From: Gimesia benthica
GTDB lineage: Bacteria; Planctomycetota; Planctomycetia; Planctomycetales; Planctomycetaceae
Reading direction: 5' to 3'
Length of the DNA: 64,000 nucleotides
Assembly (NCBI RefSeq): GCF_009720525.1
Contig: NZ_CP043930.1
Coordinates: 5,902,001 to 5,966,000, forward strand
The notes under the pieces are model-generated. The model ran no database searches and was not told the origin of the DNA. It was given only the letters and a program-made list of their open reading frames with translations. The position numbers and the translations under genes are program-made. This document shows positions 1 to 64,000 of this stretch, piece after piece; position 1 is the stretch's first letter; every line of letters starts with the position of its first letter.

Positions 1-2
1 AT

Positions 3-635
3 GCGGCACCGAGAGCTTTGACAAATCTGCTCAAGGCCCTGAACCAGAATGCGGGAATGATCGCTTCCACGAAAACGCCCAGTCTGCCGGCCAGCGATCC
101 TAATCTGATGCAGTACCCGCTGCTGTATATGCATGGCAGAAGCCAGTTCAGCCTTTCTAAAACGGAACAGTCGAACCTGAAACAGGCCCTGGATAATGGA
201 GCGGTACTGTTTGCGGACGCCTGTTGTGGTGCACAGCCGTTTGATAAAAGTTTTCGTCAGCTGATGCAGGAAATGTTTCCGACCAAACAGTTAAAACGCA
301 TTCCCGTCGATCATCCTCTGTTTTCGGAGCAGACCGGATATGATGTACGCCGCGTGCGTCGTCGCCAGATGGAGGTCAACGATGTAAACCAGCCGCTGAA
401 AGCAGAAACCCTGGTCGTTGAACCTCTGCTCGAAGGAATTGAAATTGATGGGCACCTGGCTGTGATATATAGTAAGTACGATATCAGCTGTGCCCTGGAG
501 CAGCAGGCGTCGGTCGCCTGTGCCGGTTATGTGCCTCAGGATGCAGTGAACCTGGCCTTGAATATCGTCCGTTATGCCCTGCTGCAGGATATCGCATATC
601 GGGAAGTCATGTCACAGGAAGTCGAGGCGGAATAG
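3..635 (+). CDS. DUF4159 domain protein, C-terminal part (5' end outside window)
   Basis: The reading frame is open to the left edge, so this is the C-terminal 210 or so residues of a longer protein; the TTG at 18 is only an internal codon. The visible part matches the end of the DUF4159 family: a 'YPLLYMHG' strand, then a segment with 'NGAVLFADACCG', and a final catalytic-amidotransferase-like fold. In planctomycetes such domains usually sit at the end of large secreted or membrane proteins of unknown function, often near MoxR/vWA clusters; nothing upstream can be seen here. No membrane segment is present in this part. The stop at 633-635 is followed 47 bases later by the next gene on the same strand, so the two may be co-transcribed. 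Family assignment is fairly secure; biochemical role is unknown. Confidence 0.75.
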   Translation, partial: AAPRALTNLLKALNQNAGMIASTKTPSLPASDPNLMQYPLLYMHGRSQFSLSKTEQSNLKQALDNGAVLFADACCGAQPFDKSFRQLMQEMFPTKQLKRIPVDHPLFSEQTGYDVRRVRRRQMEVNDVNQPLKAETLVVEPLLEGIEIDGHLAVIYSKYDISCALEQQASVACAGYVPQDAVNLALNIVRYALLQDIAYREVMSQEVEAE

Positions 636-682
636 TCTCAACCCCGGTTACCGCCAGTAGAGGCAACAAGTCAGGGAGAATC

Positions 683-1090
683 ATGAGCGAGCAGGAAGAG
701 CGCCAGCAGAAAATTTCACCGGGAGCCCGTCTGGTCGGGGTCGTGATTGGCTGTGTCTTTGGCGGAATTGGTCTGACTCTGATTTCTTTTCTGTGGTCTC
801 AGCCCTTCGGGGGATTCCATTCACCGCCTCTGTTTTTTCGCATTATTGGTTCGTTGATAGCAATTCCCTTTGTGATGGTAGGTGGCTTTACTGCTTACAG
901 GTCACTTACCGCCAGGGGCAGCCGTCTGACGGGTGTCAGGGCAACCCGGAAACCATCCCCTTCCAAGAAACGCAGCAGCTATGCCTGCCCGCACTGCAAT
1001 GCGCCGATTGAGGAAGATTCGGACGTTTCACCTCATGGGGATGTGAAGTGCAGTTACTGTAAAAAGTGGTTTAATATTCACAGTGACTGA
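683..1090 (+). CDS. Small membrane protein with C-terminal zinc ribbon
   Basis: A 135-residue protein with a GGGAG ribosome site five bases before the ATG. Two hydrophobic segments, roughly residues 16-38 and 50-70, suggest a membrane hairpin. The C-terminal tail is a compact zinc ribbon: 'CPHC' near residue 102 and 'CSYC' near residue 123, four cysteines placed to bind one metal. The basic linker before it is rich in Arg, Lys, Pro and Ser. Membrane hairpin plus cytosolic zinc ribbon is a common small-protein layout in planctomycetes, but no precise family is recognised. It follows the DUF4159 gene on the same strand and converges with the glycosyltransferase gene. Function unknown; the coding call is strong because of the ribosome site and ordered motifs. 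Confidence 0.7.
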   Translation: MSEQEERQQKISPGARLVGVVIGCVFGGIGLTLISFLWSQPFGGFHSPPLFFRIIGSLIAIPFVMVGGFTAYRSLTARGSRLTGVRATRKPSPSKKRSSYACPHCNAPIEEDSDVSPHGDVKCSYCKKWFNIHSD

Positions 1091-1107
1091 TCTCTGACTT
1101 GAGCGGA

Positions 1108-1923
1108 TTATGCTGCTTTGCGCTTCGACTGCGTTTCAATCTGAGTCGGCAACTGAGTGAATGGCGATTTCAGAGAAGGACGCAAATAGCGCCAGTAAAT
1201 GGTGCAGAGCTCGAAAAACGCCTTGAAAAAATCGTGAGGCTTCACTTTAGAGCCTGCCACATCCCGCCAGCTGGTCAGGGGCAATTCATAGACTGTGTCT
1301 TCCAGCTTGGGACATCCAAAGAACCGTTCCAGTTGCCGCGACCGTGCCAGCAGCTCCACATCGAAGATCCAGTTGGTGAGAAACCGTGTGGCAAACAGAC
1401 TCTGATTTTCCCGTGTAACGCGAAACAGTTTTGCGCCACACTGGGTATCATAGATGGGGAGCCGTAATACTGTCGACGCTGATGTCGCAAAGATGCGGCC
1501 CAGGTAATGCCTCAGCTGTTTTCTTTCGATCTGACGTCCCAGCAGTTTGACACGGGCACCCAGAACCATGGATCGTTCAGGCATCTGTTCCAGTTGCGCG
1601 ACAAAATCCGGAATCGATTCCAGGGGGGTAGCCAGATCTGCGTCCCAGAAACCTGCATATTCCACACCAGCTTGTAATGCCTGCTGCATTCCCTGGCGGA
1701 CCGCCTCGGCCTTTCCCTGATTGTGGGAGAGGTGTAAAACTTCAAAGTGGTCGGGATCAGCAGCATGCAAGTCATCCAGGATCAGCGCGGTGCGATCGGA
1801 ACTGCCATCGTTAACGAACAGAAAAGAGTGCTCCGGGTGCCGCGCGACGTGCTTACGGAACTGGAGGATCTCTAACCGTTTCTCTTCGTTATAACAGGGG
1901 ACGACAATAATGGCAGGTGACAT
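1108..1923 (-). CDS. Family 2 glycosyltransferase, dolichyl-phosphate glucosyltransferase-like
   Basis: A 271-residue GT2 (GT-A fold) enzyme. Visible motifs are 'VVPCYNEEKR' at residues 7-16 for nucleotide binding, 'NDGSSDRT' near 37, and 'WDADLATP' near 93, the DxD-type metal site. The later 'DTQCGAKLFR' block is typical of the DPG/DPM synthase branch that transfers a sugar from a nucleotide donor to a polyprenyl phosphate. No C-terminal transmembrane domain is visible, which fits the dolichyl-phosphate glucosyltransferase-like, membrane-peripheral type. The likely product is a polyprenyl-phosphate sugar for envelope glycan assembly; the exact donor cannot be read from sequence. It is the only gene in its transcript here, with a PQQ-propeller operon upstream on the same strand separated by a terminator. 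No strong ribosome site precedes the ATG. Confidence 0.85.
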   Translation of the reverse strand: MSPAIIVVPCYNEEKRLEILQFRKHVARHPEHSFLFVNDGSSDRTALILDDLHAADPDHFEVLHLSHNQGKAEAVRQGMQQALQAGVEYAGFWDADLATPLESIPDFVAQLEQMPERSMVLGARVKLLGRQIERKQLRHYLGRIFATSASTVLRLPIYDTQCGAKLFRVTRENQSLFATRFLTNWIFDVELLARSRQLERFFGCPKLEDTVYELPLTSWRDVAGSKVKPHDFFKAFFELCTIYWRYLRPSLKSPFTQLPTQIETQSKRKAA

Positions 1924-2091
1924 GAATGATTTGATACCCGTTTCGCCGGTTAGACAGACGTCGTTTCCAGCTGGTGAGATTGCACAGATTTGGTGAGTCC
2001 CCCCTGCCTGTCGCAGGGGCGGTGTGGGAATGGTGAGCGGGGTGTATCAAAAAAGTGAATTTATGTCAAAACCGAATTTTAGAGGCGCAAG

Positions 2092-2128
2092 AAAAAAGCA
2101 GAAGCCTTCGCGGGAAGACTTCTGCTTT
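2092..2128 (-). terminator. Rho-independent terminator of the PQQ-propeller operon
   Basis: A 10-bp perfect stem (AAAGCAGAAG at 2095-2104 with CTTCTGCTTT at 2119-2128) whose loop contains a second CTTC/GAAG pairing. Read on the minus strand it is followed by a run of six T. It lies 30 bases beyond the stop of the gene ending at 2159. Confidence 0.85.
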
Positions 2129-2158
2129 CAGAATTAAATTGATCGTCGTAACTGCTTA

Positions 2159-4035
<1,877 letters not shown>

Positions 4036-4036
<1 letters not shown>

Positions 4037-6273
4037 TATTTATCCTCAGAGACAATGACGTTATCAAAGTAAACATCGGCGAGACGGTAGAGGTAAAGCC
4101 CTGGGCTTCCCTTCTCATTCGCATGCGGATCGACAGTTTCGATGGTCCACTCTTCGGGTTCCGGTTTTTCACGAGGCCAGACTTTGCCTTTTACCGTTGC
4201 CTGTCCATCTTTGACCTCAACTTTGAGCTTCATGGTGTACCAGACATCCGGATCAGAACGGAAACGGATTTCCTTGGCCATCCGCTGGTGCGGAGCCCAA
4301 CTCTGGATTGCGAGCTTGCTCGAGTTACCTTTCAGGATCAGGTCATAACGATTTACGGTGACGCCGACACTGGCCAGCTTACGTTTCTGTTCCTTCATGA
4401 ACACGTCTGCCTGAACGGTGTAACCGTTCGGTGCCAGCTTGCTCATGTCAGAGGGGCCAAGCCAGACGCTGGCACTGGGGCGACCTTTACCCGGGCTGGC
4501 TTTCATTGCCGTGGTGCCATCCAGTTCGTTTGGCTGCAGTTTGAGGAATGCATTCACCCAACTGCCAGGTACCTGTTTCCCTTTCATACCTTCGAAGTCA
4601 TACTTCCAGGGCAGAGGTGGGAAGACACGCAGACGGGCTTCGGCAGTAGCATCACCAACCTGAACAGAGATGGTTCCTGCCGCGGGTGATTTCAGGTCAC
4701 TCGGAGTGGTGACCGACATGCCATCCACTTTCGCCTGTTCCATGCCGGGACCGGGAGTCAGTTTCCCTTCTACTTCTTTGATGAAGCGGCCGTTGGCATC
4801 GTAAGCCAGGATTTGATAATCGATCTTATCTCCCTGGGGAACTGCAATTTCATAAGGCACCAGTTGAATGGTGGCAATCTTATCCTGAACCGGTTTTTCT
4901 TCTTTGAGAGGAGGCACCGGATCGCTGCTCGGCTTCAGCGATTCGTCGCCGATACAGATAGTACGGTCACGCGTAACGAAATAGATTCGACCATTGGCAA
5001 TCGCGGGAGAGGCGTAAATCTCATCCATCCCTTTGTCGACGCGAGCCAGCAGTTGAACGTGAGACAGTTCTTCACATTTTTCGCGGCTCGGTTTGAGGAT
5101 AAAGATGTTTCCGTTGACTTCCATCACATACAGCTTACCATCTGCCCAGACCGGAGAACCTTTTCCAACGGTTCCGAGGTTGTGAGTCCAGAGCTGTTTG
5201 CCGTTCTTGCTGTCAAATGCATACATCTGACCGGTGTCGGCGACGACATACAGAATTCCGTCTTTGACAAGGACACTGGCATAGCCGGCTTTAATACCGT
5301 CGACACGCCAGACATTGCCGGTTTCGGTGATGTCGCCCCGCTTGGAAGCGTCAATGCACTGCACCCGACCGAATTCCACGTTATCGATGTTGTCTTCACC
5401 ATGGGTGATGTAGACCAGGTTCCCGTCAGCCACGGGAGAACAGTTCAATCCCCGTTTGGACATGCTGAAGCCCCACAGCTTTTCTCCGGTGCGGGCATTC
5501 ATACCGTAGCAGCCACCATCGGCATTACCGGCAATCAATTGCCGAACGCCGTCGATGACAGTCACGATGGGAGCAGAATAGTTGGTGTCGAAGGGAGCAC
5601 CACCGGGAGCGGCCGTCCAGAGCAGCTTGCCGCTCTTTTTATCGAAAGCATAGTAAGTCTGCTTTGGTGGTGGAGCAGCAGTCTTACCCCAGTTGAGTTG
5701 CAGGAAGCTGACGATCACACGATTTTCGTCAATGATGGGAGTCTGGGTTCGTCCGCCGTAACCGGAAATCTTTCCGTAGTCTTCAGACAGTGATGTTTCC
5801 CAGAGGACTTTGCCATCAGATGAGTAGCAGCGGAACAGACCACTGACAGAGTGCACATAGACGTTGCCGGTCTCCGTATCACCCACCATGCTGGCCCAGC
5901 CGACACGGGGAGAAGGGATATCGGTCTGGAAAACGTTGAACACATCTTTCCAGATTACTTTGCCGGTCTTGGCGTCCCAGCAGACGACCTGTTCCTGGGC
6001 ATTGATTTTATCTTTGGGGTCGGTGACATCGTGGTGGGTGCGACAATTCAGATAAACGCGACCATTCAATACGATGGGAGCTGACCGGCCACCGATATCA
6101 GATTTCCAGAGCACATTTTTGCCGTCGAGGGACCACTCGTCGACAAGGTTTGTTTCACGGGAGATCCCATTATGCTCCGGACCGCGCCAATGCGCCCAGT
6201 CGCCTGCAGAGGCAAGCGACGTTGTGAATAACAGCATAATGGAGCTGACAAGCACCATGTTAATTCTTCGCAT
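4036..6273 (-). CDS. Secreted PQQ-like beta-propeller protein
   Basis: A 745-residue protein with a clear signal peptide (residues 1-23, ending 'SLASA') and a GAGGA ribosome site six bases before the ATG. Residues about 25-460 are PQQ-like propeller repeats, including '[13 protein letters not shown]', the opening typical of planctomycete propellers, then '[13 protein letters not shown]', '[12 protein letters not shown]' and '[12 protein letters not shown]'. Residues about 460-570 look like an Ig-like or cadherin-like segment. The last 170 residues resemble a concanavalin-like jelly-roll domain ('[18 protein letters not shown]', ending '[16 protein letters not shown]'). It is the first gene of a two-gene operon: its stop overlaps the start of the next propeller gene by one base, so the two products are probably made in fixed ratio and act together outside the cytoplasm. 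Ligand is unknown. Confidence 0.85.
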
Positions 6274-6454
6274 AGAAGATCCTCACTGTTCTTTTATAGA
6301 ATGTGGTATCACTGATGAAGGACGACAGGTCGGCTGTCGGACCTGTGATCTCAGCTGCAAGGTGGGAGGGTTAAATCCCCTACATATAATTAATACACTA
6401 TTGAAGTTTTCGGGGTATTGCAATGGTCTAATCTGTTCTCTCATCCAGATTTAA

Positions 6455-6487
6455 AAAGAGCCTGTACCTTTATATTCGAGGCTCTTT
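6455..6487. terminator. Hairpin with T/A flanks in the hemB upstream region
   Basis: An 8-bp perfect stem (AAAGAGCC at 6455-6462, GGCTCTTT at 6480-6487). On the minus strand it is followed by a T run, so it has terminator form for leftward transcription, although no minus-strand gene lies to its right. A TATAAT hexamer follows at 6511-6516 and could be the hemB -10 element. Function is uncertain. Confidence 0.4.
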
Positions 6488-6543
6488 AGACCATAATCAG
6501 GAAATCGATCTATAATTTATAGGCATTCCCTGACTTCAAATAA

Positions 6544-7548
<1,005 letters not shown>

Positions 7549-7800
7549 ATGAATATTTGATGAGTAATCCGATTCTTTTTTCCCGGATTGCTGCTAAATT
7601 TTAAGCCTTCTGCTATAATTTTCCGCTTCGTTCTGCGCTGCTGTCAGCTGCAGGAGGAAAGCCTGATTCACTGCTGAAATCACAGCTGAGTCAAAGTTTG
7701 CTTTTTTTTCGAACTTCAGTTCAAGAATTAGTGTCAAAATTCCTTTCCATCAAACCGATATTGTGAATTTACGGATTTCTCTTACAAGTGAGGTGTTTCA

Positions 7801-9006
7801 GTGTCAGTAACGGGACATGCCAGTAGTCAGGAAACGATTGCCCTCTTCGACAAGTATGTGATCCCCAATTACGGTCGCTACCCGATCAGTCTGGTACGCG
7901 GCGAGGGGAGCTATGTCTGGGACGCGGAAGGTAACCGTTATCTCGACCTGTTTCCCGGCTGGGGCTGCAACATTCTGGGCTATTGTCCCGAACCGGTTGT
8001 CTCTGCGATTCAGGATCAGGTTTCCCGGCTGATTCATGTTCCCAACACCTGGTATACCGAAGCTCAGGGACGGTTCGCAGAATTCCTCTGTAGCCGCAGC
8101 TTTGGAAAAGCCTTCTTCTGTAACAGTGGTGCGGAAGCGAATGAAGGGGCTCTCAAGCTGGCCCGTCTGCATTATGACGGTAAGCGGCCCAAGATCATTA
8201 CCTGTGAAAACGGGTTCCACGGGCGGACTTTCGCAGCAGTTACTGCAACAGCGCAGCCCAAGTACCATGCCGGTCTGGGACCGCTGGTTGCCGGGTTCCG
8301 TTATGCTCCGTTTAATAATCTCGAAGCGATCGCCAGCCTCGTCGATGACGAAACCTGTGCGATTATGGTCGAACCGGTTCAGGGGGAAGGGGGCGTGAAT
8401 GTCCCTGATCAGGGCTATCTGGCCGGTCTGCGAAAAATCGCTGATGAAGCCAACTGCCTTTTGATCTTCGATGAAGTCCAGACCAGTATGGGACGGACCG
8501 GCACCTGGTTTGGTTATCAGCAGTGGGACGTACAACCCGACATCATGACGATGGCGAAAGGGATTGCCGGCGGTGTTGCTGCCGGGGCTCTGATTGCGAC
8601 AGAAGAGGTTGCCCCCAGCCTGCGGCCTGGAATGCACGCCAGCACTTTTGGCGGAAACCCCCTGGCGATGGCTGCCGGTCTGGCGACAGGACAGATGATC
8701 GAAGATCAGAATCTGCTGGAAAACTGCCATGCGATGTCCGACAAATTCAAGCAGTTCTTTGAACAGCTTCAGCAGGAACTTCCCATCATTCGCGAAGTCC
8801 GCGTCAAAGGGATGATGATCGGCGTCGATCTGAATATCCCCTCTGCTCCCGCCGTCGGCAAATGCATGGAACGCGGCCTGTTAATCAACGCGACGCACGA
8901 TACCGTCGTTCGACTGTTGCCGGCTCTGAATGTGACCGCCGAGCAGGTCGAGGAAGGCTGCGAACTGATCGCAACGGTCCTGCGGGAAATGGCCGAAGAG
9001 GCATAA
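7801..9006 (+). CDS. argD: Acetylornithine aminotransferase
   Basis: A 401-residue class III (fold type I) PLP aminotransferase. It moves the amino group of glutamate to N-acetylglutamate semialdehyde, giving N-acetylornithine in arginine synthesis. Visible: the N-terminal '[24 protein letters not shown]' type block (begins near residue 24), '[15 protein letters not shown]' near 103, '[12 protein letters not shown]' near 222 for the PLP pyridine contact, and the Schiff-base Lys in '[10 protein letters not shown]' near 250. The start is GTG, chosen because GAGGT lies eight bases upstream and the family aligns from there. The gene is followed after 113 bases by argF, making an arginine pair. 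Ornithine or succinylornithine transaminase are close relatives, but the argF neighbour supports argD. Confidence 0.93.
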
Positions 9007-9045
9007 GGCCGCGGCCCCTCTCAAGCATCCATTATTCATTCACAC

Positions 9046-9084
9046 ATTCCTGTTCGAGTCTTAATTTAAGATGCGAACAGGAAT
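9046..9084 (+). terminator. Long hairpin between argD and argF
   Basis: An 11-bp perfect stem (ATTCCTGTTCG at 9046-9056, CGAACAGGAAT at 9074-9084) continued inward, after a two-base mismatch, by TCTTAA/TTAAGA. A run of five T follows shortly after at 9090-9094. It may be a terminator or an attenuating structure between the two arginine genes. Confidence 0.6.
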
Positions 9085-9119
9085 TCCTGTTTTTAAAACG
9101 TCATTAATCGAGAACTTCC

Positions 9120-10040
9120 ATGAGGCATTTAGTCACGTTAAACGATCTGGAATCGTGCGAAATAGTTGAGATCTTTGCTCAAGCACAAGAGCTCAAAGAC
9201 AAGCGTAAGCAGGGTGAACGTCCTCAGTTGCTGCAGGGTTATACGATGACCCAGCTGTTCGAAAAACCCTCGCTGCGGACCCGTCTCAGTTTTGAATCAG
9301 CCATGTGGGAGCTGGGTGGTGGTTCGAGTTTTTTCACCTGTAAAGAGGCTGGCCTCGATGGCCGTGAGTCTATAGAAGACGTGGCCCGGGTGATCGGTCG
9401 GTTTTCGGATGTGATCACTATGCGGACCTTTTCACACGAGCTGATTGAAAAATTCTCACAGCACGCAGGAACTTGTGTGATTAATGCCCTTTCCGATCTC
9501 AGTCACCCCTGCCAGGCGCTGACAGACCTGTTTACCATGCAGGAACTGCTCGGTGATCTGACACAGCAGAAACTGGTCTACGTCGGCGACGGGAATAATG
9601 TGGCGTATTCGCTGGCTAACTGTTGTGCCAAGCTGAATGTGCCGTTTGTGGTCTCATCGCCCGAAGGTTTTGAACTCTGTTCGGATCTGGTTGCGATCCT
9701 TAAGAGTAATTATCCCGGCCTGCAGCTGGAACTGGAAGCTGATCCCATGAAAGCGGTTGCCGATGCAACAGTTATCTACACGGATGTCTGGGCCAGTATG
9801 GGACAGGAAGCAGAGACCGAAAAACGCAAAAAGATTTTTGCCGATTTTCAGGTGACGGAAAGTCTGATGTCCGCAGCCGGAAAACAGTGTCGCTTCATGC
9901 ACTGCCTGCCCGCGAAACGAGGACTGGAAGTAACAGACGGGGTTGTTGACTGCGAGCAGAGCATCGTTTTCGACCAGGCGGAGAATCGCAAGCACCTTGC
10001 CAAAGGGCTGCTGGTCTGGTTGCTCAAACAGTCATCCTGA
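9120..10040 (+). CDS. argF: Ornithine carbamoyltransferase
   Basis: A 306-residue OTCase, the usual length. It makes citrulline from ornithine and carbamoyl phosphate in the cytosol. The carbamoyl-phosphate loop reads 'KPSLRTRLSFE' (residues 49-59; Leu replaces the more common Thr of STRTR), then 'HPCQALTDL' near residue 130, and 'MHCLPAKRG' near 260, which carries the catalytic Cys and ornithine-side contacts. The HCLP motif favours OTCase over N-acetyl- or succinyl-ornithine transcarbamylases. It follows argD with a hairpin between and ends at a strong terminator. No good Shine-Dalgarno is visible before the ATG, so expression could depend on a different initiation mode. Confidence 0.95.
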   Translation: MRHLVTLNDLESCEIVEIFAQAQELKDKRKQGERPQLLQGYTMTQLFEKPSLRTRLSFESAMWELGGGSSFFTCKEAGLDGRESIEDVARVIGRFSDVITMRTFSHELIEKFSQHAGTCVINALSDLSHPCQALTDLFTMQELLGDLTQQKLVYVGDGNNVAYSLANCCAKLNVPFVVSSPEGFELCSDLVAILKSNYPGLQLELEADPMKAVADATVIYTDVWASMGQEAETEKRKKIFADFQVTESLMSAAGKQCRFMHCLPAKRGLEVTDGVVDCEQSIVFDQAENRKHLAKGLLVWLLKQSS

Positions 10041-10060
10041 TGACTCGCGAAATCACAACC

Positions 10061-10089
10061 ACCCCGGTCCGGAATGACCGGGGTTTTTT
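10061..10089 (+). terminator. Rho-independent terminator of argF
   Basis: Nine-bp perfect GC-rich stem (ACCCCGGTC at 10061-10069, GACCGGGGT at 10076-10084) with a six-base loop and six T directly after. It separates argF from the convergent exporter gene, whose stop is only 15 bases away. Confidence 0.93.
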
Positions 10090-10103
10090 ATGCGCCAGGC
10101 AGC

Positions 10104-11582
10104 CTACTTCTTAAAGACTTCAGTGACGACATCCTTGTAGAAGACTTCGAACATCAACCAGGCCATGAGGAGAGTCAGAATCAGGTTCAGAGACTGGCCA
10201 CAGACATATAGAATCAGTGGCTTGCCTCCTTTGAGGAATTTCGCCAGTTCGCGGAAGTTGGTTTCCAGTCCGATGCTGATAAAGGCCAGACAGAAGAACC
10301 AGCCGCGGAAGACCTTGGACGATTCTTTCACCATGGCTGGCACCACGACATCTCCGCCGGGAAGCGAAATATACAAGAGGGAGAAGATGGCTGATGCCGC
10401 GATGAAGCCCAAAACGAATTTCGGGAAGCGATACCAGATTTCCCAGGCATCCGGTTTGATACCGGATTCTTTGCCTTCCACGCAGCTGACCCAATAGACG
10501 GCGACGCCAAATGCGGTCACGCCGATCAGGATATTCTGGATCATCTTGATGGTGACGGCGACCTGCTCTGCCTCTGGTCCCAGCAGGTTACCTGCAGCGG
10601 CGACCGCACCAGTTGCATCGATGGTCCCCCCCATCCAGGCACCACCTAAAATCGGGCTCATTCCCAGCGCCTTAATCACCGCGGGAAGTGCAATCATCAT
10701 GAAGACCGTAAACGTCAATGAAAGCCCGATGGCGAAGGAGAGCTCTTCCTTCTTGGCTTTACAGGAGGCTGCGGTGGCGATTGCAGCCGAGACACCACAC
10801 ACGGACATATCCGCGGAAATCACCATGTTCAGCGAGCGGGATTCCATTTTCAGGAACTTCTGCCCGAAAAAGTAAGTGCTGATCAGAACAACGGGTGTGA
10901 CGACCCAGGCCACATAGATACCAGGCAGGCCCAGGATGAGCAGACGGTTCAGCAGCACGCTGGCGCCCATGATGACCAGTCCTGATTTGATATATAACTC
11001 AGTTCTAAGTGCCGGCTTAATCCAGTTCGGTGTGCCAATGGTATTGCTGATCACCAGACCGATCATCAATGCCCAGAGTGCGTATTCGAGGTTATAACTT
11101 TTGATCACCGCTTGCCCGGTCAGAATATATGCCAGCGTGGCCAGCAGAAAGACCGCGACGAAACCAATGGCGAAAGGGGGGGCTTTCTGTCCCATGGCTG
11201 TGACACCAATCGAAAACACAATCAAGCTGACGAGGAAGACGACACCGATCGGCAGCAGCAGACTCGATTTCTCAGGAGGAAACAGCGAATCTACCGGGTT
11301 ATCTGTCCAGGATCCCGGTTTAGCCAGCCACGGTTTCAGAGGGCTGTGTGCACTTACCTTCTCGCCAGCAGCTTCCGCAGCTTTAACCTGTTCTGCGAAA
11401 TCGGCGGGAAGTGAAAAATACATCGCCAGAAAGCAGACTACCAGCAGCGTTCCACCGATCCAGATCGCCCACCAGTCTTCAGCCGTTCTCATTTCAGACC
11501 AGGTCGAGCGCCGGGGAGCGGCTACTACAATATCATCTTCTTGATTCTGTTCTGGATCGGGAGCGGAGGGGGTGTCTTGCAT
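10104..11582 (-). CDS. YeiH/UPF0324-family putative sulfate exporter
   Basis: A 492-residue polytopic membrane protein of the UPF0324 (YeiH, 'putative sulfate exporter') family. About eleven or twelve hydrophobic segments are spread over the length. Family signatures include '[12 protein letters not shown]' near residue 170, '[17 protein letters not shown]' near 197 and '[21 protein letters not shown]' region near 260, with Gly-rich and Cys-containing turns, and '[19 protein letters not shown]' near 310. It is longer than most homologues by an acidic cytoplasmic N-terminus (residues 1-35) and a 70-residue loop after the first membrane helix. Substrate is annotated as sulfate by tradition, not by strong experiment. 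It sits alone, convergent with argF. Confidence 0.85.
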
Positions 11583-11781
11583 GGCAGGTCTCGGTGTCAG
11601 AGAATCGTTGTGTTTTACTGAGCAGCATGGTGCCAGCCATTGGAAATCGAAATTACCAACCGGTGGCTGTCGCCATTCCGCTCAAGTCAGCAGGAAAGCA
11701 GGGGATGGAATCGTACGGAAACGGTACGTTCACGGAATGCATCATACCTTACTAAAAAGTTCAGGAATCGAAAAGCGTTGA

Positions 11782-11826
11782 TGTATGCACGGGCCTCAAT
11801 TTCGACTCAGGGCCCCCATGCATACA
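11782..11826 (-). terminator. Imperfect hairpin downstream of the dsbD-like gene
   Basis: TGTATGCA at 11782-11789 pairs with TGCATACA at 11819-11826, and GGGCC at 11791-11795 pairs with GGCCC at 11811-11815. It lies 20-60 bases beyond the stop of the DsbD-like gene on its strand; the T tract afterwards is weak. The rest of the 262-base space up to the exporter gene shows nothing clear. Confidence 0.5.
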
Positions 11827-11844
11827 ACTCAGTGGAGAGTGAGT

Positions 11845-14205
11845 TTAATGTGCTTCGGTGCTCTCAGTGGAAATCATTGCTTGCTTGGGGGGAGATTTCG
11901 AGGCGGGAGATTCATCCACTGCCTGTTTTAAGGCGCTTAAAAGCGTGGACTGTGTATACAGGTCACGGATGATAATCGGTTTGTTGGGGTTATTGGCGGG
12001 GAAGATCACAGTTAATGGAATGCTGACACTCTCAAATTTGTCCAGCCATGCTTTGATGTCAGGTGAGTAATCTGTGTAGTCCGCATACATCGGCACCACA
12101 TTGTACTTACTAACCATTTCCAGGGTTTCGGGAGTATTCAGAGCCAGCTTCTCGTTGGTCTTACAGCTCAGGCACCAGTCCGCAGAGAAGTCAATGAGGA
12201 CGGTCCGGTTTTCGGAACGCAGTTTTTTCAGTTCCTGAGCATTGAAAGGCACCCAGGGAAGATCGTTGGTCGACTTTTGGCTCATGTTATAGCCAAAGAA
12301 GCAGATTCCCGCTGTGAGCAGTAACGCTGCCGTCCGGACCGCCAGCTTCACCCGGGCAGGCGAACTGTGTGAGTACAGGCTGCCGATCATCCACAGGCCA
12401 GTGGTGATCCCCAGCAACATGATCAGTACTGGAATGGTCAGGGATTCGTCCAGGAACGAAATGATAAAAATCACCGCTCCCATAAGTACGATCCCCGAGA
12501 ATTCTTTGAAGCGGACCATCCACATACCCGGTTTGGGGAGGAACTTGATCGCCTTGGGGAAAATACTGAAGATGAGATAAGGTGAAGCCATGCCCAGTCC
12601 CATGACCAGCCAGACCAGGTAAGTGATTTGTGGTGTCTGTTTGACAGACCAGGCGAGTACCGGTCCCAGGAACGGACCACTACAGGGAGTCGCCAGCAGT
12701 GTTGCCAGAATCCCGGTCAGAAACGCACCGGTGAGACCCTCTTTCTGTTGTCCGCCCGCGGCAGAACCGACCATCCCCGGTACCGGGATTTCGAAGACGC
12801 CCAACATGCTCAAGCCCATCGCGTAAACGATGCAGGCCATGATGACATTGAATTTCGTGCTCTGGAACAGTCCGCCCCAACCCAGTCCCGCGAAGACCGC
12901 GAGTGAAGCCAGGCTCAGAAAGACGACCAGGACGCCCAATGAATAGAAGATATTTAACAGGAAGATTCGGAGTCGACTTTCACCCGCCTGCTGCACGAAG
13001 CTCATGACCTTAATCGCCACGACCGGCAGCACACAGGGCATCACGTTCAGAATCAAGCCACCCAGAAAGGCAAAAAACAGATACGAAGACAGGCTGCGGT
13101 TGGATTCTTCAGAGCTGATAATGATGGTGTCGTCGTCAGCTGCACTGTCGCTGTGAAGCTCTTCCAGTGAAGACATCGCTACCGGCTGTGCATTAGTGAG
13201 ATCTCCCAGCTGAAACTCGACCGGCATCGGGCGTCGACAGCTGCCCTCATTGCAGATCTGGTATGTCAGTTTTCCTTCTACACCAATTTCCCGGGCATCT
13301 GCTATCCGTTCAAACTGCCGCGTCCAGACCACTTCGTTGTAATGGGTACGCTGGCTGAATTCTCCGTGAGTTTCCTCTTTGGGAGCTGGTGTCGCTTTGA
13401 ACTGCTGGGAGACGGATTTCAAACCTTCGAGCTTCAGAATTTCGATATGTGTCGGCAGTCCCGCCTGAGTTTTATCCTGATCGAGTGCAAACGTATGGAA
13501 TTCCGGTTCCAGCTTCATCGTAATTTTCAGGTCGACCAGTTGCTTGGGATTCACAGCCGCCGGTTCCAGCGCAAACTTCAATTCGATCGGATCAGGTACG
13601 TTTCGCCGCTCGGGAATCGTGGTAAATGACAGCGGCGCACTTTCCTGCTTTCCTGATAAGGTCGCGGTGAATGGGTATTGCGAAGGCACGCAATTCTTGG
13701 CATCACAGACCTGGTAGAGCATCTGTCCTTTGATCTGAACCTGGCTGGGTTCTTTTACGTCTTTATTGACCTTAAAGCGTCGTGTCCAGATGACGCTCTT
13801 GGTGTATTTTTCAATCTCTTTGCCGAACAGGGGCTCAAAGACGGTTTTAGGAGGATGGTCGGCATTGAAGTGCTGATCGATGGCGGTCACGCCTTTCGAT
13901 TCCTTAATGACGAACTTGGTAGCGCCGCCAAACGTCGGGTTGGTGGAGTAGGTGTAGGAACCTTCGGGAATCAGCATGGTCAGTGAGAGTGTGACGGTCT
14001 CTCCTGCTTTGGCATCCTGCGGGAGCAGGCTGACACTGATTTCTGCTTTGGCGTTCTTTGTTTCCTTCCCGGATGCTGCCTGTTTCTGTCCGAAGAGATC
14101 GGGCAGAGACGGTTTCTGAGCTGTGAGTGTCAGCGAACTGCAGAACAGGGAGGCGAGAATAGTCAGGCAGGCGACGGTTGCGGTATAGCGGCGGGGAGTT
14201 TTCAA
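11845..14205 (-). CDS. DsbD-like protein-disulfide reductase with C-terminal thioredoxin domain
   Basis: A 786-residue inner-membrane thiol:disulfide reductase. Order: signal peptide (1-29); two copies of a DsbD-alpha/DsbC-like periplasmic domain (about 50-190 and 205-340, both with 'VWTRRF/VWTRQF' and 'YQVCDAKNC/YQICNEGSC' blocks); the eight-helix membrane domain from about 370 to 650 with the redox Cys pair in 'NVMPCVLPV' and 'ATPCSGPFLG'; and a thioredoxin domain at about 675-770 with 'ADWCLSCK'. It carries electrons from cytosolic thioredoxin to the periplasm, where they serve cytochrome c maturation and disulfide repair. The duplicated N-terminal domain is typical of the planctomycete/Bacteroidetes form rather than of E. 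coli DsbD. Neighbouring CxxCH proteins fit this role. The leader carries three hairpins. Confidence 0.92.
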   Translation of the reverse strand: MKTPRRYTATVACLTILASLFCSSLTLTAQKPSLPDLFGQKQAASGKETKNAKAEISVSLLPQDAKAGETVTLSLTMLIPEGSYTYSTNPTFGGATKFVIKESKGVTAIDQHFNADHPPKTVFEPLFGKEIEKYTKSVIWTRRFKVNKDVKEPSQVQIKGQMLYQVCDAKNCVPSQYPFTATLSGKQESAPLSFTTIPERRNVPDPIELKFALEPAAVNPKQLVDLKITMKLEPEFHTFALDQDKTQAGLPTHIEILKLEGLKSVSQQFKATPAPKEETHGEFSQRTHYNEVVWTRQFERIADAREIGVEGKLTYQICNEGSCRRPMPVEFQLGDLTNAQPVAMSSLEELHSDSAADDDTIIISSEESNRSLSSYLFFAFLGGLILNVMPCVLPVVAIKVMSFVQQAGESRLRIFLLNIFYSLGVLVVFLSLASLAVFAGLGWGGLFQSTKFNVIMACIVYAMGLSMLGVFEIPVPGMVGSAAGGQQKEGLTGAFLTGILATLLATPCSGPFLGPVLAWSVKQTPQITYLVWLVMGLGMASPYLIFSIFPKAIKFLPKPGMWMVRFKEFSGIVLMGAVIFIISFLDESLTIPVLIMLLGITTGLWMIGSLYSHSSPARVKLAVRTAALLLTAGICFFGYNMSQKSTNDLPWVPFNAQELKKLRSENRTVLIDFSADWCLSCKTNEKLALNTPETLEMVSKYNVVPMYADYTDYSPDIKAWLDKFESVSIPLTVIFPANNPNKPIIIRDLYTQSTLLSALKQAVDESPASKSPPKQAMISTESTEAH

Positions 14206-14620
14206 AATGAAACCCTTCCAGAAAACTCGGATACTTTGATAGTTGGTCGATCACCCCTGATCTGACAGGTTTCTCCTGTCGGGCAGGTTCGCGAGAGAAC
14301 CTGTGATCTGTCTTCAAAAGGCAGGCGATTTCAGGTGTGACAAACACGGACGGGCTCGAAAGCCCACTCGTTAAATTATACAATATGTAGAATGATATCG
14401 GTGACAGGCCTCTTTTCTTCTGTGAAGTAAGATACAAAACCTTGCCGTTTCTTACGGATTTTAGATTTTTGAGTCAACATTGACAATCCGTTGCCGAACC
14501 GGCAAATTTTCTCATCCCCTTTGTTAAACCGGGAAGAGTACTGATCGCAAAGCTGGCAACCTGTTATCTCTCAATATCTTAACCCATCAATGTGAATTGA
14601 TCAATTGGCGTGCTGAATCA
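14206..14620. other. Divergent intergenic region between the DsbD-like gene and the CxxCH gene
   Basis: 415 bases without a gene. The left part is the dsbD-side leader with three hairpins at 14249-14303. To the right lie a TTGACA hexamer at 14480-14485 and a 15-base palindrome, TTGCCG-AAC-CGGCAA, at 14491-14505, which could be an operator for either gene. No open frame of note. Confidence 0.5.
14249..14303 (-). promoter_or_regulatory. Three tandem hairpins in the leader of the DsbD-like gene
   Basis: Three adjacent perfect stems: GATCA/TGATC around CCCC (14249-14262), GACAGG/CCTGTC around a five-base loop (14264-14280), and CAGGTTC/GAACCTG around six bases (14284-14303). They lie 44-98 bases before the ATG at 14205 on its strand. 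A structured leader is inferred; no known riboswitch class is recognised. Confidence 0.45.
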
Positions 14621-15919
14621 ATGATATCACCCCTGTTGAGAGTTGGAATTCTGTTGCTTCTGCTGGTAGGCAATCTGTCCGGCGAAGAACCACTGTTGGC
14701 TACCAAACCTGTTCGTCAGATTGACTTTAGGGATCCTGTTCCCTACGGATTACAGCCCATCGCGTATGGTACCGGCACTTTAACGGACCCCGTCACACTC
14801 TTAAACGAACAGCTGATTCAGCAAAATAGAGAGCTGAAATTCGATACAGAGTGGGGATATTTAAGGGACGTTCTTAAGCAGTTACAGCTGCCCGAGTCTT
14901 CACAGTTGATGGTCTATTCCAGGACGGCCCTGAATCCACGGATTATTAATCCTGATAATCCGCGAGTGGTTTATTTCAATGATGATGTCTACCTGGGCTG
15001 GGTGCCAGGAGCCCGCTCGATGGAACTGGCGTCCATTGACCCGCTGCGGGGAACGATCTTTTATGAACTGGACCTCAAGGCTTCCGCGAAACCCCGCTTC
15101 GTCCGCTCGGACCGCTGTCTGGCCTGTCATGCAGGAGATTCAAGTCTGCGGGTTCCGGGACTGCTCGTCCGTTCCTTTCTCACCGATGACCATGGTCGCC
15201 CGATTTCTGGTTATTCGCAGATCTCTCATGACAAACCACTCGAAAAACGCTGGGGTGGCTGGTACGTGACCGGCACACACGGAGACATGCTGCACCTGGG
15301 GAATGTGTTCGGCAGAGAGACGATTGAAGAGTTCCGAACGAATCCGGCGTTACGTGCCAACCTGACACACGTCGATCAGTTCTTTGATACAACAAAATAT
15401 CTCAGTCCACATTCCGATCTGGTGGCACACCTGGTTCTCGATCATCAGGTCCACGCACATAATCTGATCACGCGCGTCAGTATGGAGTATCAGCTGGGGC
15501 TGGAATCGGATGCCCGGCAGCGGCTGGTGCGGTATCTGTTGTTTCTGGATGAAGCTCCACTCACGGCAACAGTGAAGGGCACCAGTGGCTATCAGGACTG
15601 GTTTACCCGGCAGGGGAAGCGGGACTCGCAGGGCCGCTCTTTAAAAGACTTCGATTTGAAAACCCGGTTGTTTCAGTATCGATTGAGTTACCTGATCTAT
15701 ACTGATGGTTTCCAGAAGATGCCTGCAGGAGCCAGATTGCGGATTCTCAAGGATATTTATGAATTCCTGAACGCAGATGACTCTACGCTGAAAGCGGATT
15801 GGGACGTCGAACCTCAGAACTTTCCCCTTGCTGAGCGGCAGGTGATCCTGCAGATCGTTGCGGAAACCCTGGACAAGCTCCCGGAATTCTGGAAAACCAC
15901 CGCAGTCTCTTCGAAATGA
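14621..15919 (+). CDS. Secreted protein with one CxxCH heme motif
   Basis: A 432-residue protein beginning with a signal peptide (hydrophobic block 'LLRVGILLLLLVGNLSG'). The ATG at 14621 is preferred to an in-frame TTG at 14597 because it places the signal at the extreme N-terminus; no strong ribosome site supports either. A single 'CLACH' motif near residue 167 should bind a c-type heme covalently; it is followed by 'SSLRVPGLLVRSF'. Downstream there are several conserved-looking His residues ('HAHNLITRVSMEYQ'). No fold is recognised beyond the heme site and there is no obvious axial Met. It precedes the giant PVC heme protein by 160 bases on the same strand, so the two may act in one extracytoplasmic electron-transfer or oxidation step. 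Function unknown. Confidence 0.7.
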   Translation: MISPLLRVGILLLLLVGNLSGEEPLLATKPVRQIDFRDPVPYGLQPIAYGTGTLTDPVTLLNEQLIQQNRELKFDTEWGYLRDVLKQLQLPESSQLMVYSRTALNPRIINPDNPRVVYFNDDVYLGWVPGARSMELASIDPLRGTIFYELDLKASAKPRFVRSDRCLACHAGDSSLRVPGLLVRSFLTDDHGRPISGYSQISHDKPLEKRWGGWYVTGTHGDMLHLGNVFGRETIEEFRTNPALRANLTHVDQFFDTTKYLSPHSDLVAHLVLDHQVHAHNLITRVSMEYQLGLESDARQRLVRYLLFLDEAPLTATVKGTSGYQDWFTRQGKRDSQGRSLKDFDLKTRLFQYRLSYLIYTDGFQKMPAGARLRILKDIYEFLNADDSTLKADWDVEPQNFPLAERQVILQIVAETLDKLPEFWKTTAVSSK

Positions 15920-16079
15920 ACCATTTCAGGGCTCTCACAAGCGGGGATTGCCTTAGACCATTGACAGGCACTATGATACTTTTGCAGTCAAACGAGGCAA
16001 CCTGACCTGACATTCGTTCCTCTGAGGTTCAGTGATCGGGATCTTTTGAGAATTCAAACCACCAACCCCATGAGGCACA

Positions 16080-19000
16080 ATGCGGTTATTTACTATACGA
16101 CGCGCCGTCAGACGAACTGGAAATCGATTTGCTATCTTGTTCCTCTGTCTGTTTGTTGGCGCACAAACTCTTGTTGCGCAGACAAAACCAGCCGATAGTT
16201 TCACAGGGCTTAAGGTTCCGGAAGGGTTCCGCGCGACGTTATATGCCGATGATGACCTGGCGCATGACATTTATTCCATGACCGTCGACTCCCTGGGCCG
16301 CGTTGTCGTTTCCGGACCCGGTTACGTACGCATCCTCATTGACGAAGACCAGGATGGCGTTGCCGATTCCTTCAAACAATTCGCTGACGGTCCTGCCAGT
16401 GGTGCCCAGGGCATGTATTTTCTGGGCCGCGATTTACTTTGCACGGGAGACGCTGGACTGATCCGCTATCGCGATCAGGATGGCGATGATCGAGCAGACG
16501 GCAAGCCGGATGTCTTTTTAAGAACCCGGACCGGTGGCGAACACAATACCCATTCGATTCAGAAAGGTCCCGATGGCTGGTGGTATCTGTTGCTCGGAAA
16601 TACAACAGGTATCAATGAAAAATATATCACGCTCGAGAACTCTCCTGTCAAGAAACCTTATGCCGGCACCCTGATGCGGCTCACTCCCGATCTCACAAAA
16701 GGGGAAGTTCGAGCCGACGGTTTTCGTAATGCCTACGATTTCACTTTCTCGGCCAATGGTGATGTCTTTACTTATGACAGCGATGGTGAGCGGGATATTT
16801 CGCTGCCGTGGTACCGGCCTACGCGTGTCTTTCATGTACTCCCTGGTTCGAATGCCGGCTGGCGAAGCCGCAGCTGGAAACGACCTGATACATTTTTAGA
16901 CATGCCACCCGCGGTTGCCGCTTTTCATCGTGGTTCACCAACCGGTGTCTCCTGCTATCGACATCGGAGTTTTCCGGCAGAGTATCAGGGAGCCCTGTTT
17001 GTGGCCGACTGGACCTTCGGCCGCGTGCATGCGATTCCACTGGAAAACTATGACGGAAGCTATGCCACTGAGCCGACCGAATTCATCACAGGAGTCGGGC
17101 AATTCGGCTTTGCTCCTACCGATCTGGCCATCGGCGCTGAGGGGGCACTCTATGTCAGTGTCGGCGGACGTGGTACTCGTGGCAGCGTGTTTCGCATCGA
17201 CTATGTCGGTCCGGTGGTTGCTCAAAAGCCGAACCTTGCGGATGTTGAAGAGGCACCAGTCGCAGATTCCACAGAAACTCCTGCAGAACTCGACGCCTGT
17301 CTCTCGGCACCACAGCCTTTGAGCAGCTGGTCGCGGGAAGCCTGGCTCCCACTGCTCAAACAACTGAAGCCCGAAGACTTTTATCGGGCAGCCCTCGACA
17401 GCAGTCGTCCCGAGGATCAGCGTGTACGGGCGATTGAAATCGTAACCGAACAGCTGGGTGGTTTTCCGGACCGGATCGTCGAACGCCTGATTCTGGATCA
17501 ATCGGAGCGGGTACGTGCCCGCCTGGCGTGGTCTCTTGCCTATCACGATCAACCAACACGCAAAACCGAGTGGCTGAATGCGTTGCTCAAAGATGATTCA
17601 GCCCTTGTATCCCGCTTCGCGCTGGAGACGCTGATGCAGCTGGGGGATCAGATCGATCAGAGCCAGTGCCTGGATGGTCTGCAACAGACATTGGGGGCTA
17701 CGGCCCGATATGTACGTCAGACCGCAGCCCGAGCCACTGCGACATTGAACACTGAGGACTTTCAAATACTCTCCGAAAGGATTGGTCCTGATGAAGGTGC
17801 CTCGTTGATGACGCTCGGTTATGCGACGGTCATTAAGCAGGGTGGCGGTGTCGTTCCCCTGGCGGTCCGCACCGGGATCACGGTCTTTGAAGGAGATTAC
17901 CAGACCGACCTGCGTCTGGATGCCTTGAGACTGATCCAGTTGGGGCTGGGAGATCTGGGCCCACCTACAAAAATGGCAGCGGTCTTTGACGGCTATGCGA
18001 ACGGCGTCGATCTGAGTGATCACGAACGGCACCTCGACCCGATTCGCATCCGTCTGATGCAGGCCTTTCCCAGCAGTCATGAAATCCTGGATCATGAACT
18101 GGCACGGGTGCTGGCAATGCTTGCACCTTATAATCCGAAGCTGCTGGATCGCATCCTGGCGAAAATTACAGACGATACCGATCCGGTGACCGACATTCAC
18201 TATCTGATTGTTGCGGCCCGCATTCCCAGTGACCGCAGTCGGGAACAGTCGAAGAAAATCGCCAGTGCCCTCGTGCACATCGATGAGAAACTGATCCGGT
18301 TCAAACTGCCCCAGGATACCAACTGGGATGACCGCTTCAGAGAACTCTACAGTCAACTGGTAAAGATCGACGCCGACCTTCCACGCCAGATTGTGGAACA
18401 GCCTGACTTTGGTCTGCCGGGGCATGTGCTGTTTCTCAGTCAACTGCCTCCCCAGTTTCTGGGCAAGGCCATTGAAGCTTTTGAACGTAAGATCGAAGCC
18501 TCCCCTGATTTTCAGTGGAACAGTGATGTGATTTTTGTGTTTGGCGAATCAACAAAGCCTGCACATCGGGAAATGATTCGTGATCTCTACGATGATTTTG
18601 CGCTGCAGCCAGCCGTGCTGGCAGTACTCGCGGCGCAACCCGAAGAGCAGGATCGGGATAAATTTATCGCGGGGCTCGAATCATCCCAGATAGAGGTGCT
18701 CGAAGCCTGTGTGAAGACGCTCGAAAAACTGTCCCCTCCACAACAGCCTGAAGAAACGGTAAAACTGTTTGCCACACTACGACGACTGGGGCATGACAAG
18801 CGGGAAAAAAATCTGCAGGCGCGGATCATTCCGTTACTGCAGCGTTGGACCGGGCAACAGTTTGGTCAGGTTTCGGATCTCGCCGACCCGGAAAAGGCTC
18901 GCGCCCTGGTTCAGGCCTGGGAGGAGTGGATTGCTAAAACGTACCCTCAGGTGTATCAGATGGTGTTGCAGCAGGGGGGAGAAGAGGCAGAAAAATTAAA

Positions 19001-19430
19001 TGCGGTGCTGTCCACCGTCGACTGGGAGACCGGAAGCAAGGAGCGGGGCGAAGCGTTGTTCCGGAAGCGGGCCTGTATTCAGTGTCACGGAAACCGCAGT
19101 GCTCTGGGACCAGCTTTGACGGGAGTCGCCCGTCGTTTCTCTCGTGAGGATCTTTTCACCGCGATCGTTTCTCCCAACCGGGATGTTTCTCCCCGGTATC
19201 AAACCACAATCGTTGGTACGGTGGATGGCAAAGTCTATACGGGGTTGGTGGTCTACCGTTCGGTGGATGGGCTGACCCTGCGGGATTCGAACAATCAGAC
19301 CACCCGCATTGAAGCGGATGAAATTGATTTTGAAAACAAGAAAAGCACATCACTGATGCCAACCGGACTTTTGAAGGATCTCACTCCACAGGACCTTGCA
19401 GACTTGAATGCCTATTTACAAAGTCTCTAA
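16080..19430 (+). CDS. PVC-type CxxCH heme-binding membrane-bound dehydrogenase
   Basis: An 1116-residue exported protein of the architecture found in Planctomycetes and Verrucomicrobia. A signal peptide (1-34) is followed by a six-bladed sorbosone-dehydrogenase-like propeller (about 40-375; 'VPEGFRATLYADD', 'GEHNTHSIQKGPDGWWY', 'GSNAGWRSRSWK'), then HEAT-like alpha-helical repeats (about 420-950), and a C-terminal heme domain of the TIGR02603 type with 'CIQCH' at residues 999-1003 and 'SPNRDVSPRY' after it. It should oxidise a sugar or alcohol in the periplasm and pass electrons to the bound heme. The substrate cannot be named. The preceding CxxCH gene and the nearby DsbD-like protein support a covalent-heme function. 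Length is normal for the family. Confidence 0.9.
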   Translation: MRLFTIRRAVRRTGNRFAILFLCLFVGAQTLVAQTKPADSFTGLKVPEGFRATLYADDDLAHDIYSMTVDSLGRVVVSGPGYVRILIDEDQDGVADSFKQFADGPASGAQGMYFLGRDLLCTGDAGLIRYRDQDGDDRADGKPDVFLRTRTGGEHNTHSIQKGPDGWWYLLLGNTTGINEKYITLENSPVKKPYAGTLMRLTPDLTKGEVRADGFRNAYDFTFSANGDVFTYDSDGERDISLPWYRPTRVFHVLPGSNAGWRSRSWKRPDTFLDMPPAVAAFHRGSPTGVSCYRHRSFPAEYQGALFVADWTFGRVHAIPLENYDGSYATEPTEFITGVGQFGFAPTDLAIGAEGALYVSVGGRGTRGSVFRIDYVGPVVAQKPNLADVEEAPVADSTETPAELDACLSAPQPLSSWSREAWLPLLKQLKPEDFYRAALDSSRPEDQRVRAIEIVTEQLGGFPDRIVERLILDQSERVRARLAWSLAYHDQPTRKTEWLNALLKDDSALVSRFALETLMQLGDQIDQSQCLDGLQQTLGATARYVRQTAARATATLNTEDFQILSERIGPDEGASLMTLGYATVIKQGGGVVPLAVRTGITVFEGDYQTDLRLDALRLIQLGLGDLGPPTKMAAVFDGYANGVDLSDHERHLDPIRIRLMQAFPSSHEILDHELARVLAMLAPYNPKLLDRILAKITDDTDPVTDIHYLIVAARIPSDRSREQSKKIASALVHIDEKLIRFKLPQDTNWDDRFRELYSQLVKIDADLPRQIVEQPDFGLPGHVLFLSQLPPQFLGKAIEAFERKIEASPDFQWNSDVIFVFGESTKPAHREMIRDLYDDFALQPAVLAVLAAQPEEQDRDKFIAGLESSQIEVLEACVKTLEKLSPPQQPEETVKLFATLRRLGHDKREKNLQARIIPLLQRWTGQQFGQVSDLADPEKARALVQAWEEWIAKTYPQVYQMVLQQGGEEAEKLNAVLSTVDWETGSKERGEALFRKRACIQCHGNRSALGPALTGVARRFSREDLFTAIVSPNRDVSPRYQTTIVGTVDGKVYTGLVVYRSVDGLTLRDSNNQTTRIEADEIDFENKKSTSLMPTGLLKDLTPQDLADLNAYLQSL

Positions 19431-19496
19431 ACCGGGTACCCTGTAGGCAGTAAAGATGACCGAGTGAGCCGTTATTCAGCAGGAGGCTTAGCGCGC

Positions 19497-20363
19497 GTGT
19501 CGACTTCTGATCCGAAACCAGCCAAAAAGAAACGAACCAGAACGCTACCGCCTCCTTATAATTCCCTGGATGGTAAACGCTGGATTCAAAACTCGATCAG
19601 TGTCTGGAGCGACATCCGTAAATCGACCGAGGAAGGCCGACTCAAGCATCCTGCAATTTTCCCGGAGATGCTGGTAGAACGACTGATTGAGACCTTTCTC
19701 CCTCTGGATGGGGATGTCATTCTCGATCCCTTTGCCGGTTCGGGTAGTACGGTGATCACCGCGGAGAAGATGGGGAAAACGGGTGTGGGAGTGGAACTCT
19801 CGGCCGAGTACGCCGAGATCGCTGCCCGGAGACTGGCCGAACTGAGTGAGCTCACGGATGAGCCAGGTGATGGGGAAACCGTTTCCACTCGCTCGCGTAT
19901 TCATCGTGGTTCCGCCTTGAATCTGACTGATTACGTCACTCCGGGCAGTGTGGATCTCTGTATCACCTCGCCCCCGTATTGGGACGTGCTCAACCAGCGC
20001 CGCTCCGCCGACCATAAAGAGGTCAGGCATTATGGAAATCATGAACACGATCTGGGTGTGGTGGAAGATTACGAAGACTTCCTGCAGGAATTATCTCATG
20101 TCTTTCAGGATGTGCAGACGGCGCTCAGACCAGGCGGCTACTGCTGTGTGATTGTGATGGATCTCCGCAAGAAAAGCCGCTTTTTTCCTCTGCACAGTGA
20201 TCTCGCCGCCCGTCTGCAGGAGATCGGCATGATTTATGATGATCTGATCATCTGGAACCGCCAGGCAGAATACAATAATCTCAGACCACTCGGTTTTCCC
20301 TCGGTCTTTCGCGTGAATAAAGTCCATGAATTTATTCTGCTGATGCAAAAGCCAAAACAATAG
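19497..20363 (+). CDS. Orphan DNA methyltransferase (N4-cytosine or N6-adenine)
   Basis: A 288-residue SAM-dependent DNA methylase. The GTG at 19497 is chosen because AGGAGG lies ten bases upstream (19481-19486); an earlier in-frame GTG at 19464 lacks this. A motif X-like block 'HPAIFPEMLVERLI' precedes motif I 'DPFAGSGST' at residues 77-85 and the catalytic motif IV 'SPPYWD' at 158-163. The order X-I-IV, with no long target domain, is that of small alpha/gamma-like enzymes. SPPY is most common in N4-cytosine methylases. The N-terminus is very basic (KPAKKKRTRT). No restriction enzyme gene lies beside it, so it is a solitary methylase, possibly regulatory. It follows the PVC heme gene by 66 bases. 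Confidence 0.88.
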   Translation: MSTSDPKPAKKKRTRTLPPPYNSLDGKRWIQNSISVWSDIRKSTEEGRLKHPAIFPEMLVERLIETFLPLDGDVILDPFAGSGSTVITAEKMGKTGVGVELSAEYAEIAARRLAELSELTDEPGDGETVSTRSRIHRGSALNLTDYVTPGSVDLCITSPPYWDVLNQRRSADHKEVRHYGNHEHDLGVVEDYEDFLQELSHVFQDVQTALRPGGYCCVIVMDLRKKSRFFPLHSDLAARLQEIGMIYDDLIIWNRQAEYNNLRPLGFPSVFRVNKVHEFILLMQKPKQ

Positions 20364-20516
20364 CTCTGAGGTGAGTCCGTAGATTGGCATTCAAGTGGCG
20401 GAGTCGGTATAACTCACGTTCTAACAACGGATTTCAACTAGGAACCAGATCCGACTTCTGTCATAATATTGACGGAGAGTCCGGTTTACGCTCAACAATA
20501 CAACGAGAGAATACCC

Positions 20517-21467
20517 ATGCAAAACATCAATTCCATTCTGGTCGGCGTCGATCTGACCCACGCGGATCGCCTGGTGGCAGAAGAGCTTAACGAGCAGACC
20601 GCGGAAGCTGTCGAACGTGCCATCTGGGTAGCAGCATTGTTCAATGCCCGGCTCGAATTCTTTGCAGCCATGGATCTTTCGGCCCATACCAAGCATCTGC
20701 TGGAAGAAGACCGAGATCACCTGACTAACAATGTCGAAGACGAAGCTCACCGCGTGATGAGTGAACTGATCGAACAAGCCAAAGCAAAGGGGGTAGAGAG
20801 TTCTTCTAAAGTCGCTTTCGGTGCTCCCTGGCGGGAAATTATTCTGGAAGTGATTCGCGAAAAGCATGACATGGTTCTGGTCGGCACACGGCCACATGGA
20901 TTCACCGGACGCCTGTTTGGCGGCACCGTGATGAACCTCTTCCGACAGTGTCCCTGCCCGGTCTATGCTGTTAAAGTTGATGAAGAGCCCGAGATTCCGG
21001 AAATTGTCGTCGCCAGTGACATGAGCGAAGTCAGCAGCGATATTCTGAACTTCATCGTTTCGTCTGCTCAGGTGGCGGATATGAAAATCCATCTGGTACA
21101 CGCGATTGATACACGGCTCGACGAACGACTGAAGGGGTTGGGAGTCAATCAGGAAACACTCAAAAAATGTGCTGAAGACATCAAATCTGAAATCGAAAAC
21201 GAACTCAACGAACAATTGGCACAGACCGATTTTCGTACTCTGACTTATGGTGTGCAGGTACATGTGCTGGAAGGTTCCCCGGATGTGGCGATCCCGGCTT
21301 TCCTCGCTGAACACAAAGTCAATCTGCTCGCGATGGGCACACTCGCTCGTTCCGGTCTGAGCGGTTTCTTTATCGGTAACACTGCCGAACGAATGCTGGA
21401 AAAAGTCAATTGCTCCGTACTGACCTTTAAGCCGTCTGACTTCGTTTCGCCGGTTGTGCCTGAATAA
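20517..21467 (+). CDS. Tandem universal stress protein (UspA family)
   Basis: A 316-residue cytosolic protein made of two Usp domains, about 1-150 and 158-316. The ATG at 20517 ('MQNINSILVGVD') is used since it begins exactly with the first Usp strand and has a GAGAGA purine stretch ten bases upstream. Nucleotide-binding loop: in the second half 'GTLARSGLSGFFIGNTAE' fits G-2x-G-9x-G-(S/T/N), the ATP-binding version; the first half has 'GTRPHGFTGRLFGGTVMN', a weaker match. So ATP binding by one or both domains is plausible. Tandem Usps commonly respond to energy or redox stress. Single-gene unit ended by a strong terminator at 21519. Confidence 0.9.
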   Translation: MQNINSILVGVDLTHADRLVAEELNEQTAEAVERAIWVAALFNARLEFFAAMDLSAHTKHLLEEDRDHLTNNVEDEAHRVMSELIEQAKAKGVESSSKVAFGAPWREIILEVIREKHDMVLVGTRPHGFTGRLFGGTVMNLFRQCPCPVYAVKVDEEPEIPEIVVASDMSEVSSDILNFIVSSAQVADMKIHLVHAIDTRLDERLKGLGVNQETLKKCAEDIKSEIENELNEQLAQTDFRTLTYGVQVHVLEGSPDVAIPAFLAEHKVNLLAMGTLARSGLSGFFIGNTAERMLEKVNCSVLTFKPSDFVSPVVPE

Positions 21468-21518
21468 ACCTGCTGCAATGCATTCCGAATAGCCGTTCAT
21501 AGTGGAACTCAATCAATC

Positions 21519-21546
21519 ATCGCGGATTTCGGTCCGCGATTTTTTT
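21519..21546 (+). terminator. Rho-independent terminator of the usp gene
   Basis: Perfect 8-bp stem ATCGCGGA/TCCGCGAT (21519-21526, 21533-21540), six-base loop, then six T. Confidence 0.93.
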
Positions 21547-21768
21547 ACGTAGTTGCAATCACGGACACGGGAGTAGCGCAAATCAAGTCCATGACTGAGG
21601 CTGGCGATTATTTTGATTTTCCAGAATGAAATCGAATACCGATTGTGTAGTGGAAGAATGTGACGTGGTAGACTGGTTGATAACTTTTTTGTAATCGATC
21701 GACCGAACGCTTTCTGTTCATCTAAGTCGAATAGAAAGTAAGTCAGTGCAGCTAATCAGGAACAGCCC

Positions 21769-22911
21769 ATGCCCGTCTATCTGATCACCGCTACGGACAC
21801 ACGTGGAAAGCGAGACACCCATCGAGTGAAGGCGGAAAGTGCCCGCGAAGCCTGCAACGATCTGGAAGAGCAGGGGTTTGTTGATATCACGCTCCATAGC
21901 GATGATGCGTTTGCGGCCGCGACAAATCTGTTCCCTGATAACAAGGATGTGGAAGAGCATCTGACAGCAGAAGATCTGGTGAAGATGCAATATTTGAGCG
22001 ATTTTCAGCAGCTGCTGTTTACGCTGAGGCGTGCCTATTGGCAATCTGCCTGGTTTTATCTGCTGGTAATCGGGGTCTTTGCTTACCGCTGGTATTACAA
22101 GTTAGGCTGGTTTGCCAATCCTGACGATCTGGACCCCATTGATATCGGTGTGGTTGTAGTGATGTTATGGCCGCTGGCGATCAGTCTCTGGTTCACGTAT
22201 TTGTCACCGGCTCGAAAATACAAACGACTGATGCAGGCCTTTGCCTGGGGACACTGGGATGAAGTCATTGATCTCTCTCCAACCCTTGTTGGCAAAGTTC
22301 CCGACTACGAACTGGCCTGCCGTCATGGTGTCGCGCTTGCAGCGCAGGGAGAGTTTGATGAGGGAATGAAACTGGTCGAACCGTTTGAAAAGGATCCCGA
22401 TGTCCCCCGCTGGATGTATCTGGGCAGACTGTCTGAGCTGTATGAGGTCGTCAAAGATCGCGAACAGGTGATTGAGTGTCACCGACTGGCATATGAAGCA
22501 GCTCCCGAAAATCCAACAGCTCAACTGGATTATGCCTATGCCTTACTCAAATATGAAGAAAATATACCACTGGCAGAACAACTGATGGCAGAAGCAGAGC
22601 AAGAGCAGCTGAGTGAACTGTTGAAATTTCTGCTTCCCTATTTCAAAGGAATCCTGGCACTGAATCAGGGGCGTAGCGGCGATGCAGTAAAGCTGTTTCA
22701 CGAATGCCAGGAGAACCTGTTGCCCATCGCGCACAGTGAGCCGATGCTGCAGTTGATTGTCGATTACAACCGCGCCTATCTCGCAATTGCAATGGCTGAG
22801 CAGGGGGATGCCAGAGAGGCTGAAACACTTTACAACCTGGTGGAACCCCGATTGCAAGCACTGGACAGTACACTGCTCATGGATCGCTATGCCGCCGCGA
22901 TTCGAATCTGA
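21769..22911 (+). CDS. Membrane protein with TPR-like C-terminal half
   Basis: A 380-residue protein of unknown function. Residues 1-65 look like a small alpha/beta domain ('MPVYLITATDTRGKRDTHRV', a pattern also seen at the head of other planctomycete membrane proteins). Two membrane segments follow, at about 88-106 and 120-142. From about 150 to the end there are helical pairs like tetratricopeptide repeats ('AYEAAPENPTAQLDYAYALLKYE', 'ALNQGRSGDAVKLFHECQENL'). The layout suggests a membrane-anchored scaffold whose soluble TPR domain faces the cytoplasm. It starts a three-gene set with the next two small genes, spaced 14 bases and then overlapping, so they are likely one operon. Confidence 0.72.
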   Translation: MPVYLITATDTRGKRDTHRVKAESAREACNDLEEQGFVDITLHSDDAFAAATNLFPDNKDVEEHLTAEDLVKMQYLSDFQQLLFTLRRAYWQSAWFYLLVIGVFAYRWYYKLGWFANPDDLDPIDIGVVVVMLWPLAISLWFTYLSPARKYKRLMQAFAWGHWDEVIDLSPTLVGKVPDYELACRHGVALAAQGEFDEGMKLVEPFEKDPDVPRWMYLGRLSELYEVVKDREQVIECHRLAYEAAPENPTAQLDYAYALLKYEENIPLAEQLMAEAEQEQLSELLKFLLPYFKGILALNQGRSGDAVKLFHECQENLLPIAHSEPMLQLIVDYNRAYLAIAMAEQGDAREAETLYNLVEPRLQALDSTLLMDRYAAAIRI

Positions 22912-22925
22912 AAAAGGAAATGACT

Positions 22926-23129
22926 ATGAAGAAAGTTGTCAGACACAACAGCCTGCTCAATAAACTGATTTTACTGGGGGGATTCATTCTGCTCGCATTG
23001 GGGATCTTCACCAACGGGTTGGTTTTACTCACCGGTGGGGTACTGATCTCGGGGGCGTTAATCGCCGAAACGTTAAACAGCCAACTGGCCGCACAGGTGA
23101 TTTACTCAGATGAGGAACAGACGGGGTGA
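22926..23129 (+). CDS. Small hydrophobic membrane protein
   Basis: A 67-residue protein. The ATG at 22926 is chosen over one at 22920 because the AAGGA ribosome site at 22914-22918 would be too close to the earlier codon. A basic N-terminus (MKKVVRHN) is followed by two short hydrophobic stretches, residues about 11-27 and 28-45, and a short polar tail ('YSDEEQTG'). It overlaps the next gene by four bases (GTGA), a sign of translational coupling. No family recognised; probably a membrane partner of the flanking TPR protein. Confidence 0.6.
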   Translation: MKKVVRHNSLLNKLILLGGFILLALGIFTNGLVLLTGGVLISGALIAETLNSQLAAQVIYSDEEQTG

Positions 23130-23671
23130 CCGCCGTCGAATATGAACCTTTGGTTTATCCCTCGGTCTGGCCACCTCCTGCGCTGCCGCCTCCTGTTCCG
23201 GAGAGCTGGGAAGCCAGATTCAAACGCATTCCCATTCTGGGCTGGTTTCCGGTCTTCTTACTAAGATATTTACGCTGGCAAAAGCATTATTCTGAGGTCT
23301 TGGAACCGATCGCTTTCGAGATTGCAGAGCAGCTTGAAGCACGCCCCAGGGTGGCTGGCTGGTCCAACAGATCTCGTTGGTTTTGTACAACACGTCATCA
23401 GAAAATTGCTGAAATCATTTCTGATGCGGTAGCGTTGGAAAAATTTCTGGTTGATTCGCCCCCACTCCATCCAGAGGATCCTTTTCCCTTGCTGTTCTGG
23501 GGACCCTTCGATGATCTGACACCGCTGATTGTGGGGGTCGAGATCCAGAAGGAATTCGAGGCCAGTCTTACCTCAGAGGGAGTTCTTCGGGCCTGGGAAG
23601 AAAACTGGACCCTGAGAGAGTTCATTGATTACTGCGATCAATGTATCTCACAGGGAACAGCAGAAACGTAA
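23126..23671 (+). CDS. Uncharacterised protein coupled to the small membrane gene
   Basis: A 181-residue protein starting with GTG inside the stop of the preceding gene (GTGA overlap). It opens with a Pro-rich stretch ('PSVWPPPALPPPVPESW'), continues with an amphipathic segment near residues 38-52 and has no membrane helix. The remainder is acidic and helical ('FDDLTPLIVGVEIQKEFEAS', 'LREFIDYCDQC'). No catalytic motif is seen and no family is recognised. Operon position implies a shared job with the TPR membrane protein and the 67-residue protein. Confidence 0.62.
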   Translation: MTAVEYEPLVYPSVWPPPALPPPVPESWEARFKRIPILGWFPVFLLRYLRWQKHYSEVLEPIAFEIAEQLEARPRVAGWSNRSRWFCTTRHQKIAEIISDAVALEKFLVDSPPLHPEDPFPLLFWGPFDDLTPLIVGVEIQKEFEASLTSEGVLRAWEENWTLREFIDYCDQCISQGTAET

Positions 23672-23851
23672 TTACTTCTTTTCCTGAGCCGCGCGGTGCG
23701 CTGATTCCGAATCAAAAACTTCCTGCTTTTCTTTTTCCATTTCAGATTTCACATCAGGGGTGATTTCTCCAGAGTCCATGGGAGCTTCAGATCCACAAGC
23801 GGAAAGCAGGCTGGCGGCAGCAAACAGAATGAGACTAGACGCAAATTTCAC
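23672..23851 (-). CDS. Small lipoprotein with GTG start, downstream of DUF1559 gene
   Basis: A 59-residue reading frame starting with GTG at 23851, too short to be noticed by simple length filters. GAGGAA lies six bases before the start. The N-terminus is a short basic/hydrophobic signal ending in the lipobox 'LLSAC' (Cys19), so the mature part is a 41-residue acidic tail ('MEKEKQEVFDSES') tethered to a membrane. Short lipoproteins like this often accompany DUF1559 genes in planctomycetes; here the DUF1559 gene ends 163 bases upstream on the same strand with a hairpin between. The stop abuts the stop of the convergent gene. Evidence is the ribosome site, the lipobox and the context; function unknown. 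Confidence 0.72.
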   Translation of the reverse strand: MKFASSLILFAAASLLSACGSEAPMDSGEITPDVKSEMEKEKQEVFDSESAHRAAQEKK

Positions 23852-23924
23852 AACAGGTTCCTCGAGAGTGTTACAGTGAAAATTTCAAAAATTATTCGAG
23901 CGAGAATACTTAAGCAAATATAAA

Positions 23925-23968
23925 CAGGGCATCATCAGGTTCCGGGGGGGATTCCATCAGATGCCCTG
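23925..23968 (-). terminator. Hairpin between DUF1559 gene and small lipoprotein gene
   Basis: Nine-bp perfect stem CAGGGCATC/GATGCCCTG with a 26-base loop, followed on the minus strand by a T-rich stretch. It could end most DUF1559 transcripts while letting some read into the small lipoprotein gene. Confidence 0.6.
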
Positions 23969-24014
23969 CGCTCACGATGATGCAGGCTTTTACGCAGTCG
24001 ATTCAAACGCTGCG

Positions 24015-25001
24015 TTAGAAGTTTTCCAGGGGTTCCCGGTCATCGGTCAGGCTGATACGTCGCATGATGTCGCCGTCGATGTTGTAGCTGATGAGGCGAA
24101 CTGAGCCATCGGCCAGACAGGCATTCATACCACCATCATGGGCGGAACCGAAGAAGGGATGCCAATTGGTCCAGGAGACGCCACCCTTGTCGGTAACGGC
24201 AACTGTATCAGTCGGCGCTTTCACGTCGGGCAGGGGAGTCAGGCCGTATTCTACTCCGGCGCTGGTCCGTCCGGCACCGTGGCGGATGACACATTCATCC
24301 CAGCCGGCGTTGACCCAGGGCTCGTTATCTCCCCCATCCAGACCGTGGCGATCTGGGTTGAGTGCTTTTTCCGCAACCATAATCGTATTCGAGGCACCGT
24401 CTTTAATGTCGTTGATGCGGACTTCTTTAGAGTCCGTTCTCACAACCACACCACGCTTACCGAGGCTGAGTGTCGAGGTGATACCACCCTCACGTTGACC
24501 ACCGTTACCGGCATAGTCGCTGCGGTAATAACCACTGCCATAAGAGGTCACTTTACGACGACTGGGGCAGTAGTAGGCTTTCACGCCCTTGCGTCCCACC
24601 AGCGGATAGGTACCAACCGGGTCAGCATCGGTTCCCAGGTCGTAAATCGTGGACTGTTCCATGTAAGGCAGGATGTGATACAGCCAACTCCAGCCGGCAC
24701 GTTCTGTTGCGTTACAGCAGGCGTAGGAAGAGCCGGCACCGTCGCGTGCACCAGTGGGCAGGCGGTCATACACATCATGGAAGTTATGGAATGCGAGACC
24801 AATCTGCTTCAGGTTATTCTTACATTGTGTACGACGAGCTGCTTCGCGGGCCTGTTGCACGGCTGGTAACAGCAGGGCAATCAGAATAGCGATGATAGCA
24901 ATGACGACGAGCAGTTCAATCAGAGTGAAACCCTGGCGGGAATCCGTTCGTAGTTGACGCGTACCGGTAGCGGGGGAAGAAATTGGACGTAACGTCCTCA
25001 T
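24015..25001 (-). CDS. DUF1559 pseudo-pilin protein
   Basis: A 328-residue member of the DUF1559 (SBP_bac_10) family, very common in planctomycetes. It begins like a type IV prepilin: after a basic leader the site G24|F25 is followed by '[16 protein letters not shown]', including the Glu at +5, the classic prepilin-peptidase substrate. '[20 protein letters not shown]' follows, then the globular domain, and the C-terminal '[15 protein letters not shown]' matches the H-X9-DG signature. Such proteins are thought to form surface or pseudopilus structures; the exact role is unproved. AAGGAG lies upstream of the ATG. It diverges from a second DUF1559 gene and is followed by the small lipoprotein gene. 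Confidence 0.92.
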
Positions 25002-25298
25002 TTTCCAGTCTCCTTAAAGTGAGAAAGTCGTATGGAATGTAGAGCAGCGTTTCAGTTTCTCAAGGCGGGGTGTGCCGGTATGGGTCTTGACTGACCTTTA
25101 GGAACAGGGCTCGGAGTCCCTTTCCTGATGCTGGATGGCATCCTATCGGGCGAGTGTTAAATAATGGTGAGCGAAGTGTGAATAGTTTTTCGTTTCCAGC
25201 GAACCTGTAAATCGACTTAAGCAAAGTGCACTGAATGACACAGGCCGAACCTGTTTTGTGATTGGTCGGGAGCACCATTTTAGAACGAATGGTTCCTC

Positions 25299-25327
25299 TT
25301 GACATAATACTAAAGTGTTAGTACAAA
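25299..25327 (+). promoter_or_regulatory. Promoter with embedded inverted-repeat operator (candidate BlaI site)
   Basis: TTGACA at 25299-25304 is a consensus -35; TACAAA at 25322-25327, 17 bases on, is a possible -10. Between them lies a perfect 6-bp inverted repeat, TACTAA-AGTG-TTAGTA (25308-25323). TAC...GTA dyads with ACTA-like arms are typical of BlaI/MecI/CopY operators, and a blaI-like gene is in the same transcript. The assignment to BlaI is inferred. Confidence 0.55.
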
Positions 25328-25372
25328 ACGTTACGTGAATGGATTCAATCGGTAAAAAAAGGAATTTCAGAC

Positions 25373-26296
25373 ATGCATCAGAGCCCTGCGGGACTTTGTG
25401 CCGGCTTACCTGACTCACAGCACAGCTGTGGTGGTGGGAGAGTACGGCGACAGAGATCAAACTCGCGTTCTCGCTCTGGATTTACCGTTCTGGAATTGCT
25501 GGTGACCTGCGGTATTATAGGCACACTCGTCAGTTTGATTCTACCTGCCGTTGGTTCCGCACGCGAAGCTGCCCGTCAGCTGCAGTGTAAAAATCAGCTC
25601 AAACAGATCGGAATCGCCATCCATTGTTATCACGATACCGCCGGTTGTCTTCCTGCGGGCTGGCAGTTCGAGTCTACGCAGAAATCGCTGTATAGCTGGT
25701 CAGTTCCACTGCTGCCTTACCTGGAGCAGCGGGCCGTGTATGAAATCGTTGATCGTAACCAGATACTGGCTCATCCTTTCAATCTAAGTGCCCGGCGGAC
25801 TTCCCTTGCTGGTTTTCTCTGTCCGTCTGATATTTTTGATCCAACCTTTATCCTGTATGAAGAGCAGCCTGCCGGTGGTGCAGGAGCAGCAATTATGGAG
25901 CTGCCAACCGCCAGTTATGTAGGAGTCTACGGTACAGTTGAAGCAGACGACGGGATGCCACCCCCAGCGGGGGACGGTGCGTTAGTGTATGCTCAGACGA
26001 TACGTTTTCGCGATTTGCAGCGGGGCTTAAGTAATACTGCAGTTGTGGGAGAACGCACCATGGCGATGGTCCCTTCCACCTGGCTGGGAGTTGATCTGGC
26101 AGGGGAAGATGCAGCCTGTCGAGTGACGGGAAGTAACATGACTTCTCCCAATTGTAAATTGTGTGACGAATGTGAATTTTCCAGTCGCCATCCGGGTGGT
26201 ACCAGTTTTCTGTTCGGCGACGGTCATGTTCGATTTATTTCAGAGTCCATCGATACAAAAACATATCAACAACTGGCATGCCGCTCAGGCCAGTAG
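25373..26296 (+). CDS. DUF1559 pseudo-pilin protein, divergent paralogue
   Basis: A 307-residue DUF1559 protein with AAGGA before the ATG. The leader is long and basic (about 36 residues, 'GGRVRRQRSNSRSRSG'), then the prepilin site G36|F37 with 'TVLELLVTCGIIGTLV' and Glu at +5. The globular part retains 'SAREAARQLQCKNQLKQIG' and the C-terminal 'HPGGTSFLFGDGHVRF'. Seven or more cysteines are unusual for the family. It is the first gene after the candidate BlaI operator and is followed 91 bases later by blaI and the M56 peptidase gene, so expression probably depends on that regulator pair. It is only distantly similar to its divergent neighbour at 24015. Confidence 0.88.
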   Translation: MHQSPAGLCAGLPDSQHSCGGGRVRRQRSNSRSRSGFTVLELLVTCGIIGTLVSLILPAVGSAREAARQLQCKNQLKQIGIAIHCYHDTAGCLPAGWQFESTQKSLYSWSVPLLPYLEQRAVYEIVDRNQILAHPFNLSARRTSLAGFLCPSDIFDPTFILYEEQPAGGAGAAIMELPTASYVGVYGTVEADDGMPPPAGDGALVYAQTIRFRDLQRGLSNTAVVGERTMAMVPSTWLGVDLAGEDAACRVTGSNMTSPNCKLCDECEFSSRHPGGTSFLFGDGHVRFISESIDTKTYQQLACRSGQ

Positions 26297-26387
26297 GATT
26301 ATTTTAAATACGTTATGTGGCCCGTCGGCCATGAGTGGAATGTCGATACTGACCAAAGTCTGCTGTCGATGAAAAGGAATGGTTGCG

Positions 26388-26762
26388 ATGACAAAAACTC
26401 ATCTGACAAAATGCGAACTGGAAGTCATGGATGTTGTCTGGCGCAAAGGCCGCGCTACCGTCCAGGAAGTGGTAGATTCACTTGAGCGTCCACTGGCTTA
26501 TACGACGGTAATGACAACGCTCAAGATTCTCGATGAGACGCGGGGCGTTCTCAGAAAGCAGAAAAAGGGGCGTGCCTACGAATATGAACCCACTGTCTCG
26601 CGTGAGATGATCAGTCGCAGTATGGCAGCTGATCTGACCGATCGGCTGTTTGGTGGTTCGGTAAAATCTCTGGTACTCAGCCTGGTAGAGGGCGATTCGA
26701 TGTCGCAGTCTGATATTGAAGAGCTGAAACTCGCCATCCAGTCACTGGAGGCAGACGCATGA
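26388..26762 (+). CDS. BlaI/MecI/CopY-family repressor
   Basis: A 124-residue winged-helix repressor. The ATG at 26388 is preferred since the AAAAGGA site sits about ten bases upstream; an in-frame ATG at 26379 is too close. The DNA-binding part is standard: 'LTKCELEVMDVVWRKGRAT', 'VQEVVDSLE', 'AYTTVMTTLKILDE' as recognition helix and 'GRAYEYEPTVSR' as wing. The C-terminal dimerisation helices include 'LVLSLVEGDSMSQSDIEELK'. The family binds palindromic operators as dimers and is inactivated by proteolysis. The stop overlaps the start of the M56 peptidase gene (ATGA), the usual BlaI-BlaR pairing. Its target is probably the site at 25308-25323. Confidence 0.94.
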   Translation: MTKTHLTKCELEVMDVVWRKGRATVQEVVDSLERPLAYTTVMTTLKILDETRGVLRKQKKGRAYEYEPTVSREMISRSMAADLTDRLFGGSVKSLVLSLVEGDSMSQSDIEELKLAIQSLEADA

Positions 26763-27904
26763 GTTCCACTCAGTTTCTGGAACTGGTTGTTTCTCTGACC
26801 GTTCAGGTGTCGATCGTCATCATCGCCACTCACTGGCTCGGCAGACTCGTTGAGAGTGAACGGGTACAAAGCCGGTTGTGGACTGTCTGTTATGGTATCC
26901 TGTTATCGTTAATTCTGGTTTCGGTTCTGTTGCCACATCCCCGGTTTTTAAACCCCTGGAATCAGCTCAGTACGAATCATGCATCGACCTTACTCAGTAT
27001 CGAGATGCAGATGGGACGATTTTTGTTCTGGATCTGGCTGGGGGGGACTGTACTCTCACTGATGGTATTTCTCTTTCGCGCCTGGCAGGTCAACCGTTTT
27101 CTTAAATCGTGCCAGCCGGTGGAAATCAGCAAGTATATTTCTACGGAAGCTCTGGATGAGCTTTCCCAGAAGTTTAAGCTTTCCGGGAAACAGCAGGTCC
27201 GGTTTCTGACTACGACTCGCCTGAGCTCTCCCTTCTGTTCTCAGTTACATTATCCCTATATCATTATTCCAGAGTATTTATTGGATTTCGAACCTCAGAA
27301 ATTCAACTTCATTATCAGGCACGAACTGGAGCATCTGCAGACCGGACATCCCCTGCAACTCTTCCTGCAGCGACTGGTGGAAGTCATCTTCTGGTTCCAT
27401 CCCATGGTCTGGTGGGCTTCACAGCAATCGGCACTGTGTCGGGAATTTGCCTGTGACGAGGCTGCGATTCAGACTCCCCAGGAAATTGCGCAATACCTGC
27501 GTACGCTCCTGACTATTATTGAATACGGTGCGACTCAGCCAGATGAAACACATACGCCTCTCGCGTTTGGCCGCGGTCAGAGTATGATTGCCAGTCGCGC
27601 CCGTCGTCTGACACAGATCGCACAAAATCACAAAACAGACCATCGAATTTCTCTGTCCGGAGGTCTGGCTTCTGTCAGTCTCGTTCTGGCGACTTTACTG
27701 GCTGCATTTATCTGGCTCCCCGTAGATGTGTTGGCTTCACCGCGGGCCAACTGGTCTCCCTGGCCGACCTGGTCAGCTGATGCCCTGCATGACTTCGGCG
27801 TCTCAGTGCATGACTTCGAGACTTACAACGGGCGGATGGAACTGCATGAGCTGTTGCAACAAAACAGCACCCGCCACAATGTGTTACCCGATGTAACGCG
27901 GTAG
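26759..27904 (+). CDS. M56 (BlaR1/MecR1-type) zinc metallopeptidase
   Basis: A 381-residue membrane peptidase and partner of the repressor before it. Membrane helices are at about 9-29, 42-58, 88-108 and 305-325. The zinc motif HELEH is at residues 188-192, followed by 'CREFACDEAAIQTP', whose Glu completes the site. In BlaR1 a sensor domain after the last helix detects beta-lactam; here only about 55 residues follow, with no penicillin-binding motifs, so the signal is something else. When triggered the peptidase should cleave or cause cleavage of the BlaI-type repressor. Start overlaps the repressor stop by four bases (ATGA). Confidence 0.92.
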   Translation: MSSTQFLELVVSLTVQVSIVIIATHWLGRLVESERVQSRLWTVCYGILLSLILVSVLLPHPRFLNPWNQLSTNHASTLLSIEMQMGRFLFWIWLGGTVLSLMVFLFRAWQVNRFLKSCQPVEISKYISTEALDELSQKFKLSGKQQVRFLTTTRLSSPFCSQLHYPYIIIPEYLLDFEPQKFNFIIRHELEHLQTGHPLQLFLQRLVEVIFWFHPMVWWASQQSALCREFACDEAAIQTPQEIAQYLRTLLTIIEYGATQPDETHTPLAFGRGQSMIASRARRLTQIAQNHKTDHRISLSGGLASVSLVLATLLAAFIWLPVDVLASPRANWSPWPTWSADALHDFGVSVHDFETYNGRMELHELLQQNSTRHNVLPDVTR

Positions 27905-28124
27905 TGATACACGTACCCGCCAAAAAAAATTTATACCAGACTACTATAAATATAGGAGTATGGCTGGTTGCGTCAGCAAGCGGCTGGATTCCCATGGGTA
28001 TAGTGAATTTCAACCCCTGGTATTTTTTTAGATTGAATTACTAAAGGTTTCGGATTTGAGATCTGAAACTGAAACAGGGTATGGGGCGACCTCATCAGCC
28101 CGGGAAGAAAAGGAATTTCGACCT

Positions 28125-30200
28125 ATGTCTAAAGGAATTTATACAACCGAGCCGTTTCTCAATTTGACAGAAACCAATGCAGAGACGAAGGCGGCTGACT
28201 GCGGACCAGTGAGAAGATTAGCAGCCCTCCCCGAACGGTTGTATGCGCGGTTTGCGGAGTGGACCGGAAGATATACAGTTCTGGCCATCATTTTTGCAAT
28301 CATGCTCAGTTTTCTGCTGACGCTACGGATTGTGATGATGGTGGCTTATGCAGATCTGCATAAGTTGACCCTGCTTCAGGGGCTGTCTGTATTTCTCGTG
28401 GGACTGCAATTCGATGTGCTGGTGTCACTTTGCTTTATCATGCCCCAGCTGATGCATTTTACATTTGTACCGAATCGACGTGCCTCGGGACGAATTAACC
28501 AGAGTCTCTTCGATCTGACCTGGATCATCGCCTTTCTGTTTCTGCCTTTTATCTGCATCGCGGAGTTTGTTTTCTTCGAAGAATTTCAATCACGATTGAA
28601 TTACATCGCGTTTGAATACATCGTCTATCCCCGTGAAGTCTGTTGTAACATCTGGGAGTCGTATCCGATCATAGAACTGTTGACCGTCGTTGGATTGTTT
28701 GGTGGTTGCTGCTGGTTTCTTCTGAGAAATCATTTTCAGAAACAGATTTCTACTCCACTCCCTTTCCGTCGTCGCCTTGGTTTGTTTGCCACCGTGTTGA
28801 CGGCGATTGCTTTGCTCTGGACATCCACCAGTGCAGAGAGCCGTCAGGTTAGTCGTGATCGCGTGGCAAATGAATGCTCGTGGAACGGGCTGTACAGTTT
28901 CGTGTATTACGCCTGGACCTGCCATTTCGACTTCAACAAAAACTACCTGACACTCGAAAATCAGGAAGTGAATCAGCGTTTACGGGAACAGATCGTGGGG
29001 GCCGGCGACCATTTGAAATCGGGGTCAAGTAATCCCGTGGATCGAATGGTGGCGACGGGTAAACCACAAAAAGACTACAATGTTGTTATCATTCTGGAAG
29101 AAAGTCTGGGGTCCGACTTCATCGGCGTACTGGGAGATAACCGGGGGTTAACTCCACATTTCGATGAATTGAGTAAACAGGGACTGTTGTTCGACAACTT
29201 TTATGCCACCGGTAATCGGACGGCACGGGCATTGGAGGCTGTGATGACCTCCATGCCTCCCATTCCGACCGAATCCATTTTGAAACGTGATCATTCCGAA
29301 CGGGTCTTTACCATCGCGAATGTCCTGGCTGAGCGAGGTTACGAGCGGCTCTTCATGACCGGGGGGCGGGGACTCTTTGATGGTGTGCGGTCTTTCATGA
29401 AGGCCAACGGTTTCAATCACTTTCGCGAACAGTCTGATTTTCAGGATCCTGTGTTTGTCAACGCCTGGGGGGTCAGCGATGAAGATCTGTTTCGCAAGGC
29501 TCTGGGGGAACTCGACAAACTGCAGGAGAACGGTCGGCCGTTCTTTGCAACGCTGTTGACTGTGTCCAATCACAGGCCCTACACCTATCCTGAGGGACGG
29601 ATTCCCGAGACAGAACAGACTCGGAATAATGCTGTGAAATACGCAGACTGGGCATTGGGATACTTTTTCCGGGAAGCGCAGAGCCACGAATTTTATAAAA
29701 ATACGATTTTCGTGGTGATGGGAGATCATGGAGCCCGCGTTACCGGCAGCCAACTGTTTCCCATGAGTTCCTATCGTGTGCCGGTATTGATGATCCAGCC
29801 AGATGGGAAGGGGCAGGGAGAACGCTGCAGTACGCTGGGATGTACGCTGGATATTGCTCCGACCATTATGGGACGATTGGGGAGTGACTATCGTTCTGTC
29901 TTCTTTGGCTATGATGTACTCCAGAGAGAACCCGGACACGGTCGTGCCATCATGCAGCACAATCATGATGTTGCACTACTGGACTCAGAAAATCGGATGG
30001 TTGTACTTGGTTATGGACAATCAGTAGAAGAATTCGAACTGAATCGGGCCAACCATCAGCTGGATCAACGGAAAATTCCGGATCAGGAAATGGTCCACAA
30101 TGCGATTGCGCTCTTTCAGTCTGCTTATGAACTGTACTACTCCGATCGCTGGTTTCCTGATTTGAAAGTCACCAGATCTCAAAAAGACGATCGGATTTAA
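28125..30200 (+). CDS. LTA synthase-like membrane sulfatase-fold enzyme
   Basis: A 691-residue protein; the ATG at 28125 has AAGGA ten bases before it, whereas an in-frame ATG at 28056 does not. After a cytosolic leader come five membrane helices (roughly residues 50-240). The large extracytoplasmic domain, from about 320, is of the alkaline phosphatase/sulfatase fold as in LtaS and OpgB: 'NVVIILEESLGSDF' (metal Glu), 'FYATGNRTARALEA' (nucleophile Thr), and 'VVMGDHGAR' (metal Asp-His). Such enzymes move phosphoglycerol or phosphoethanolamine from lipids to a glycan or glycolipid. Planctomycetes are not known for lipoteichoic acid, so the acceptor is uncertain. It follows the BlaI/M56 pair by 220 bases and precedes a PAP2 lipoprotein. 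Confidence 0.88.
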   Translation: MSKGIYTTEPFLNLTETNAETKAADCGPVRRLAALPERLYARFAEWTGRYTVLAIIFAIMLSFLLTLRIVMMVAYADLHKLTLLQGLSVFLVGLQFDVLVSLCFIMPQLMHFTFVPNRRASGRINQSLFDLTWIIAFLFLPFICIAEFVFFEEFQSRLNYIAFEYIVYPREVCCNIWESYPIIELLTVVGLFGGCCWFLLRNHFQKQISTPLPFRRRLGLFATVLTAIALLWTSTSAESRQVSRDRVANECSWNGLYSFVYYAWTCHFDFNKNYLTLENQEVNQRLREQIVGAGDHLKSGSSNPVDRMVATGKPQKDYNVVIILEESLGSDFIGVLGDNRGLTPHFDELSKQGLLFDNFYATGNRTARALEAVMTSMPPIPTESILKRDHSERVFTIANVLAERGYERLFMTGGRGLFDGVRSFMKANGFNHFREQSDFQDPVFVNAWGVSDEDLFRKALGELDKLQENGRPFFATLLTVSNHRPYTYPEGRIPETEQTRNNAVKYADWALGYFFREAQSHEFYKNTIFVVMGDHGARVTGSQLFPMSSYRVPVLMIQPDGKGQGERCSTLGCTLDIAPTIMGRLGSDYRSVFFGYDVLQREPGHGRAIMQHNHDVALLDSENRMVVLGYGQSVEEFELNRANHQLDQRKIPDQEMVHNAIALFQSAYELYYSDRWFPDLKVTRSQKDDRI

Positions 30201-30457
30201 TTGTTCATTCTGCAGCCTCGATTTCATAAGTGTGGTTAAGTCATTTTTCAGAAAAGCATTTTATTCATTTATGGTTGAGAGTGAGATGAGGGACGGAGTT
30301 GCCAGGAGCGCGACAACTCCGTTTCACTCTCTCCATAAGGATGGCGTTCACCTCTCTCACGACACGTGGCTGACTGGCTGCGTACACAACCTCTCTCATT
30401 TGCTCACATCCTCCTTCATCTCGTTAGACCGTCTACCAGTTAGACTAATTTAGATTT

Positions 30458-31651
30458 ATGAAATCAATTTTGACGCTGATTCTGCGCACAAGGTACAGAA
30501 GCGGACTGCTCCCGGTCCTGTGTTATCTGCTGCTGATGTACCTGGCCACCGGCTGTATCATGATGAAGGAAAGAACACACGTTGAAACGGTCGTCGGTGT
30601 CGATTCGGAATCAGCGATGAGGCTGGTGGAACCTCCAGGCTTTCGCCGGATCATTGAAATGGATTCTCACGCCTCCCCAAAGCAAAATGCAGTAGAGGGA
30701 CTGGTTCATATAAATGGTCCGACAGCTGACAGTATTGAACCATATTCTGGTTTTAAACGGCTTCTGCATCGAGCTGAGAATATCCTCAAAGCTTCACTTA
30801 CCGAAAATGAGGAGAACCCGCAACAATCCACACGGATTCAAATCCAGGGATTCCTTCAGGAAGATCCGCTGGCAGGGATCGAGGGGGATTTTGAATGTGT
30901 GAATCCTTCAATTGAAGAAGAATTTGGTACTTCCCCACCTTCACTCTGGAGTCGCATCAAAGAGGACCATCAGCACTACTACTCGAAAGAGTCTCTGGTC
31001 TGGCTGGCAGGCGGATTTGGGGTGGGGGCGATGATAGCCAATACATCGCTGGATGGTGGTATTCAGAATCATTTGCAGTCCAGCGTACTGGGGGCGTCGT
31101 CCGATGAATGGCTGGAAACTTTTCATGCGCAAAAAGAACTGGGCAATGGTCGCTATACCTTACCGCTGTTTGCTGCCGCCTGGGGAGCCGGACTGTTGTT
31201 TGAAAAGGTGCCGCTGATCAATGCGACTGGCGAATGGGGAGAACGCTCAATTCGAGCGATTATTGTCGGTACGCCACCCATGCTGGCGATGCAATCTGTC
31301 ACCGGTGCTTCACGCCCGGGAGAGACGTCAGCGAATGCGAAATGGAAGCCTTTTCAGGACAACAACGGTGTCAGCGGCCACAGTTTCATGGGAGCCATTC
31401 CCTTCCTGGCAGCAGCCAAAGTCACTGATCGACCATTGCTCAAAGTGCTGTATTATGCCGGTTCCACGCTGGCCCCATTATCTCGCCTGAATGACAATCG
31501 CCATTATCCCTCGCAGGCGTTCCTGGGCTGGTACATGGCCTGGGTGGCTACGAATGCAGTCGACGCCACACAGCAGGCGGATCGCAACTGGCGGATGTTT
31601 CCAATCTCCTGGGGAGGGAATACAGGCATTGGGATTGAGTACAACTGGTGA
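30458..31651 (+). CDS. PAP2-family phosphatase lipoprotein
   Basis: A 397-residue protein. A signal segment ending 'YLATGC' marks Cys33 for lipidation. The C-terminal third carries the PAP2 (phosphatidic acid phosphatase type 2) signature: a variant first motif around 'GASRPGETSANAKWKP', motif 2 'SGHSF' at 306-310, and motif 3 'SRLNDNRHYPSQ' with the catalytic His at 349. A hydrophobic region surrounds these, as usual for enzymes that dephosphorylate lipid phosphates such as undecaprenyl pyrophosphate or phosphatidate. Residues 40-160 are an unrecognised polar domain. Placed after the LTA-synthase-like enzyme, it could recycle lipid products of that reaction. No ribosome site is clear. Confidence 0.82.
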   Translation: MKSILTLILRTRYRSGLLPVLCYLLLMYLATGCIMMKERTHVETVVGVDSESAMRLVEPPGFRRIIEMDSHASPKQNAVEGLVHINGPTADSIEPYSGFKRLLHRAENILKASLTENEENPQQSTRIQIQGFLQEDPLAGIEGDFECVNPSIEEEFGTSPPSLWSRIKEDHQHYYSKESLVWLAGGFGVGAMIANTSLDGGIQNHLQSSVLGASSDEWLETFHAQKELGNGRYTLPLFAAAWGAGLLFEKVPLINATGEWGERSIRAIIVGTPPMLAMQSVTGASRPGETSANAKWKPFQDNNGVSGHSFMGAIPFLAAAKVTDRPLLKVLYYAGSTLAPLSRLNDNRHYPSQAFLGWYMAWVATNAVDATQQADRNWRMFPISWGGNTGIGIEYNW

Positions 31652-31678
31652 CCAGAGGACAGTATCAGTTGGGTGAAA

Positions 31679-32146
31679 TTATCGCCGTTTCAGTTTCACG
31701 CTGTAAATGAAGCCAATCAGGCAGCCAATGATTCCACAGAGCGGCATGCCGTTGAAGATGAAAAATCGGGTGTAACCTGCGGTGACTTTGCTGCGGAGAA
31801 AGTTGTAGTAGGGATCCTGTTGCGCCATCAGGGGCGCCAGTACCAGAGCTCCCAGGACGTAGCCGATCAATAGGCCGACAATCGCCCCGACGATGCTGTG
31901 CCTCAGGGCACCTTTCAATTTGACCTGTCCAAAATGAAGTGCAAACAGGTAGGCCAGAGCTCCACCCAGCAGTGGACCGACGATTGGCAAGCGAACCCCG
32001 CTCTGAAATCGGAGCATCGGCCCGGTCTCCATCCAGGAATAACTGCCGAGTATTGCTTCAAGCAGGATTCCCAGAATGAGCCCGCAAAAGGCGGCAACCC
32101 ATTGATTTACATTCTGATTCTGTTCGTTTTGTCTGCGTTTTGCCAC
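31679..32146 (-). CDS. Multi-pass membrane protein of unknown function
   Basis: About 155 residues if started at the GTG at 32146, which has a GGACGAG purine stretch before it; a TTG at 32200 gives 173 residues, and there is no ATG. Three or four membrane helices are seen (near residues 18-35, 52-69, 77-97, 135-152) after a basic, Asn/Gln-rich N-terminus ('AKRRQNEQNQNVNQW'). Gly-rich helices ('FCGLILGILLEAILGS', 'IVGAIVGLLIGYVLG') are typical of small helical-bundle proteins. Convergent with the PAP2 gene, 27 bases between stops. No family recognised; start uncertain. Confidence 0.6.
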   Translation of the reverse strand: MAKRRQNEQNQNVNQWVAAFCGLILGILLEAILGSYSWMETGPMLRFQSGVRLPIVGPLLGGALAYLFALHFGQVKLKGALRHSIVGAIVGLLIGYVLGALVLAPLMAQQDPYYNFLRSKVTAGYTRFFIFNGMPLCGIIGCLIGFIYSVKLKRR

Positions 32147-32289
32147 GTTGTCTCGTCCATCGATAGAATCCAGGTCTTCTATTAATGTCGTCAATCTCAA
32201 TGACGGAAGACAAAGTTTTCGCTTTTGGCGGACAATCAGTTAAACTGATAGAAACGGACAACTGATAGATCCCACAGGAGCAACACCAC

Positions 32290-32781
32290 ATGACCGATGA
32301 AACGACTCCCGCCGAGACCAGCACACCACGGACTCACTGGGGCCGCCTGAGTATTTTAGTACTTGGATTGATCCTGGTCGCCCTCGGCATTGCCTGGCAA
32401 CTCCGGCTGTTGCCGTTCAGGAATTCACTGCCCCGACAGAATGCGATCATGGTCATTGCGCCTTACAAACACCAGGGAACCTGGGTCTTCGACGACAGTT
32501 CTGCCGGCCTCGTTCAGGAACCCTTTGTGGCGGGAGTACCTGAAATGATCGATGTGATCGTGAAAGATATCCCCGATGCCGATCAGGGATTTCGCCTGAT
32601 CTTCTCCTCAAATCCCTTCCCCGAGTATCAGAAAAAGCTGGTCTGGCTGCGGGGGGACCGGGGTGGCAACTATTACCGTTTTGCCGATTCTGATATGGAA
32701 GGCTGGATCTGTCCCGCCATGTTCCAATATTACGAGAAAGCCCCCCCGGAACTTTATGTTAAAGCGGAACCGATGAACTGA
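32290..32781 (+). CDS. Single-pass membrane protein, unknown
   Basis: A 163-residue protein with AGGAG nine bases before the ATG. One membrane helix at about 20-40 follows a short polar N-terminus, and the rest is likely outside. The outer part has repeated aromatic and acidic patches ('APYKHQGTWVFDDSSAGLVQ', 'WLRGDRGGNYYRFADSD'). These resemble the start of proteins annotated only as hypothetical DUF-like in planctomycetes ('integral membrane protein' type: 'GTWVFDDPAVGLVREPFVAG'). Single-gene unit; immediately downstream is the tRNA-Arg that hosts the integrative element. Confidence 0.72.
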   Translation: MTDETTPAETSTPRTHWGRLSILVLGLILVALGIAWQLRLLPFRNSLPRQNAIMVIAPYKHQGTWVFDDSSAGLVQEPFVAGVPEMIDVIVKDIPDADQGFRLIFSSNPFPEYQKKLVWLRGDRGGNYYRFADSDMEGWICPAMFQYYEKAPPELYVKAEPMN

Positions 32782-32883
32782 GCCGAAAACCGAGCCTGCC
32801 TCGTCTTTTTGGTGTCACTCTCAAAACGTGAGAAGCTGTCGTTTGACGAAAGCCCGGAGCCATAACTATATTAGGTTGACTTG

Positions 32884-32957
32884 GCCCCCGTAGCTCAGTT
32901 GGATAGAGCAATGCTTTCCTAAAGCATAGGTCGCAGGTTCGAACCCTGCCGGGGGTA
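32884..32957 (+). tRNA. tRNA-Arg (anticodon CCU)
   Basis: A 74-base cloverleaf: acceptor stem GCCCCCG/CGGGGGT, D-arm with AGCTCAGTTGGATAGAGC, anticodon stem ATGCT/AGCAT with loop TTCCTAA (anticodon CCT), variable AGGTC, T-arm GCAGGTTCGAACCCTGC. CCA is not encoded. It remains intact because the integrated element brought a copy of the 3' half. This is the insertion site of the 9.8-kb island that follows. Confidence 0.95.
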
Positions 32958-32958
32958 T
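32912..32958 (+). repeat. Left attachment site, 47-bp copy in tRNA-Arg
   Basis: Bases 32912-32958, from the anticodon arm to one base past the tRNA end, are identical to 42687-42733. A 47-bp perfect direct repeat starting in a tRNA is the hallmark of tyrosine-integrase insertion. Confidence 0.95.
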
Positions 32959-33026
32959 TCTCAAACGCCTTTATTTATAGCCTCAATCCTGCTGGATCTC
33001 TTCGGCTACTTCCTCTGGCTGGTCAC

Positions 33027-33050
33027 TGATCACTGAATTGATCACTGAAT
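33027..33050. repeat. Left-end tandem repeat, candidate integrase arm sites
   Basis: Two perfect copies of TGATCACTGAAT in tandem, with a partial GGTCACTGAT before. Related tandem sequence occurs at 42543-42566 at the other end. Paired 12-bp repeats close to both att sites match arm-type binding sites for tyrosine integrases. Confidence 0.55.
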
Positions 33051-33055
33051 CCGCA

Positions 33056-33511
33056 TTAGTGATTGGATGTGGGTGTGTCCTGCGTTGTGCGTAGCCGTAA
33101 TGTCAGCGAACTGATCAAACAAGCCGCAGCCAGACTTACGGCGAAGAGCACAGGAAACCAATACGGTATCATCAGTCTGAACTGTCCGTTCGATATCCTG
33201 CCTGCTCCAAAGCCCAGCGTTGTCCTTATAGCTCGGTCCGTCCGCTGTTGTGTGGCATGCCATCGGTCCCCCTGATCCCAAGGACCAAGGTAATCAATGC
33301 CCACTCCCCCAACCGGCTGAGAGTGCAACGTGAGAACAATTCGTCCCACTCCAGACCAAATACTGAAGGGCTTGATGATGGGCGCCCTGCAGACGAACTC
33401 TTCGCTGCACGTAAAGCTGCGCATCCATAACCCCCCCAGCAGGACGCTTGTGAAACCACAAATGACGATTATATCGACTCTCATCTTTGTTATTGCTTTT
33501 GTGGTCGCCAT
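33056..33511 (-). CDS. Small membrane protein carried at the left end of the element
   Basis: A 151-residue protein with AGGTGA before the ATG. There is one hydrophobic helix near residues 10-28 and a second near 118-138 ('MIPYWFPVLFAVSLAAACLI'), giving two passes with a loop of about 90 residues between. The 'PYWFPVLF..SL.A' pattern just before the last helix is common in small planctomycete membrane proteins. It lies between the left attachment site and the integrase, where satellites and prophages carry accessory (lysogenic conversion) genes. It has no recognised catalytic motif. Real gene rather than a chance frame because of the ribosome site and the ordered helices. Confidence 0.6.
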   Translation of the reverse strand: MATTKAITKMRVDIIVICGFTSVLLGGLWMRSFTCSEEFVCRAPIIKPFSIWSGVGRIVLTLHSQPVGGVGIDYLGPWDQGDRWHATQQRTDRAIRTTLGFGAGRISNGQFRLMIPYWFPVLFAVSLAAACLISSLTLRLRTTQDTPTSNH

Positions 33512-33683
33512 CTAGATTTTCACCTGACTCAATGCAGACCGAATTATTTTGGTATTTACTACTAAGCTGAAATTTCACATATAGATTAGACTGGAACCCT
33601 ATCCAGGCATGGATTGTAACCGTTGCGGTTTTCTGTGTCTAAAACAAAGTGATTGTTCCCACGTTATAATTTAAGTAGAGAAG

Positions 33684-34871
33684 CTAGGCTATCTTGTTTA
33701 TTGTATTTTCAGGGGTCTGATTTGGACTCGACTCCGCATCTGCAGCCCAGATCGCCTCTGCTGCTTTCTGTGCATTTCTGCCCACGTAATACTTCATTGT
33801 GGTATCAATATCGGAATGTCGCATCAGCAGCATGAGAACGTCTGGCATCACCTTCAGGGACCAACGTTGACCAAAAGCCCGGCGCAAATCATGAGCAGAC
33901 GCATAGCGGGGTTTACGCTTCCCGGTCTCCTTATCAATGTTCCCTTTGTCACCTACGGCAACATTGGCTTTCTCTCCGATCTTGGCAATCTGCTTTGAGA
34001 CGGTTGAAGAAAGCATTCGTTCGGTTCGTTTCTTCCGGGCCAGTGGATTGAATACAGGGCCTGTTCTCTCGTCCTCTGGTACTTCATCAAGTAGAGCAGC
34101 GAATTCAGGGACCATCGGCAATAGTCGGTCCCGGTTCCCCTTTTCCGATTCTTTGCGGATTCTGAGCACTGGACGCTTACCAGAGAAGTCTACGGACAAT
34201 TTATCCTCACGGTCCCAGTGCAGATCCAGGGCCTCAGCCAGACGCAATCCAGAGCACCACAAGCCCCGAAGCAGGAACTTCCATGATTCGGCCTGTTTCT
34301 CACCGCAGACACTAGGAACGGCTGTTAGCATCCGCTCAAACTCTTCTTTGCAGAGAGGACGCCCGCGCATTGCCTTCTCTTCTCGGATACGCTTGAATTT
34401 TGGGAATCTCGGAACGGTCTTCAGCAACCCGATAGACTGCGCCCAGTTCAGAGCAGACCTGATGTAGATCAGATAGCCTTTGATTGTGACGTCTTCAAGT
34501 CCATCCTCCCGCATGTCCTTCACCATTTTGCTGATCGCGTTTGCGTCGATCTGAATCAGCAGATTCGGCTTGATGTACTCATCAACCTGACGAAACACAA
34601 CCTTTGCTTTCTCGGCTGAAGTGTCCGCGAATCCGGGCAATACTTCTGTTTCATATCGTTCCTTGAAGTCCTGCCACTTGGCTTTTTGTGGGTTGTAGTA
34701 TCCTCCTTCGTTGATCTCCTTTTCCAACCTCAGAGCAAAACGCTCCGCATCTCTCTTGATTGCCGTTCCTGTGCTCTTGCGACACTCCCGCAGGTTTACC
34801 GGATCAGTCCACCGGGCATAATAGTTATTGCTGTTGCTACGCTTGACGATGATTACTTTTACTGCCTTCAT
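33684..34871 (-). CDS. int: Tyrosine site-specific integrase
   Basis: A 395-residue phage-type integrase. The ATG at 34871 has AGGGAG nine bases upstream; an upstream in-frame ATG at 34901 lacks this. An N-terminal core-binding (SAM-like) domain spans about 45-150. The catalytic domain carries the expected residues: Arg in 'CSGLRLAEAL' near 220, 'AHDLRRAFGQRW' (His-x-x-Arg) near 330, 'MRHSD' (second His) near 356 and the nucleophile Tyr in 'TMKYYVG' near 365. Recombination should occur in the 47-bp tRNA-Arg repeat. It faces the tRNA from 726 bases away, the typical position. Excision would also need the small HTH protein at 41172. Confidence 0.94.
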   Translation of the reverse strand: MKAVKVIIVKRSNSNNYYARWTDPVNLRECRKSTGTAIKRDAERFALRLEKEINEGGYYNPQKAKWQDFKERYETEVLPGFADTSAEKAKVVFRQVDEYIKPNLLIQIDANAISKMVKDMREDGLEDVTIKGYLIYIRSALNWAQSIGLLKTVPRFPKFKRIREEKAMRGRPLCKEEFERMLTAVPSVCGEKQAESWKFLLRGLWCSGLRLAEALDLHWDREDKLSVDFSGKRPVLRIRKESEKGNRDRLLPMVPEFAALLDEVPEDERTGPVFNPLARKKRTERMLSSTVSKQIAKIGEKANVAVGDKGNIDKETGKRKPRYASAHDLRRAFGQRWSLKVMPDVLMLLMRHSDIDTTMKYYVGRNAQKAAEAIWAADAESSPNQTPENTINKIA

Positions 34872-35060
34872 TGCTATGTCGCTCCCTTTTTCTACCTGCA
34901 TCAGAAAACGGCCTCACCAGTGCCGCTCTGACGCGATTAGATTTAATATTGGTGTCAATGTTCAATAAATGCCGATATCGCATTACAGGCGATTCTGTGG
35001 CCTCCTGCGATGTATGGCATGAAATCCCATCCGGCATCCCTGCCAGACTGGGAGAATCGA

Positions 35061-35627
35061 CTACTGCAGATCACCGGGGCAGATCGACCGCGCGATATAA
35101 GCCCGCTTGCGTTTCTCGCCATTGGTCGGATTATCAAGACGGTTATTCAGCTCGCCTACAATCTGTTTACACTGCTCACGGCCTCCATCAATCGTGATGA
35201 ATGCCGGGGGTAGATCGAATTCTGATCTTGGCTTAAAGGGAGTGTTTAACGCTACGCTGAGGTTTGCGTATCTGCCGCCCACTCGAACCCGGATTAACCA
35301 GTGAGACACATAGCCATCTTTACTATTGGCGATTCGCTCACGGTTCAGGATCGCTGCCACCTCTGCCGCAGTCTTGGCTTTCCTGTAGGTCTGCGTATGG
35401 GGAGGAACTGACCGCCAGCAATTAGGCTCCCAGTCATCTGGCACATTTACGAGATACACTGGCCAGTTGTGGCGTTTGGCATCCAGTCGCAATACATCAT
35501 CAGGAGAGGGATTGCCAAAAGGGGGAGGTGTCACCGGCTCCAGTGCTTCCCAGTCTGTTGACCGCTGCAGTAGAGCTTCCAGGGGGGAGTGAGTGTCACA
35601 AACGCAAGAGGGGTTAAGAGTGTCCAT
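35061..35627 (-). CDS. Element-encoded protein of unknown function
   Basis: A 188-residue protein whose ATG at 35627 has GGAAAGG eight bases upstream. The middle region is regular ('RHNWPVYLVNVPDDWEPNCW', 'AKTAAEVAAILNRERI', 'SHWLIRVRVGGRYANLSVA'), a pattern reminiscent of short single-domain DNA-handling or host-takeover proteins in phage satellites, but no family can be named. There is no membrane helix and no signal peptide. It lies between the integrase and the terminase gene, with 189 bases to the integrase start. A PICI-style interference or regulatory role is a guess from position alone. Confidence 0.6.
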   Translation of the reverse strand: MDTLNPSCVCDTHSPLEALLQRSTDWEALEPVTPPPFGNPSPDDVLRLDAKRHNWPVYLVNVPDDWEPNCWRSVPPHTQTYRKAKTAAEVAAILNRERIANSKDGYVSHWLIRVRVGGRYANLSVALNTPFKPRSEFDLPPAFITIDGGREQCKQIVGELNNRLDNPTNGEKRKRAYIARSICPGDLQ

Positions 35628-36108
35628 AATTGACACCTTTCCACACGCTGAGAGAGTACAGCGCGTAAAAAAGAGCGCAGGCACTCAAAAAGAGCTTCTA
35701 AGGTGGATAAGAGGCCACCCGCGCGCCTCACGGCTAACGCACTCTTTCCAAGTGCCTGCACTCCAGTCTTCTTATTGGATTTTAGAATGTAACTCTTATG
35801 TGCCTTTCGGCTTTTAGAAGGATGCAGTATCCCTGCTGTCCTCGCATCCGTCAAGCCATATCTCCGGCCAGTGTTCAGGCATTGGTTATGCTGGTTTCTG
35901 ACTTTCACACCACTGCAGACACGTCGACTGCCGATATCTCCCCTGAAATCAAAGTAGTTTACTGGAAGATGTCGACACCCCCCATAGAATCCAGCATTCC
36001 CACCAGATCCAGCCTCTGACCTGTTCACCATTGCGCGATTACAGATCATTCCTTGCCTTGGCTGGCACTGCTTCAGATTCCGCTTATCGCGCGATGGTGC
36101 CCAGTCCA
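35628..36108. other. Gap in the island next to the P27-type terminase gene
   Basis: 481 bases with no convincing gene. On the minus strand an open frame of 192 codons begins in the TAATG that ends the terminase gene, at the position where a large terminase would lie, but it contains no terminase motif and overlaps the neighbouring gene. The left part holds the long hairpin at 35677-35759. Confidence 0.5.
35677..35759 (-). other. Long structured element: 9-bp and 6-bp nested stems
   Basis: GCAGGCACT (35677-35685) pairs with AGTGCCTGC (35751-35759); three unpaired bases on each side later AAAGAG (35689-35694) pairs with CTCTTT (35742-35747). Inside, GGTGG/CCACC (35702-35706, 35715-35719) forms another hairpin. 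On the minus strand a T run follows. It may be a terminator, a non-coding RNA or a packaging (cos/pac) site. Confidence 0.5.
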
Positions 36109-36579
36109 TTAGCCCCTTCTCCTGTCTCTGGTGGCAATGCCTTTTTTCTTTGGCTGTGGATTAACTACCTTCAGTCCCTTCCTGGTCGCTGGAGTGAGTC
36201 CGAACTCCTTTTCCAGCTTCACCAGTTCAGAACAGAGGTTACGCTCAATCGCAACCTGTGGCGCTGTCTTCGGACCATGTTGACCTTCGACCGTTACGCC
36301 GTTTTCCTCGATCCAGTTGCAGACCTCCTGCCACCGATTGACCATGTAACAGTATCTGACCAACGGCAGCTTGTAGACGGGGGAGATTATTCCCATTTCG
36401 TCCAGCTGTTGAACGATCTCATCCCAGATCAACCGCACCGCTTCCGGCATGTCTGCAGGCGCGTCTGGTCTTCCCTCTGGTGTCTTCGCTTCGTCGTCTG
36501 TTGAACCATGTCTATCTGCCCTGAAAGTCCCGGCCAGGATATGATCCTCCACTGAGTCTGGTCTACGTCCCCTTACCAT
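36109..36579 (-). CDS. P27-family phage terminase small subunit
   Basis: A 156-residue protein with AAAGGAG before the ATG. It has the P27/TerS_4 layout: 'MVRGRRPDSVEDHILAGTFR' at the start (short basic N-terminus), 'APADMPEAVRLIWDEIVQQL', 'SPVYKLPLVRYCYMVNRW' and 'LEKEFGLTPATRKGL' near the end, with helical spacing typical for HK97-type small terminases. Such proteins recognise the cos or pac site and deliver DNA to the large terminase and portal. No large terminase follows, so it would have to work with a helper phage's motor, as in PICIs. Upstream is an HNH nuclease, the standard partner of HK97-type cos cleavage. Confidence 0.85.
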   Translation of the reverse strand: MVRGRRPDSVEDHILAGTFRADRHGSTDDEAKTPEGRPDAPADMPEAVRLIWDEIVQQLDEMGIISPVYKLPLVRYCYMVNRWQEVCNWIEENGVTVEGQHGPKTAPQVAIERNLCSELVKLEKEFGLTPATRKGLKVVNPQPKKKGIATRDRRRG

Positions 36580-36679
36580 GATTATCTACTCCTTTGTTCT
36601 TCGTGGATTGCTTTAATTTTGACTAAAAAGATACGTGAAACGGTTGGTGGTTCTGAGTCTAAAAAGCCCTAGCGATTAT

Positions 36680-37018
36680 TTAGCCCCCGTACCCCCGTAC
36701 CCCCGCACGCCGGTAGTTGTCTCTCCCTATCTTCATTCCGTTCGATTCGCTCGCTGTCTTGCTGCTATGGCATGACTTGCACAGCGATTGATGATTGGAC
36801 GAATCCCAGAACAACGGATCATCCGGCCCAGTCACTGGAATGATATGGTCTGTCGCCTCTGCTTCACGTCCACAACTCACACATTCGGGATACTCCCTCA
36901 GTCTCTGCCTGCTGTACTTGCCCCATCGGTAGCCATACCCCCTCTTGCTGGCTGACTGACGGTTATCAACCCGTTTGCTCTTACGTCTGGCTCCTATCAG
37001 TTTTGGTGCTCTTGGCAT
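36680..37018 (-). CDS. HNH endonuclease
   Basis: A 112-residue protein starting at the ATG at 37018 with AGGGGGG upstream; an in-frame ATG ten codons earlier lacks a ribosome site. The HNH fold is clear: 'YPECVSCGREAEATDHIIPV' holds the first Cys pair and the DH catalytic unit, 'SSNHQSLCKSCHSSK' the Asn-His and the second zinc pair. The N-terminus is strongly basic (PRAPKLIGARRKSKR), suited to DNA binding. Phage HNH proteins of this size beside terminase genes stimulate cos cleavage by the terminase. Its place between two TerS-type genes makes packaging the most likely role. Confidence 0.88.
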   Translation of the reverse strand: MPRAPKLIGARRKSKRVDNRQSASKRGYGYRWGKYSRQRLREYPECVSCGREAEATDHIIPVTGPDDPLFWDSSNHQSLCKSCHSSKTASESNGMKIGRDNYRRAGVRGYGG

Positions 37019-37122
37019 TGCATACCCCCCTAAGTGAAAATAACGCACGCGAAAAAAGCAGATGCGATGTGTGGTTCAGGTCTTCGCAGCCTCTAGCGAT
37101 GAAAAGCCCCCACCCCTGTGAC

Positions 37123-37605
37123 TCAGCTTGTAGACTCTGTCGCGTTCTCGTCGTCTGGTAGTTCGTTTGCGATGTATTCCATAGCCTGGTCCCATGCATC
37201 CAGCAGGATCGCTAACGCCTCGTTCCCGAACTGCCTATCCAGTTTCTCACCGGCATTCTTGATATGCCCCAGAGCACCGATGAAAGCAGGCTTAATTGCA
37301 TCCAGATTGACCATCTGCTGCCGCCGCTCCTGCAGATCCATTTCAGCAAGATCAGCCTTCAAGCCCCTGTATCGCTCCAGATTGTCGCTGTCGCCACCGG
37401 CAAGCATAGGATCGGATGATTTGAACCACTTGTTGGCCTTCGCCCATTCCACCATTTCAGGTAGCGGGTATCTGCCCCTCTCACCGGGGCAACCCTCTGC
37501 GAGCCAATATGAAATAGTTCTCTCTGAGACACTAAAGAAACGAGCACAACCGGCTATAGTCGATTCATTAAAATCACTGTCAAAACCTGAAGATGAAGAA
37601 GCCAT
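37123..37605 (-). CDS. Nu1-like small terminase / DNA-packaging protein
   Basis: A 160-residue protein with AAGGGG before the ATG. The N-terminus has a MerR/Nu1-like winged helix ('TIAGCARFFSVSERTISYWL', then 'GCPGERGRYPLPEMVEWAKA'). A coiled-coil-like region follows ('LERYRGLKADLAEMDLQERR'), and the end ('AFIGALGHIKNAGEKLDRQF', 'ILLDAWDQAMEYIANEL') is helical. This is the layout of lambda gpNu1 and similar small terminases: HTH for cos recognition plus helices that contact the large subunit. Having both this and a P27-type TerS in one 10-kb element is odd; one may redirect packaging and the other may act in regulation. Confidence 0.72.
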   Translation of the reverse strand: MASSSSGFDSDFNESTIAGCARFFSVSERTISYWLAEGCPGERGRYPLPEMVEWAKANKWFKSSDPMLAGGDSDNLERYRGLKADLAEMDLQERRQQMVNLDAIKPAFIGALGHIKNAGEKLDRQFGNEALAILLDAWDQAMEYIANELPDDENATESTS

Positions 37606-37698
37606 TTTTTACCCCTTGTTGATGAAAATTCTTGAGATATCGAAGCACCTCAGCTAGTAAAAGGCTGGAAAGGACCCGCCCGCCAGCCATGCCTTTTA

Positions 37699-39579
37699 TC
37701 AGTCCAGATATTCCAAAAAATCCCCCAGATCCTCCGGCGCTGTGGCTGATTCTGCTAACGGCTGGGAGTCGTCGTTTCCGTCACCAGTGTCGACAACTCC
37801 ACTAATATCGCTTGTTTTCTGGTCAGATGTCGGCAGTCGACGTGTAGACTTAGTGAATAACTGAAATACTCGGGATGGCATCCCCTGTTTATTCGTGTCG
37901 ATGCTTGCCCACTCTCCAACGCTATTCTTAACCAGCTCATTCAATGCCGTTTCTGCATCCTCAGCAGTTCTGAATCCCCGCAAAGATCGCTGAACGTCTC
38001 TAGGCTTCACACTGCCGCCCTTTCGACGTACAAAGCGAATCAACCGTTTCTGCTGCTTCTGCTGTGGTGTCTCTTCAATGCCATCCTCAGAGCCGAACAG
38101 ACGGTATACGCGCTTCGATTCATTCTTAAACCACTCTGCCAGCTCGATAGCGTTAAGCATGGTCTCAGCGCTGACCTGATCAGGAATCCGGCTTTCAGTG
38201 ATATTCTGGACATAGTGGAAGATCAGAGAGAGCCTAAGCGGTATCTCTTCCAGCTTTGACCATTCAGCCGCAAGATCGCCATTCATGGTGAGAGCTTCGG
38301 CATTGTGCCACCTGTGGAACTTCTTATATTCCGTCTTGGCTTCATTGCTGAGATATATCGGGAGTGGATTGTATACGCCCGGCTCCGGTTCCTCTGGTTG
38401 TAGTTGGTCGAGCAGCTCGACAACGTGCATGAGCGCGTCTTTGATCTCATCCGGTATGCCTTTGCCCGGATACTGCTTCGCTGATCTATCGGGATAGAGC
38501 TTCAGGAACCGAGACATAAAACCGCTTTCACGATAGCTGCCGCACATGGTCCGCTTGTAGATTTCCGGCTGAATGGTCCCGCCAATGCAGATTGAGGAAT
38601 TAGGGACAAACAAATCGTTTGGATCATGCTTCCTGGCAACCTGAATCAATCCAAGGTTATACCCTTCCAGGAGCACAGCCTCATCAGATCCTTTTGAGCC
38701 GTTGTACTTGTTAAGATTGCTCATCAGCTTTGATAGCTCATCATTGATCAGGGGAACGCCTTTCCGGTTATGTTTGAGCATGTGAGCTAATCGCTCAAAA
38801 GTAACATCCCCCGCAATCTTATCCACAATGCGCGGCTCGTCCGGTTTCTCTGGCTCATCTGGTGGCTGGCCTTCACCTCTGGCAACTTCTTTGAGATATT
38901 CTTTCATCCTGATTTCATAGATCGCCTTTCGTTTGTCGTACTCCTCCAGCTTTTCAACATTCCTGATATGTGCTTTGGCCTGCAGCTTGTAGAGTGGAGC
39001 AGTTGCCAGCTTGAGAGCGGGGGATTTCATACTACCGCTGTTTGCGATTACAACGCTCCAGAGAGTCGCAGGAACACGCCAATCCCGAGTAGGCATCAGC
39101 ACCCGCGCCGCACCGATCAGGGAAGCCATGACGATTAACAACGGGCCTGCGATAAAGGAAAGATCACATTTGAGAGACTCGCTCCCGGCCATGACATAAT
39201 TTCTCATGACTGCAGGAAAGCAGTGAACTGGGAACGGCTGACACTCGACCTGCGTTTCATCGTCTCCGGTTTCGTCTTCTTCGCTGTCGTCGGTCTCATC
39301 CTGTGCTGGTTCATCATCGACCGGCTGGAATGGTGCAGCCTGGTCAATCAGTTGCTGTAGCGTCTCTTTCGGGCTGATTCCTTTCTGGCTGTTATCGTTC
39401 ATTTGATCTCTGATGTCGCGTCCGTTGGATTCTGTCACCGGCCCATCAGGAAAAGACAGACTGACCTCAGAGGCATACGGGAAAACAGACCGCGCGAACG
39501 CCTCCGCTCCGTCTCTGCCGGATATATCATTATCACCGAACACAATTACTTTCTTACCTTCAATCAGTTCCTTCAACAT
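37699..39579 (-). CDS. DUF3987 helicase-like protein with partial TOPRIM N-terminus
   Basis: A 626-residue replication protein. Residues 1-60 are the second half of a TOPRIM domain: 'GKKVIVFGDNDISGRDGAEA' has the metal-binding DxD-type strand. Residues about 130-500 form the DUF3987 (YfjI-like) ATPase/helicase region, with a Walker A-like loop 'IANSGSMKSPALK' near 180 and 'GVPLINDELSKLMSNL' near 275. The C-terminus ends in a winged-helix-like and acidic tail. In many phages and satellites the zinc ribbon, TOPRIM and DUF3987 parts are one chain of 800-900 residues. Here its ATG overlaps the end of the primase frame by seven bases, with AAAGGAG ten bases upstream. Likely role: origin opening and primer synthesis for the element. 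Confidence 0.85.
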   Translation of the reverse strand: MLKELIEGKKVIVFGDNDISGRDGAEAFARSVFPYASEVSLSFPDGPVTESNGRDIRDQMNDNSQKGISPKETLQQLIDQAAPFQPVDDEPAQDETDDSEEDETGDDETQVECQPFPVHCFPAVMRNYVMAGSESLKCDLSFIAGPLLIVMASLIGAARVLMPTRDWRVPATLWSVVIANSGSMKSPALKLATAPLYKLQAKAHIRNVEKLEEYDKRKAIYEIRMKEYLKEVARGEGQPPDEPEKPDEPRIVDKIAGDVTFERLAHMLKHNRKGVPLINDELSKLMSNLNKYNGSKGSDEAVLLEGYNLGLIQVARKHDPNDLFVPNSSICIGGTIQPEIYKRTMCGSYRESGFMSRFLKLYPDRSAKQYPGKGIPDEIKDALMHVVELLDQLQPEEPEPGVYNPLPIYLSNEAKTEYKKFHRWHNAEALTMNGDLAAEWSKLEEIPLRLSLIFHYVQNITESRIPDQVSAETMLNAIELAEWFKNESKRVYRLFGSEDGIEETPQQKQQKRLIRFVRRKGGSVKPRDVQRSLRGFRTAEDAETALNELVKNSVGEWASIDTNKQGMPSRVFQLFTKSTRRLPTSDQKTSDISGVVDTGDGNDDSQPLAESATAPEDLGDFLEYLD

Positions 39580-40367
39580 TTGATCGCCGCTCCTTTCGCG
39601 CCGCAGACGTTTGTGATCACTGTGAATCCTTCAGGCAGTTGTGAGTAGATCGCCAGTGCATCTGGTAGCCCTTCGGCCTTTATGACTGTCTCAGCAGATA
39701 GGAAAGACGCCCGATCACCAAAGAAAATTAGACCGTCTTTAGATCCTGCCAGAAGGTGAGTTTTCCTCTCTCCTGCCGTCTTGGTCGCTGGGAAGTGCTG
39801 ACCGTCAACCCGATACAGAATCCATGCTGACGGCTCACCAGTGCCGTTGTAAGCAGGGAACGCCACACACTCGAACCGCTCCGATTCTGGCCTCCATGCT
39901 GGCCAACTGCAGAGCTTAGCCCCTGCCGCCTCGACCGCTTCAGGTGTCGCTGGTGGCTTGTGTGCTGCCAGCTCGCTGAACTTGTCCCAGTCCTGATCCA
40001 GGATCTGTATCTGATCAATCAAAGGCTTCTTTTTGGCTGGTGGCTTCTGTTTCTTCACTGGCTGGGAGTGGGAAACATTCAGGTATTCCCCGATCCTGTT
40101 TACCGCTTCGGAAAATGAACACTCAAGCCACCATTGAACGGCTGAGATAACATCTCCATTCCCTTTATTGAAACACTGGTTACAGATCAGAAAGCCCTTT
40201 GCGGAATCGAACCGGCAACGGTCCTTGCCTCCGCACTTGGGGCATTCACAATGCTTGCCAGTAAGTGATTGAGCAGGCACCCCAAAATAGAGCAGAATTT
40301 CTTCCGCTCTACCTTGGGCCTGACTCACCACCGTATCCTTATCGTAGTGAGTCGTTTTCTGGATCAC
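39573..40367 (-). CDS. Zinc-ribbon primase with first half of a TOPRIM domain
   Basis: A 264-residue protein. Cysteines at 40, 42, 45, 62 and 65 ('HCECPKCGG', 'LICNQC') form the Prim_Zn_Ribbon of P4-alpha/phage-type primases. Residues about 140-250 hold the catalytic-core lead-in, and 'TVIKAEGLPDALAIYSQLPE' starts the TOPRIM fold with the catalytic Glu. The chain ends 'NVCGAKGAAIKC' exactly where the TOPRIM continues in the next frame as 'MLKELIEGKKVIVFGDND'. So the domain is divided between two overlapping frames (minus-strand ATGTTGA at 39573-39579). One extra base would join them. Either natural coupling, programmed frameshift or a mutation or assembly error explains this. It is itself coupled to the gene upstream by ATGA. 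Confidence 0.85.
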   Translation of the reverse strand: MIQKTTHYDKDTVVSQAQGRAEEILLYFGVPAQSLTGKHCECPKCGGKDRCRFDSAKGFLICNQCFNKGNGDVISAVQWWLECSFSEAVNRIGEYLNVSHSQPVKKQKPPAKKKPLIDQIQILDQDWDKFSELAAHKPPATPEAVEAAGAKLCSWPAWRPESERFECVAFPAYNGTGEPSAWILYRVDGQHFPATKTAGERKTHLLAGSKDGLIFFGDRASFLSAETVIKAEGLPDALAIYSQLPEGFTVITNVCGAKGAAIKC

Positions 40368-40777
40368 TCAGCACCTCCATCGAATCCCTGATTCAACTCG
40401 GATTCGTAAGCCTCTGGATTCTCCATCCTGAGAGCTTCCTTGTACTGCCCGATATTCTCAGCCAGATAGGACGCCCAGACCTTATTCAGCAACGCCAGAT
40501 CGTCTATGAACTCATCAACGCCGATCACACGCGGTTTGATTGCGTGTTGTGTCGTCATACAACGCCTGAACTGATGGAAGTCTTCGTGTTGATCGTAGTC
40601 CATTTGAACGTCTACGATTTCGAATGGTCGCACCGGATCACAGGAGAACTTGTTTTCATAGACGCGAACGCGAAGCACAACCGCTCCCCAGTCCGATTGA
40701 TCGACGAGCATTGCTACAACGTCGATCTCGCGTACTACAACCTGTTTTAACTCTGTTGAATTGATGTCTTTATTCAT
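40364..40777 (-). CDS. Element-encoded unknown protein coupled to primase
   Basis: A 137-residue acidic protein with a strong AAGGAGG ribosome site eight bases before the ATG. Its stop overlaps the primase start by four bases (ATGA), so the two are translationally coupled and probably act in one process. Sequence shows a beta-rich N-terminal half ('QVVVREIDVVAMLVDQSDWG', 'VVLRVRVYENKF') and a helical C-terminus ('LLNKVWASYLAENIGQYKEA'). No known motif. A replication accessory role is inferred from the coupling only. Confidence 0.65.
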   Translation of the reverse strand: MNKDINSTELKQVVVREIDVVAMLVDQSDWGAVVLRVRVYENKFSCDPVRPFEIVDVQMDYDQHEDFHQFRRCMTTQHAIKPRVIGVDEFIDDLALLNKVWASYLAENIGQYKEALRMENPEAYESELNQGFDGGAE

Positions 40778-40789
40778 GGTCGCACCTCC

Positions 40790-41095
40790 TTAAACCATCT
40801 CTGGGACTGCAGCAGTGATCAACTCACGCCATAAACGGGATCGAGTGGGGATACACTGTTCCTGCTCGATCTCTGGGACATAGGGGATTACCGCATGTTC
40901 CAGGGAAACGACCGTTTGAAACTGGGGATAAGAATAGAATTGACTCCCGGCCATAGTGGAATTGAGCGTAAAGAGAATGCCGGGAATGGTGAGACTGACG
41001 GACACTTCTGCAGGCTCTGTGCTCGTCAAGTAGATGGAGTGGAAAGTAAACCTGCTTTTCCGTAATGGGGTTGAGTTCTCTGAATTATTCAACAT
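40790..41095 (-). CDS. Element-encoded small unknown protein
   Basis: About 101 residues from the ATG at 41095; the frame is open further upstream, overlapping the next gene, so the start is chosen to avoid that overlap. It ends 12 bases before the ATG of the coupled unknown gene, inside which a ribosome site lies. Beta-rich sequence ('SRFTFHSIYLTSTEPAEVSV', 'QTVVSLEHAVIPYVPEIEQ') with no charged DNA-binding surface or membrane helix. Not recognised. It is likely part of the replication operon. Ribosome site is weak. Confidence 0.5.
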   Translation of the reverse strand: MLNNSENSTPLRKSRFTFHSIYLTSTEPAEVSVSLTIPGILFTLNSTMAGSQFYSYPQFQTVVSLEHAVIPYVPEIEQEQCIPTRSRLWRELITAAVPEMV

Positions 41096-41171
41096 AATGT
41101 AATTGTTCTTTCGTGTGTCCAATGGATACAAAGTTGCAACCCCGGAGCCTGCCCGCTCTGGGGTTGTTTCG

Positions 41172-41402
41172 TTATGCAGTCTTGCTGCCCAGTGATTCGA
41201 GATACTCAATAAAATCAGAGCCTTTCACGAATTTCCTATTTCCGGCCTGATGCATCTTCAGACCGCCTTTACGGGCGCTCCTCAATGCCCAGTCTTTCAG
41301 CCCAGACGCCTTTTTAAAGGCCTCGAGTGAATACAGCTTGTCCGGTTCAATCTCACCGACTGGAACCGCTTTTGATGTCTGCTGGCTTGCTGCCCTCACC
41401 AT
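41172..41402 (-). CDS. Excisionase/MerR-like small DNA-binding protein
   Basis: A 76-residue protein with AAGGAG eight bases before the ATG. The sequence 'LYSLEAFKKASGLKDWALRS' followed by 'ARKGGLKMHQAGNRKFVKGS' and 'FIEYLESLG' matches the winged helix of Xis/AlpA/MerR-like proteins: helix, helix, wing with Arg-Lys, last helix. Such proteins direct integrase to excise the element or regulate its early operon. It is the likely excisionase of the island, placed at the far end from the integrase gene. It could instead be an early regulator. Confidence 0.72.
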   Translation of the reverse strand: MVRAASQQTSKAVPVGEIEPDKLYSLEAFKKASGLKDWALRSARKGGLKMHQAGNRKFVKGSDFIEYLESLGSKTA

Positions 41403-41482
41403 GATTGAATCTCCTTACTTTTCGTTACTGAGGTTTACCGTTAATGGGCCTTTGTTGCCCCTGCGATACCCTCATTAAAACG

Positions 41483-41510
41483 AAAAAACCCCGCCTGAAA
41501 AGACGGGGTT
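41483..41510 (-). terminator. Rho-independent terminator between element genes
   Basis: Perfect 7-bp stem AACCCCG/CGGGGTT (41487-41493, 41504-41510) with a ten-base loop. On the minus strand it ends in six T, closing the transcript of the gene at 41554-42429 and separating it from the replication operon. Confidence 0.9.
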
Positions 41511-41553
41511 AATTCGGAAACGGCTATAGATTTACGTTCTGTTTACAAACTAT

Positions 41554-42429
41554 TTACATATGATCGGGATGCCACAACTCCTTCCATTTCCGGGCCATGT
41601 TCAACTTAGACAGCCACACTTTAGCAGCGGGGGTTCCTTCAAAGAACTTTCTGGCTAACTGGCTCTCTTTTCGGGGCTCCCAGTTGTCGCGTAGATGCAT
41701 GCACAGATCCAGTACATCACCCTCTGGTGATTTTTTTCGACTATTTACATTTTTTACATTCGATTCGGATGAAGAATCTAGCTGACTACTCTCTTCTTTC
41801 GACCTTAATATTTCCGAATCCAACTTACCTTTTTCATCTGCCGCAGAGAGATACCCGAACTTCTGCAGCTCAAACACTTCTTTCAGCTTGATGATAGTTT
41901 TAACGTTCAAGCCATATTCCGAGAGAAGACCAACATGGAATCGAATGTAATTATATTTGAACTCGTCTGCAGCTTCCTCTCCATGCTCTGCTTTGTGTTC
42001 ATCGTACAACTCACTCCTGTAAGCTTTATCAGAAAAGAATCCATGCCGCAGATTTGAAATCAATCTCAGCAGATGAATGAGCGCCTCTACTGCCGTATTG
42101 AATGTTTCCTTGTCAATCTCGACCTGATGCCGCTTGTACGATATCTGTTTGCCGTTTGCCCTCTTAATATCAACTACGACCTGTGACAACCCGGAGGAAT
42201 CAAAGTTATCTAGTGCTGCTTTTTCCCATGAATGATCTGTACAATCTGATGCGAACTCATCAAGTCTCATTCTGGTGGAGGCACATTCAACCGGATTCCG
42301 CTCGTCTCTCATGATGTCATCAATAAGAATCGAACTTAGCTTAAGCCTTCTGATTGAATGGGTGAACCATTTCTCCAGCCCGTTGAAGTCGCTCGTGTAC
42401 TTAACAGGCTGCTTGCTGCCTTCCGTCAT
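41554..42429 (-). CDS. Element-encoded protein of unknown function (291 residues)
   Basis: The ATG at 42429 has AAGGGA seven bases before it; an in-frame ATG at 42459 does not. The protein is charged and helical with short patterns such as 'FTHSIRRLKLSSILIDDIMR', 'ALIHLLRLISNLRHGFFSDK' and 'SQLARKFFEGTPAAKVWLSK'. A Ser/Glu/Asn-rich linker ('KEESSQLDSSSESNVKNVNS') joins two parts. No family is recognised. Being the first gene at the right end, alone in its own transcript and closed by a strong terminator, it is a good candidate for the element's master regulator or a defence/interference gene. That remains an inference. Confidence 0.65.
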   Translation of the reverse strand: MTEGSKQPVKYTSDFNGLEKWFTHSIRRLKLSSILIDDIMRDERNPVECASTRMRLDEFASDCTDHSWEKAALDNFDSSGLSQVVVDIKRANGKQISYKRHQVEIDKETFNTAVEALIHLLRLISNLRHGFFSDKAYRSELYDEHKAEHGEEAADEFKYNYIRFHVGLLSEYGLNVKTIIKLKEVFELQKFGYLSAADEKGKLDSEILRSKEESSQLDSSSESNVKNVNSRKKSPEGDVLDLCMHLRDNWEPRKESQLARKFFEGTPAAKVWLSKLNMARKWKELWHPDHM

Positions 42430-42542
42430 GTCATCATCCCTTAAGTCCGGGCTGGCCATCTCTGGTATGACGGATGATCTTTCACACCAGAGACGACCAA
42501 CGGGAGGGCTACTCCGCGCCCGGTCAAATCAAATATTCCAAC

Positions 42543-42566
42543 TGATCACTAGATTGATCAACACTC
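42543..42566. repeat. Right-end tandem repeat, candidate integrase arm sites
   Basis: TGATCACTAGAT followed by TGATCAACACTC, a 12-bp spaced pair like the tandem TGATCACTGAAT at 33027-33050. It lies 121 bases inside the right attachment site. Confidence 0.5.
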
Positions 42567-42686
42567 AGGCATCCGTACGCCTTTCAAGTATTATACAGGG
42601 ACTGTTCTCAGGATGCAGCAGAGGTTACAATACGTGCTGTTTCCTGTGATCGCCCTTCGGCTAAAATATGATTATCTGCGTTGTGT

Positions 42687-42733
42687 TGCTTTCCTAAAGC
42701 ATAGGTCGCAGGTTCGAACCCTGCCGGGGGTAT
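42687..42733 (+). repeat. Right attachment site, 47-bp copy of the tRNA-Arg 3' half
   Basis: Identical over 47 bases to 32912-32958. This is a tRNA fragment, not a functional tRNA gene, since the acceptor 5' side and D-arm are missing. It marks the right border of the island. Confidence 0.95.
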
Positions 42734-42789
42734 GTTTTCTCAGGGATGGCCGCTTAACCTTTCAGTCCGCTCTCAGAAGGATGCTTCCC

Positions 42790-43545
42790 ATGTCCAGGCT
42801 GTTCAACCTGTTTGTTCTTGGTCTCACAACAGTGGGAATTCTGTGTTCCAGCGTCTCTCTGCGGGCCGAAGAGAAAGCGAAAAGCTATTACCTGATCGGT
42901 AACTCTCTGACCTGGGATACCGCTCCGGCATTACTCGACGGCGATGTGCAGTGGCACGTGGATTGTGGCAAGAGCCTGCCTTATATCCATGAACACCCGG
43001 AACAACCTTGCGTCAAAACTTCGACTCTATGGCCGGCCGCCCTTAAGGAGAAGCAGTACGATCTGATCTCCGTACAACCGCACTACGGTTCCACACTCGC
43101 TGAAGATGTGGATACGATTTCCCAATGGATTGAGATGCAGCCCAAGGCGACCTTCATCATTCATACCGGCTGGGCGCGCAGTGCGACCCGGGAGGATGAA
43201 TACCAGAATCAGGAAATCTCGGGAAAACTGCAGCACAGCCCCGCATATATAAAGGCACTGCTGGCTGCGCTCCAGAAAAAATACCCGGAGCGGAAATTCA
43301 AACAGACTCATGCTATTGATCTGCTGGAGCAGGTCGATGTCGACATCAAATCCGGCAAGGCCCCCTTTGATCAGATTACAGACATCTACCGGGATGCGAT
43401 TCACATGAAACTCGATTCGGGCCGCTATCTGATGCATAACGCAATGCGGCATGCGATGGAACAGCCTCGCTCTGAAAAGGGCTATGAAAAGCTGGATCCG
43501 AAGACGAAACAGTACCTCAATCAGGTGCTGGATACACTCAACTGA
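42790..43545 (+). CDS. Secreted SGNH-like hydrolase
   Basis: A 251-residue exported protein. The ATG at 42790 is favoured since AGAAGGA ends eight bases before it, while the ATG at 42781 would overlap that site. A signal peptide covers residues 1-25 (ending 'VSLRAEE'). The mature start 'YYLIGNSLTWDTAPALL' holds the block I Gly-Asn-Ser of SGNH/GDSL esterases with the likely nucleophile Ser; the C-terminal 'DAIHMKLDSGRYLMHNAM' supplies a Asp-x-x-His, the expected catalytic pair. It may deacylate a cell-surface or environmental polysaccharide. First chromosomal gene after the island. Confidence 0.75.
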   Translation: MSRLFNLFVLGLTTVGILCSSVSLRAEEKAKSYYLIGNSLTWDTAPALLDGDVQWHVDCGKSLPYIHEHPEQPCVKTSTLWPAALKEKQYDLISVQPHYGSTLAEDVDTISQWIEMQPKATFIIHTGWARSATREDEYQNQEISGKLQHSPAYIKALLAALQKKYPERKFKQTHAIDLLEQVDVDIKSGKAPFDQITDIYRDAIHMKLDSGRYLMHNAMRHAMEQPRSEKGYEKLDPKTKQYLNQVLDTLN

Positions 43546-43552
43546 GCCGGTT

Positions 43553-44572
<1,020 letters not shown>

Positions 44573-44758
44573 TCAGTTTCAACGGTTGAATTACAGGCAA
44601 CATCGTAGCCCGTGGAAGAGGATTGTCAACAGCGTCCCCTCCGCTGAGACTTCGTTTTCAAGTCGACAGGTTGTAAGATAAAACCGTGTTTATGTGATAC
44701 CTCAGCTGGTCGATGCGACAATGTGCGTGAGGCCGGTTATTTTCTAAGGGATTCAAAG

Positions 44759-46090
44759 ATGTTGACGACAATGCAGAAGACGCTTTTGGTGATTCTGATT
44801 GGACTGTTTGGGGGAAATTACTCCGTCCTGATTGCCGCAGACTGGAAGGTCGGTCAGTCGCGGGTTGATATCACTCCTGCAAAAAACATCTGGCTGGCCG
44901 GTTATGCCTCCCGCAAGAAACCCGCACAAAGCACCCAGCATCCACTCTGGGCCAAAGCACTGGTGTTTGAAGACCCACAGGGACAACGGGCGGTGATTGT
45001 GACGACCGACCTGATTGGCCTGACCCGCGAGATCTCCGATGCGGTCTGCAAACGAGTCACCAACCAGACCGGAATCAGTCGTGCTCAAATTATGCTCAAT
45101 TCTTCGCACACGCATTGCAGCCCGGTCGTCAAGGGATGTGCTGCACTCGCTTACGATTTTACTCCAGAGCAGCAGAAGGACGTCGATGACTACGCGGAGA
45201 CACTGCAGGGAAAGCTGGTGAAAGTCATCGTAGAAGCCAGGCAATCGCTTGAGCCAGCTAATCTCAGCTTTGGAGAAGAGAAGGCCACCTTTGCGATTAA
45301 CCGTCGTGGACGGATCAATCCGGATGGCCCCGTCGATCACAGTGTGCCTGTTTTGAAGGTGACAGACAGCGAAGGCAAACTGCGGGCAATTCTGTTTGGC
45401 TACGCCTGTCATAATACCACAATTGCCCTGTTTGAATTTTGTGGCGATTACGCCGGCTTTGCACAAATTGCGCTTGAGAAACAGTATCCGGGGACGTTGG
45501 CCTTGTTCATGCTTGGTTGTGGAGGCGATGCCAACCCGCATCCCCGGGGCACGATGGAACTGGCCGAACAGCACGGGACGGCACTGGCCCAGGCGGTCAG
45601 CCGAGCGGTAGAACAGAAGCTTGATCCCGTTCGTGGACCGCTGACTGTCCGGTTTCAACGTACCGATCTCCCCTTTGTAGCGCCTCCCTCAAAAGCAGAA
45701 CTCGAATCACAAAAAGGGAAGGGAGATGTCTACACCCAGCGGCTGACGGATTACCTGCTGGGACAACTGAAAGAGCAGGGCAGCATTCCCAAGTCGTATC
45801 CTTTCTCAGCGCAGATCTTTGAGTTCGGAGGGGATCTGACTCTGATCGGTCTGGGAGGGGAAACGGTGATCGACTATGCCATTCGTCTGCACGAAGAAAT
45901 CGCTGTGAAACATCTCTGGGTAGCCGGTTATTGTAACGAGGTCTTCGCTTATGTCCCCTCCGAACGAGTACTGAAAGAAGGGGGCTATGAGGGCGGTGGA
46001 GCGATGAAATATTTCGGCTGGCACGGACCTTTTCAGCCTGGTGTTGAAGATCGAATTATCAAACTCATTCAGACCATGCTTGCTCAATAA
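44759..46090 (+). CDS. Neutral/alkaline ceramidase-family secreted protein
   Basis: A 443-residue protein. The ATG at 44759 has AAGGGA ten bases before it; an upstream in-frame ATG at 44723 does not. Signal peptide at residues 1-27. The N-terminal 'KVGQSRVDITPAKNIWLAGY' and 'IMLNSSHTHCSPVV' (metal His in SHTH) are the signature of the neutral/alkaline non-lysosomal ceramidase family. Bacterial members with this N-terminal domain only, as here, are widespread in planctomycetes and may act on other amides. The His-rich 'GYACHNTTI' and 'GCGGDANPHPRG' blocks further support the fold. Substrate unknown. Alone in its transcript. Confidence 0.85.
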   Translation: MLTTMQKTLLVILIGLFGGNYSVLIAADWKVGQSRVDITPAKNIWLAGYASRKKPAQSTQHPLWAKALVFEDPQGQRAVIVTTDLIGLTREISDAVCKRVTNQTGISRAQIMLNSSHTHCSPVVKGCAALAYDFTPEQQKDVDDYAETLQGKLVKVIVEARQSLEPANLSFGEEKATFAINRRGRINPDGPVDHSVPVLKVTDSEGKLRAILFGYACHNTTIALFEFCGDYAGFAQIALEKQYPGTLALFMLGCGGDANPHPRGTMELAEQHGTALAQAVSRAVEQKLDPVRGPLTVRFQRTDLPFVAPPSKAELESQKGKGDVYTQRLTDYLLGQLKEQGSIPKSYPFSAQIFEFGGDLTLIGLGGETVIDYAIRLHEEIAVKHLWVAGYCNEVFAYVPSERVLKEGGYEGGGAMKYFGWHGPFQPGVEDRIIKLIQTMLAQ

Positions 46091-46774
46091 GACTGTCCCG
46101 CTCGTCTCACTGCTCTGATTTCACGGTCCGTATTTCGGTTCGTATTATTGGTTCCCATCAGAAATCTGTTCTCACATTCTGTTGTTCTTTTACGTAAGAA
46201 TACCAGTGGGTTAGATCCTGATTTATCGTAAGAGAGAACAGGGGAAATTCACTGTCTAATGCGAGAAGGGTCGCTTCGTTCAGCTACTTAAGTTTGAAAT
46301 TCCGCTTGAGTTGTTGCTTCAGGATAGAGTTCTCTAACTGATTATCAGGCAGCCACTTATCCGAGATCGTTAAAGTCCTTAAAGAAGCCGACAAGACGCT
46401 CCGTTTAAGATTGGTATTGTCTCGATCTGAGGCGTGGGAAATAATGGTATTGCTCGAAACATGATATTCGGTCTCTAACATTCCTGTGTGGCATGCCCTG
46501 AAACCAATCGAGTCACGTCCACACGAACATCCCTTTTAACAATTTGGTGTTGGCCATGGATGGTCCTGTAAATAACCTCATTTCGTTTTTCATAATGAAT
46601 GAGGGAACTATCCCTGCGCAGTTTGTGTCTCTTGGATGATTAATTTTCGGTCTATGTGAAAGGCAGAAGCACTCGAAAAAGCCCTTATTCAAATCAAAAT
46701 CAATTACCTCGAACTAATTGGCCTTCCACGAGAATTGCAAGAAAGCAAGTCGTGACGCCAGGAGGAGGAGTCCC
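46091..46774. other. Long intergenic region upstream of prkA
   Basis: 684 bases. A 65-codon frame lies on the minus strand at 46284-46481 with no ribosome site or known motif, so it is not called. The region must hold the promoter of the prkA operon; no clear sigma-70 or sigma-54 elements stand out, although a TGGCAT at 46491 recalls half of a sigma-54 site. Otherwise nothing is recognised. Confidence 0.45.
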
Positions 46775-48835
46775 ATGGAAAATGGTCGATCATTTTTAAC
46801 TCGGATTTCAGGTCAACTGAATTCAGATCTGTTTCGTCAGGAACATTGGCAGGGGACTTTCGATGAGTACCTTGATATTGTTCGCAAAGATCACAGAGTG
46901 ACTCGCACCGCGTTTCAACGCGTGTACGACATGATCATGAGTTATGGGACTTATCCCGTCGAGGGTAAGAAGGGGCTCATCCGCTACCGCTTTTTCGATG
47001 ATCCCGTTAATGACGGTCGCGATGGCATCTTCGGTCTGTCCAAGCCATTGATGGAACTGGTCAACGTCTTCAAGTCTGCTGCACTCAAGTATGGCAGCGA
47101 ACGCCGGGTACTGTTGCTGCACGGACCGGTGGGGAGTTCAAAATCAACCATCGCCCGCCTGCTTAAACAGGGACTGGAACGTTATTCCCGCACAGAAGAA
47201 GGCGCACTTTACACCTTCGGCTGGAAAGAAGAAGACGGCACCATTCTCTGGGATCCCATGAATGGCGACCCTCTGCAACTGGTGCCGATGAAGTATCGCC
47301 AGGAACTCTGCAGTTACTTGAACGAGGGACGCGACATCGATGATGAAACCTCGTACTCGGTGGAGATCAGTGGCGAAGTCTGCCCGTTGAGTCGATTTAT
47401 TTTTAATGAACGGCTGGAAAAAGCGGATGGCGACTGGACCAAGGTCATGGAACAGATCGTTGTCAAACGCATTATCTTTTCTGAACAGGACCGGATCGGC
47501 ATTGGTACGTTCCAGCCTAAAGACGAAAAGAACCAGGACTCAACCGAACTGACCGGGGACATCAACTATCGCAAGATTGCCCAGTATGGAAGCGAGAGTG
47601 ATCCCCGTGCATTCAACTTCGATGGCGAATTCAATGTCTCCAACCGGGGGCTGATTGAATTTATCGAAGTTCTCAAGCTGGATGTGGCATTCCTGTACGA
47701 CCTGCTGGGAGCCTCTCAGGAACATAAGATCAAACCGAAAAAATTCGCACAGACGGATATCGACACGGTAATTATCGGGCATACCAACGAACCCGAATAC
47801 CGTCGTCTGCAGTCTAACGAATTTATGGAAGCACTTCGCGACCGAACGGTGAAGATCGACGTCCCTTATGTCACCAAGCTGAGCGAAGAGGTCAAGATCT
47901 ACGAGAAGGATTACAACTCCAAACGCGTGCGTGGGAAACATATTGCTCCACACACATTGGAAATCGGTGCGATGTGGGCTGTGCTCACGCGACTCGAAAC
48001 GCCTAAGCATCATGGTCTGACTCTGATTCAGAAAATGCATCTCTATAACGGACGGTCTCTGCCGGGCTTCACGACCGAGAATGTCGAGCAGCTCCGCAAA
48101 GAAGCCAAGTCCGAAGGCCTGTTCGGGATCTCACCCCGCTATGTGCAGGATAAGATTTCGAATGCCCTGGTGGTCAATTCGCATAGCTCCAACCTGAACC
48201 CGTTCATGCTGCTTAACGAACTGGATGAGGGGCTCAAGCATCACTCTTTAATTGCCAACGATGAAATGCGCGATCACTATCGTCAGTTGATCACCGTGGT
48301 GAAAGAGGAGTATACCGATATCGTGAAGAACGAAGTACAACGTGCGATTGCCGCTGATGAAGAGGCACTCACCCGTCTGTGCGGCAATTATCTCGATAGC
48401 GTGAAAGCCTACACACAGAAGGAACGTGTGAAGAACAAGTTTACCGGCGAATACGAAGAGCCGGATGAACGCCTCATGCGGTCGATTGAAGAACGCATTG
48501 ACATTCCCGATACACGTAAAGATGATTTCCGTCGTGAGATCATGAACTACATCGGAGCGCTGTCCCTGGATGGTAAGACCTTCGATTACAAGACGAACGA
48601 ACGCCTGCAGAAGGCATTGGAGATGAAACTGTTCGAAGATCAGAAGGACACGATCAAGCTGACCAGCCTGGTTTCGAACGTGGTCGATGCAGATACACAG
48701 GAGAAGATCGATATCGTCAAGGCCCGCCTGATCCGCAATTACGGCTACGACGAAGAATCGGCTACTGATGTGCTGCAGTACGTTGCCAGTATCTTCGCTC
48801 GTGGCGATTCTAAAAAGAACAGTGACGCCGCTTAA
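46775..48835 (+). CDS. prkA: PrkA serine protein kinase / AAA-type stress kinase
   Basis: A 686-residue PrkA (YeaG) protein. The ATG at 46775 has a GGAGGAGGAG ribosome site, an unusually strong one; a start further upstream at 46718 is not needed. The AAA domain has Walker A 'GPVGSSKST' at 117-125 and a C-terminal helical PrkA domain. The family forms a stress- and starvation-linked ATPase, variously reported as a Ser/Thr kinase or an ATP-dependent protease regulator; exact activity is still debated. It starts an operon with a YeaH and a SpoVR gene, the same set seen across proteobacteria (yeaG-yeaH-ycgB), plus a fourth gene here. Length is normal for the family. Confidence 0.95.
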
Positions 48836-48943
48836 GCGGCCAGGGAAACCTGAACCAGTGAAATGACTCTGATTACAGGATAAGAAGGAAGAGTTTAAAA
48901 CGCTGCTAACTCTGATTCCCTGTTTTGAAAGGGGCTCGACAGC

Positions 48944-50050
48944 ATGGTGCGCAGAATTGATCGGGACCAGCAACGGTTCGATAAAATCATCAAAGGGAAG
49001 GTCCGCCAGCAGCTCCGGAAGTATATCAATCACGGAGAGATGCTGGGACGTAAAGGCCGGGAAACGGTCAGTATTCCCGTGCCCAATATCGAGATTCCCC
49101 ATTTTCAGCATGGTGAAAAAGGGAGTGGCGGCGTCGGGCAGGGCGAAGGCGAAGTCGGTCAGCCGATTGGTCGCGGGAAATCGGAAGGCGATGGTCAGGG
49201 GCAGGCCGGTAATGAACGGGGGCAGCATATCCGCGAGGTGGAAATGTCCCTCGAAGAACTGGCCGACATGCTCGGCGAAGCCCTGGAGTTGCCTCGGATT
49301 GAGCCGAAAGGCGACGATGCACTGACGTCTCAGAAAGACCGTTATACATCGATCCGGCCGACCGGTCCCGATTCACTACGGCATTTCAAGCGAACCTACA
49401 AACGCGCCTTGCGGCGAATGATCGCCTCCAATAATTATGATCCCCGCGATCCCACGATCGTGCCCACCCGGGATGACGAACGCTTTCGCAGCTGGAAGAC
49501 CGTTAACGAACCACATACCAATGCTGCTGTGATTTATATGATGGACGTCTCCGGTTCCATGACCGATGTTCAGAAAGAGATTGTCCGTACCGAAGCGTTC
49601 TGGATCGACACCTGGCTCAAGCGTCAGTACGACGGAATCGAACGCCGTTATGTGGTGCATGATGCTGTCGCTCATGAAGTGGATGAAGATACGTTTTACC
49701 GCGTTCGTGAAAGTGGCGGGACGCGTATCTCATCCGCTTACCGGGCTGCAGATTACATCATCAAACGGGACTTTCCCCCGGCACTCTGGAACATTTACTG
49801 TTTTCAGTTTTCCGACGGTGACAACTGGGGCGAGGACAATACGGAGTGTATTGAAAGCCTGAAACAGAATCTGTTTCCTGTCTGTAATCTGTTCTGTTAT
49901 GGACAGGTCAGAAGTCCCTATGGCTCTGGAGACTTCATCAAGGAACTCCGCAAGGTTGAAGAAGAGTTTGATAACCTGATTCTTTCAGAAATCGAAGATA
50001 AAGAAGGCATCTACGGCTCGATCAAGACATTTCTGGGAACAGGAAAATAA
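48944..50050 (+). CDS. yeaH: YeaH/YhbH (DUF444) von Willebrand A protein
   Basis: A 368-residue DUF444 protein with AAAGGGG before the ATG. The N-terminus is basic and helical ('MVRRIDRDQQRFDKIIKGKV'), then a Gly/Gln-rich linker of 60 residues, and a C-terminal vWA domain whose metal site is 'MMDVSGSM' near residue 196 (DxSxS). Partner of PrkA in every family where both occur; proposed to be a scaffold or substrate of the kinase. Second gene of the prkA operon. The linker is longer than in E. coli YeaH. The substrate in planctomycetes is unknown. Confidence 0.93.
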   Translation: MVRRIDRDQQRFDKIIKGKVRQQLRKYINHGEMLGRKGRETVSIPVPNIEIPHFQHGEKGSGGVGQGEGEVGQPIGRGKSEGDGQGQAGNERGQHIREVEMSLEELADMLGEALELPRIEPKGDDALTSQKDRYTSIRPTGPDSLRHFKRTYKRALRRMIASNNYDPRDPTIVPTRDDERFRSWKTVNEPHTNAAVIYMMDVSGSMTDVQKEIVRTEAFWIDTWLKRQYDGIERRYVVHDAVAHEVDEDTFYRVRESGGTRISSAYRAADYIIKRDFPPALWNIYCFQFSDGDNWGEDNTECIESLKQNLFPVCNLFCYGQVRSPYGSGDFIKELRKVEEEFDNLILSEIEDKEGIYGSIKTFLGTGK

Positions 50051-50110
50051 TAACAGCGACAGGATTGCTTCTGCTAAGGGAGCAGTTACTGACGACTGAC
50101 GGAGGCTCGT

Positions 50111-51640
50111 ATGGTAGTCACAACGCATCGCCCTTTACCTAAAGAACTCAGTGATATCCAGCAGGAGATGGAGCAGCACGCGCTGGATTACGGGCTCGAT
50201 TTCTTCAAAACGATCTTTGAAGTGCTCGACTACGAAGAGCTGAGTATGTTTGCCGCCTATGGTGGGTTTCCCATTCGCTATCCACACTGGCGGTTCGGCG
50301 CTCAGTATGATGAGCTGATGAAAGGCTACTCATACGGTTTGCAGAAGATCTATGAGATGGTGATCAACACAGATCCCTGTTACGCCTACCTGCTCAGTGC
50401 CAATGATATCACCGACCAGAAACTGGTGATTGCGCACGTGTATGGGCACTGTGATTTTTTCAAAAACAACGCTTGGTTTGCGCATACAAACCGCAAGATG
50501 CTCGACCAGATGGCCAATCATGCGACTCGCGTGAATCGTCACATTGATGAGCAGGGTTACGAAAAGGTCGAGACCTTCATTGATACCTGTCTGTCACTGG
50601 AGAGTCTGATCGATCCTTATGCCCCACACATTCGACGTACGCAGAAATCAGAATCGAAGGCTGATACTCAAAGACGCAAAGCAGAGGATGCCGAAAGCAC
50701 GGGAGGCCGTTTTCCCGCCAAGAACTATATGGATCGCTATATCAATCCGGAAGATGCTCTGGAAGAAGAAGCGAGTCAAAAACGGCAGAAAGCGATGGAA
50801 CTGTCTGATCAACTGAAGTTCCCGAAAGAACGCGTGCGGGATGTGCTGTTATTTCTGTTGCAGTATGCGCCGCTGGAAGACTGGCAGCGTGATGTTCTGA
50901 CAATTATTCGTGATGAGGCCTACTACTTCGCCCCGCAGGGACAGACCAAGATTATGAATGAAGGCTGGGCCAGTTTCTGGCACTCGACCATTATGACCCG
51001 CCATGGACTGACCGACGAGGGGCTGATTAACTACGCGGATCATCATAGTGGGACGATGGCCACGAGCCCGAACCAACTCAATCCTTACAAGCTCGGGATT
51101 GAACTACTTAAAGATATAGAGGAACGCTGGAATAAAGGGCAGTTCGGTCCGGAGTATGATAACTGCACCGACATGTATGAAAGAGAACACTGGGATAAAG
51201 ATCTCGGTCTTGGTCGGGAGAAAATCTTTGAAGTCCGGAGGATCCATAACGATATTACATTTATCGATACGTTTCTGACCCCCGAGTTCTGTTATAAAAA
51301 TCGGATGTTTTCATTTGGCTTTAACGATTCGAATAAAACGTATGAGATTCAATCACGCGAATTTCAACAGATCAAACAGCAGTTGTTGAACAGCCTCAGC
51401 AATCATGGACGGCCTGTCATTTACGTGCAGGATGCAAACTATAAAAACCGGGGCGAACTGTACCTGGAACACGAATACCTGGGAATCGAACTCAAACTGG
51501 ATTATGCCCAGGACACGCTGGCCAACCTGCATTCCATCTGGAAGCGGCCGGTAAACATCGAAACCGTCGTGGATGACCGCCCCACGATTCTGAACTATGA
51601 CGGTAAGAAACATTCCACGAACTCGAAAGAAAAGCAATAA
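50111..51640 (+). CDS. SpoVR-family protein
   Basis: A 509-residue SpoVR (YcgB) protein with CGGAGG six bases before the ATG. The N-terminal conserved region 'YEELSMFAAYGGFPIRYPHWRFGAQYD' (starting near residue 45; only part quoted: 'AAYGGFPIRYPHWRFG') is diagnostic, as are 'AHVYGHCDFFKNN' and 'NEGWASFWHSTIM'. Several His and Glu in the last two blocks could bind a metal. Despite the sporulation name, most members are in non-spore-formers and go with PrkA and YeaH in stress adaptation. It completes the three-gene set. Followed after 23 bases by a fourth, uncharacterised gene. Confidence 0.94.
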   Translation: MVVTTHRPLPKELSDIQQEMEQHALDYGLDFFKTIFEVLDYEELSMFAAYGGFPIRYPHWRFGAQYDELMKGYSYGLQKIYEMVINTDPCYAYLLSANDITDQKLVIAHVYGHCDFFKNNAWFAHTNRKMLDQMANHATRVNRHIDEQGYEKVETFIDTCLSLESLIDPYAPHIRRTQKSESKADTQRRKAEDAESTGGRFPAKNYMDRYINPEDALEEEASQKRQKAMELSDQLKFPKERVRDVLLFLLQYAPLEDWQRDVLTIIRDEAYYFAPQGQTKIMNEGWASFWHSTIMTRHGLTDEGLINYADHHSGTMATSPNQLNPYKLGIELLKDIEERWNKGQFGPEYDNCTDMYEREHWDKDLGLGREKIFEVRRIHNDITFIDTFLTPEFCYKNRMFSFGFNDSNKTYEIQSREFQQIKQQLLNSLSNHGRPVIYVQDANYKNRGELYLEHEYLGIELKLDYAQDTLANLHSIWKRPVNIETVVDDRPTILNYDGKKHSTNSKEKQ

Positions 51641-51663
51641 GATCCTCGTCAGGAGGATATTCT

Positions 51664-52158
51664 ATGTCTGTATTAAACCAACTCAATCATGAACTGACTC
51701 AGCTGATAGGCTATCACTCTGCCCAGCCTCGAACCGTAACCATCTCAGCGACCGGCAAAATCGATGTCATGCTCGATTTTACTTCGGTCGACACCATGAG
51801 CTGCTCGGTTCTTGAGATCCGCGTCAATGTTCCCTCACTGTCACAGTCCACGTTTGACAAGCTCAAAGAGTGGGGGCAGAAACTCTGTCAGCGGATCACT
51901 TATCTGCTGGAAAACATCGGACCGCTGGAATACGACGAAAATGCCGGCCAGGTATTGATTCGCTCCACTCCACCTGATCAACAGAAGACAGGCACTAAGT
52001 ATTATGAAATCATGTTGTCTTCTCACTCGAATGGGAATTTCAGCCTGAAACGCTTTGCCTCTCAGAAAGGGCAATCGGGACGAACTCAGGTCGAAATGCA
52101 GATCACGCACGAAGTGCTCCGCAAGCTTGTCGAGGACCTCGTGGATACCGTTCCCTGA
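51664..52158 (+). CDS. Uncharacterised fourth gene of the prkA operon
   Basis: A 164-residue protein with AGGAGG eight bases before the ATG, 23 bases after the SpoVR stop and followed by a terminator. It is mostly beta-strand with a helical last third. Blocks include 'ATGKIDVMLDFTSVDTMSCS', 'LEIRVNVPSL', 'EYDENAGQVLIRSTPPDQQK' and 'YYEIMLSSHSNGNFSLKRFA'. No membrane helix or metal motif. No family is recognised, but tight linkage implies a job in the PrkA/YeaH/SpoVR stress system. Homologues next to prkA in other planctomycetes would test this. Confidence 0.7.
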   Translation: MSVLNQLNHELTQLIGYHSAQPRTVTISATGKIDVMLDFTSVDTMSCSVLEIRVNVPSLSQSTFDKLKEWGQKLCQRITYLLENIGPLEYDENAGQVLIRSTPPDQQKTGTKYYEIMLSSHSNGNFSLKRFASQKGQSGRTQVEMQITHEVLRKLVEDLVDTVP

Positions 52159-52196
52159 GCTGATCAGGCGCCTGTTTACTCTGCTTTCCTGTCCTC

Positions 52197-52228
52197 AGCC
52201 TTAAGATGTAATGATCTTAAGGCTTTTT
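52197..52228 (+). terminator. Rho-independent terminator of the prkA operon
   Basis: An 11-bp perfect stem AGCCTTAAGAT/ATCTTAAGGCT (52197-52207, 52214-52224), six-base loop, then five T. Confidence 0.92.
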
Positions 52229-52272
52229 CTACGTGGAACTTGCGCCCCTGTTCTGAAAGACAGGATTAGTGC

Positions 52273-52300
52273 TTGACGATCCGCGTTTTATATGTAAAAT
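52273..52300 (+). promoter_or_regulatory. Sigma-70-type promoter of the iclR-like gene
   Basis: TTGACG at 52273-52278 and TAAAAT at 52295-52300 with a 16-base spacer. The ATG at 52309 begins only nine bases after the -10, so the transcript would have almost no leader. Confidence 0.55.
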
Positions 52301-52308
52301 CTTATTTC

Positions 52309-53118
52309 ATGAGTAAAACACTAGAGCGTACAGAACAAAAACAGTCCTACCGCGTACCGGCCCTTGAGAAGGGACTGGAGGTGCTGGAACTGTTGTCCGG
52401 GATCTCTCAGCCACTATCGCTGACCGATATTGCAGACCGTCTGGGGCGAACGAAACAGGAGTTGTTTCGGGTCATGGCCTGTCTGAATGAGCAGGGGTAC
52501 CTGATCCGTGATGCCAACCAGGGATACCGCATGAGTACCAAGCTGTTCGAACTGGGATCCAAGCACGCCAGTACGGAAGCCCTGATCGCGCGGGCCACTC
52601 CGCATATGGAAAATCTGACGCATGAACTGAACGAATCGTGTCATCTGAACCTGGTTGTTAGAAATAAAATGCTGGTGATCGCCCGTGTAAACTGCGATGC
52701 AGACGTCTCGCTGGCAGTTCGCGTTGGTGCGAGTTTCAAACTGCATGAAAGAAACAGCGGCCATGTTGCGCTGGCTTATCTGTCGGCAGATCAGCGCTGT
52801 AAATACTGGGAGCAAACCGATCTCACTGCTTCAGAAATAGAGGAGTGTGAAAGCGAATTCGCCGCCACCCGCCGCTCTGGTTTCCGGACGATGGAAAGTT
52901 CTCTGATTGTCGGCGTACGCGATACAGCTACGCCGATTCTCGGGGCCGATGGTAAGTTACTGGCGGTGTTGTGCGTATCACATATTCTTAAGGTGGGTGA
53001 ATCAGAAGACTCGACACGAATTTCAACCGCGATGCTGGAGTGTGCTCAAGCGATTTCCAGTGAATTTGGACCGACTATGTTGCACCAGTCAACTGTCCCG
53101 GCAGGGGACCTGGCTTAA
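52309..53118 (+). CDS. IclR-family transcription regulator
   Basis: A 269-residue IclR-type regulator. The ATG at 52309 is used; the TTG at 52273 belongs to the promoter. The N-terminal winged helix is 'EKGLEVLELLSGISQPLSLT', 'DIADRLGRTKQELFRVMACL' and 'GYLIRDANQGYRMS'. The C-terminal effector domain (from about 90) has 'HLNLVVRNKMLVIARVN' and 'GFRTMESSLIVGVRDTATP', typical for small-molecule binding. It is probably the regulator of the adjacent class V aminotransferase, which starts 28 bases after its stop. The almost leaderless start is noteworthy. Confidence 0.92.
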   Translation: MSKTLERTEQKQSYRVPALEKGLEVLELLSGISQPLSLTDIADRLGRTKQELFRVMACLNEQGYLIRDANQGYRMSTKLFELGSKHASTEALIARATPHMENLTHELNESCHLNLVVRNKMLVIARVNCDADVSLAVRVGASFKLHERNSGHVALAYLSADQRCKYWEQTDLTASEIEECESEFAATRRSGFRTMESSLIVGVRDTATPILGADGKLLAVLCVSHILKVGESEDSTRISTAMLECAQAISSEFGPTMLHQSTVPAGDLA

Positions 53119-53146
53119 TTTCCCTGCGTTTTCGAACGGAGTTTTC

Positions 53147-54289
53147 ATGCTGGATTTACAAACACGGAATCAGGATTTTCCCAGTCTGCAGGGACGAACC
53201 TACCTGAATACAGCTGCAGAAGGAATTCCTCCCCTGCAGGTCAAAGCGGCCTTCGATCAGTATTTCGAGGACAAACTCCTGGGAATGGATGGACGCAAGC
53301 TCCATGAAGCGCAATGGGATGCTGCCAAGTCCCTGATTGCAGGCATGTATGGCTTGAGTTCGGACGAAGTCAGCATCTGCTCCTGTAGTTCAGAAGCATT
53401 CAATCTGGCCTACCAGGCGCTGCAGTTGAAGGAGGGGGATGAAGTCATCATCAGTGATCTGGACTTCCCCGCCAGCTACACTTTCGGGTTGCAGCAGAGC
53501 TGTCCCGCTACGGTCAAAATCTGGGAAGCCCGTGACTGGGAACTACGTCTGGAAGACTTGCAATCCCTGCTCTCCGATAAAACTCGCATGGTCAGTATTT
53601 CCCTGGTCAGCTTTTTCAACGGGTTCATGATACCGCTGAAAGAAGTGATTCAGACGATTCGTCAGCACTCCTCAGCGTTGATCGCGTTAGATGTAACCCA
53701 GGCATTGGGCCGCATCCCATTGGATCTGGAAGACATCGATCTGGTGATCAGCAGTACTCACAAGTGGATTCTGGCTTCTCATGGAGGTGGACTGGTCGGT
53801 GTGCCATCGAAGAAAGCCAGCGAATGGACCGTCCCTGCCGGGGGCTGGTTCAATCTGAAAGATGCTTTTGGGGATCAGCGTTTCGAAAAAGCGGAAAGTC
53901 TGCCCGGAGCGGCCAGTTTTACGGTGGGGATGCCCAACTATCCAGCCGTTTACGCGATCCGAGCAGCCTTACAGTACATCACAGAAACCGGGGTCGAAAA
54001 GATCGAGCAGGCGACGGCACCTCTGGTAGAAGCCTGTCTCGCCGGCCTGAAAGAGGCAAGTGTCGAGTTGATTTCGCCCCAACAGACAGAGGATCTGGCA
54101 GGAATCATCGCTTTCCGGCACCCGGAAGCGGAGCGGATTTATAAGCACCTGCACAGTAAAGAGATTCATCCCATGTACCACGCCGGTCGAATCCGCGTGG
54201 CCCTGCATGGATATAACACAATGGATGATGTGGAGACGTTCCTGAAGGAACTGCACCACGCGTCTTCCAAGAGTTTTGTCGGAAATTAG
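53147..54289 (+). CDS. Class V PLP-dependent aminotransferase / desulfurase-like enzyme
   Basis: A 380-residue fold-type I PLP enzyme; ATG at 53147 with ACGGAG six bases before it. Class V motifs: 'RTYLNTAAEGIPP' near 21 (start of the fold), 'SSEAFNLAYQAL' near 84, 'VTQALGRIPLDLEDIDLV' near 184 (Asp/Gln contacts to PLP) and the Schiff-base Lys in 'STHKWILASHGGG' near 205. No conserved active-site Cys loop of NifS/IscS/SufS is visible, so a cysteine desulfurase role is doubtful; serine-type or other aminotransferase or selenocysteine lyase-like activity fits better. Likely co-regulated with the preceding IclR gene; substrate unknown. Confidence 0.85.
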   Translation: MLDLQTRNQDFPSLQGRTYLNTAAEGIPPLQVKAAFDQYFEDKLLGMDGRKLHEAQWDAAKSLIAGMYGLSSDEVSICSCSSEAFNLAYQALQLKEGDEVIISDLDFPASYTFGLQQSCPATVKIWEARDWELRLEDLQSLLSDKTRMVSISLVSFFNGFMIPLKEVIQTIRQHSSALIALDVTQALGRIPLDLEDIDLVISSTHKWILASHGGGLVGVPSKKASEWTVPAGGWFNLKDAFGDQRFEKAESLPGAASFTVGMPNYPAVYAIRAALQYITETGVEKIEQATAPLVEACLAGLKEASVELISPQQTEDLAGIIAFRHPEAERIYKHLHSKEIHPMYHAGRIRVALHGYNTMDDVETFLKELHHASSKSFVGN

Positions 54290-54509
54290 GCGATTTAGCC
54301 ACATTTGAGTGGCAGAAAATCGACTGGAATTCGACGACATTCATGTATTTTTGCTGATTTTTAACCGAGATGGAATATAATGAAGGTAAGCATAAGCTCA
54401 ATCATCAAAAAATCTTACCTTCACTCCAGACCACACCGTGTCCGAGTGAGAAGCTAGCGCTCCTCGACGTCAGACTGTGGTTCCTACCTGAAAACTGCCG
54501 GGAAAAACG

Positions 54510-57011
54510 ATGAAGATGCCTGCGAGTTTACGAGATTGTTTCTTTTCTTTCGTAACACAGTGTTCTACCGGGCTGTTCGCTCTGGTCTGCCTGCTGACGC
54601 TCTCTCCCGTCAACGCAGCCGAACAGAAACCGAGTCAGGAACAGGTTCAGTTTTTCGAATCGAAAATCCGTCCTCTGCTGATCAAGCATTGCTATGACTG
54701 TCATGGAGAGGATGCCCAGGAATCAGATCTGCGTGTCGATACCTTTGACGGGATCGCCAAAGGGGGCAAAGCTGGTTCGCTGATCGTGCCCGGAAAGCCG
54801 GAACAGAGCCTGCTGATGACGGCTGTCAATTACCAGTCAAATGACCTGCAGATGCCCCCCGATGAGAAGCTGAGTAAGCAGGAAATCAAAGACCTGAGTG
54901 ACTGGGTCAAAATGGGGGCACCTTATCCGAACGCAGACTTAAGTAAGCTCCGCGCTGCCAGCGACAAGGGTAAGTATGACCTGGAGAAGGAACGTGAATT
55001 CTGGTCTTTCCAGCCCGTACGTAAACCGGCACTCCCCGAAGTCAAAAATAAAGCATGGGTCAAAAATCCCATCGATCAGTTTGTATTACACAAGCTGGAA
55101 GAAGCAGGGTTGCAGCCTGCCTCACCTGCCGATAAACGGACACTCATTCGCCGGACGACCTTTGATCTGACTGGTCTGCCCCCGACGCAGGAAGAAGTCG
55201 AAAACTTCCTCAACGATACTTCACCAAATGCCTTCGAGAAAGTCGTCGATCGTCTGCTTGCTTCACCGCATTACGGTGAGCACTGGGGACGGCACTGGCT
55301 CGACGTCGCCCGCTATGCTGACTCCAATGGTCTCGATGAAAACATTGCTTACGGTACCGCCTGGAAATACCGGGATTATGTTGTCAATGCGTTCAATAAA
55401 GACAAACCTTACGACGTCTTCATTAAAGAACAACTGGCTGGCGACCTGATGGAGCCGGCAGAGAGTGTTGCACAGCGAAATGAACGACTGATTGCAACCG
55501 GCTTTCTTTCACTCGGCCCCAAGGTTCTGGCGGAGGTGGATGCCACCAAGATGGAGATGGATATCATCGACGAGCAGATCAACACGATCGGCGTTTCGAT
55601 GATGGGCCTGACTCTGGGTTGTGCCCGCTGTCACGATCATAAGTTTGATCCCATCTCGGCTCACGATTATTATGGTCTGGCTGGTATTCTTAAAAGTACC
55701 AAGATCATGGAGCACTATAATAAAGTTGCTCGCTGGTACGAAAATCCGCTGGCCACTCCTGAGCAGAAACAGGAACAGGCCCGCTGGGATGAGAAAATCA
55801 AAGGCGAAGAAGCAAAAATTGCTGCACTGATCAAAGCGGAAAATGAACGGTTGCAGAAAGAGGGAGGAAAAGACTATCAACTTCCCAAGAAGCCGGAAGA
55901 AGCTTATACCAAAGCAGCACAGGCCGAGTTGAAAACACTTAGAGTCGAAGTTGCGAAACTTAAGAAGACGCGTCCCGAAATTCCCACGGCCCTCGGTGCC
56001 GCAGAACGGGAAACCACGGACGTACCGATTCACATTCGCGGCAGTCATCTGACACTGGGAGAAACCGTCCCCCGGCACGTACCTGTCGTATTGACTCCCG
56101 AACCCAAAACTCCATTCCCCAAAGAACAGAGTGGTCGTCTTAAGTTCGCTGAGTGGCTGGGCAAACCCGAACATCCATTAACCTCGCGCGTGATTGCGAA
56201 CCGGGTCTGGCGCTGGCACTTTGGGAAGGGAATTGTTGCGACCACCGATAACTTCGGAAAACTGGGCGCCAAGCCTACCAATCAGAGTCTGTTGGACTGG
56301 ATGGCGGCAACGTTAATGGAAGAGGGCTGGTCGCTCAAAGAGCTGCACCGCATAATTCTGTTGTCGAATACCTGGCAGATGAGCAGCGAATGGAATGCGA
56401 AAGCGGCAGCGATTGATCCCGATAACCAACTGATGTGGCATGCCGACATTCGCCGTCTGGAAGCAGAATCGATTCGCGATGCTATCCTGGCTGTCAGCGA
56501 TGGACTGGACCTGACCATGGGCGGATCATTGATGAACGTTGACAACCGTGCGTTCGTCTTCAATCACGAATCCAAAGATGGCGTGACATACGATTTCAAC
56601 CGTCGTTCACTCTATCTGCCTGTCATCCGTAATCACCTGTTTGGCATGTTCATGCTCTTTGACTATGCGGATGCCAGCGTGCTCAACGGGAACCGGGCGT
56701 CGACGACAGTGGCTCCCCAGGCACTATTCATGCTTAACAGTCATCTGATCGAAAATGCATCCCATCGGATGGCAGAACAGATTCAGCATGAAACCGCGTT
56801 GTCTCCGGAACAGAAGATCCAGAAACTGTTCCTCAAGACATATGGACGTCAACCAACGGAAATGGAAATCAATAAATCTCTGCACTTCCTGGACGATATT
56901 GAACAGGAACTGCAGGCGGAAACGAAATCTTCGGAACAACGGATCACGCGTGCCTGGCAGGTGCTCTGTCAGTCATTTCTGGCTTCCAGTGAGTTCATCT
57001 ATCTGCGATAG
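54510..57011 (+). CDS. PSD1/DUF1549/DUF1553 planctomycete cytochrome c protein
   Basis: An 833-residue secreted protein. After a signal peptide (1-37, ending 'VNAAEQ') comes PSCyt1 with a heme motif 'CYDCHG' near residue 65 and 'LQMPPDEKLSKQEIKDLSDW' nearby. Then PSCyt2/DUF1549 ('FWSFQPVRKPALPEVKNKAW', 'RRTTFDLTGLPPTQEEVENF', 'HWGRHWLDVARYADSNG'), a second CxxCH 'LGCARCHDHKFDPI' near 370, a coiled-coil insert (about 430-490) and DUF1553 to the end. This protein type is one of the most typical planctomycete markers. With the DUF1501 gene after it, it is thought to act on sulfated or other polymers at the surface; direct evidence is lacking. Confidence 0.93.
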   Translation: MKMPASLRDCFFSFVTQCSTGLFALVCLLTLSPVNAAEQKPSQEQVQFFESKIRPLLIKHCYDCHGEDAQESDLRVDTFDGIAKGGKAGSLIVPGKPEQSLLMTAVNYQSNDLQMPPDEKLSKQEIKDLSDWVKMGAPYPNADLSKLRAASDKGKYDLEKEREFWSFQPVRKPALPEVKNKAWVKNPIDQFVLHKLEEAGLQPASPADKRTLIRRTTFDLTGLPPTQEEVENFLNDTSPNAFEKVVDRLLASPHYGEHWGRHWLDVARYADSNGLDENIAYGTAWKYRDYVVNAFNKDKPYDVFIKEQLAGDLMEPAESVAQRNERLIATGFLSLGPKVLAEVDATKMEMDIIDEQINTIGVSMMGLTLGCARCHDHKFDPISAHDYYGLAGILKSTKIMEHYNKVARWYENPLATPEQKQEQARWDEKIKGEEAKIAALIKAENERLQKEGGKDYQLPKKPEEAYTKAAQAELKTLRVEVAKLKKTRPEIPTALGAAERETTDVPIHIRGSHLTLGETVPRHVPVVLTPEPKTPFPKEQSGRLKFAEWLGKPEHPLTSRVIANRVWRWHFGKGIVATTDNFGKLGAKPTNQSLLDWMAATLMEEGWSLKELHRIILLSNTWQMSSEWNAKAAAIDPDNQLMWHADIRRLEAESIRDAILAVSDGLDLTMGGSLMNVDNRAFVFNHESKDGVTYDFNRRSLYLPVIRNHLFGMFMLFDYADASVLNGNRASTTVAPQALFMLNSHLIENASHRMAEQIQHETALSPEQKIQKLFLKTYGRQPTEMEINKSLHFLDDIEQELQAETKSSEQRITRAWQVLCQSFLASSEFIYLR

Positions 57012-57068
57012 AAACTGCTGCGAGCCACTACCTGTATCCATTATTCATATAAATTATCGAGACCTGCC

Positions 57069-58490
57069 ATGAGTATCCTGCCTCAATCACTGTTCTCCCG
57101 TCGGGATCTGTTAAAGAAATCAGCAATTGGTTTCGGCAATCTGGCGCTGCTCTCCATGTTGAATGAAGAGTCAAAAGCGGCTGCCTCATCGAAAGATCCT
57201 CTCGCTCCCCGGCAACCACATTTTACGCCACGTGCCAAGCGGGTGATCTTCCTGTTCATGAAGGGCGGCCCTTCTCACATGGACACGTTCGATTACAAGC
57301 CCCAGTTGCAGAAGTACGATGGCAAGCCGCTGCCTTTCGATAAGCCCCGGGTACAGTTTGCACCGACCGGCAATCTGTTGAAGTCTCCCTGGAAATTCAA
57401 GCAGTATGGTGAGAGCGGAATTCATGTCAGTGAACTGTTTCCTCATGTCGCTGAATGTGTGGATGATTTATGTATCCTGAATTCTGTCTACGGCACTAAT
57501 GCAGCCCACGGTGGCGCCCTGTTGAAACTGCATACGGGGAGTGACGCATTTGTGCGTCCGAGTATGGGCTCCTGGGTGACTTACGGTCTGGGCACGGAAA
57601 ATCAGAATCTGCCCGGTTTCATTACCATCTGTCCGACTCTGGCTCATGGTGGCGTCAAAAACTGGAGCTCTGCGTTTCTGCCAGCCCCGTACCAGGGAAC
57701 TCCGTTGGGGAACGCTGCGATCGCTGCGGAAAACGCTCAGATTGAATATATCAAGAACAACTTCCTCTCCCGTAAAGTACAGCGGAAGCAGGTCGAGTTC
57801 ATGAATGAACTGAACCGGATGCACCAGGATGAAGCCGGTCCGAATCAGGTACTCGATGCCCGCATCGGCAGCTTTGAACTTGCCTTCCGCATGCAGGAAG
57901 AAGTTCCCGAAGTACAGGACATTTCGGATGAATCTGAAGCCACTCAGAAAATGTATGGCCTGGATCAGAAAGAGACCGCGGACTTCGGACGCCAGTGTCT
58001 GATGGCCCGTCGTTTTGCAGAACGTGGCGTACGTTTCATTCAGGTTTCTCACAGTGACCAGAAGGTCCAGTGGGATCAGCACAGCAACCTGTTTGAAGGG
58101 CATACCAAAAATGCGAAAGAGGTCGACCAGCCGATCGCCGCTCTCTTGAAAGACCTCAAACAGCGCGGTCTGCTCAAAGATACGCTCGTGGTCTGGGGCG
58201 GTGAATTCGGCCGGACTCCTACTGCTCAAGGTAAGAATGGTCGCGATCATAATCCCGAAGGGTTCACAATGTGGATGGCAGGGGGCGGCGTGAAGTCCGG
58301 CTTCCAGTACGGAGCGACCGATGAATTCGGCTATTACGCCACCAAAGATAAAATGCATATTCACGATTTCCATGCCACACTGCTGCACATTCTGGGCATG
58401 GACCATGAAAAGCTGACCTATCGATATGCCGGTCGCGATTTCCGCCTGACCGATGTAGCCGGTCACGTGGCTCATGGTGTACTGGCATAA
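57069..58490 (+). CDS. DUF1501 (sulfatase-like) Tat-exported protein
   Basis: A 473-residue protein of the DUF1501 family, 57 bases after the PSD1 gene. The N-terminus has 'FSRRDLLKKSAIGFGNLALL' with a twin-arginine motif, so export is by Tat in folded form. Sulfatase/alkaline-phosphatase-fold marks are 'KRVIFLFMKGGPSHMDTFDY' near 58, and 'VWGGEFGRTPTAQGKNGRDH' plus 'HIHDFHATLLHILGMDH' near the end, supplying Asp/His metal ligands. PSD1-DUF1501 is the recurrent pair in this phylum, acting together on an outer substrate. A terminator follows. The metal ligands seem intact. Confidence 0.93.
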   Translation: MSILPQSLFSRRDLLKKSAIGFGNLALLSMLNEESKAAASSKDPLAPRQPHFTPRAKRVIFLFMKGGPSHMDTFDYKPQLQKYDGKPLPFDKPRVQFAPTGNLLKSPWKFKQYGESGIHVSELFPHVAECVDDLCILNSVYGTNAAHGGALLKLHTGSDAFVRPSMGSWVTYGLGTENQNLPGFITICPTLAHGGVKNWSSAFLPAPYQGTPLGNAAIAAENAQIEYIKNNFLSRKVQRKQVEFMNELNRMHQDEAGPNQVLDARIGSFELAFRMQEEVPEVQDISDESEATQKMYGLDQKETADFGRQCLMARRFAERGVRFIQVSHSDQKVQWDQHSNLFEGHTKNAKEVDQPIAALLKDLKQRGLLKDTLVVWGGEFGRTPTAQGKNGRDHNPEGFTMWMAGGGVKSGFQYGATDEFGYYATKDKMHIHDFHATLLHILGMDHEKLTYRYAGRDFRLTDVAGHVAHGVLA

Positions 58491-58525
58491 GTGTCCAGTT
58501 CGTCTGATCATCACTGAATCGACAT

Positions 58526-58560
58526 AACAGCCCTGCTCCATGTGAGTCAGGGCTGTTTTA
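58526..58560 (+). terminator. Rho-independent terminator of the PSD1-DUF1501 operon
   Basis: Perfect 10-bp stem AACAGCCCTG/CAGGGCTGTT (58526-58535, 58548-58557) with a 12-base loop and a T-rich end. The 230 bases from here to hslV hold no other gene. Confidence 0.88.
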
Positions 58561-58791
58561 TTTCGCAATCGGGGCTATTTTCCCTGTCTCAGTGATCCCT
58601 GCCGATGGTCGCTGCGTTGAGTCTAAGATAAAACACCGCGCATGTGTTCCGGCTGCGATTGAAAAACGCAAACCCGGGGGACTATGATTCAGATACCGGA
58701 TGCTTGCATGTCTGTCGTCTCTGTTCTATGGTGTCTACCCGCTAACATGATCAGAGTTCTTCTATCAGAATCTTATTAAGAAACAGCAGTT

Positions 58792-59352
58792 ATGAGTTCC
58801 AAAGATAAAAAGAAGTGGCGTTCGACAACGATCCTGACAGTGCGTCATGGCGGCAAAGTGGCGATCGGCGGCGATGGACAGGTCACGCACGGCGATACCG
58901 TTATGAAGAGTGATACTCGCAAGATCCGCAAAATTCTGGATGGCCAGATTGTGTGTGGGTTCGCCGGGTCTACTGCAGATGCCTTTTCGCTGCTGGAACG
59001 GTTTGAAGTCAAAGCACGGGACTATCCCGGAAATATGCCCCGCGCAGCAACCGAACTTGCCCGTGACTGGCGGACCGACCGCGTCCTGCGGAAGCTCGAA
59101 GCGCTGATTATCGTGGTTAACACCGAACACAGTCTCCTGATTACCGGACAGGGGGATGTCGTTGTTCCCTCGGATGGAGTAATTGGCATCGGTTCGGGAG
59201 GGAACTACGCGACTGCGGCTGCCCGCGCCCTGGTGAGACATTCGGATCTGTCCGCCTCGGAAATCGTCAAGAACTCGTTGGGTATCGCATCAGAAATCGA
59301 TATCTATACGAATAATAATATTATCGTGGAGGAGTTGGAGTGCACGAACTAA
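58792..59352 (+). CDS. hslV: ATP-dependent protease proteolytic subunit HslV
   Basis: A 186-residue HslV (ClpQ), N-terminal threonine peptidase of the two-ring HslUV complex. Removal of an 11-residue propeptide exposes Thr12 in '[20 protein letters not shown]'; Lys38-like 'DTRKIRKIL' and '[14 protein letters not shown]' (near 138) complete the family pattern. The 3' end overlaps hslU by 13 bases, so the two subunits are produced together. Degrades misfolded and regulatory proteins in the cytosol under heat stress. No strong ribosome site before the ATG. Confidence 0.96.
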
Positions 59353-60704
59353 CGCCCCGGCAGATTGTTGCCGAACTGGATAAACATATTGTCGGTCAGG
59401 ATGATGCCAAACGCGCCGTAGCAATCGCACTGCGAAACCGCTGGCGCTGGCAGCAGTTGCCTGATGAGCTTCGCAAAGAAATTACCCCGAAGAACATCGT
59501 GATGATCGGACCAACGGGGGTCGGGAAGACGGAAATTACCCGGCGGCTGGCTCAACTCATTGATGCTCCCTTTATTAAAGTTGAAGCGACCAAATACACA
59601 GAGGTTGGTTATTACGGGCGCGATGTCGAAAGCATGATCCGTGACCTGGTAGACTCTGCCAAGAATCTGGTGCGCGAGAAAAAACGGGTTGAGCTGGTGG
59701 ATAAAGCCAAGGCCCGTGTCGAAGAACGCCTGCTGGATCTCTTGATCCCCCGTCCGGAATGGGAGTCATCTTTCCGAGAGTCCACTGAAGAGGTCAAGGA
59801 AGAGGATTCTCAGGAACGCTACGAGCGCACCCGCGACAAGTTTCGCACAATGCTCCTCCAGGGCGCCCTGGAAGAAAAAGAAGTGGAAATCTCGGTGGAG
59901 CAGAAAAACTCTCCCGTGCAGGTCTTTTCCAATATGGGCATGGACCAGATGGATGTCGACCTGCAGGGCATGTTTGAACGCATCATGCCTCAGCAGAGCA
60001 AGCATCGTAAGATGATGGTCAAAGAGGCCCGCAAGGTTCTGCTGGAACAGGAAGTGGAAGGTTTGATGGACAAGGATGCGATTGCCGAGGAAGCGGTGGA
60101 TCTCGCAGAGCGGCACGGCATTGTGTTCATCGACGAAATTGACAAGATCTGTACTTCCGAAGAAGGGGGGAACCGCAGCGGCGATGTCAGTCGCCAGGGT
60201 GTGCAGCGCGATTTGCTTCCCATCGTCGAAGGAACGACCGTGCAAACGCGCAGTGGTTCCGTAAAAACAGATTACATGCTGTTTATCGCCGCGGGGGCCT
60301 TTCACCGTACCAAGCCGTCAGATCTGATGCCCGAATTACAGGGGCGCTTTCCGATTCGCGTCGAGTTGCAGGAACTGACGCGGGAAGATTTTCTGCGGAT
60401 TCTGACAGAACCGTCGAGTTCGATCACCATGCAGTATCAGGCACTTCTCAAAACAGAAGGCGTCGATGTAAAGTTCGAACAGGATGGGTTGGAAGAACTG
60501 GCGGATATCGCTTTCCAGGTCAACCAGACAACTCAGAACATCGGTGCCCGTCGCCTGCATACAATCCTGGAACGGTTGCTGGAAGAGGTCAGTTATGAAG
60601 CACCAGATTTGAAGACGAAGAAGATCATCATCGATGCCGCCTATGTGCAGCAGAAACTGCACACGATCGTGGAAGATGAAGATCTCAGTAAGTTTATTCT
60701 GTAA
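59340..60704 (+). CDS. hslU: HslU ATPase / unfoldase subunit
   Basis: A 454-residue AAA+ ATPase that unfolds substrates and feeds them to HslV. The GTG at 59340 lies inside the last codons of hslV and has GGAGTTGGA upstream. Walker A 'GPTGVGKTE' at 57-65; intermediate (I) domain about 110-240, acidic and rich in Glu, as usual; Walker B '[10 protein letters not shown]' near 260; sensor 2 '[15 protein letters not shown]' near 403; C-terminal 'DEDLSKFIL', the tail that docks to HslV. Family length is about 440-460. Operon ended by the long hairpin at 60728. Confidence 0.97.
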
Positions 60705-60727
60705 ACAGGCGATATCCCTGAAATGAG

Positions 60728-60764
60728 ACAGAGCCCCGATACATGTTTTGTATCGGGGCTCTGT
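60728..60764 (+). terminator. Rho-independent terminator of hslVU
   Basis: A 15-bp perfect stem (60728-60742, 60750-60764) with a seven-base loop, then TATTTA. It lies between convergent genes and may act on both strands. Confidence 0.9.
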
Positions 60765-60812
60765 TATTTAAATCTGTGATCCCGGAGGATCAGTCTGGAT
60801 CAATTACTGAGA

Positions 60813-61718
60813 TCAGAATTCACCAATGACATTTCCGTCACTGATCTTTCCGAGGTTTTCGTAGGTTGTGCCGTCAATATTTTCACTGATAAATCGGACC
60901 CCACCATCGGCCAGCAGGAAGTGAGCCCCACCAGTGTGCTGACTGCTGAAAGCCCACGCCAGCGTACCATTGATCAGCGAACCGGGGTGATTTTCCGTTT
61001 TCCAGACGCAGGAGGCTGTTTTTCCGTTGTCATAGTAACCGACCCAGATGCCGCCGTTGTAGGTATTCGCCCCTACGCGACCCCGCGCAGTTTCACCAAT
61101 CAAAAGTGTATTGCTCGTGCCATCGGTAATATCACGGATTTTGGTATTGCTGTTGGACCAGAAAGAACCATTTCCGGCGGCGGCATTATGCGGGCTGGTG
61201 TTGATTGATCCGGTTCCCCGGCTGCCATAAATCCCTTTGTAGTTGGATGTCGCGTGTCCGCCGCGATCTGCGTTCAGATCACTGCCGACATCGGAAGGAC
61301 AGCGAAACAGTGGGATTTTGGTTTTCGTCTGATCCGTGGGAGTCACACTCAGGTTGCCCGACGATACATTCAGTGCATCGTATAGATTCGCCTGGTCAAG
61401 GAATGGCAGCAACATGGTGCTCCAGCCCCAACCGGGCAGACAGCCACCTGTGCTGGTTGCTGAAGGCTGACAGGAGGCAGACAGAGATCGCTGAACCCAA
61501 CCGGGAGGCAGGCTGCGATGTGTTTCATGGTAATTATGGAAGGCAAGCCCCAGCTGTTTGACATTGTTTTTACAGGTGCTGCGGCGTGCTGCTTCACGCG
61601 CCTGTTGAACGGCTGGCAGTAATAATGCGATCAGGATTGCAATGATGGCAATCACGACAAGAAGTTCGATCAGGGTAAAACCCATCCGGCGGACGGTACG
61701 GTTGCTGCGAGGCTGCAT
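60813..61718 (-). CDS. DUF1559 pseudo-pilin protein
   Basis: A 301-residue DUF1559 protein; the ATG at 61718 has GGAGA seven bases upstream and puts the prepilin site near the start (an ATG further out at 61772 lacks this). Site G13|F14 is followed by '[16 protein letters not shown]' with Glu at +5, then '[20 protein letters not shown]'. The C-terminal 'QHTGGAHFLLADGGVRF' matches the H-X9-DG signature. Third member of the family in the window, closer to the one at 24015 than to that at 25373. Alone in its transcript and convergent with hslU. Confidence 0.92.
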   Translation of the reverse strand: MQPRSNRTVRRMGFTLIELLVVIAIIAILIALLLPAVQQAREAARRSTCKNNVKQLGLAFHNYHETHRSLPPGWVQRSLSASCQPSATSTGGCLPGWGWSTMLLPFLDQANLYDALNVSSGNLSVTPTDQTKTKIPLFRCPSDVGSDLNADRGGHATSNYKGIYGSRGTGSINTSPHNAAAGNGSFWSNSNTKIRDITDGTSNTLLIGETARGRVGANTYNGGIWVGYYDNGKTASCVWKTENHPGSLINGTLAWAFSSQHTGGAHFLLADGGVRFISENIDGTTYENLGKISDGNVIGEF

Positions 61719-62067
61719 CTTGAGTCTCCAGTAGCTAGAATAATAAAATGATGAAAACAAATCGGAGTGCACACGGAGGTGTGCTTGGGGAAGGCTTGGC
61801 TCAGACGAGCTTTATCCAGGCTGGTGCATCAGTAATGTTCGATGCATGAACTGAAAGAGACGGTATAATTCGCCTGGTTTCAGTTAGTAAATAACACTTC
61901 CGTGTTTCTATACCACTGAGTCACACAATCCAACGCATAAGTTTTGTTAATTCTCAAAAAAATGAGTATTGCAGCCCCTATTCCGTTAGTAATAGATAAA
62001 AGGTCAAATTGCACTGTACATTATAGTCATTTGCAATCGTTGGAGGCTGAGAGGATGATAAACTCAA
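61719..62067. other. Divergent intergenic region
   Basis: 349 bases between the DUF1559 gene and the zinc-ribbon gene. TATAAT at 61864-61869 on the plus strand, with no good -35, and an A/T-rich stretch with TTGCA...TGCAA arms near 62010-62036 are the only signals. No gene seen. Confidence 0.4.
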
Positions 62068-62331
62068 ATGTATGATGACTGGGATTCCGAATACGATGCT
62101 GACGAATATGGTCCCGATGATGGGTACGAGGAAGAGTGGGAGTCAGAGACCATTGAGTGCAGCAATTGTGGCGCAGACGTCTATGAAGATGCCGTTGCAT
62201 GTCCGATCTGTGGTGAGTATCTGACACGCAACACGCATCCGCTGAGCGATCGCCCTTCCTGGTGGGTGATGCTGGGAATTCTGGGCATCGTTGTAACCAT
62301 TATCAGTGCGTTTTTCTGGTCTCGAATTTGA
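62068..62331 (+). CDS. Small zinc-ribbon membrane protein
   Basis: An 87-residue protein. It has an acidic N-terminus (many Asp, Glu and Tyr, residues 1-27), a zinc ribbon with 'CSNCG' at 31-35 and 'CPICG' at 45-49, and one membrane helix near 66-84. The ribosome site (GAGAGGAT) is rather far from the ATG. Such proteins have been annotated as hypothetical zinc-ribbon domain proteins. Thirteen bases separate it from maf, so it probably leads a three-gene operon with maf and dus. Function unknown. Confidence 0.68.
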   Translation: MYDDWDSEYDADEYGPDDGYEEEWESETIECSNCGADVYEDAVACPICGEYLTRNTHPLSDRPSWWVMLGILGIVVTIISAFFWSRI

Positions 62332-62344
62332 AGACAGGCAGGAC

Positions 62345-62971
62345 ATGCAATTTCAGAAATGGATTTTGGGCTCCCGTTCTCCTCGACGCAGAGAGCTGCT
62401 GATGCAACTGGTGCCTGAGGCGGCGATCGAAGTGGTCCCTCCGCTCAATCCTGAGGAGGCGGGGTTTGAAGGACTGCACGACCTGGCTTCGATTAAAGAA
62501 CGGCTGGCTGAGATCTGCCTGGATAAGAATGAAGACGTGTTCGCACAGTCGTGCAACGGGGACCTGCGTCAGGTTCTATTGTTAACTTCGGATACCATTG
62601 TTATTGCAGAGCGACAACCGGGGCATTTTGTAGTTCTGGGCCAGCCCCCAACCGGTTCCGGCTGGGAGCAGGCAGTACGGGACTGGTTTGTAAACGATTT
62701 TGCAGGCAAGACCCATCGGGTGATTACCGGGCTTTGTAAACGTTCCTCTACAGGCATCCAGAGCGAATTTTGTGAGACGCTGGTTACGTTTCACGAGCGT
62801 GCGTATGTACTCAAGCATCTGGACTGGTACCTTTCAACGGGAGAATCCCGAGGTAAGGCAGGGGGCTACGCGGTTCAGGGGGCAGGCAGTATCTTTGTAA
62901 AGCGAATTGAAGGCAGCCTGACCAATGTAGTAGGATTGCCTCTGGAAAACCTGTTGCCGTTAGTCCGCTGA
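62345..62971 (+). CDS. maf: Maf-family nucleotide pyrophosphatase
   Basis: A 208-residue Maf (septum formation inhibitor) protein. ATG at 62345; an upstream in-frame GTG at 62306 is rejected as it overlaps the preceding gene. The start 'WILGSRSPRRRELLMQL' is the Maf signature with the phosphate-binding SxSPRR, and 'LLTSDTIVIAERQP' near residue 80 and 'GKTHRVITGLC' near 120 follow. 'GKAGGYAVQGAGSIFVKRIE' near 175 is the conserved end. Family members hydrolyse dTTP, UTP or modified nucleotides to keep the pool clean. The catalytic Asp-Thr-Ile-Val is intact. Confidence 0.92.
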   Translation: MQFQKWILGSRSPRRRELLMQLVPEAAIEVVPPLNPEEAGFEGLHDLASIKERLAEICLDKNEDVFAQSCNGDLRQVLLLTSDTIVIAERQPGHFVVLGQPPTGSGWEQAVRDWFVNDFAGKTHRVITGLCKRSSTGIQSEFCETLVTFHERAYVLKHLDWYLSTGESRGKAGGYAVQGAGSIFVKRIEGSLTNVVGLPLENLLPLVR

Positions 62972-63000
62972 AACGCATTGGAAAGAAAACGTCAAATCTT

Positions 63001-64000
63001 ATGTCTCTGATCAAGTGGAGTACTGTCGAATCTCCCGAAATCCGGATCGGTAATCGCACGCTGAGTTCCCGCTATTTTCTCTCGCCTCTGGCCGGATATA
63101 CGCAGCACGCCTTTCGTGTCGCTTTACGCCGTCTCGGAGGCGTAGGACTCTGTACGACCGACCTCGTGCTGGCTTCGCATCTGCTCGCCGGCAGCCGGAA
63201 ATCTAAGGCATTGCTCAAGACGTCCTCTGCTGATCGTCCTTTAACAGTACAGATCTTTGGTGGAGTGACTGAAGAACTCGTCAAAGCCGCCCGCTGGCTG
63301 GAAACAGCCGGCTATGAAGCCGTTGACCTGAATATGGGCTGTCCTATGGCGAAAATCAACGGCAGTGGCGGTGGGGCACGGATCATGTGCTCCCCGGAAA
63401 AAGCCTGTCAGATGGTGGCGGACGTCGTGGATGCGGTTTCGCTGCCAGTCACCGTTAAGATGCGGCTGGGCTGGGACCGGGAATCGATCACTGCGCCGTT
63501 ACTGGCGAGGGAATTTGAGCAGGCGGGCGTCGCTGCGATTACCATTCATGGGCGGACCCGTAATCAGGGATTTGGCGGCAGTGTCGATCTGGAGGGCATC
63601 CGACAGACGGTGGAAGCAGTACAGGAAATTCCGGTAATCGGCAATGGAGATGTCTGTACGGTCGAAGATGCTTTCCGTATGCGTGAAGAAACGGGTTGTG
63701 AAGCCGTTTCAATTGGCCGGGGTGCGATGATGGATCCCTGGATCTTTCGCAAGATTGAGATGACACTCAAAGGAGATCAGCCTGTTGAAGAACCGGACCG
63801 CGAGGAACAGATCGCGTTTCTTGAGCATCATTTCAGCCTGATGATCGATCATTATGACAACTATGGCTGCCAGCTGATACGGAAGTTTGCCGCCTGGTAT
63901 GGTGCCCGTCTCGGAATTCCGGAAGATCTGGAAGACCGTCTGCGTCGACTGGAATCTGCGGATGAGTTTCAGGAGATTGTCAATCAGATCCGTGAGCGTC
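63001..64000 (+). CDS. dus: tRNA-dihydrouridine synthase, 3' end outside window
   Basis: At least 333 residues are visible and the frame is open to the window end. It is a Dus flavoenzyme that reduces uridine to dihydrouridine in tRNA D-loops. Features: the FMN-barrel start 'FLSPLAGYTQHAFRV' near residue 24; 'DLNMGCPMAKINGSGGGAR' near 110 with the catalytic Cys in GCP; 'VKMRLGW' near 151; 'ITIHGRTRNQGFGG' near 180; and 'IPVIGNGDV' near 211. Starts 29 bases after maf, so it is the third gene of that unit. DusA, B or C type is not decided by sequence; it is nearest to the DusB-like group. Confidence 0.92.
   Translation, partial: MSLIKWSTVESPEIRIGNRTLSSRYFLSPLAGYTQHAFRVALRRLGGVGLCTTDLVLASHLLAGSRKSKALLKTSSADRPLTVQIFGGVTEELVKAARWLETAGYEAVDLNMGCPMAKINGSGGGARIMCSPEKACQMVADVVDAVSLPVTVKMRLGWDRESITAPLLAREFEQAGVAAITIHGRTRNQGFGGSVDLEGIRQTVEAVQEIPVIGNGDVCTVEDAFRMREETGCEAVSIGRGAMMDPWIFRKIEMTLKGDQPVEEPDREEQIAFLEHHFSLMIDHYDNYGCQLIRKFAAWYGARLGIPEDLEDRLRRLESADEFQEIVNQIRER

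Follow-up and report, generated by a model that had tools for sequence, protein, structure and literature searches.

The stretch of Gimesia benthica DNA analysed here (the window, 64,000 nucleotides) carries an island of 9775 bp, E1, which we read, with a probability of roughly three in four, as an intact-looking integrated phage satellite that would be mobilised and cos-packaged via a helper phage. This satellite-like reading is supported by integration sites that are empty in relatives, by a second island (E2) in the same genome, by kin elements of the same size at other tRNA genes, and by the lack of any gene for a large terminase (TerL), portal, capsid or tail found in E1. A first-pass annotation had already suggested a satellite in a planctomycete, and these comparisons strengthen that suggestion. 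In open-access PubMed Central text we found no paper on phage satellites or PICIs in planctomycetes; an earlier description elsewhere is possible.

Integration of E1 in tRNA-Arg(CCU)

As the annotation had it, a perfect 47-bp direct repeat flanks E1. Copy 1 (32912–32958, + strand) forms the 3′ part of a tRNA-Arg(CCU) gene (anticodon CCT; 32884–32957, + strand), the integration target, and copy 2 (42687–42733, + strand) is identical to it at 47/47 positions, the repeat-to-repeat spacing being 9775 bp. We compared this site in the 14 genus relatives whose genomes contain the right-flank gene of E1. It is empty in 8/14, with a whole tRNA gene and the flank adjoining it. In three of these (G008, G004 and G012) the flank, 95–96% identical, aligns from its first base, and in the five further cases the flank alignment begins 102–148 bases in, with a spacing that leaves no room for an insert. 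As judged from the sequence, insertion was precise. The site is occupied or altered in five of the 14 (G009, G013, G011, G001 and G002) and interrupted by a contig end in one (G015). In G013 about 25 kb are present, one end of which is E1-like, and G009 has a 0.93-kb remnant between two att repeats, containing a homologue of the 151-aa ORF of E1.

Gene content of E1

All named genes of E1, and the two conserved sites A and B discussed below, lie on the − strand. The 151-aa ORF (33056–33511), without a family match and with a further homologue adjoining an E1-like element in G011, is followed in order of coordinate by a tyrosine integrase gene (33684–34901; PF00589, 1.5e-12, and tree placement), site A (34928–35061) and u207 (35061–35684; annotated start uncertain), the marker gene for most of the family. 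Packaging-type genes come next: a P27-type terminase small subunit (TerS; 36109–36579; PF05119, 2.1e-18; phrog_83, 5.3e-24), an HNH endonuclease (36680–37018; PF01844, 5.1e-6; phrog_589/144), for which the ATG at 37018 was preferred by eye over the GTG at 37048, and, beyond site B (37035–37079), a Nu1-like small-terminase or DNA-binding protein (37123–37605) with kin in G014 and G010. A DUF3987 helicase-like protein (37699–39579; PF13148, 3.5e-62; phrog_2373, 3.6e-37) and a primase with a zinc ribbon (Zn_Ribbon_Prim; 39573–40367; PF08273, 5.7e-7; phrog_510, 3.3e-23) are encoded by ORFs overlapping by 7 nt. Read by eye, the TOPRIM region is split between them, its first half in the primase ORF and its second in the DUF3987 ORF, and is a single protein in some relatives. 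The row is completed by two unknown ORFs of 137 aa (40364–40777; homologue in L167) and 101 aa (40790–41095; homologues in G009, L167 and, seen in translation, G012), a small excisionase-like HTH protein (41172–41402) and an unknown ORF of 301 aa (41554–42459), the first gene of the row, to which G012 and G013 have weak homologues in the corresponding position. The predicted fold of the 301-aa product was discarded (pLDDT 48).

The integrase, zinc-ribbon primase, DUF3987 protein, P27 TerS and HNH nuclease of the first-pass annotation are thus borne out by profile matches. Of its two TerS types, the Nu1-like protein, without a Pfam match, owes its assignment to phrog_57 (1.7e-7). The excisionase-like protein has a profile match short of the cut-off (HTH_17, E=0.04), by itself a weak call; the protein is nevertheless 78% identical in a sister element and conserved in kin. 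Defence genes were sought among six E1 genes as well as the ORFs of 101 and 151 aa, which gave nothing but a weak HNH row; an Rfam scan of E1 returned tRNA rows and one chance row, and promoter and terminator scans did not rise above shuffles.

Virion genes and the question of a prophage remnant

The annotation's statement that virion genes are missing from E1 was upheld. Pfam and PHROG profiles gave no match to head, tail or TerL among the named genes, the two TerS being the exception, and 17 TerL references, one TerL-like reference and one portal reference did not match E1. A capsid remnant inside E1 was rejected, as four satellite capsid proteins gave rows at chance level by tblastn (best E 0.40). 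ORFs of more than 100 aa outside the named genes partly overlap them; the longest, at 192 aa, matched no family. Capsid or portal genes overlooked at first reading, which the annotation had named as evidence that would speak against it, did not come to light.

E1 could instead be what is left of an ordinary temperate phage that decayed, losing its TerL, head and tail genes. HNH and P27 TerS are adjacent as in phi105-type phages, the row ends where TerL would come, and the split TOPRIM frame could be decay. We consider such an origin improbable, since the att repeats are perfect, coding density is 83%, and kin of the same size with differing gene subsets lie at different tRNAs; the frame, moreover, is split at the same place in three separate elements (E1, G003 and L167). 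The presence of E2 in the same genome and of kin at tRNA genes in relatives likewise argues against a plain prophage relic. A larger parent prophage, the annotation's other point of possible refutation, was absent from the contexts examined (20 DUF3987 and 20 unpaired-P27 loci), and the 37 loci from these contexts that were compared with TerL references contained no TerL.

The pairing of P27 genes with TerL, together with the empty sites and the kin, also disfavours the degraded-prophage reading. Across 149 genomes, 65 P27 rows (two of them, G093:C1:3940135 and G047, under the curated cut-off yet counted) gave 63 places after merging of rows within 600 bp, and these were compared with 52 TerL rows of family PF03354, the family that the count covers. 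TerL is paired with P27 at 33 places, and 30 have none within 5 kb. The remaining TerL rows, inspected by eye, either fall in genomes or contigs that have no P27 row or lie more than 400 kb from one. We examined 23 of the 30 unpaired places in context, namely E1, E2 and 21 loci, and in these 21 the 17 TerL references found no TerL; G041:C40 and G010:C308 may be unpaired merely through a contig end.

E2, kin elements and u207

E2, of 9857 bp, lies at tRNA-Lys, its recognised genes all on the + strand of its locus, L003. Thirteen kin elements in relatives adjoin tRNA genes, with u207 near the integrase gene in most; at 9/13 u207 loci examined, a tRNA gene and a relative of u207, in L202 a weak one, both lie beside the integrase gene. 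The five att-bounded members measure 9775, 9857, 9159, 10119 and 9462 bp. Their head and packaging genes vary, E1 having HNH and TerS, E2 TerS and a capsid protein, and others a capsid-protease or head-protease gene. Two loci (L167 and L168) come from a MAG named Emcibacter that is probably mis-binned, as one L167 flank gene has a prepilin-type start, 'TLIELL', of a kind common in planctomycetes. The predicted structure of u207 has an alpha/beta core (mean pLDDT 75.2, with most of residues 71–207 above 90), for which a Foldseek search of PDB and BFVD returned nothing at E≤0.001.

In three of its kin loci (L191, L192 and L194) u207 occurs together with ParB-like genes, and no packaging genes were recognised there, TerS being sought by BLAST with the references used here and some of their genes being scanned with profiles; this also weighs against the satellite reading. 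Such loci, and the failure to find a helper (below), would suit a plasmid-like or other integrative element that is not packaged, in which TerS and HNH are passengers and site B is an operon promoter. We regard this as unlikely, as TerS genes recur in E1, E2, G003, G014 and G010, head genes are present in E2, G003, L190 and G014, the size range is narrow, and site B is placed like a cos.

Two conserved sites, one a candidate cos

Site A, between u207 and int, shows 85% identity between E1 and E2 across 137 columns and 91% across 101 bp, and is conserved in G003 too. It includes an inverted-repeat motif that aligns ahead of int in 12 elements. Site B is a stretch of 45 bp common to E1 and E2, identical at 41/45 positions, which ends in both 16 nt upstream of the ATG that starts the first packaging gene (HNH in E1, P27 TerS in E2). 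Allowing up to 3 mismatches, it has two matches in 149 genomes, both in this genome, and hence none in the 148 related genomes; it did not occur in 100 shuffles of the window and was not found in G003 or the other kin examined. Phage phi105 has its annotated cos 52 bp upstream of TerS and an HNH gene near the opposite end, and in the linear record of phage AS1 the P27 TerS begins at base 70, with HNH at the opposite end. By analogy with the position of these genome ends, site B is a candidate cos. It could also drive or regulate the packaging genes as their promoter or operator, or be a segment that E1 and E2 have exchanged.

A G-rich run next to site B was rejected as a general cos mark of P27 loci, reaching threshold at 1/16 TerL-paired loci against a background of 2.4% of 466 upstream stretches (5/30 loci were dropped for lack of an ORF). 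Cos-like similarity across genera was not relied on: only the pairs E2/G057 and G057/G068 rise, and slightly, scoring 15 and 14 where 100 shuffles reached at most 12 and 13.

Search for a helper and a resident head-tail cluster

The annotation had proposed looking for a helper phage with a matching cos, and this search came back empty in the genus genomes, in viral_contigs and in phage records. In viral_contigs neither site B (three exact patterns) nor site A (one) had a match, and the u207 profile and the DUF3987 protein gave pattern matches and no relative. Against 50,697 phage records, whole E1 (megablast) and u207 found nothing, and the relatives of the P27 and HNH proteins (117 and 208 records) are all below 60% identity.

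The genus has a widespread gene-transfer-agent (GTA)-like head-tail locus, with portal matches in 17/17 genomes and a TerL-like gene in 16/17, syntenic in the three genomes compared and diverging with the host in trees; it could offer gene transfer a second route. E1 and E2 might be packaged by this resident cluster instead of a phage: no PF03354 (P27-type) TerL was found in the 17 genus genomes, and their 9–10 kb falls within the 5–15 kb quoted for GTA DNA in one account (PMC9632790). We think this very improbable. P27 TerS accompanies a PF03354-type TerL at 33/63 places whereas the cluster TerL matches no Pfam family, the capsid protein of E2 is 21% identical to that of the cluster, and the cluster itself may be decaying, to judge from its genes (PF05065 capsid absent in 5/17 genomes, G004, G005, G006, G012 and G013; a stop in the portal of G003; portals in pieces in G008 and G016). 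That E1 and E2 are GTA satellites, sharing one cos-like site and commandeering the vertically inherited cluster with the TerS/HNH of E1 and the capsid protein of E2, seems to us just as improbable.

A model for E1 and comparison with known satellites

Under the preferred reading of E1 as a phage satellite, infection or induction by a helper would lead to excision by the integrase and the small HTH protein, and E1 would replicate through its own primase–DUF3987 pair. The P27 TerS and HNH would recruit the helper's large terminase at site B, where E1 DNA would be cut before being packed into heads made by the helper, probably small ones, that bear helper tails. E2 would supply its own capsid protein, which may determine the size of the heads in the manner of Ccm in cos SaPIs. 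If E1 and E2 have the same cos, we propose that they use the same helper. The shared 45-bp site would then be a handle for finding it, a phage with site B being the predicted partner, and planctomycetes would harbour a satellite family that swaps packaging modules and resides at many tRNA genes.

A phage satellite in general combines an incomplete virion set with functions to use that of another, and the sequence of E1 fits this description through TerS, HNH and the candidate cos. Like PICIs, and cos-type SaPIs in particular, E1 has a fixed att site with its own integrase, putative excision and primase-type replication genes (the latter a primase and a helicase-like gene, with no initiator or origin recognised), TerS and a candidate cos, and no virion set; it would work in the manner of cos-type PICIs. 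The att sites of PICIs are stated never to be prophage-occupied (PMC6092414). The same source puts the usual size of PICIs from Gram-positive cocci at about 15 kb, a later survey gives a mean of 9.5 kb (PMC10803314), and the 9775 bp of E1 fit. Gram-positive PICIs are, however, described as having a divergent regulatory pair, with int to one side and the xis and replication genes pointing the other way (PMC6092414), whereas the named genes of E1, like the recognised genes of E2, all lie on one strand; E1 lacks the divergent int/repressor and xis/replication halves, and no master repressor was recognised. E1 further differs in its marker u207, its phylum (Planctomycetota) and its HNH and TerS adjoining a candidate cos. 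Thus the annotation's view that E1 has exactly the gene mix of PICIs was too strong, given the missing divergent layout and the capsid or head-protease genes of some kin.

Capsid, portal and terminase make up the cfPICI gene set, of which E1 has TerS alone. The capsid gene of E2, G003, L190 and L132 (from another genus) recalls cfPICIs, which make their own capsids (PMC11389934), but neither a portal nor a TerL gene turned up in the elements studied here, so that they would have to rely on the packaging motor of a helper. The lone capsid gene of E2 is paralleled by Ccm of SaPIbov5, an HK97-fold capsid homologue reported to be involved in small-capsid formation (PMC5052747). PICMI, P4-like and PLE satellites are also small integrated helper-dependent islands; PICMIs are described as having three core proteins and as being packed as concatemers in full-size heads (PMC10803314). 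Pasteurella phage Pmp7 (OR544138, 10.7 kb) resembles E1 in being small and in carrying integrase, primase, excisionase, TerS and HNH genes, its HNH being among the best relatives of that of E1 (54.5% over query residues 18–88); unlike E1, it has a large terminase gene next to TerS.

Insertion of E1 into tRNA-Arg(CCU)

E1, the satellite-like island, occupies positions 32912–42733 of the window (G000:C1:5902001–5966000), which lies on a single 8.03-Mb contig. It is bounded by a perfect 47-bp repeat equal to the 3' part of tRNA-Arg(CCU). The gene on its right flank is present in 15 of the 17 genomes of the genus, own genome included, and in the 14 relatives that carry it the tRNA-Arg(CCU) site is empty in eight, occupied or altered in five and cut by a contig end in one. 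Because the tRNA directly abuts the right flank in the closest three (G008, G004 and G012; flank identity 95–96%), E1 is a clean insertion.

The minus strand holds all named genes of E1, which together take up 83% of its length. From the far end they encode a 301-aa unknown protein, a small HTH protein (a weak candidate for an excisionase-like protein), unknown proteins of 101 and 137 aa, a primase zinc ribbon with one TOPRIM half, a DUF3987 protein with the second half, a Nu1-like small terminase (TerS; phrog_57), an HNH nuclease, a P27 TerS, the family marker u207 (product without assigned function), the integrase and a 151-aa ORF. A search of E1 for large terminase (TerL), portal, capsid and tail genes found none.

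An overlap of 7 nt (window 39573–39579) joins the primase and DUF3987 ORFs, which divide between them a TOPRIM region that is undivided in related elements of G014 (896 aa), G012 (892 aa) and locus L168 (905 aa). In G003 and L167 it is divided at the same position as in E1, and the ORFs overlap there too. Since these three splits share one place in DUF3987 proteins down to 37% identical, a two-gene form that has been retained would seem likelier than decay. L167 and L168 (JAJFIP010000138.1 and JAJFIP010000217.1) both carry E1-like genes and come from a MAG labelled Emcibacter; L167 also holds a flank gene of planctomycete type, and the two are probably mis-binned contigs.

A second island and a candidate cos site

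The E1 integrase has one further match in its own genome, in a second island of 9857 bp, E2, in tRNA-Lys(CTT) (L003:1535–11472; G000:C1 about 16534–26471). Besides a Prim-Pol primase-helicase and a P27 TerS, E2 encodes a major capsid protein of HK97 type (PF05065, 1.2e-30), and its u207 is double; TerL and portal were looked for in E2 and neither was found. An E2-like element lies at the same tRNA in G003 (integrase 80% and capsid 67% identical to those of E2), a genome absent from the u207 matches. Matching proteins of E1 and E2 are 28–44% identical.

A DNA-level comparison of the two islands picks out two stretches at E≤1e-5, neither of them within a named gene. The 45-bp stretch termed site B is identical at 41 of 45 positions and lies 16 nt before the HNH gene in E1 and 16 nt before the P27 TerS gene in E2. 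With up to three mismatches allowed, 149 genomes contain two occurrences of it, both in the own genome, and 100 shuffles of the window gave zero occurrences. Marinobacter phage AS1 heads the list of P27 relatives (29.6% identity); in its linear genome TerS starts from base 70 and HNH is at the opposite end. The annotated cos of phi105 precedes TerS by 52 bp, and its HNH gene lies close to the far end. Site B could instead be a promoter of the packaging genes before which it stands in both islands, or a recombined patch shared by them; we consider a cos site probable (about 0.6). If cos is common to E1 and E2, the helper should be common too, and what each island brings to it differs: HNH and TerS from E1, TerS and a capsid protein from E2.

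Site A, the conserved stretch between u207 and the integrase gene, is found in E1, E2 and G003 and nowhere else in 149 genomes at E≤0.001. An inverted-repeat motif within site A, AATCGC..GCGAT (window 34955–35002), lies in the gap before the integrase gene and aligns across 12 family elements; a pattern search of six further elements gave only one unconvincing row. Site A may be an integrase control site or a replication site.

Related elements at tRNA genes

Among 297 genomes of the class, 11 have a u207 match, and seven of these belong to the genus. At nine of the 13 fetched u207 loci, a relative of u207 and a tRNA gene both adjoin the integrase. The tRNAs concerned are Lys(TTT), Thr, Arg(TCT) and Val at one locus each, Met and Arg(CCU) at two each, and Leu at one in another genus, where the u207 relative is weak. 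Together with G003, G014, G010 and G013 these make 13 related elements beside tRNA genes in relatives. In the integrase tree, which carries a long-branch warning from the tree tool, integrases with a common target largely group together, four for Arg(CCU) and two each for Lys(CTT), Arg(CCG) and Met. L132 departs from this, lying far away on a long branch although its target is Arg(CCG). Elements with u207 fall into two separate integrase clades.

The five elements bounded by att repeats of at least 44 bp measure 9159–10119 bp. One of them, L132 from another genus, encodes a P27 TerS and a capsid protein, and u207 was not recognised in it. The G014 element, which encodes a Nu1-like TerS and a head protease, is larger; the span of its outer genes gives about 18 kb, an att pair not having been established. 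The G012 element has a repeat of only 18 bp, in copies 8.8 kb apart, and a search there found no tRNA gene.

In G009 (L148/L166) the att repeats at tRNA-Arg(CCU) are only 0.93 kb apart; between them lie both termini of an element like E1 and a single gene of 153 aa, with the core from integrase to first gene missing; in G011 (L153/L161) a homologue of that gene and an att repeat stand in tandem with an E1-like element. These arrangements may reflect a mini-element moved in trans. A TIR-effector-like gene in the related element L190 (10835–11746; PADLOC, 2.3e-7; no Pfam match) separates u207 from a gene for a capsid-protease fusion, is encoded on the opposite strand and may be anti-phage cargo.

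The putative packager of E1

A search of the 17 genus genomes for PF03354 TerL found none, but all 17 have portal matches and 16 have a TerL-like protein. A head-tail locus, present in all or most of the 17, is syntenic in G000, G001 and G007, with TerL-like, portal, capsid, tail tube and sheath-like genes and an aminotransferase gene among those interspersed; in the own genome (G000:C1 about 4058000–4081600; L218, L219) it holds TerL-like, portal, HK97 capsid and tail tube genes. TerL-like identity tracks flank-gene identity (r = 0.95, 13 of 16 relatives, with G006, G010 and G015 omitted for missing or partial values), and by these sequences the cluster looks like a vertically inherited, gene-transfer-agent-like one, perhaps decaying in some genomes. 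Against a working cluster, PF05065 capsid was not found in five of the 17 genomes, the G003 portal has an internal stop, and the portals of G008 and G016 are in pieces. The portal match of G008 (C10 about 131980–174940) falls into two parts separated by 43 kb of the same contig, as if an insertion had interrupted the portal gene of the cluster. A second head-tail locus in G016 (C1 about 1911000–1933000; L230, L231), near tRNA-Met, encodes a TerL-like protein 46–49% identical to that of the cluster and could be a prophage belonging to the parent lineage.

Across 149 genomes, P27 TerS commonly lacks a PF03354 TerL (the sole TerL family counted) within 5 kb at 30 of 63 places. Because P27 TerS, where paired, goes with PF03354 TerL, and because the E2 capsid protein is 21% identical to that of the cluster, a phage rather than the resident cluster is favoured as the putative packager of E1.

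Comparison with known satellites

The first-pass annotation had likened E1 to PICI-type satellites. Of the PICI traits that were compared, E1 lacks one, the divergent regulatory layout given in PMC6092414, and on that ground we do not file E1 as a PICI. By analogy E1 would nevertheless work like a cos-type PICI, and the pairing of TerS with a capsid protein in E2 parallels Ccm of the cos SaPIs, a protein that, in the excerpt of PMC5052747, is unable to replace the capsid protein of the helper.
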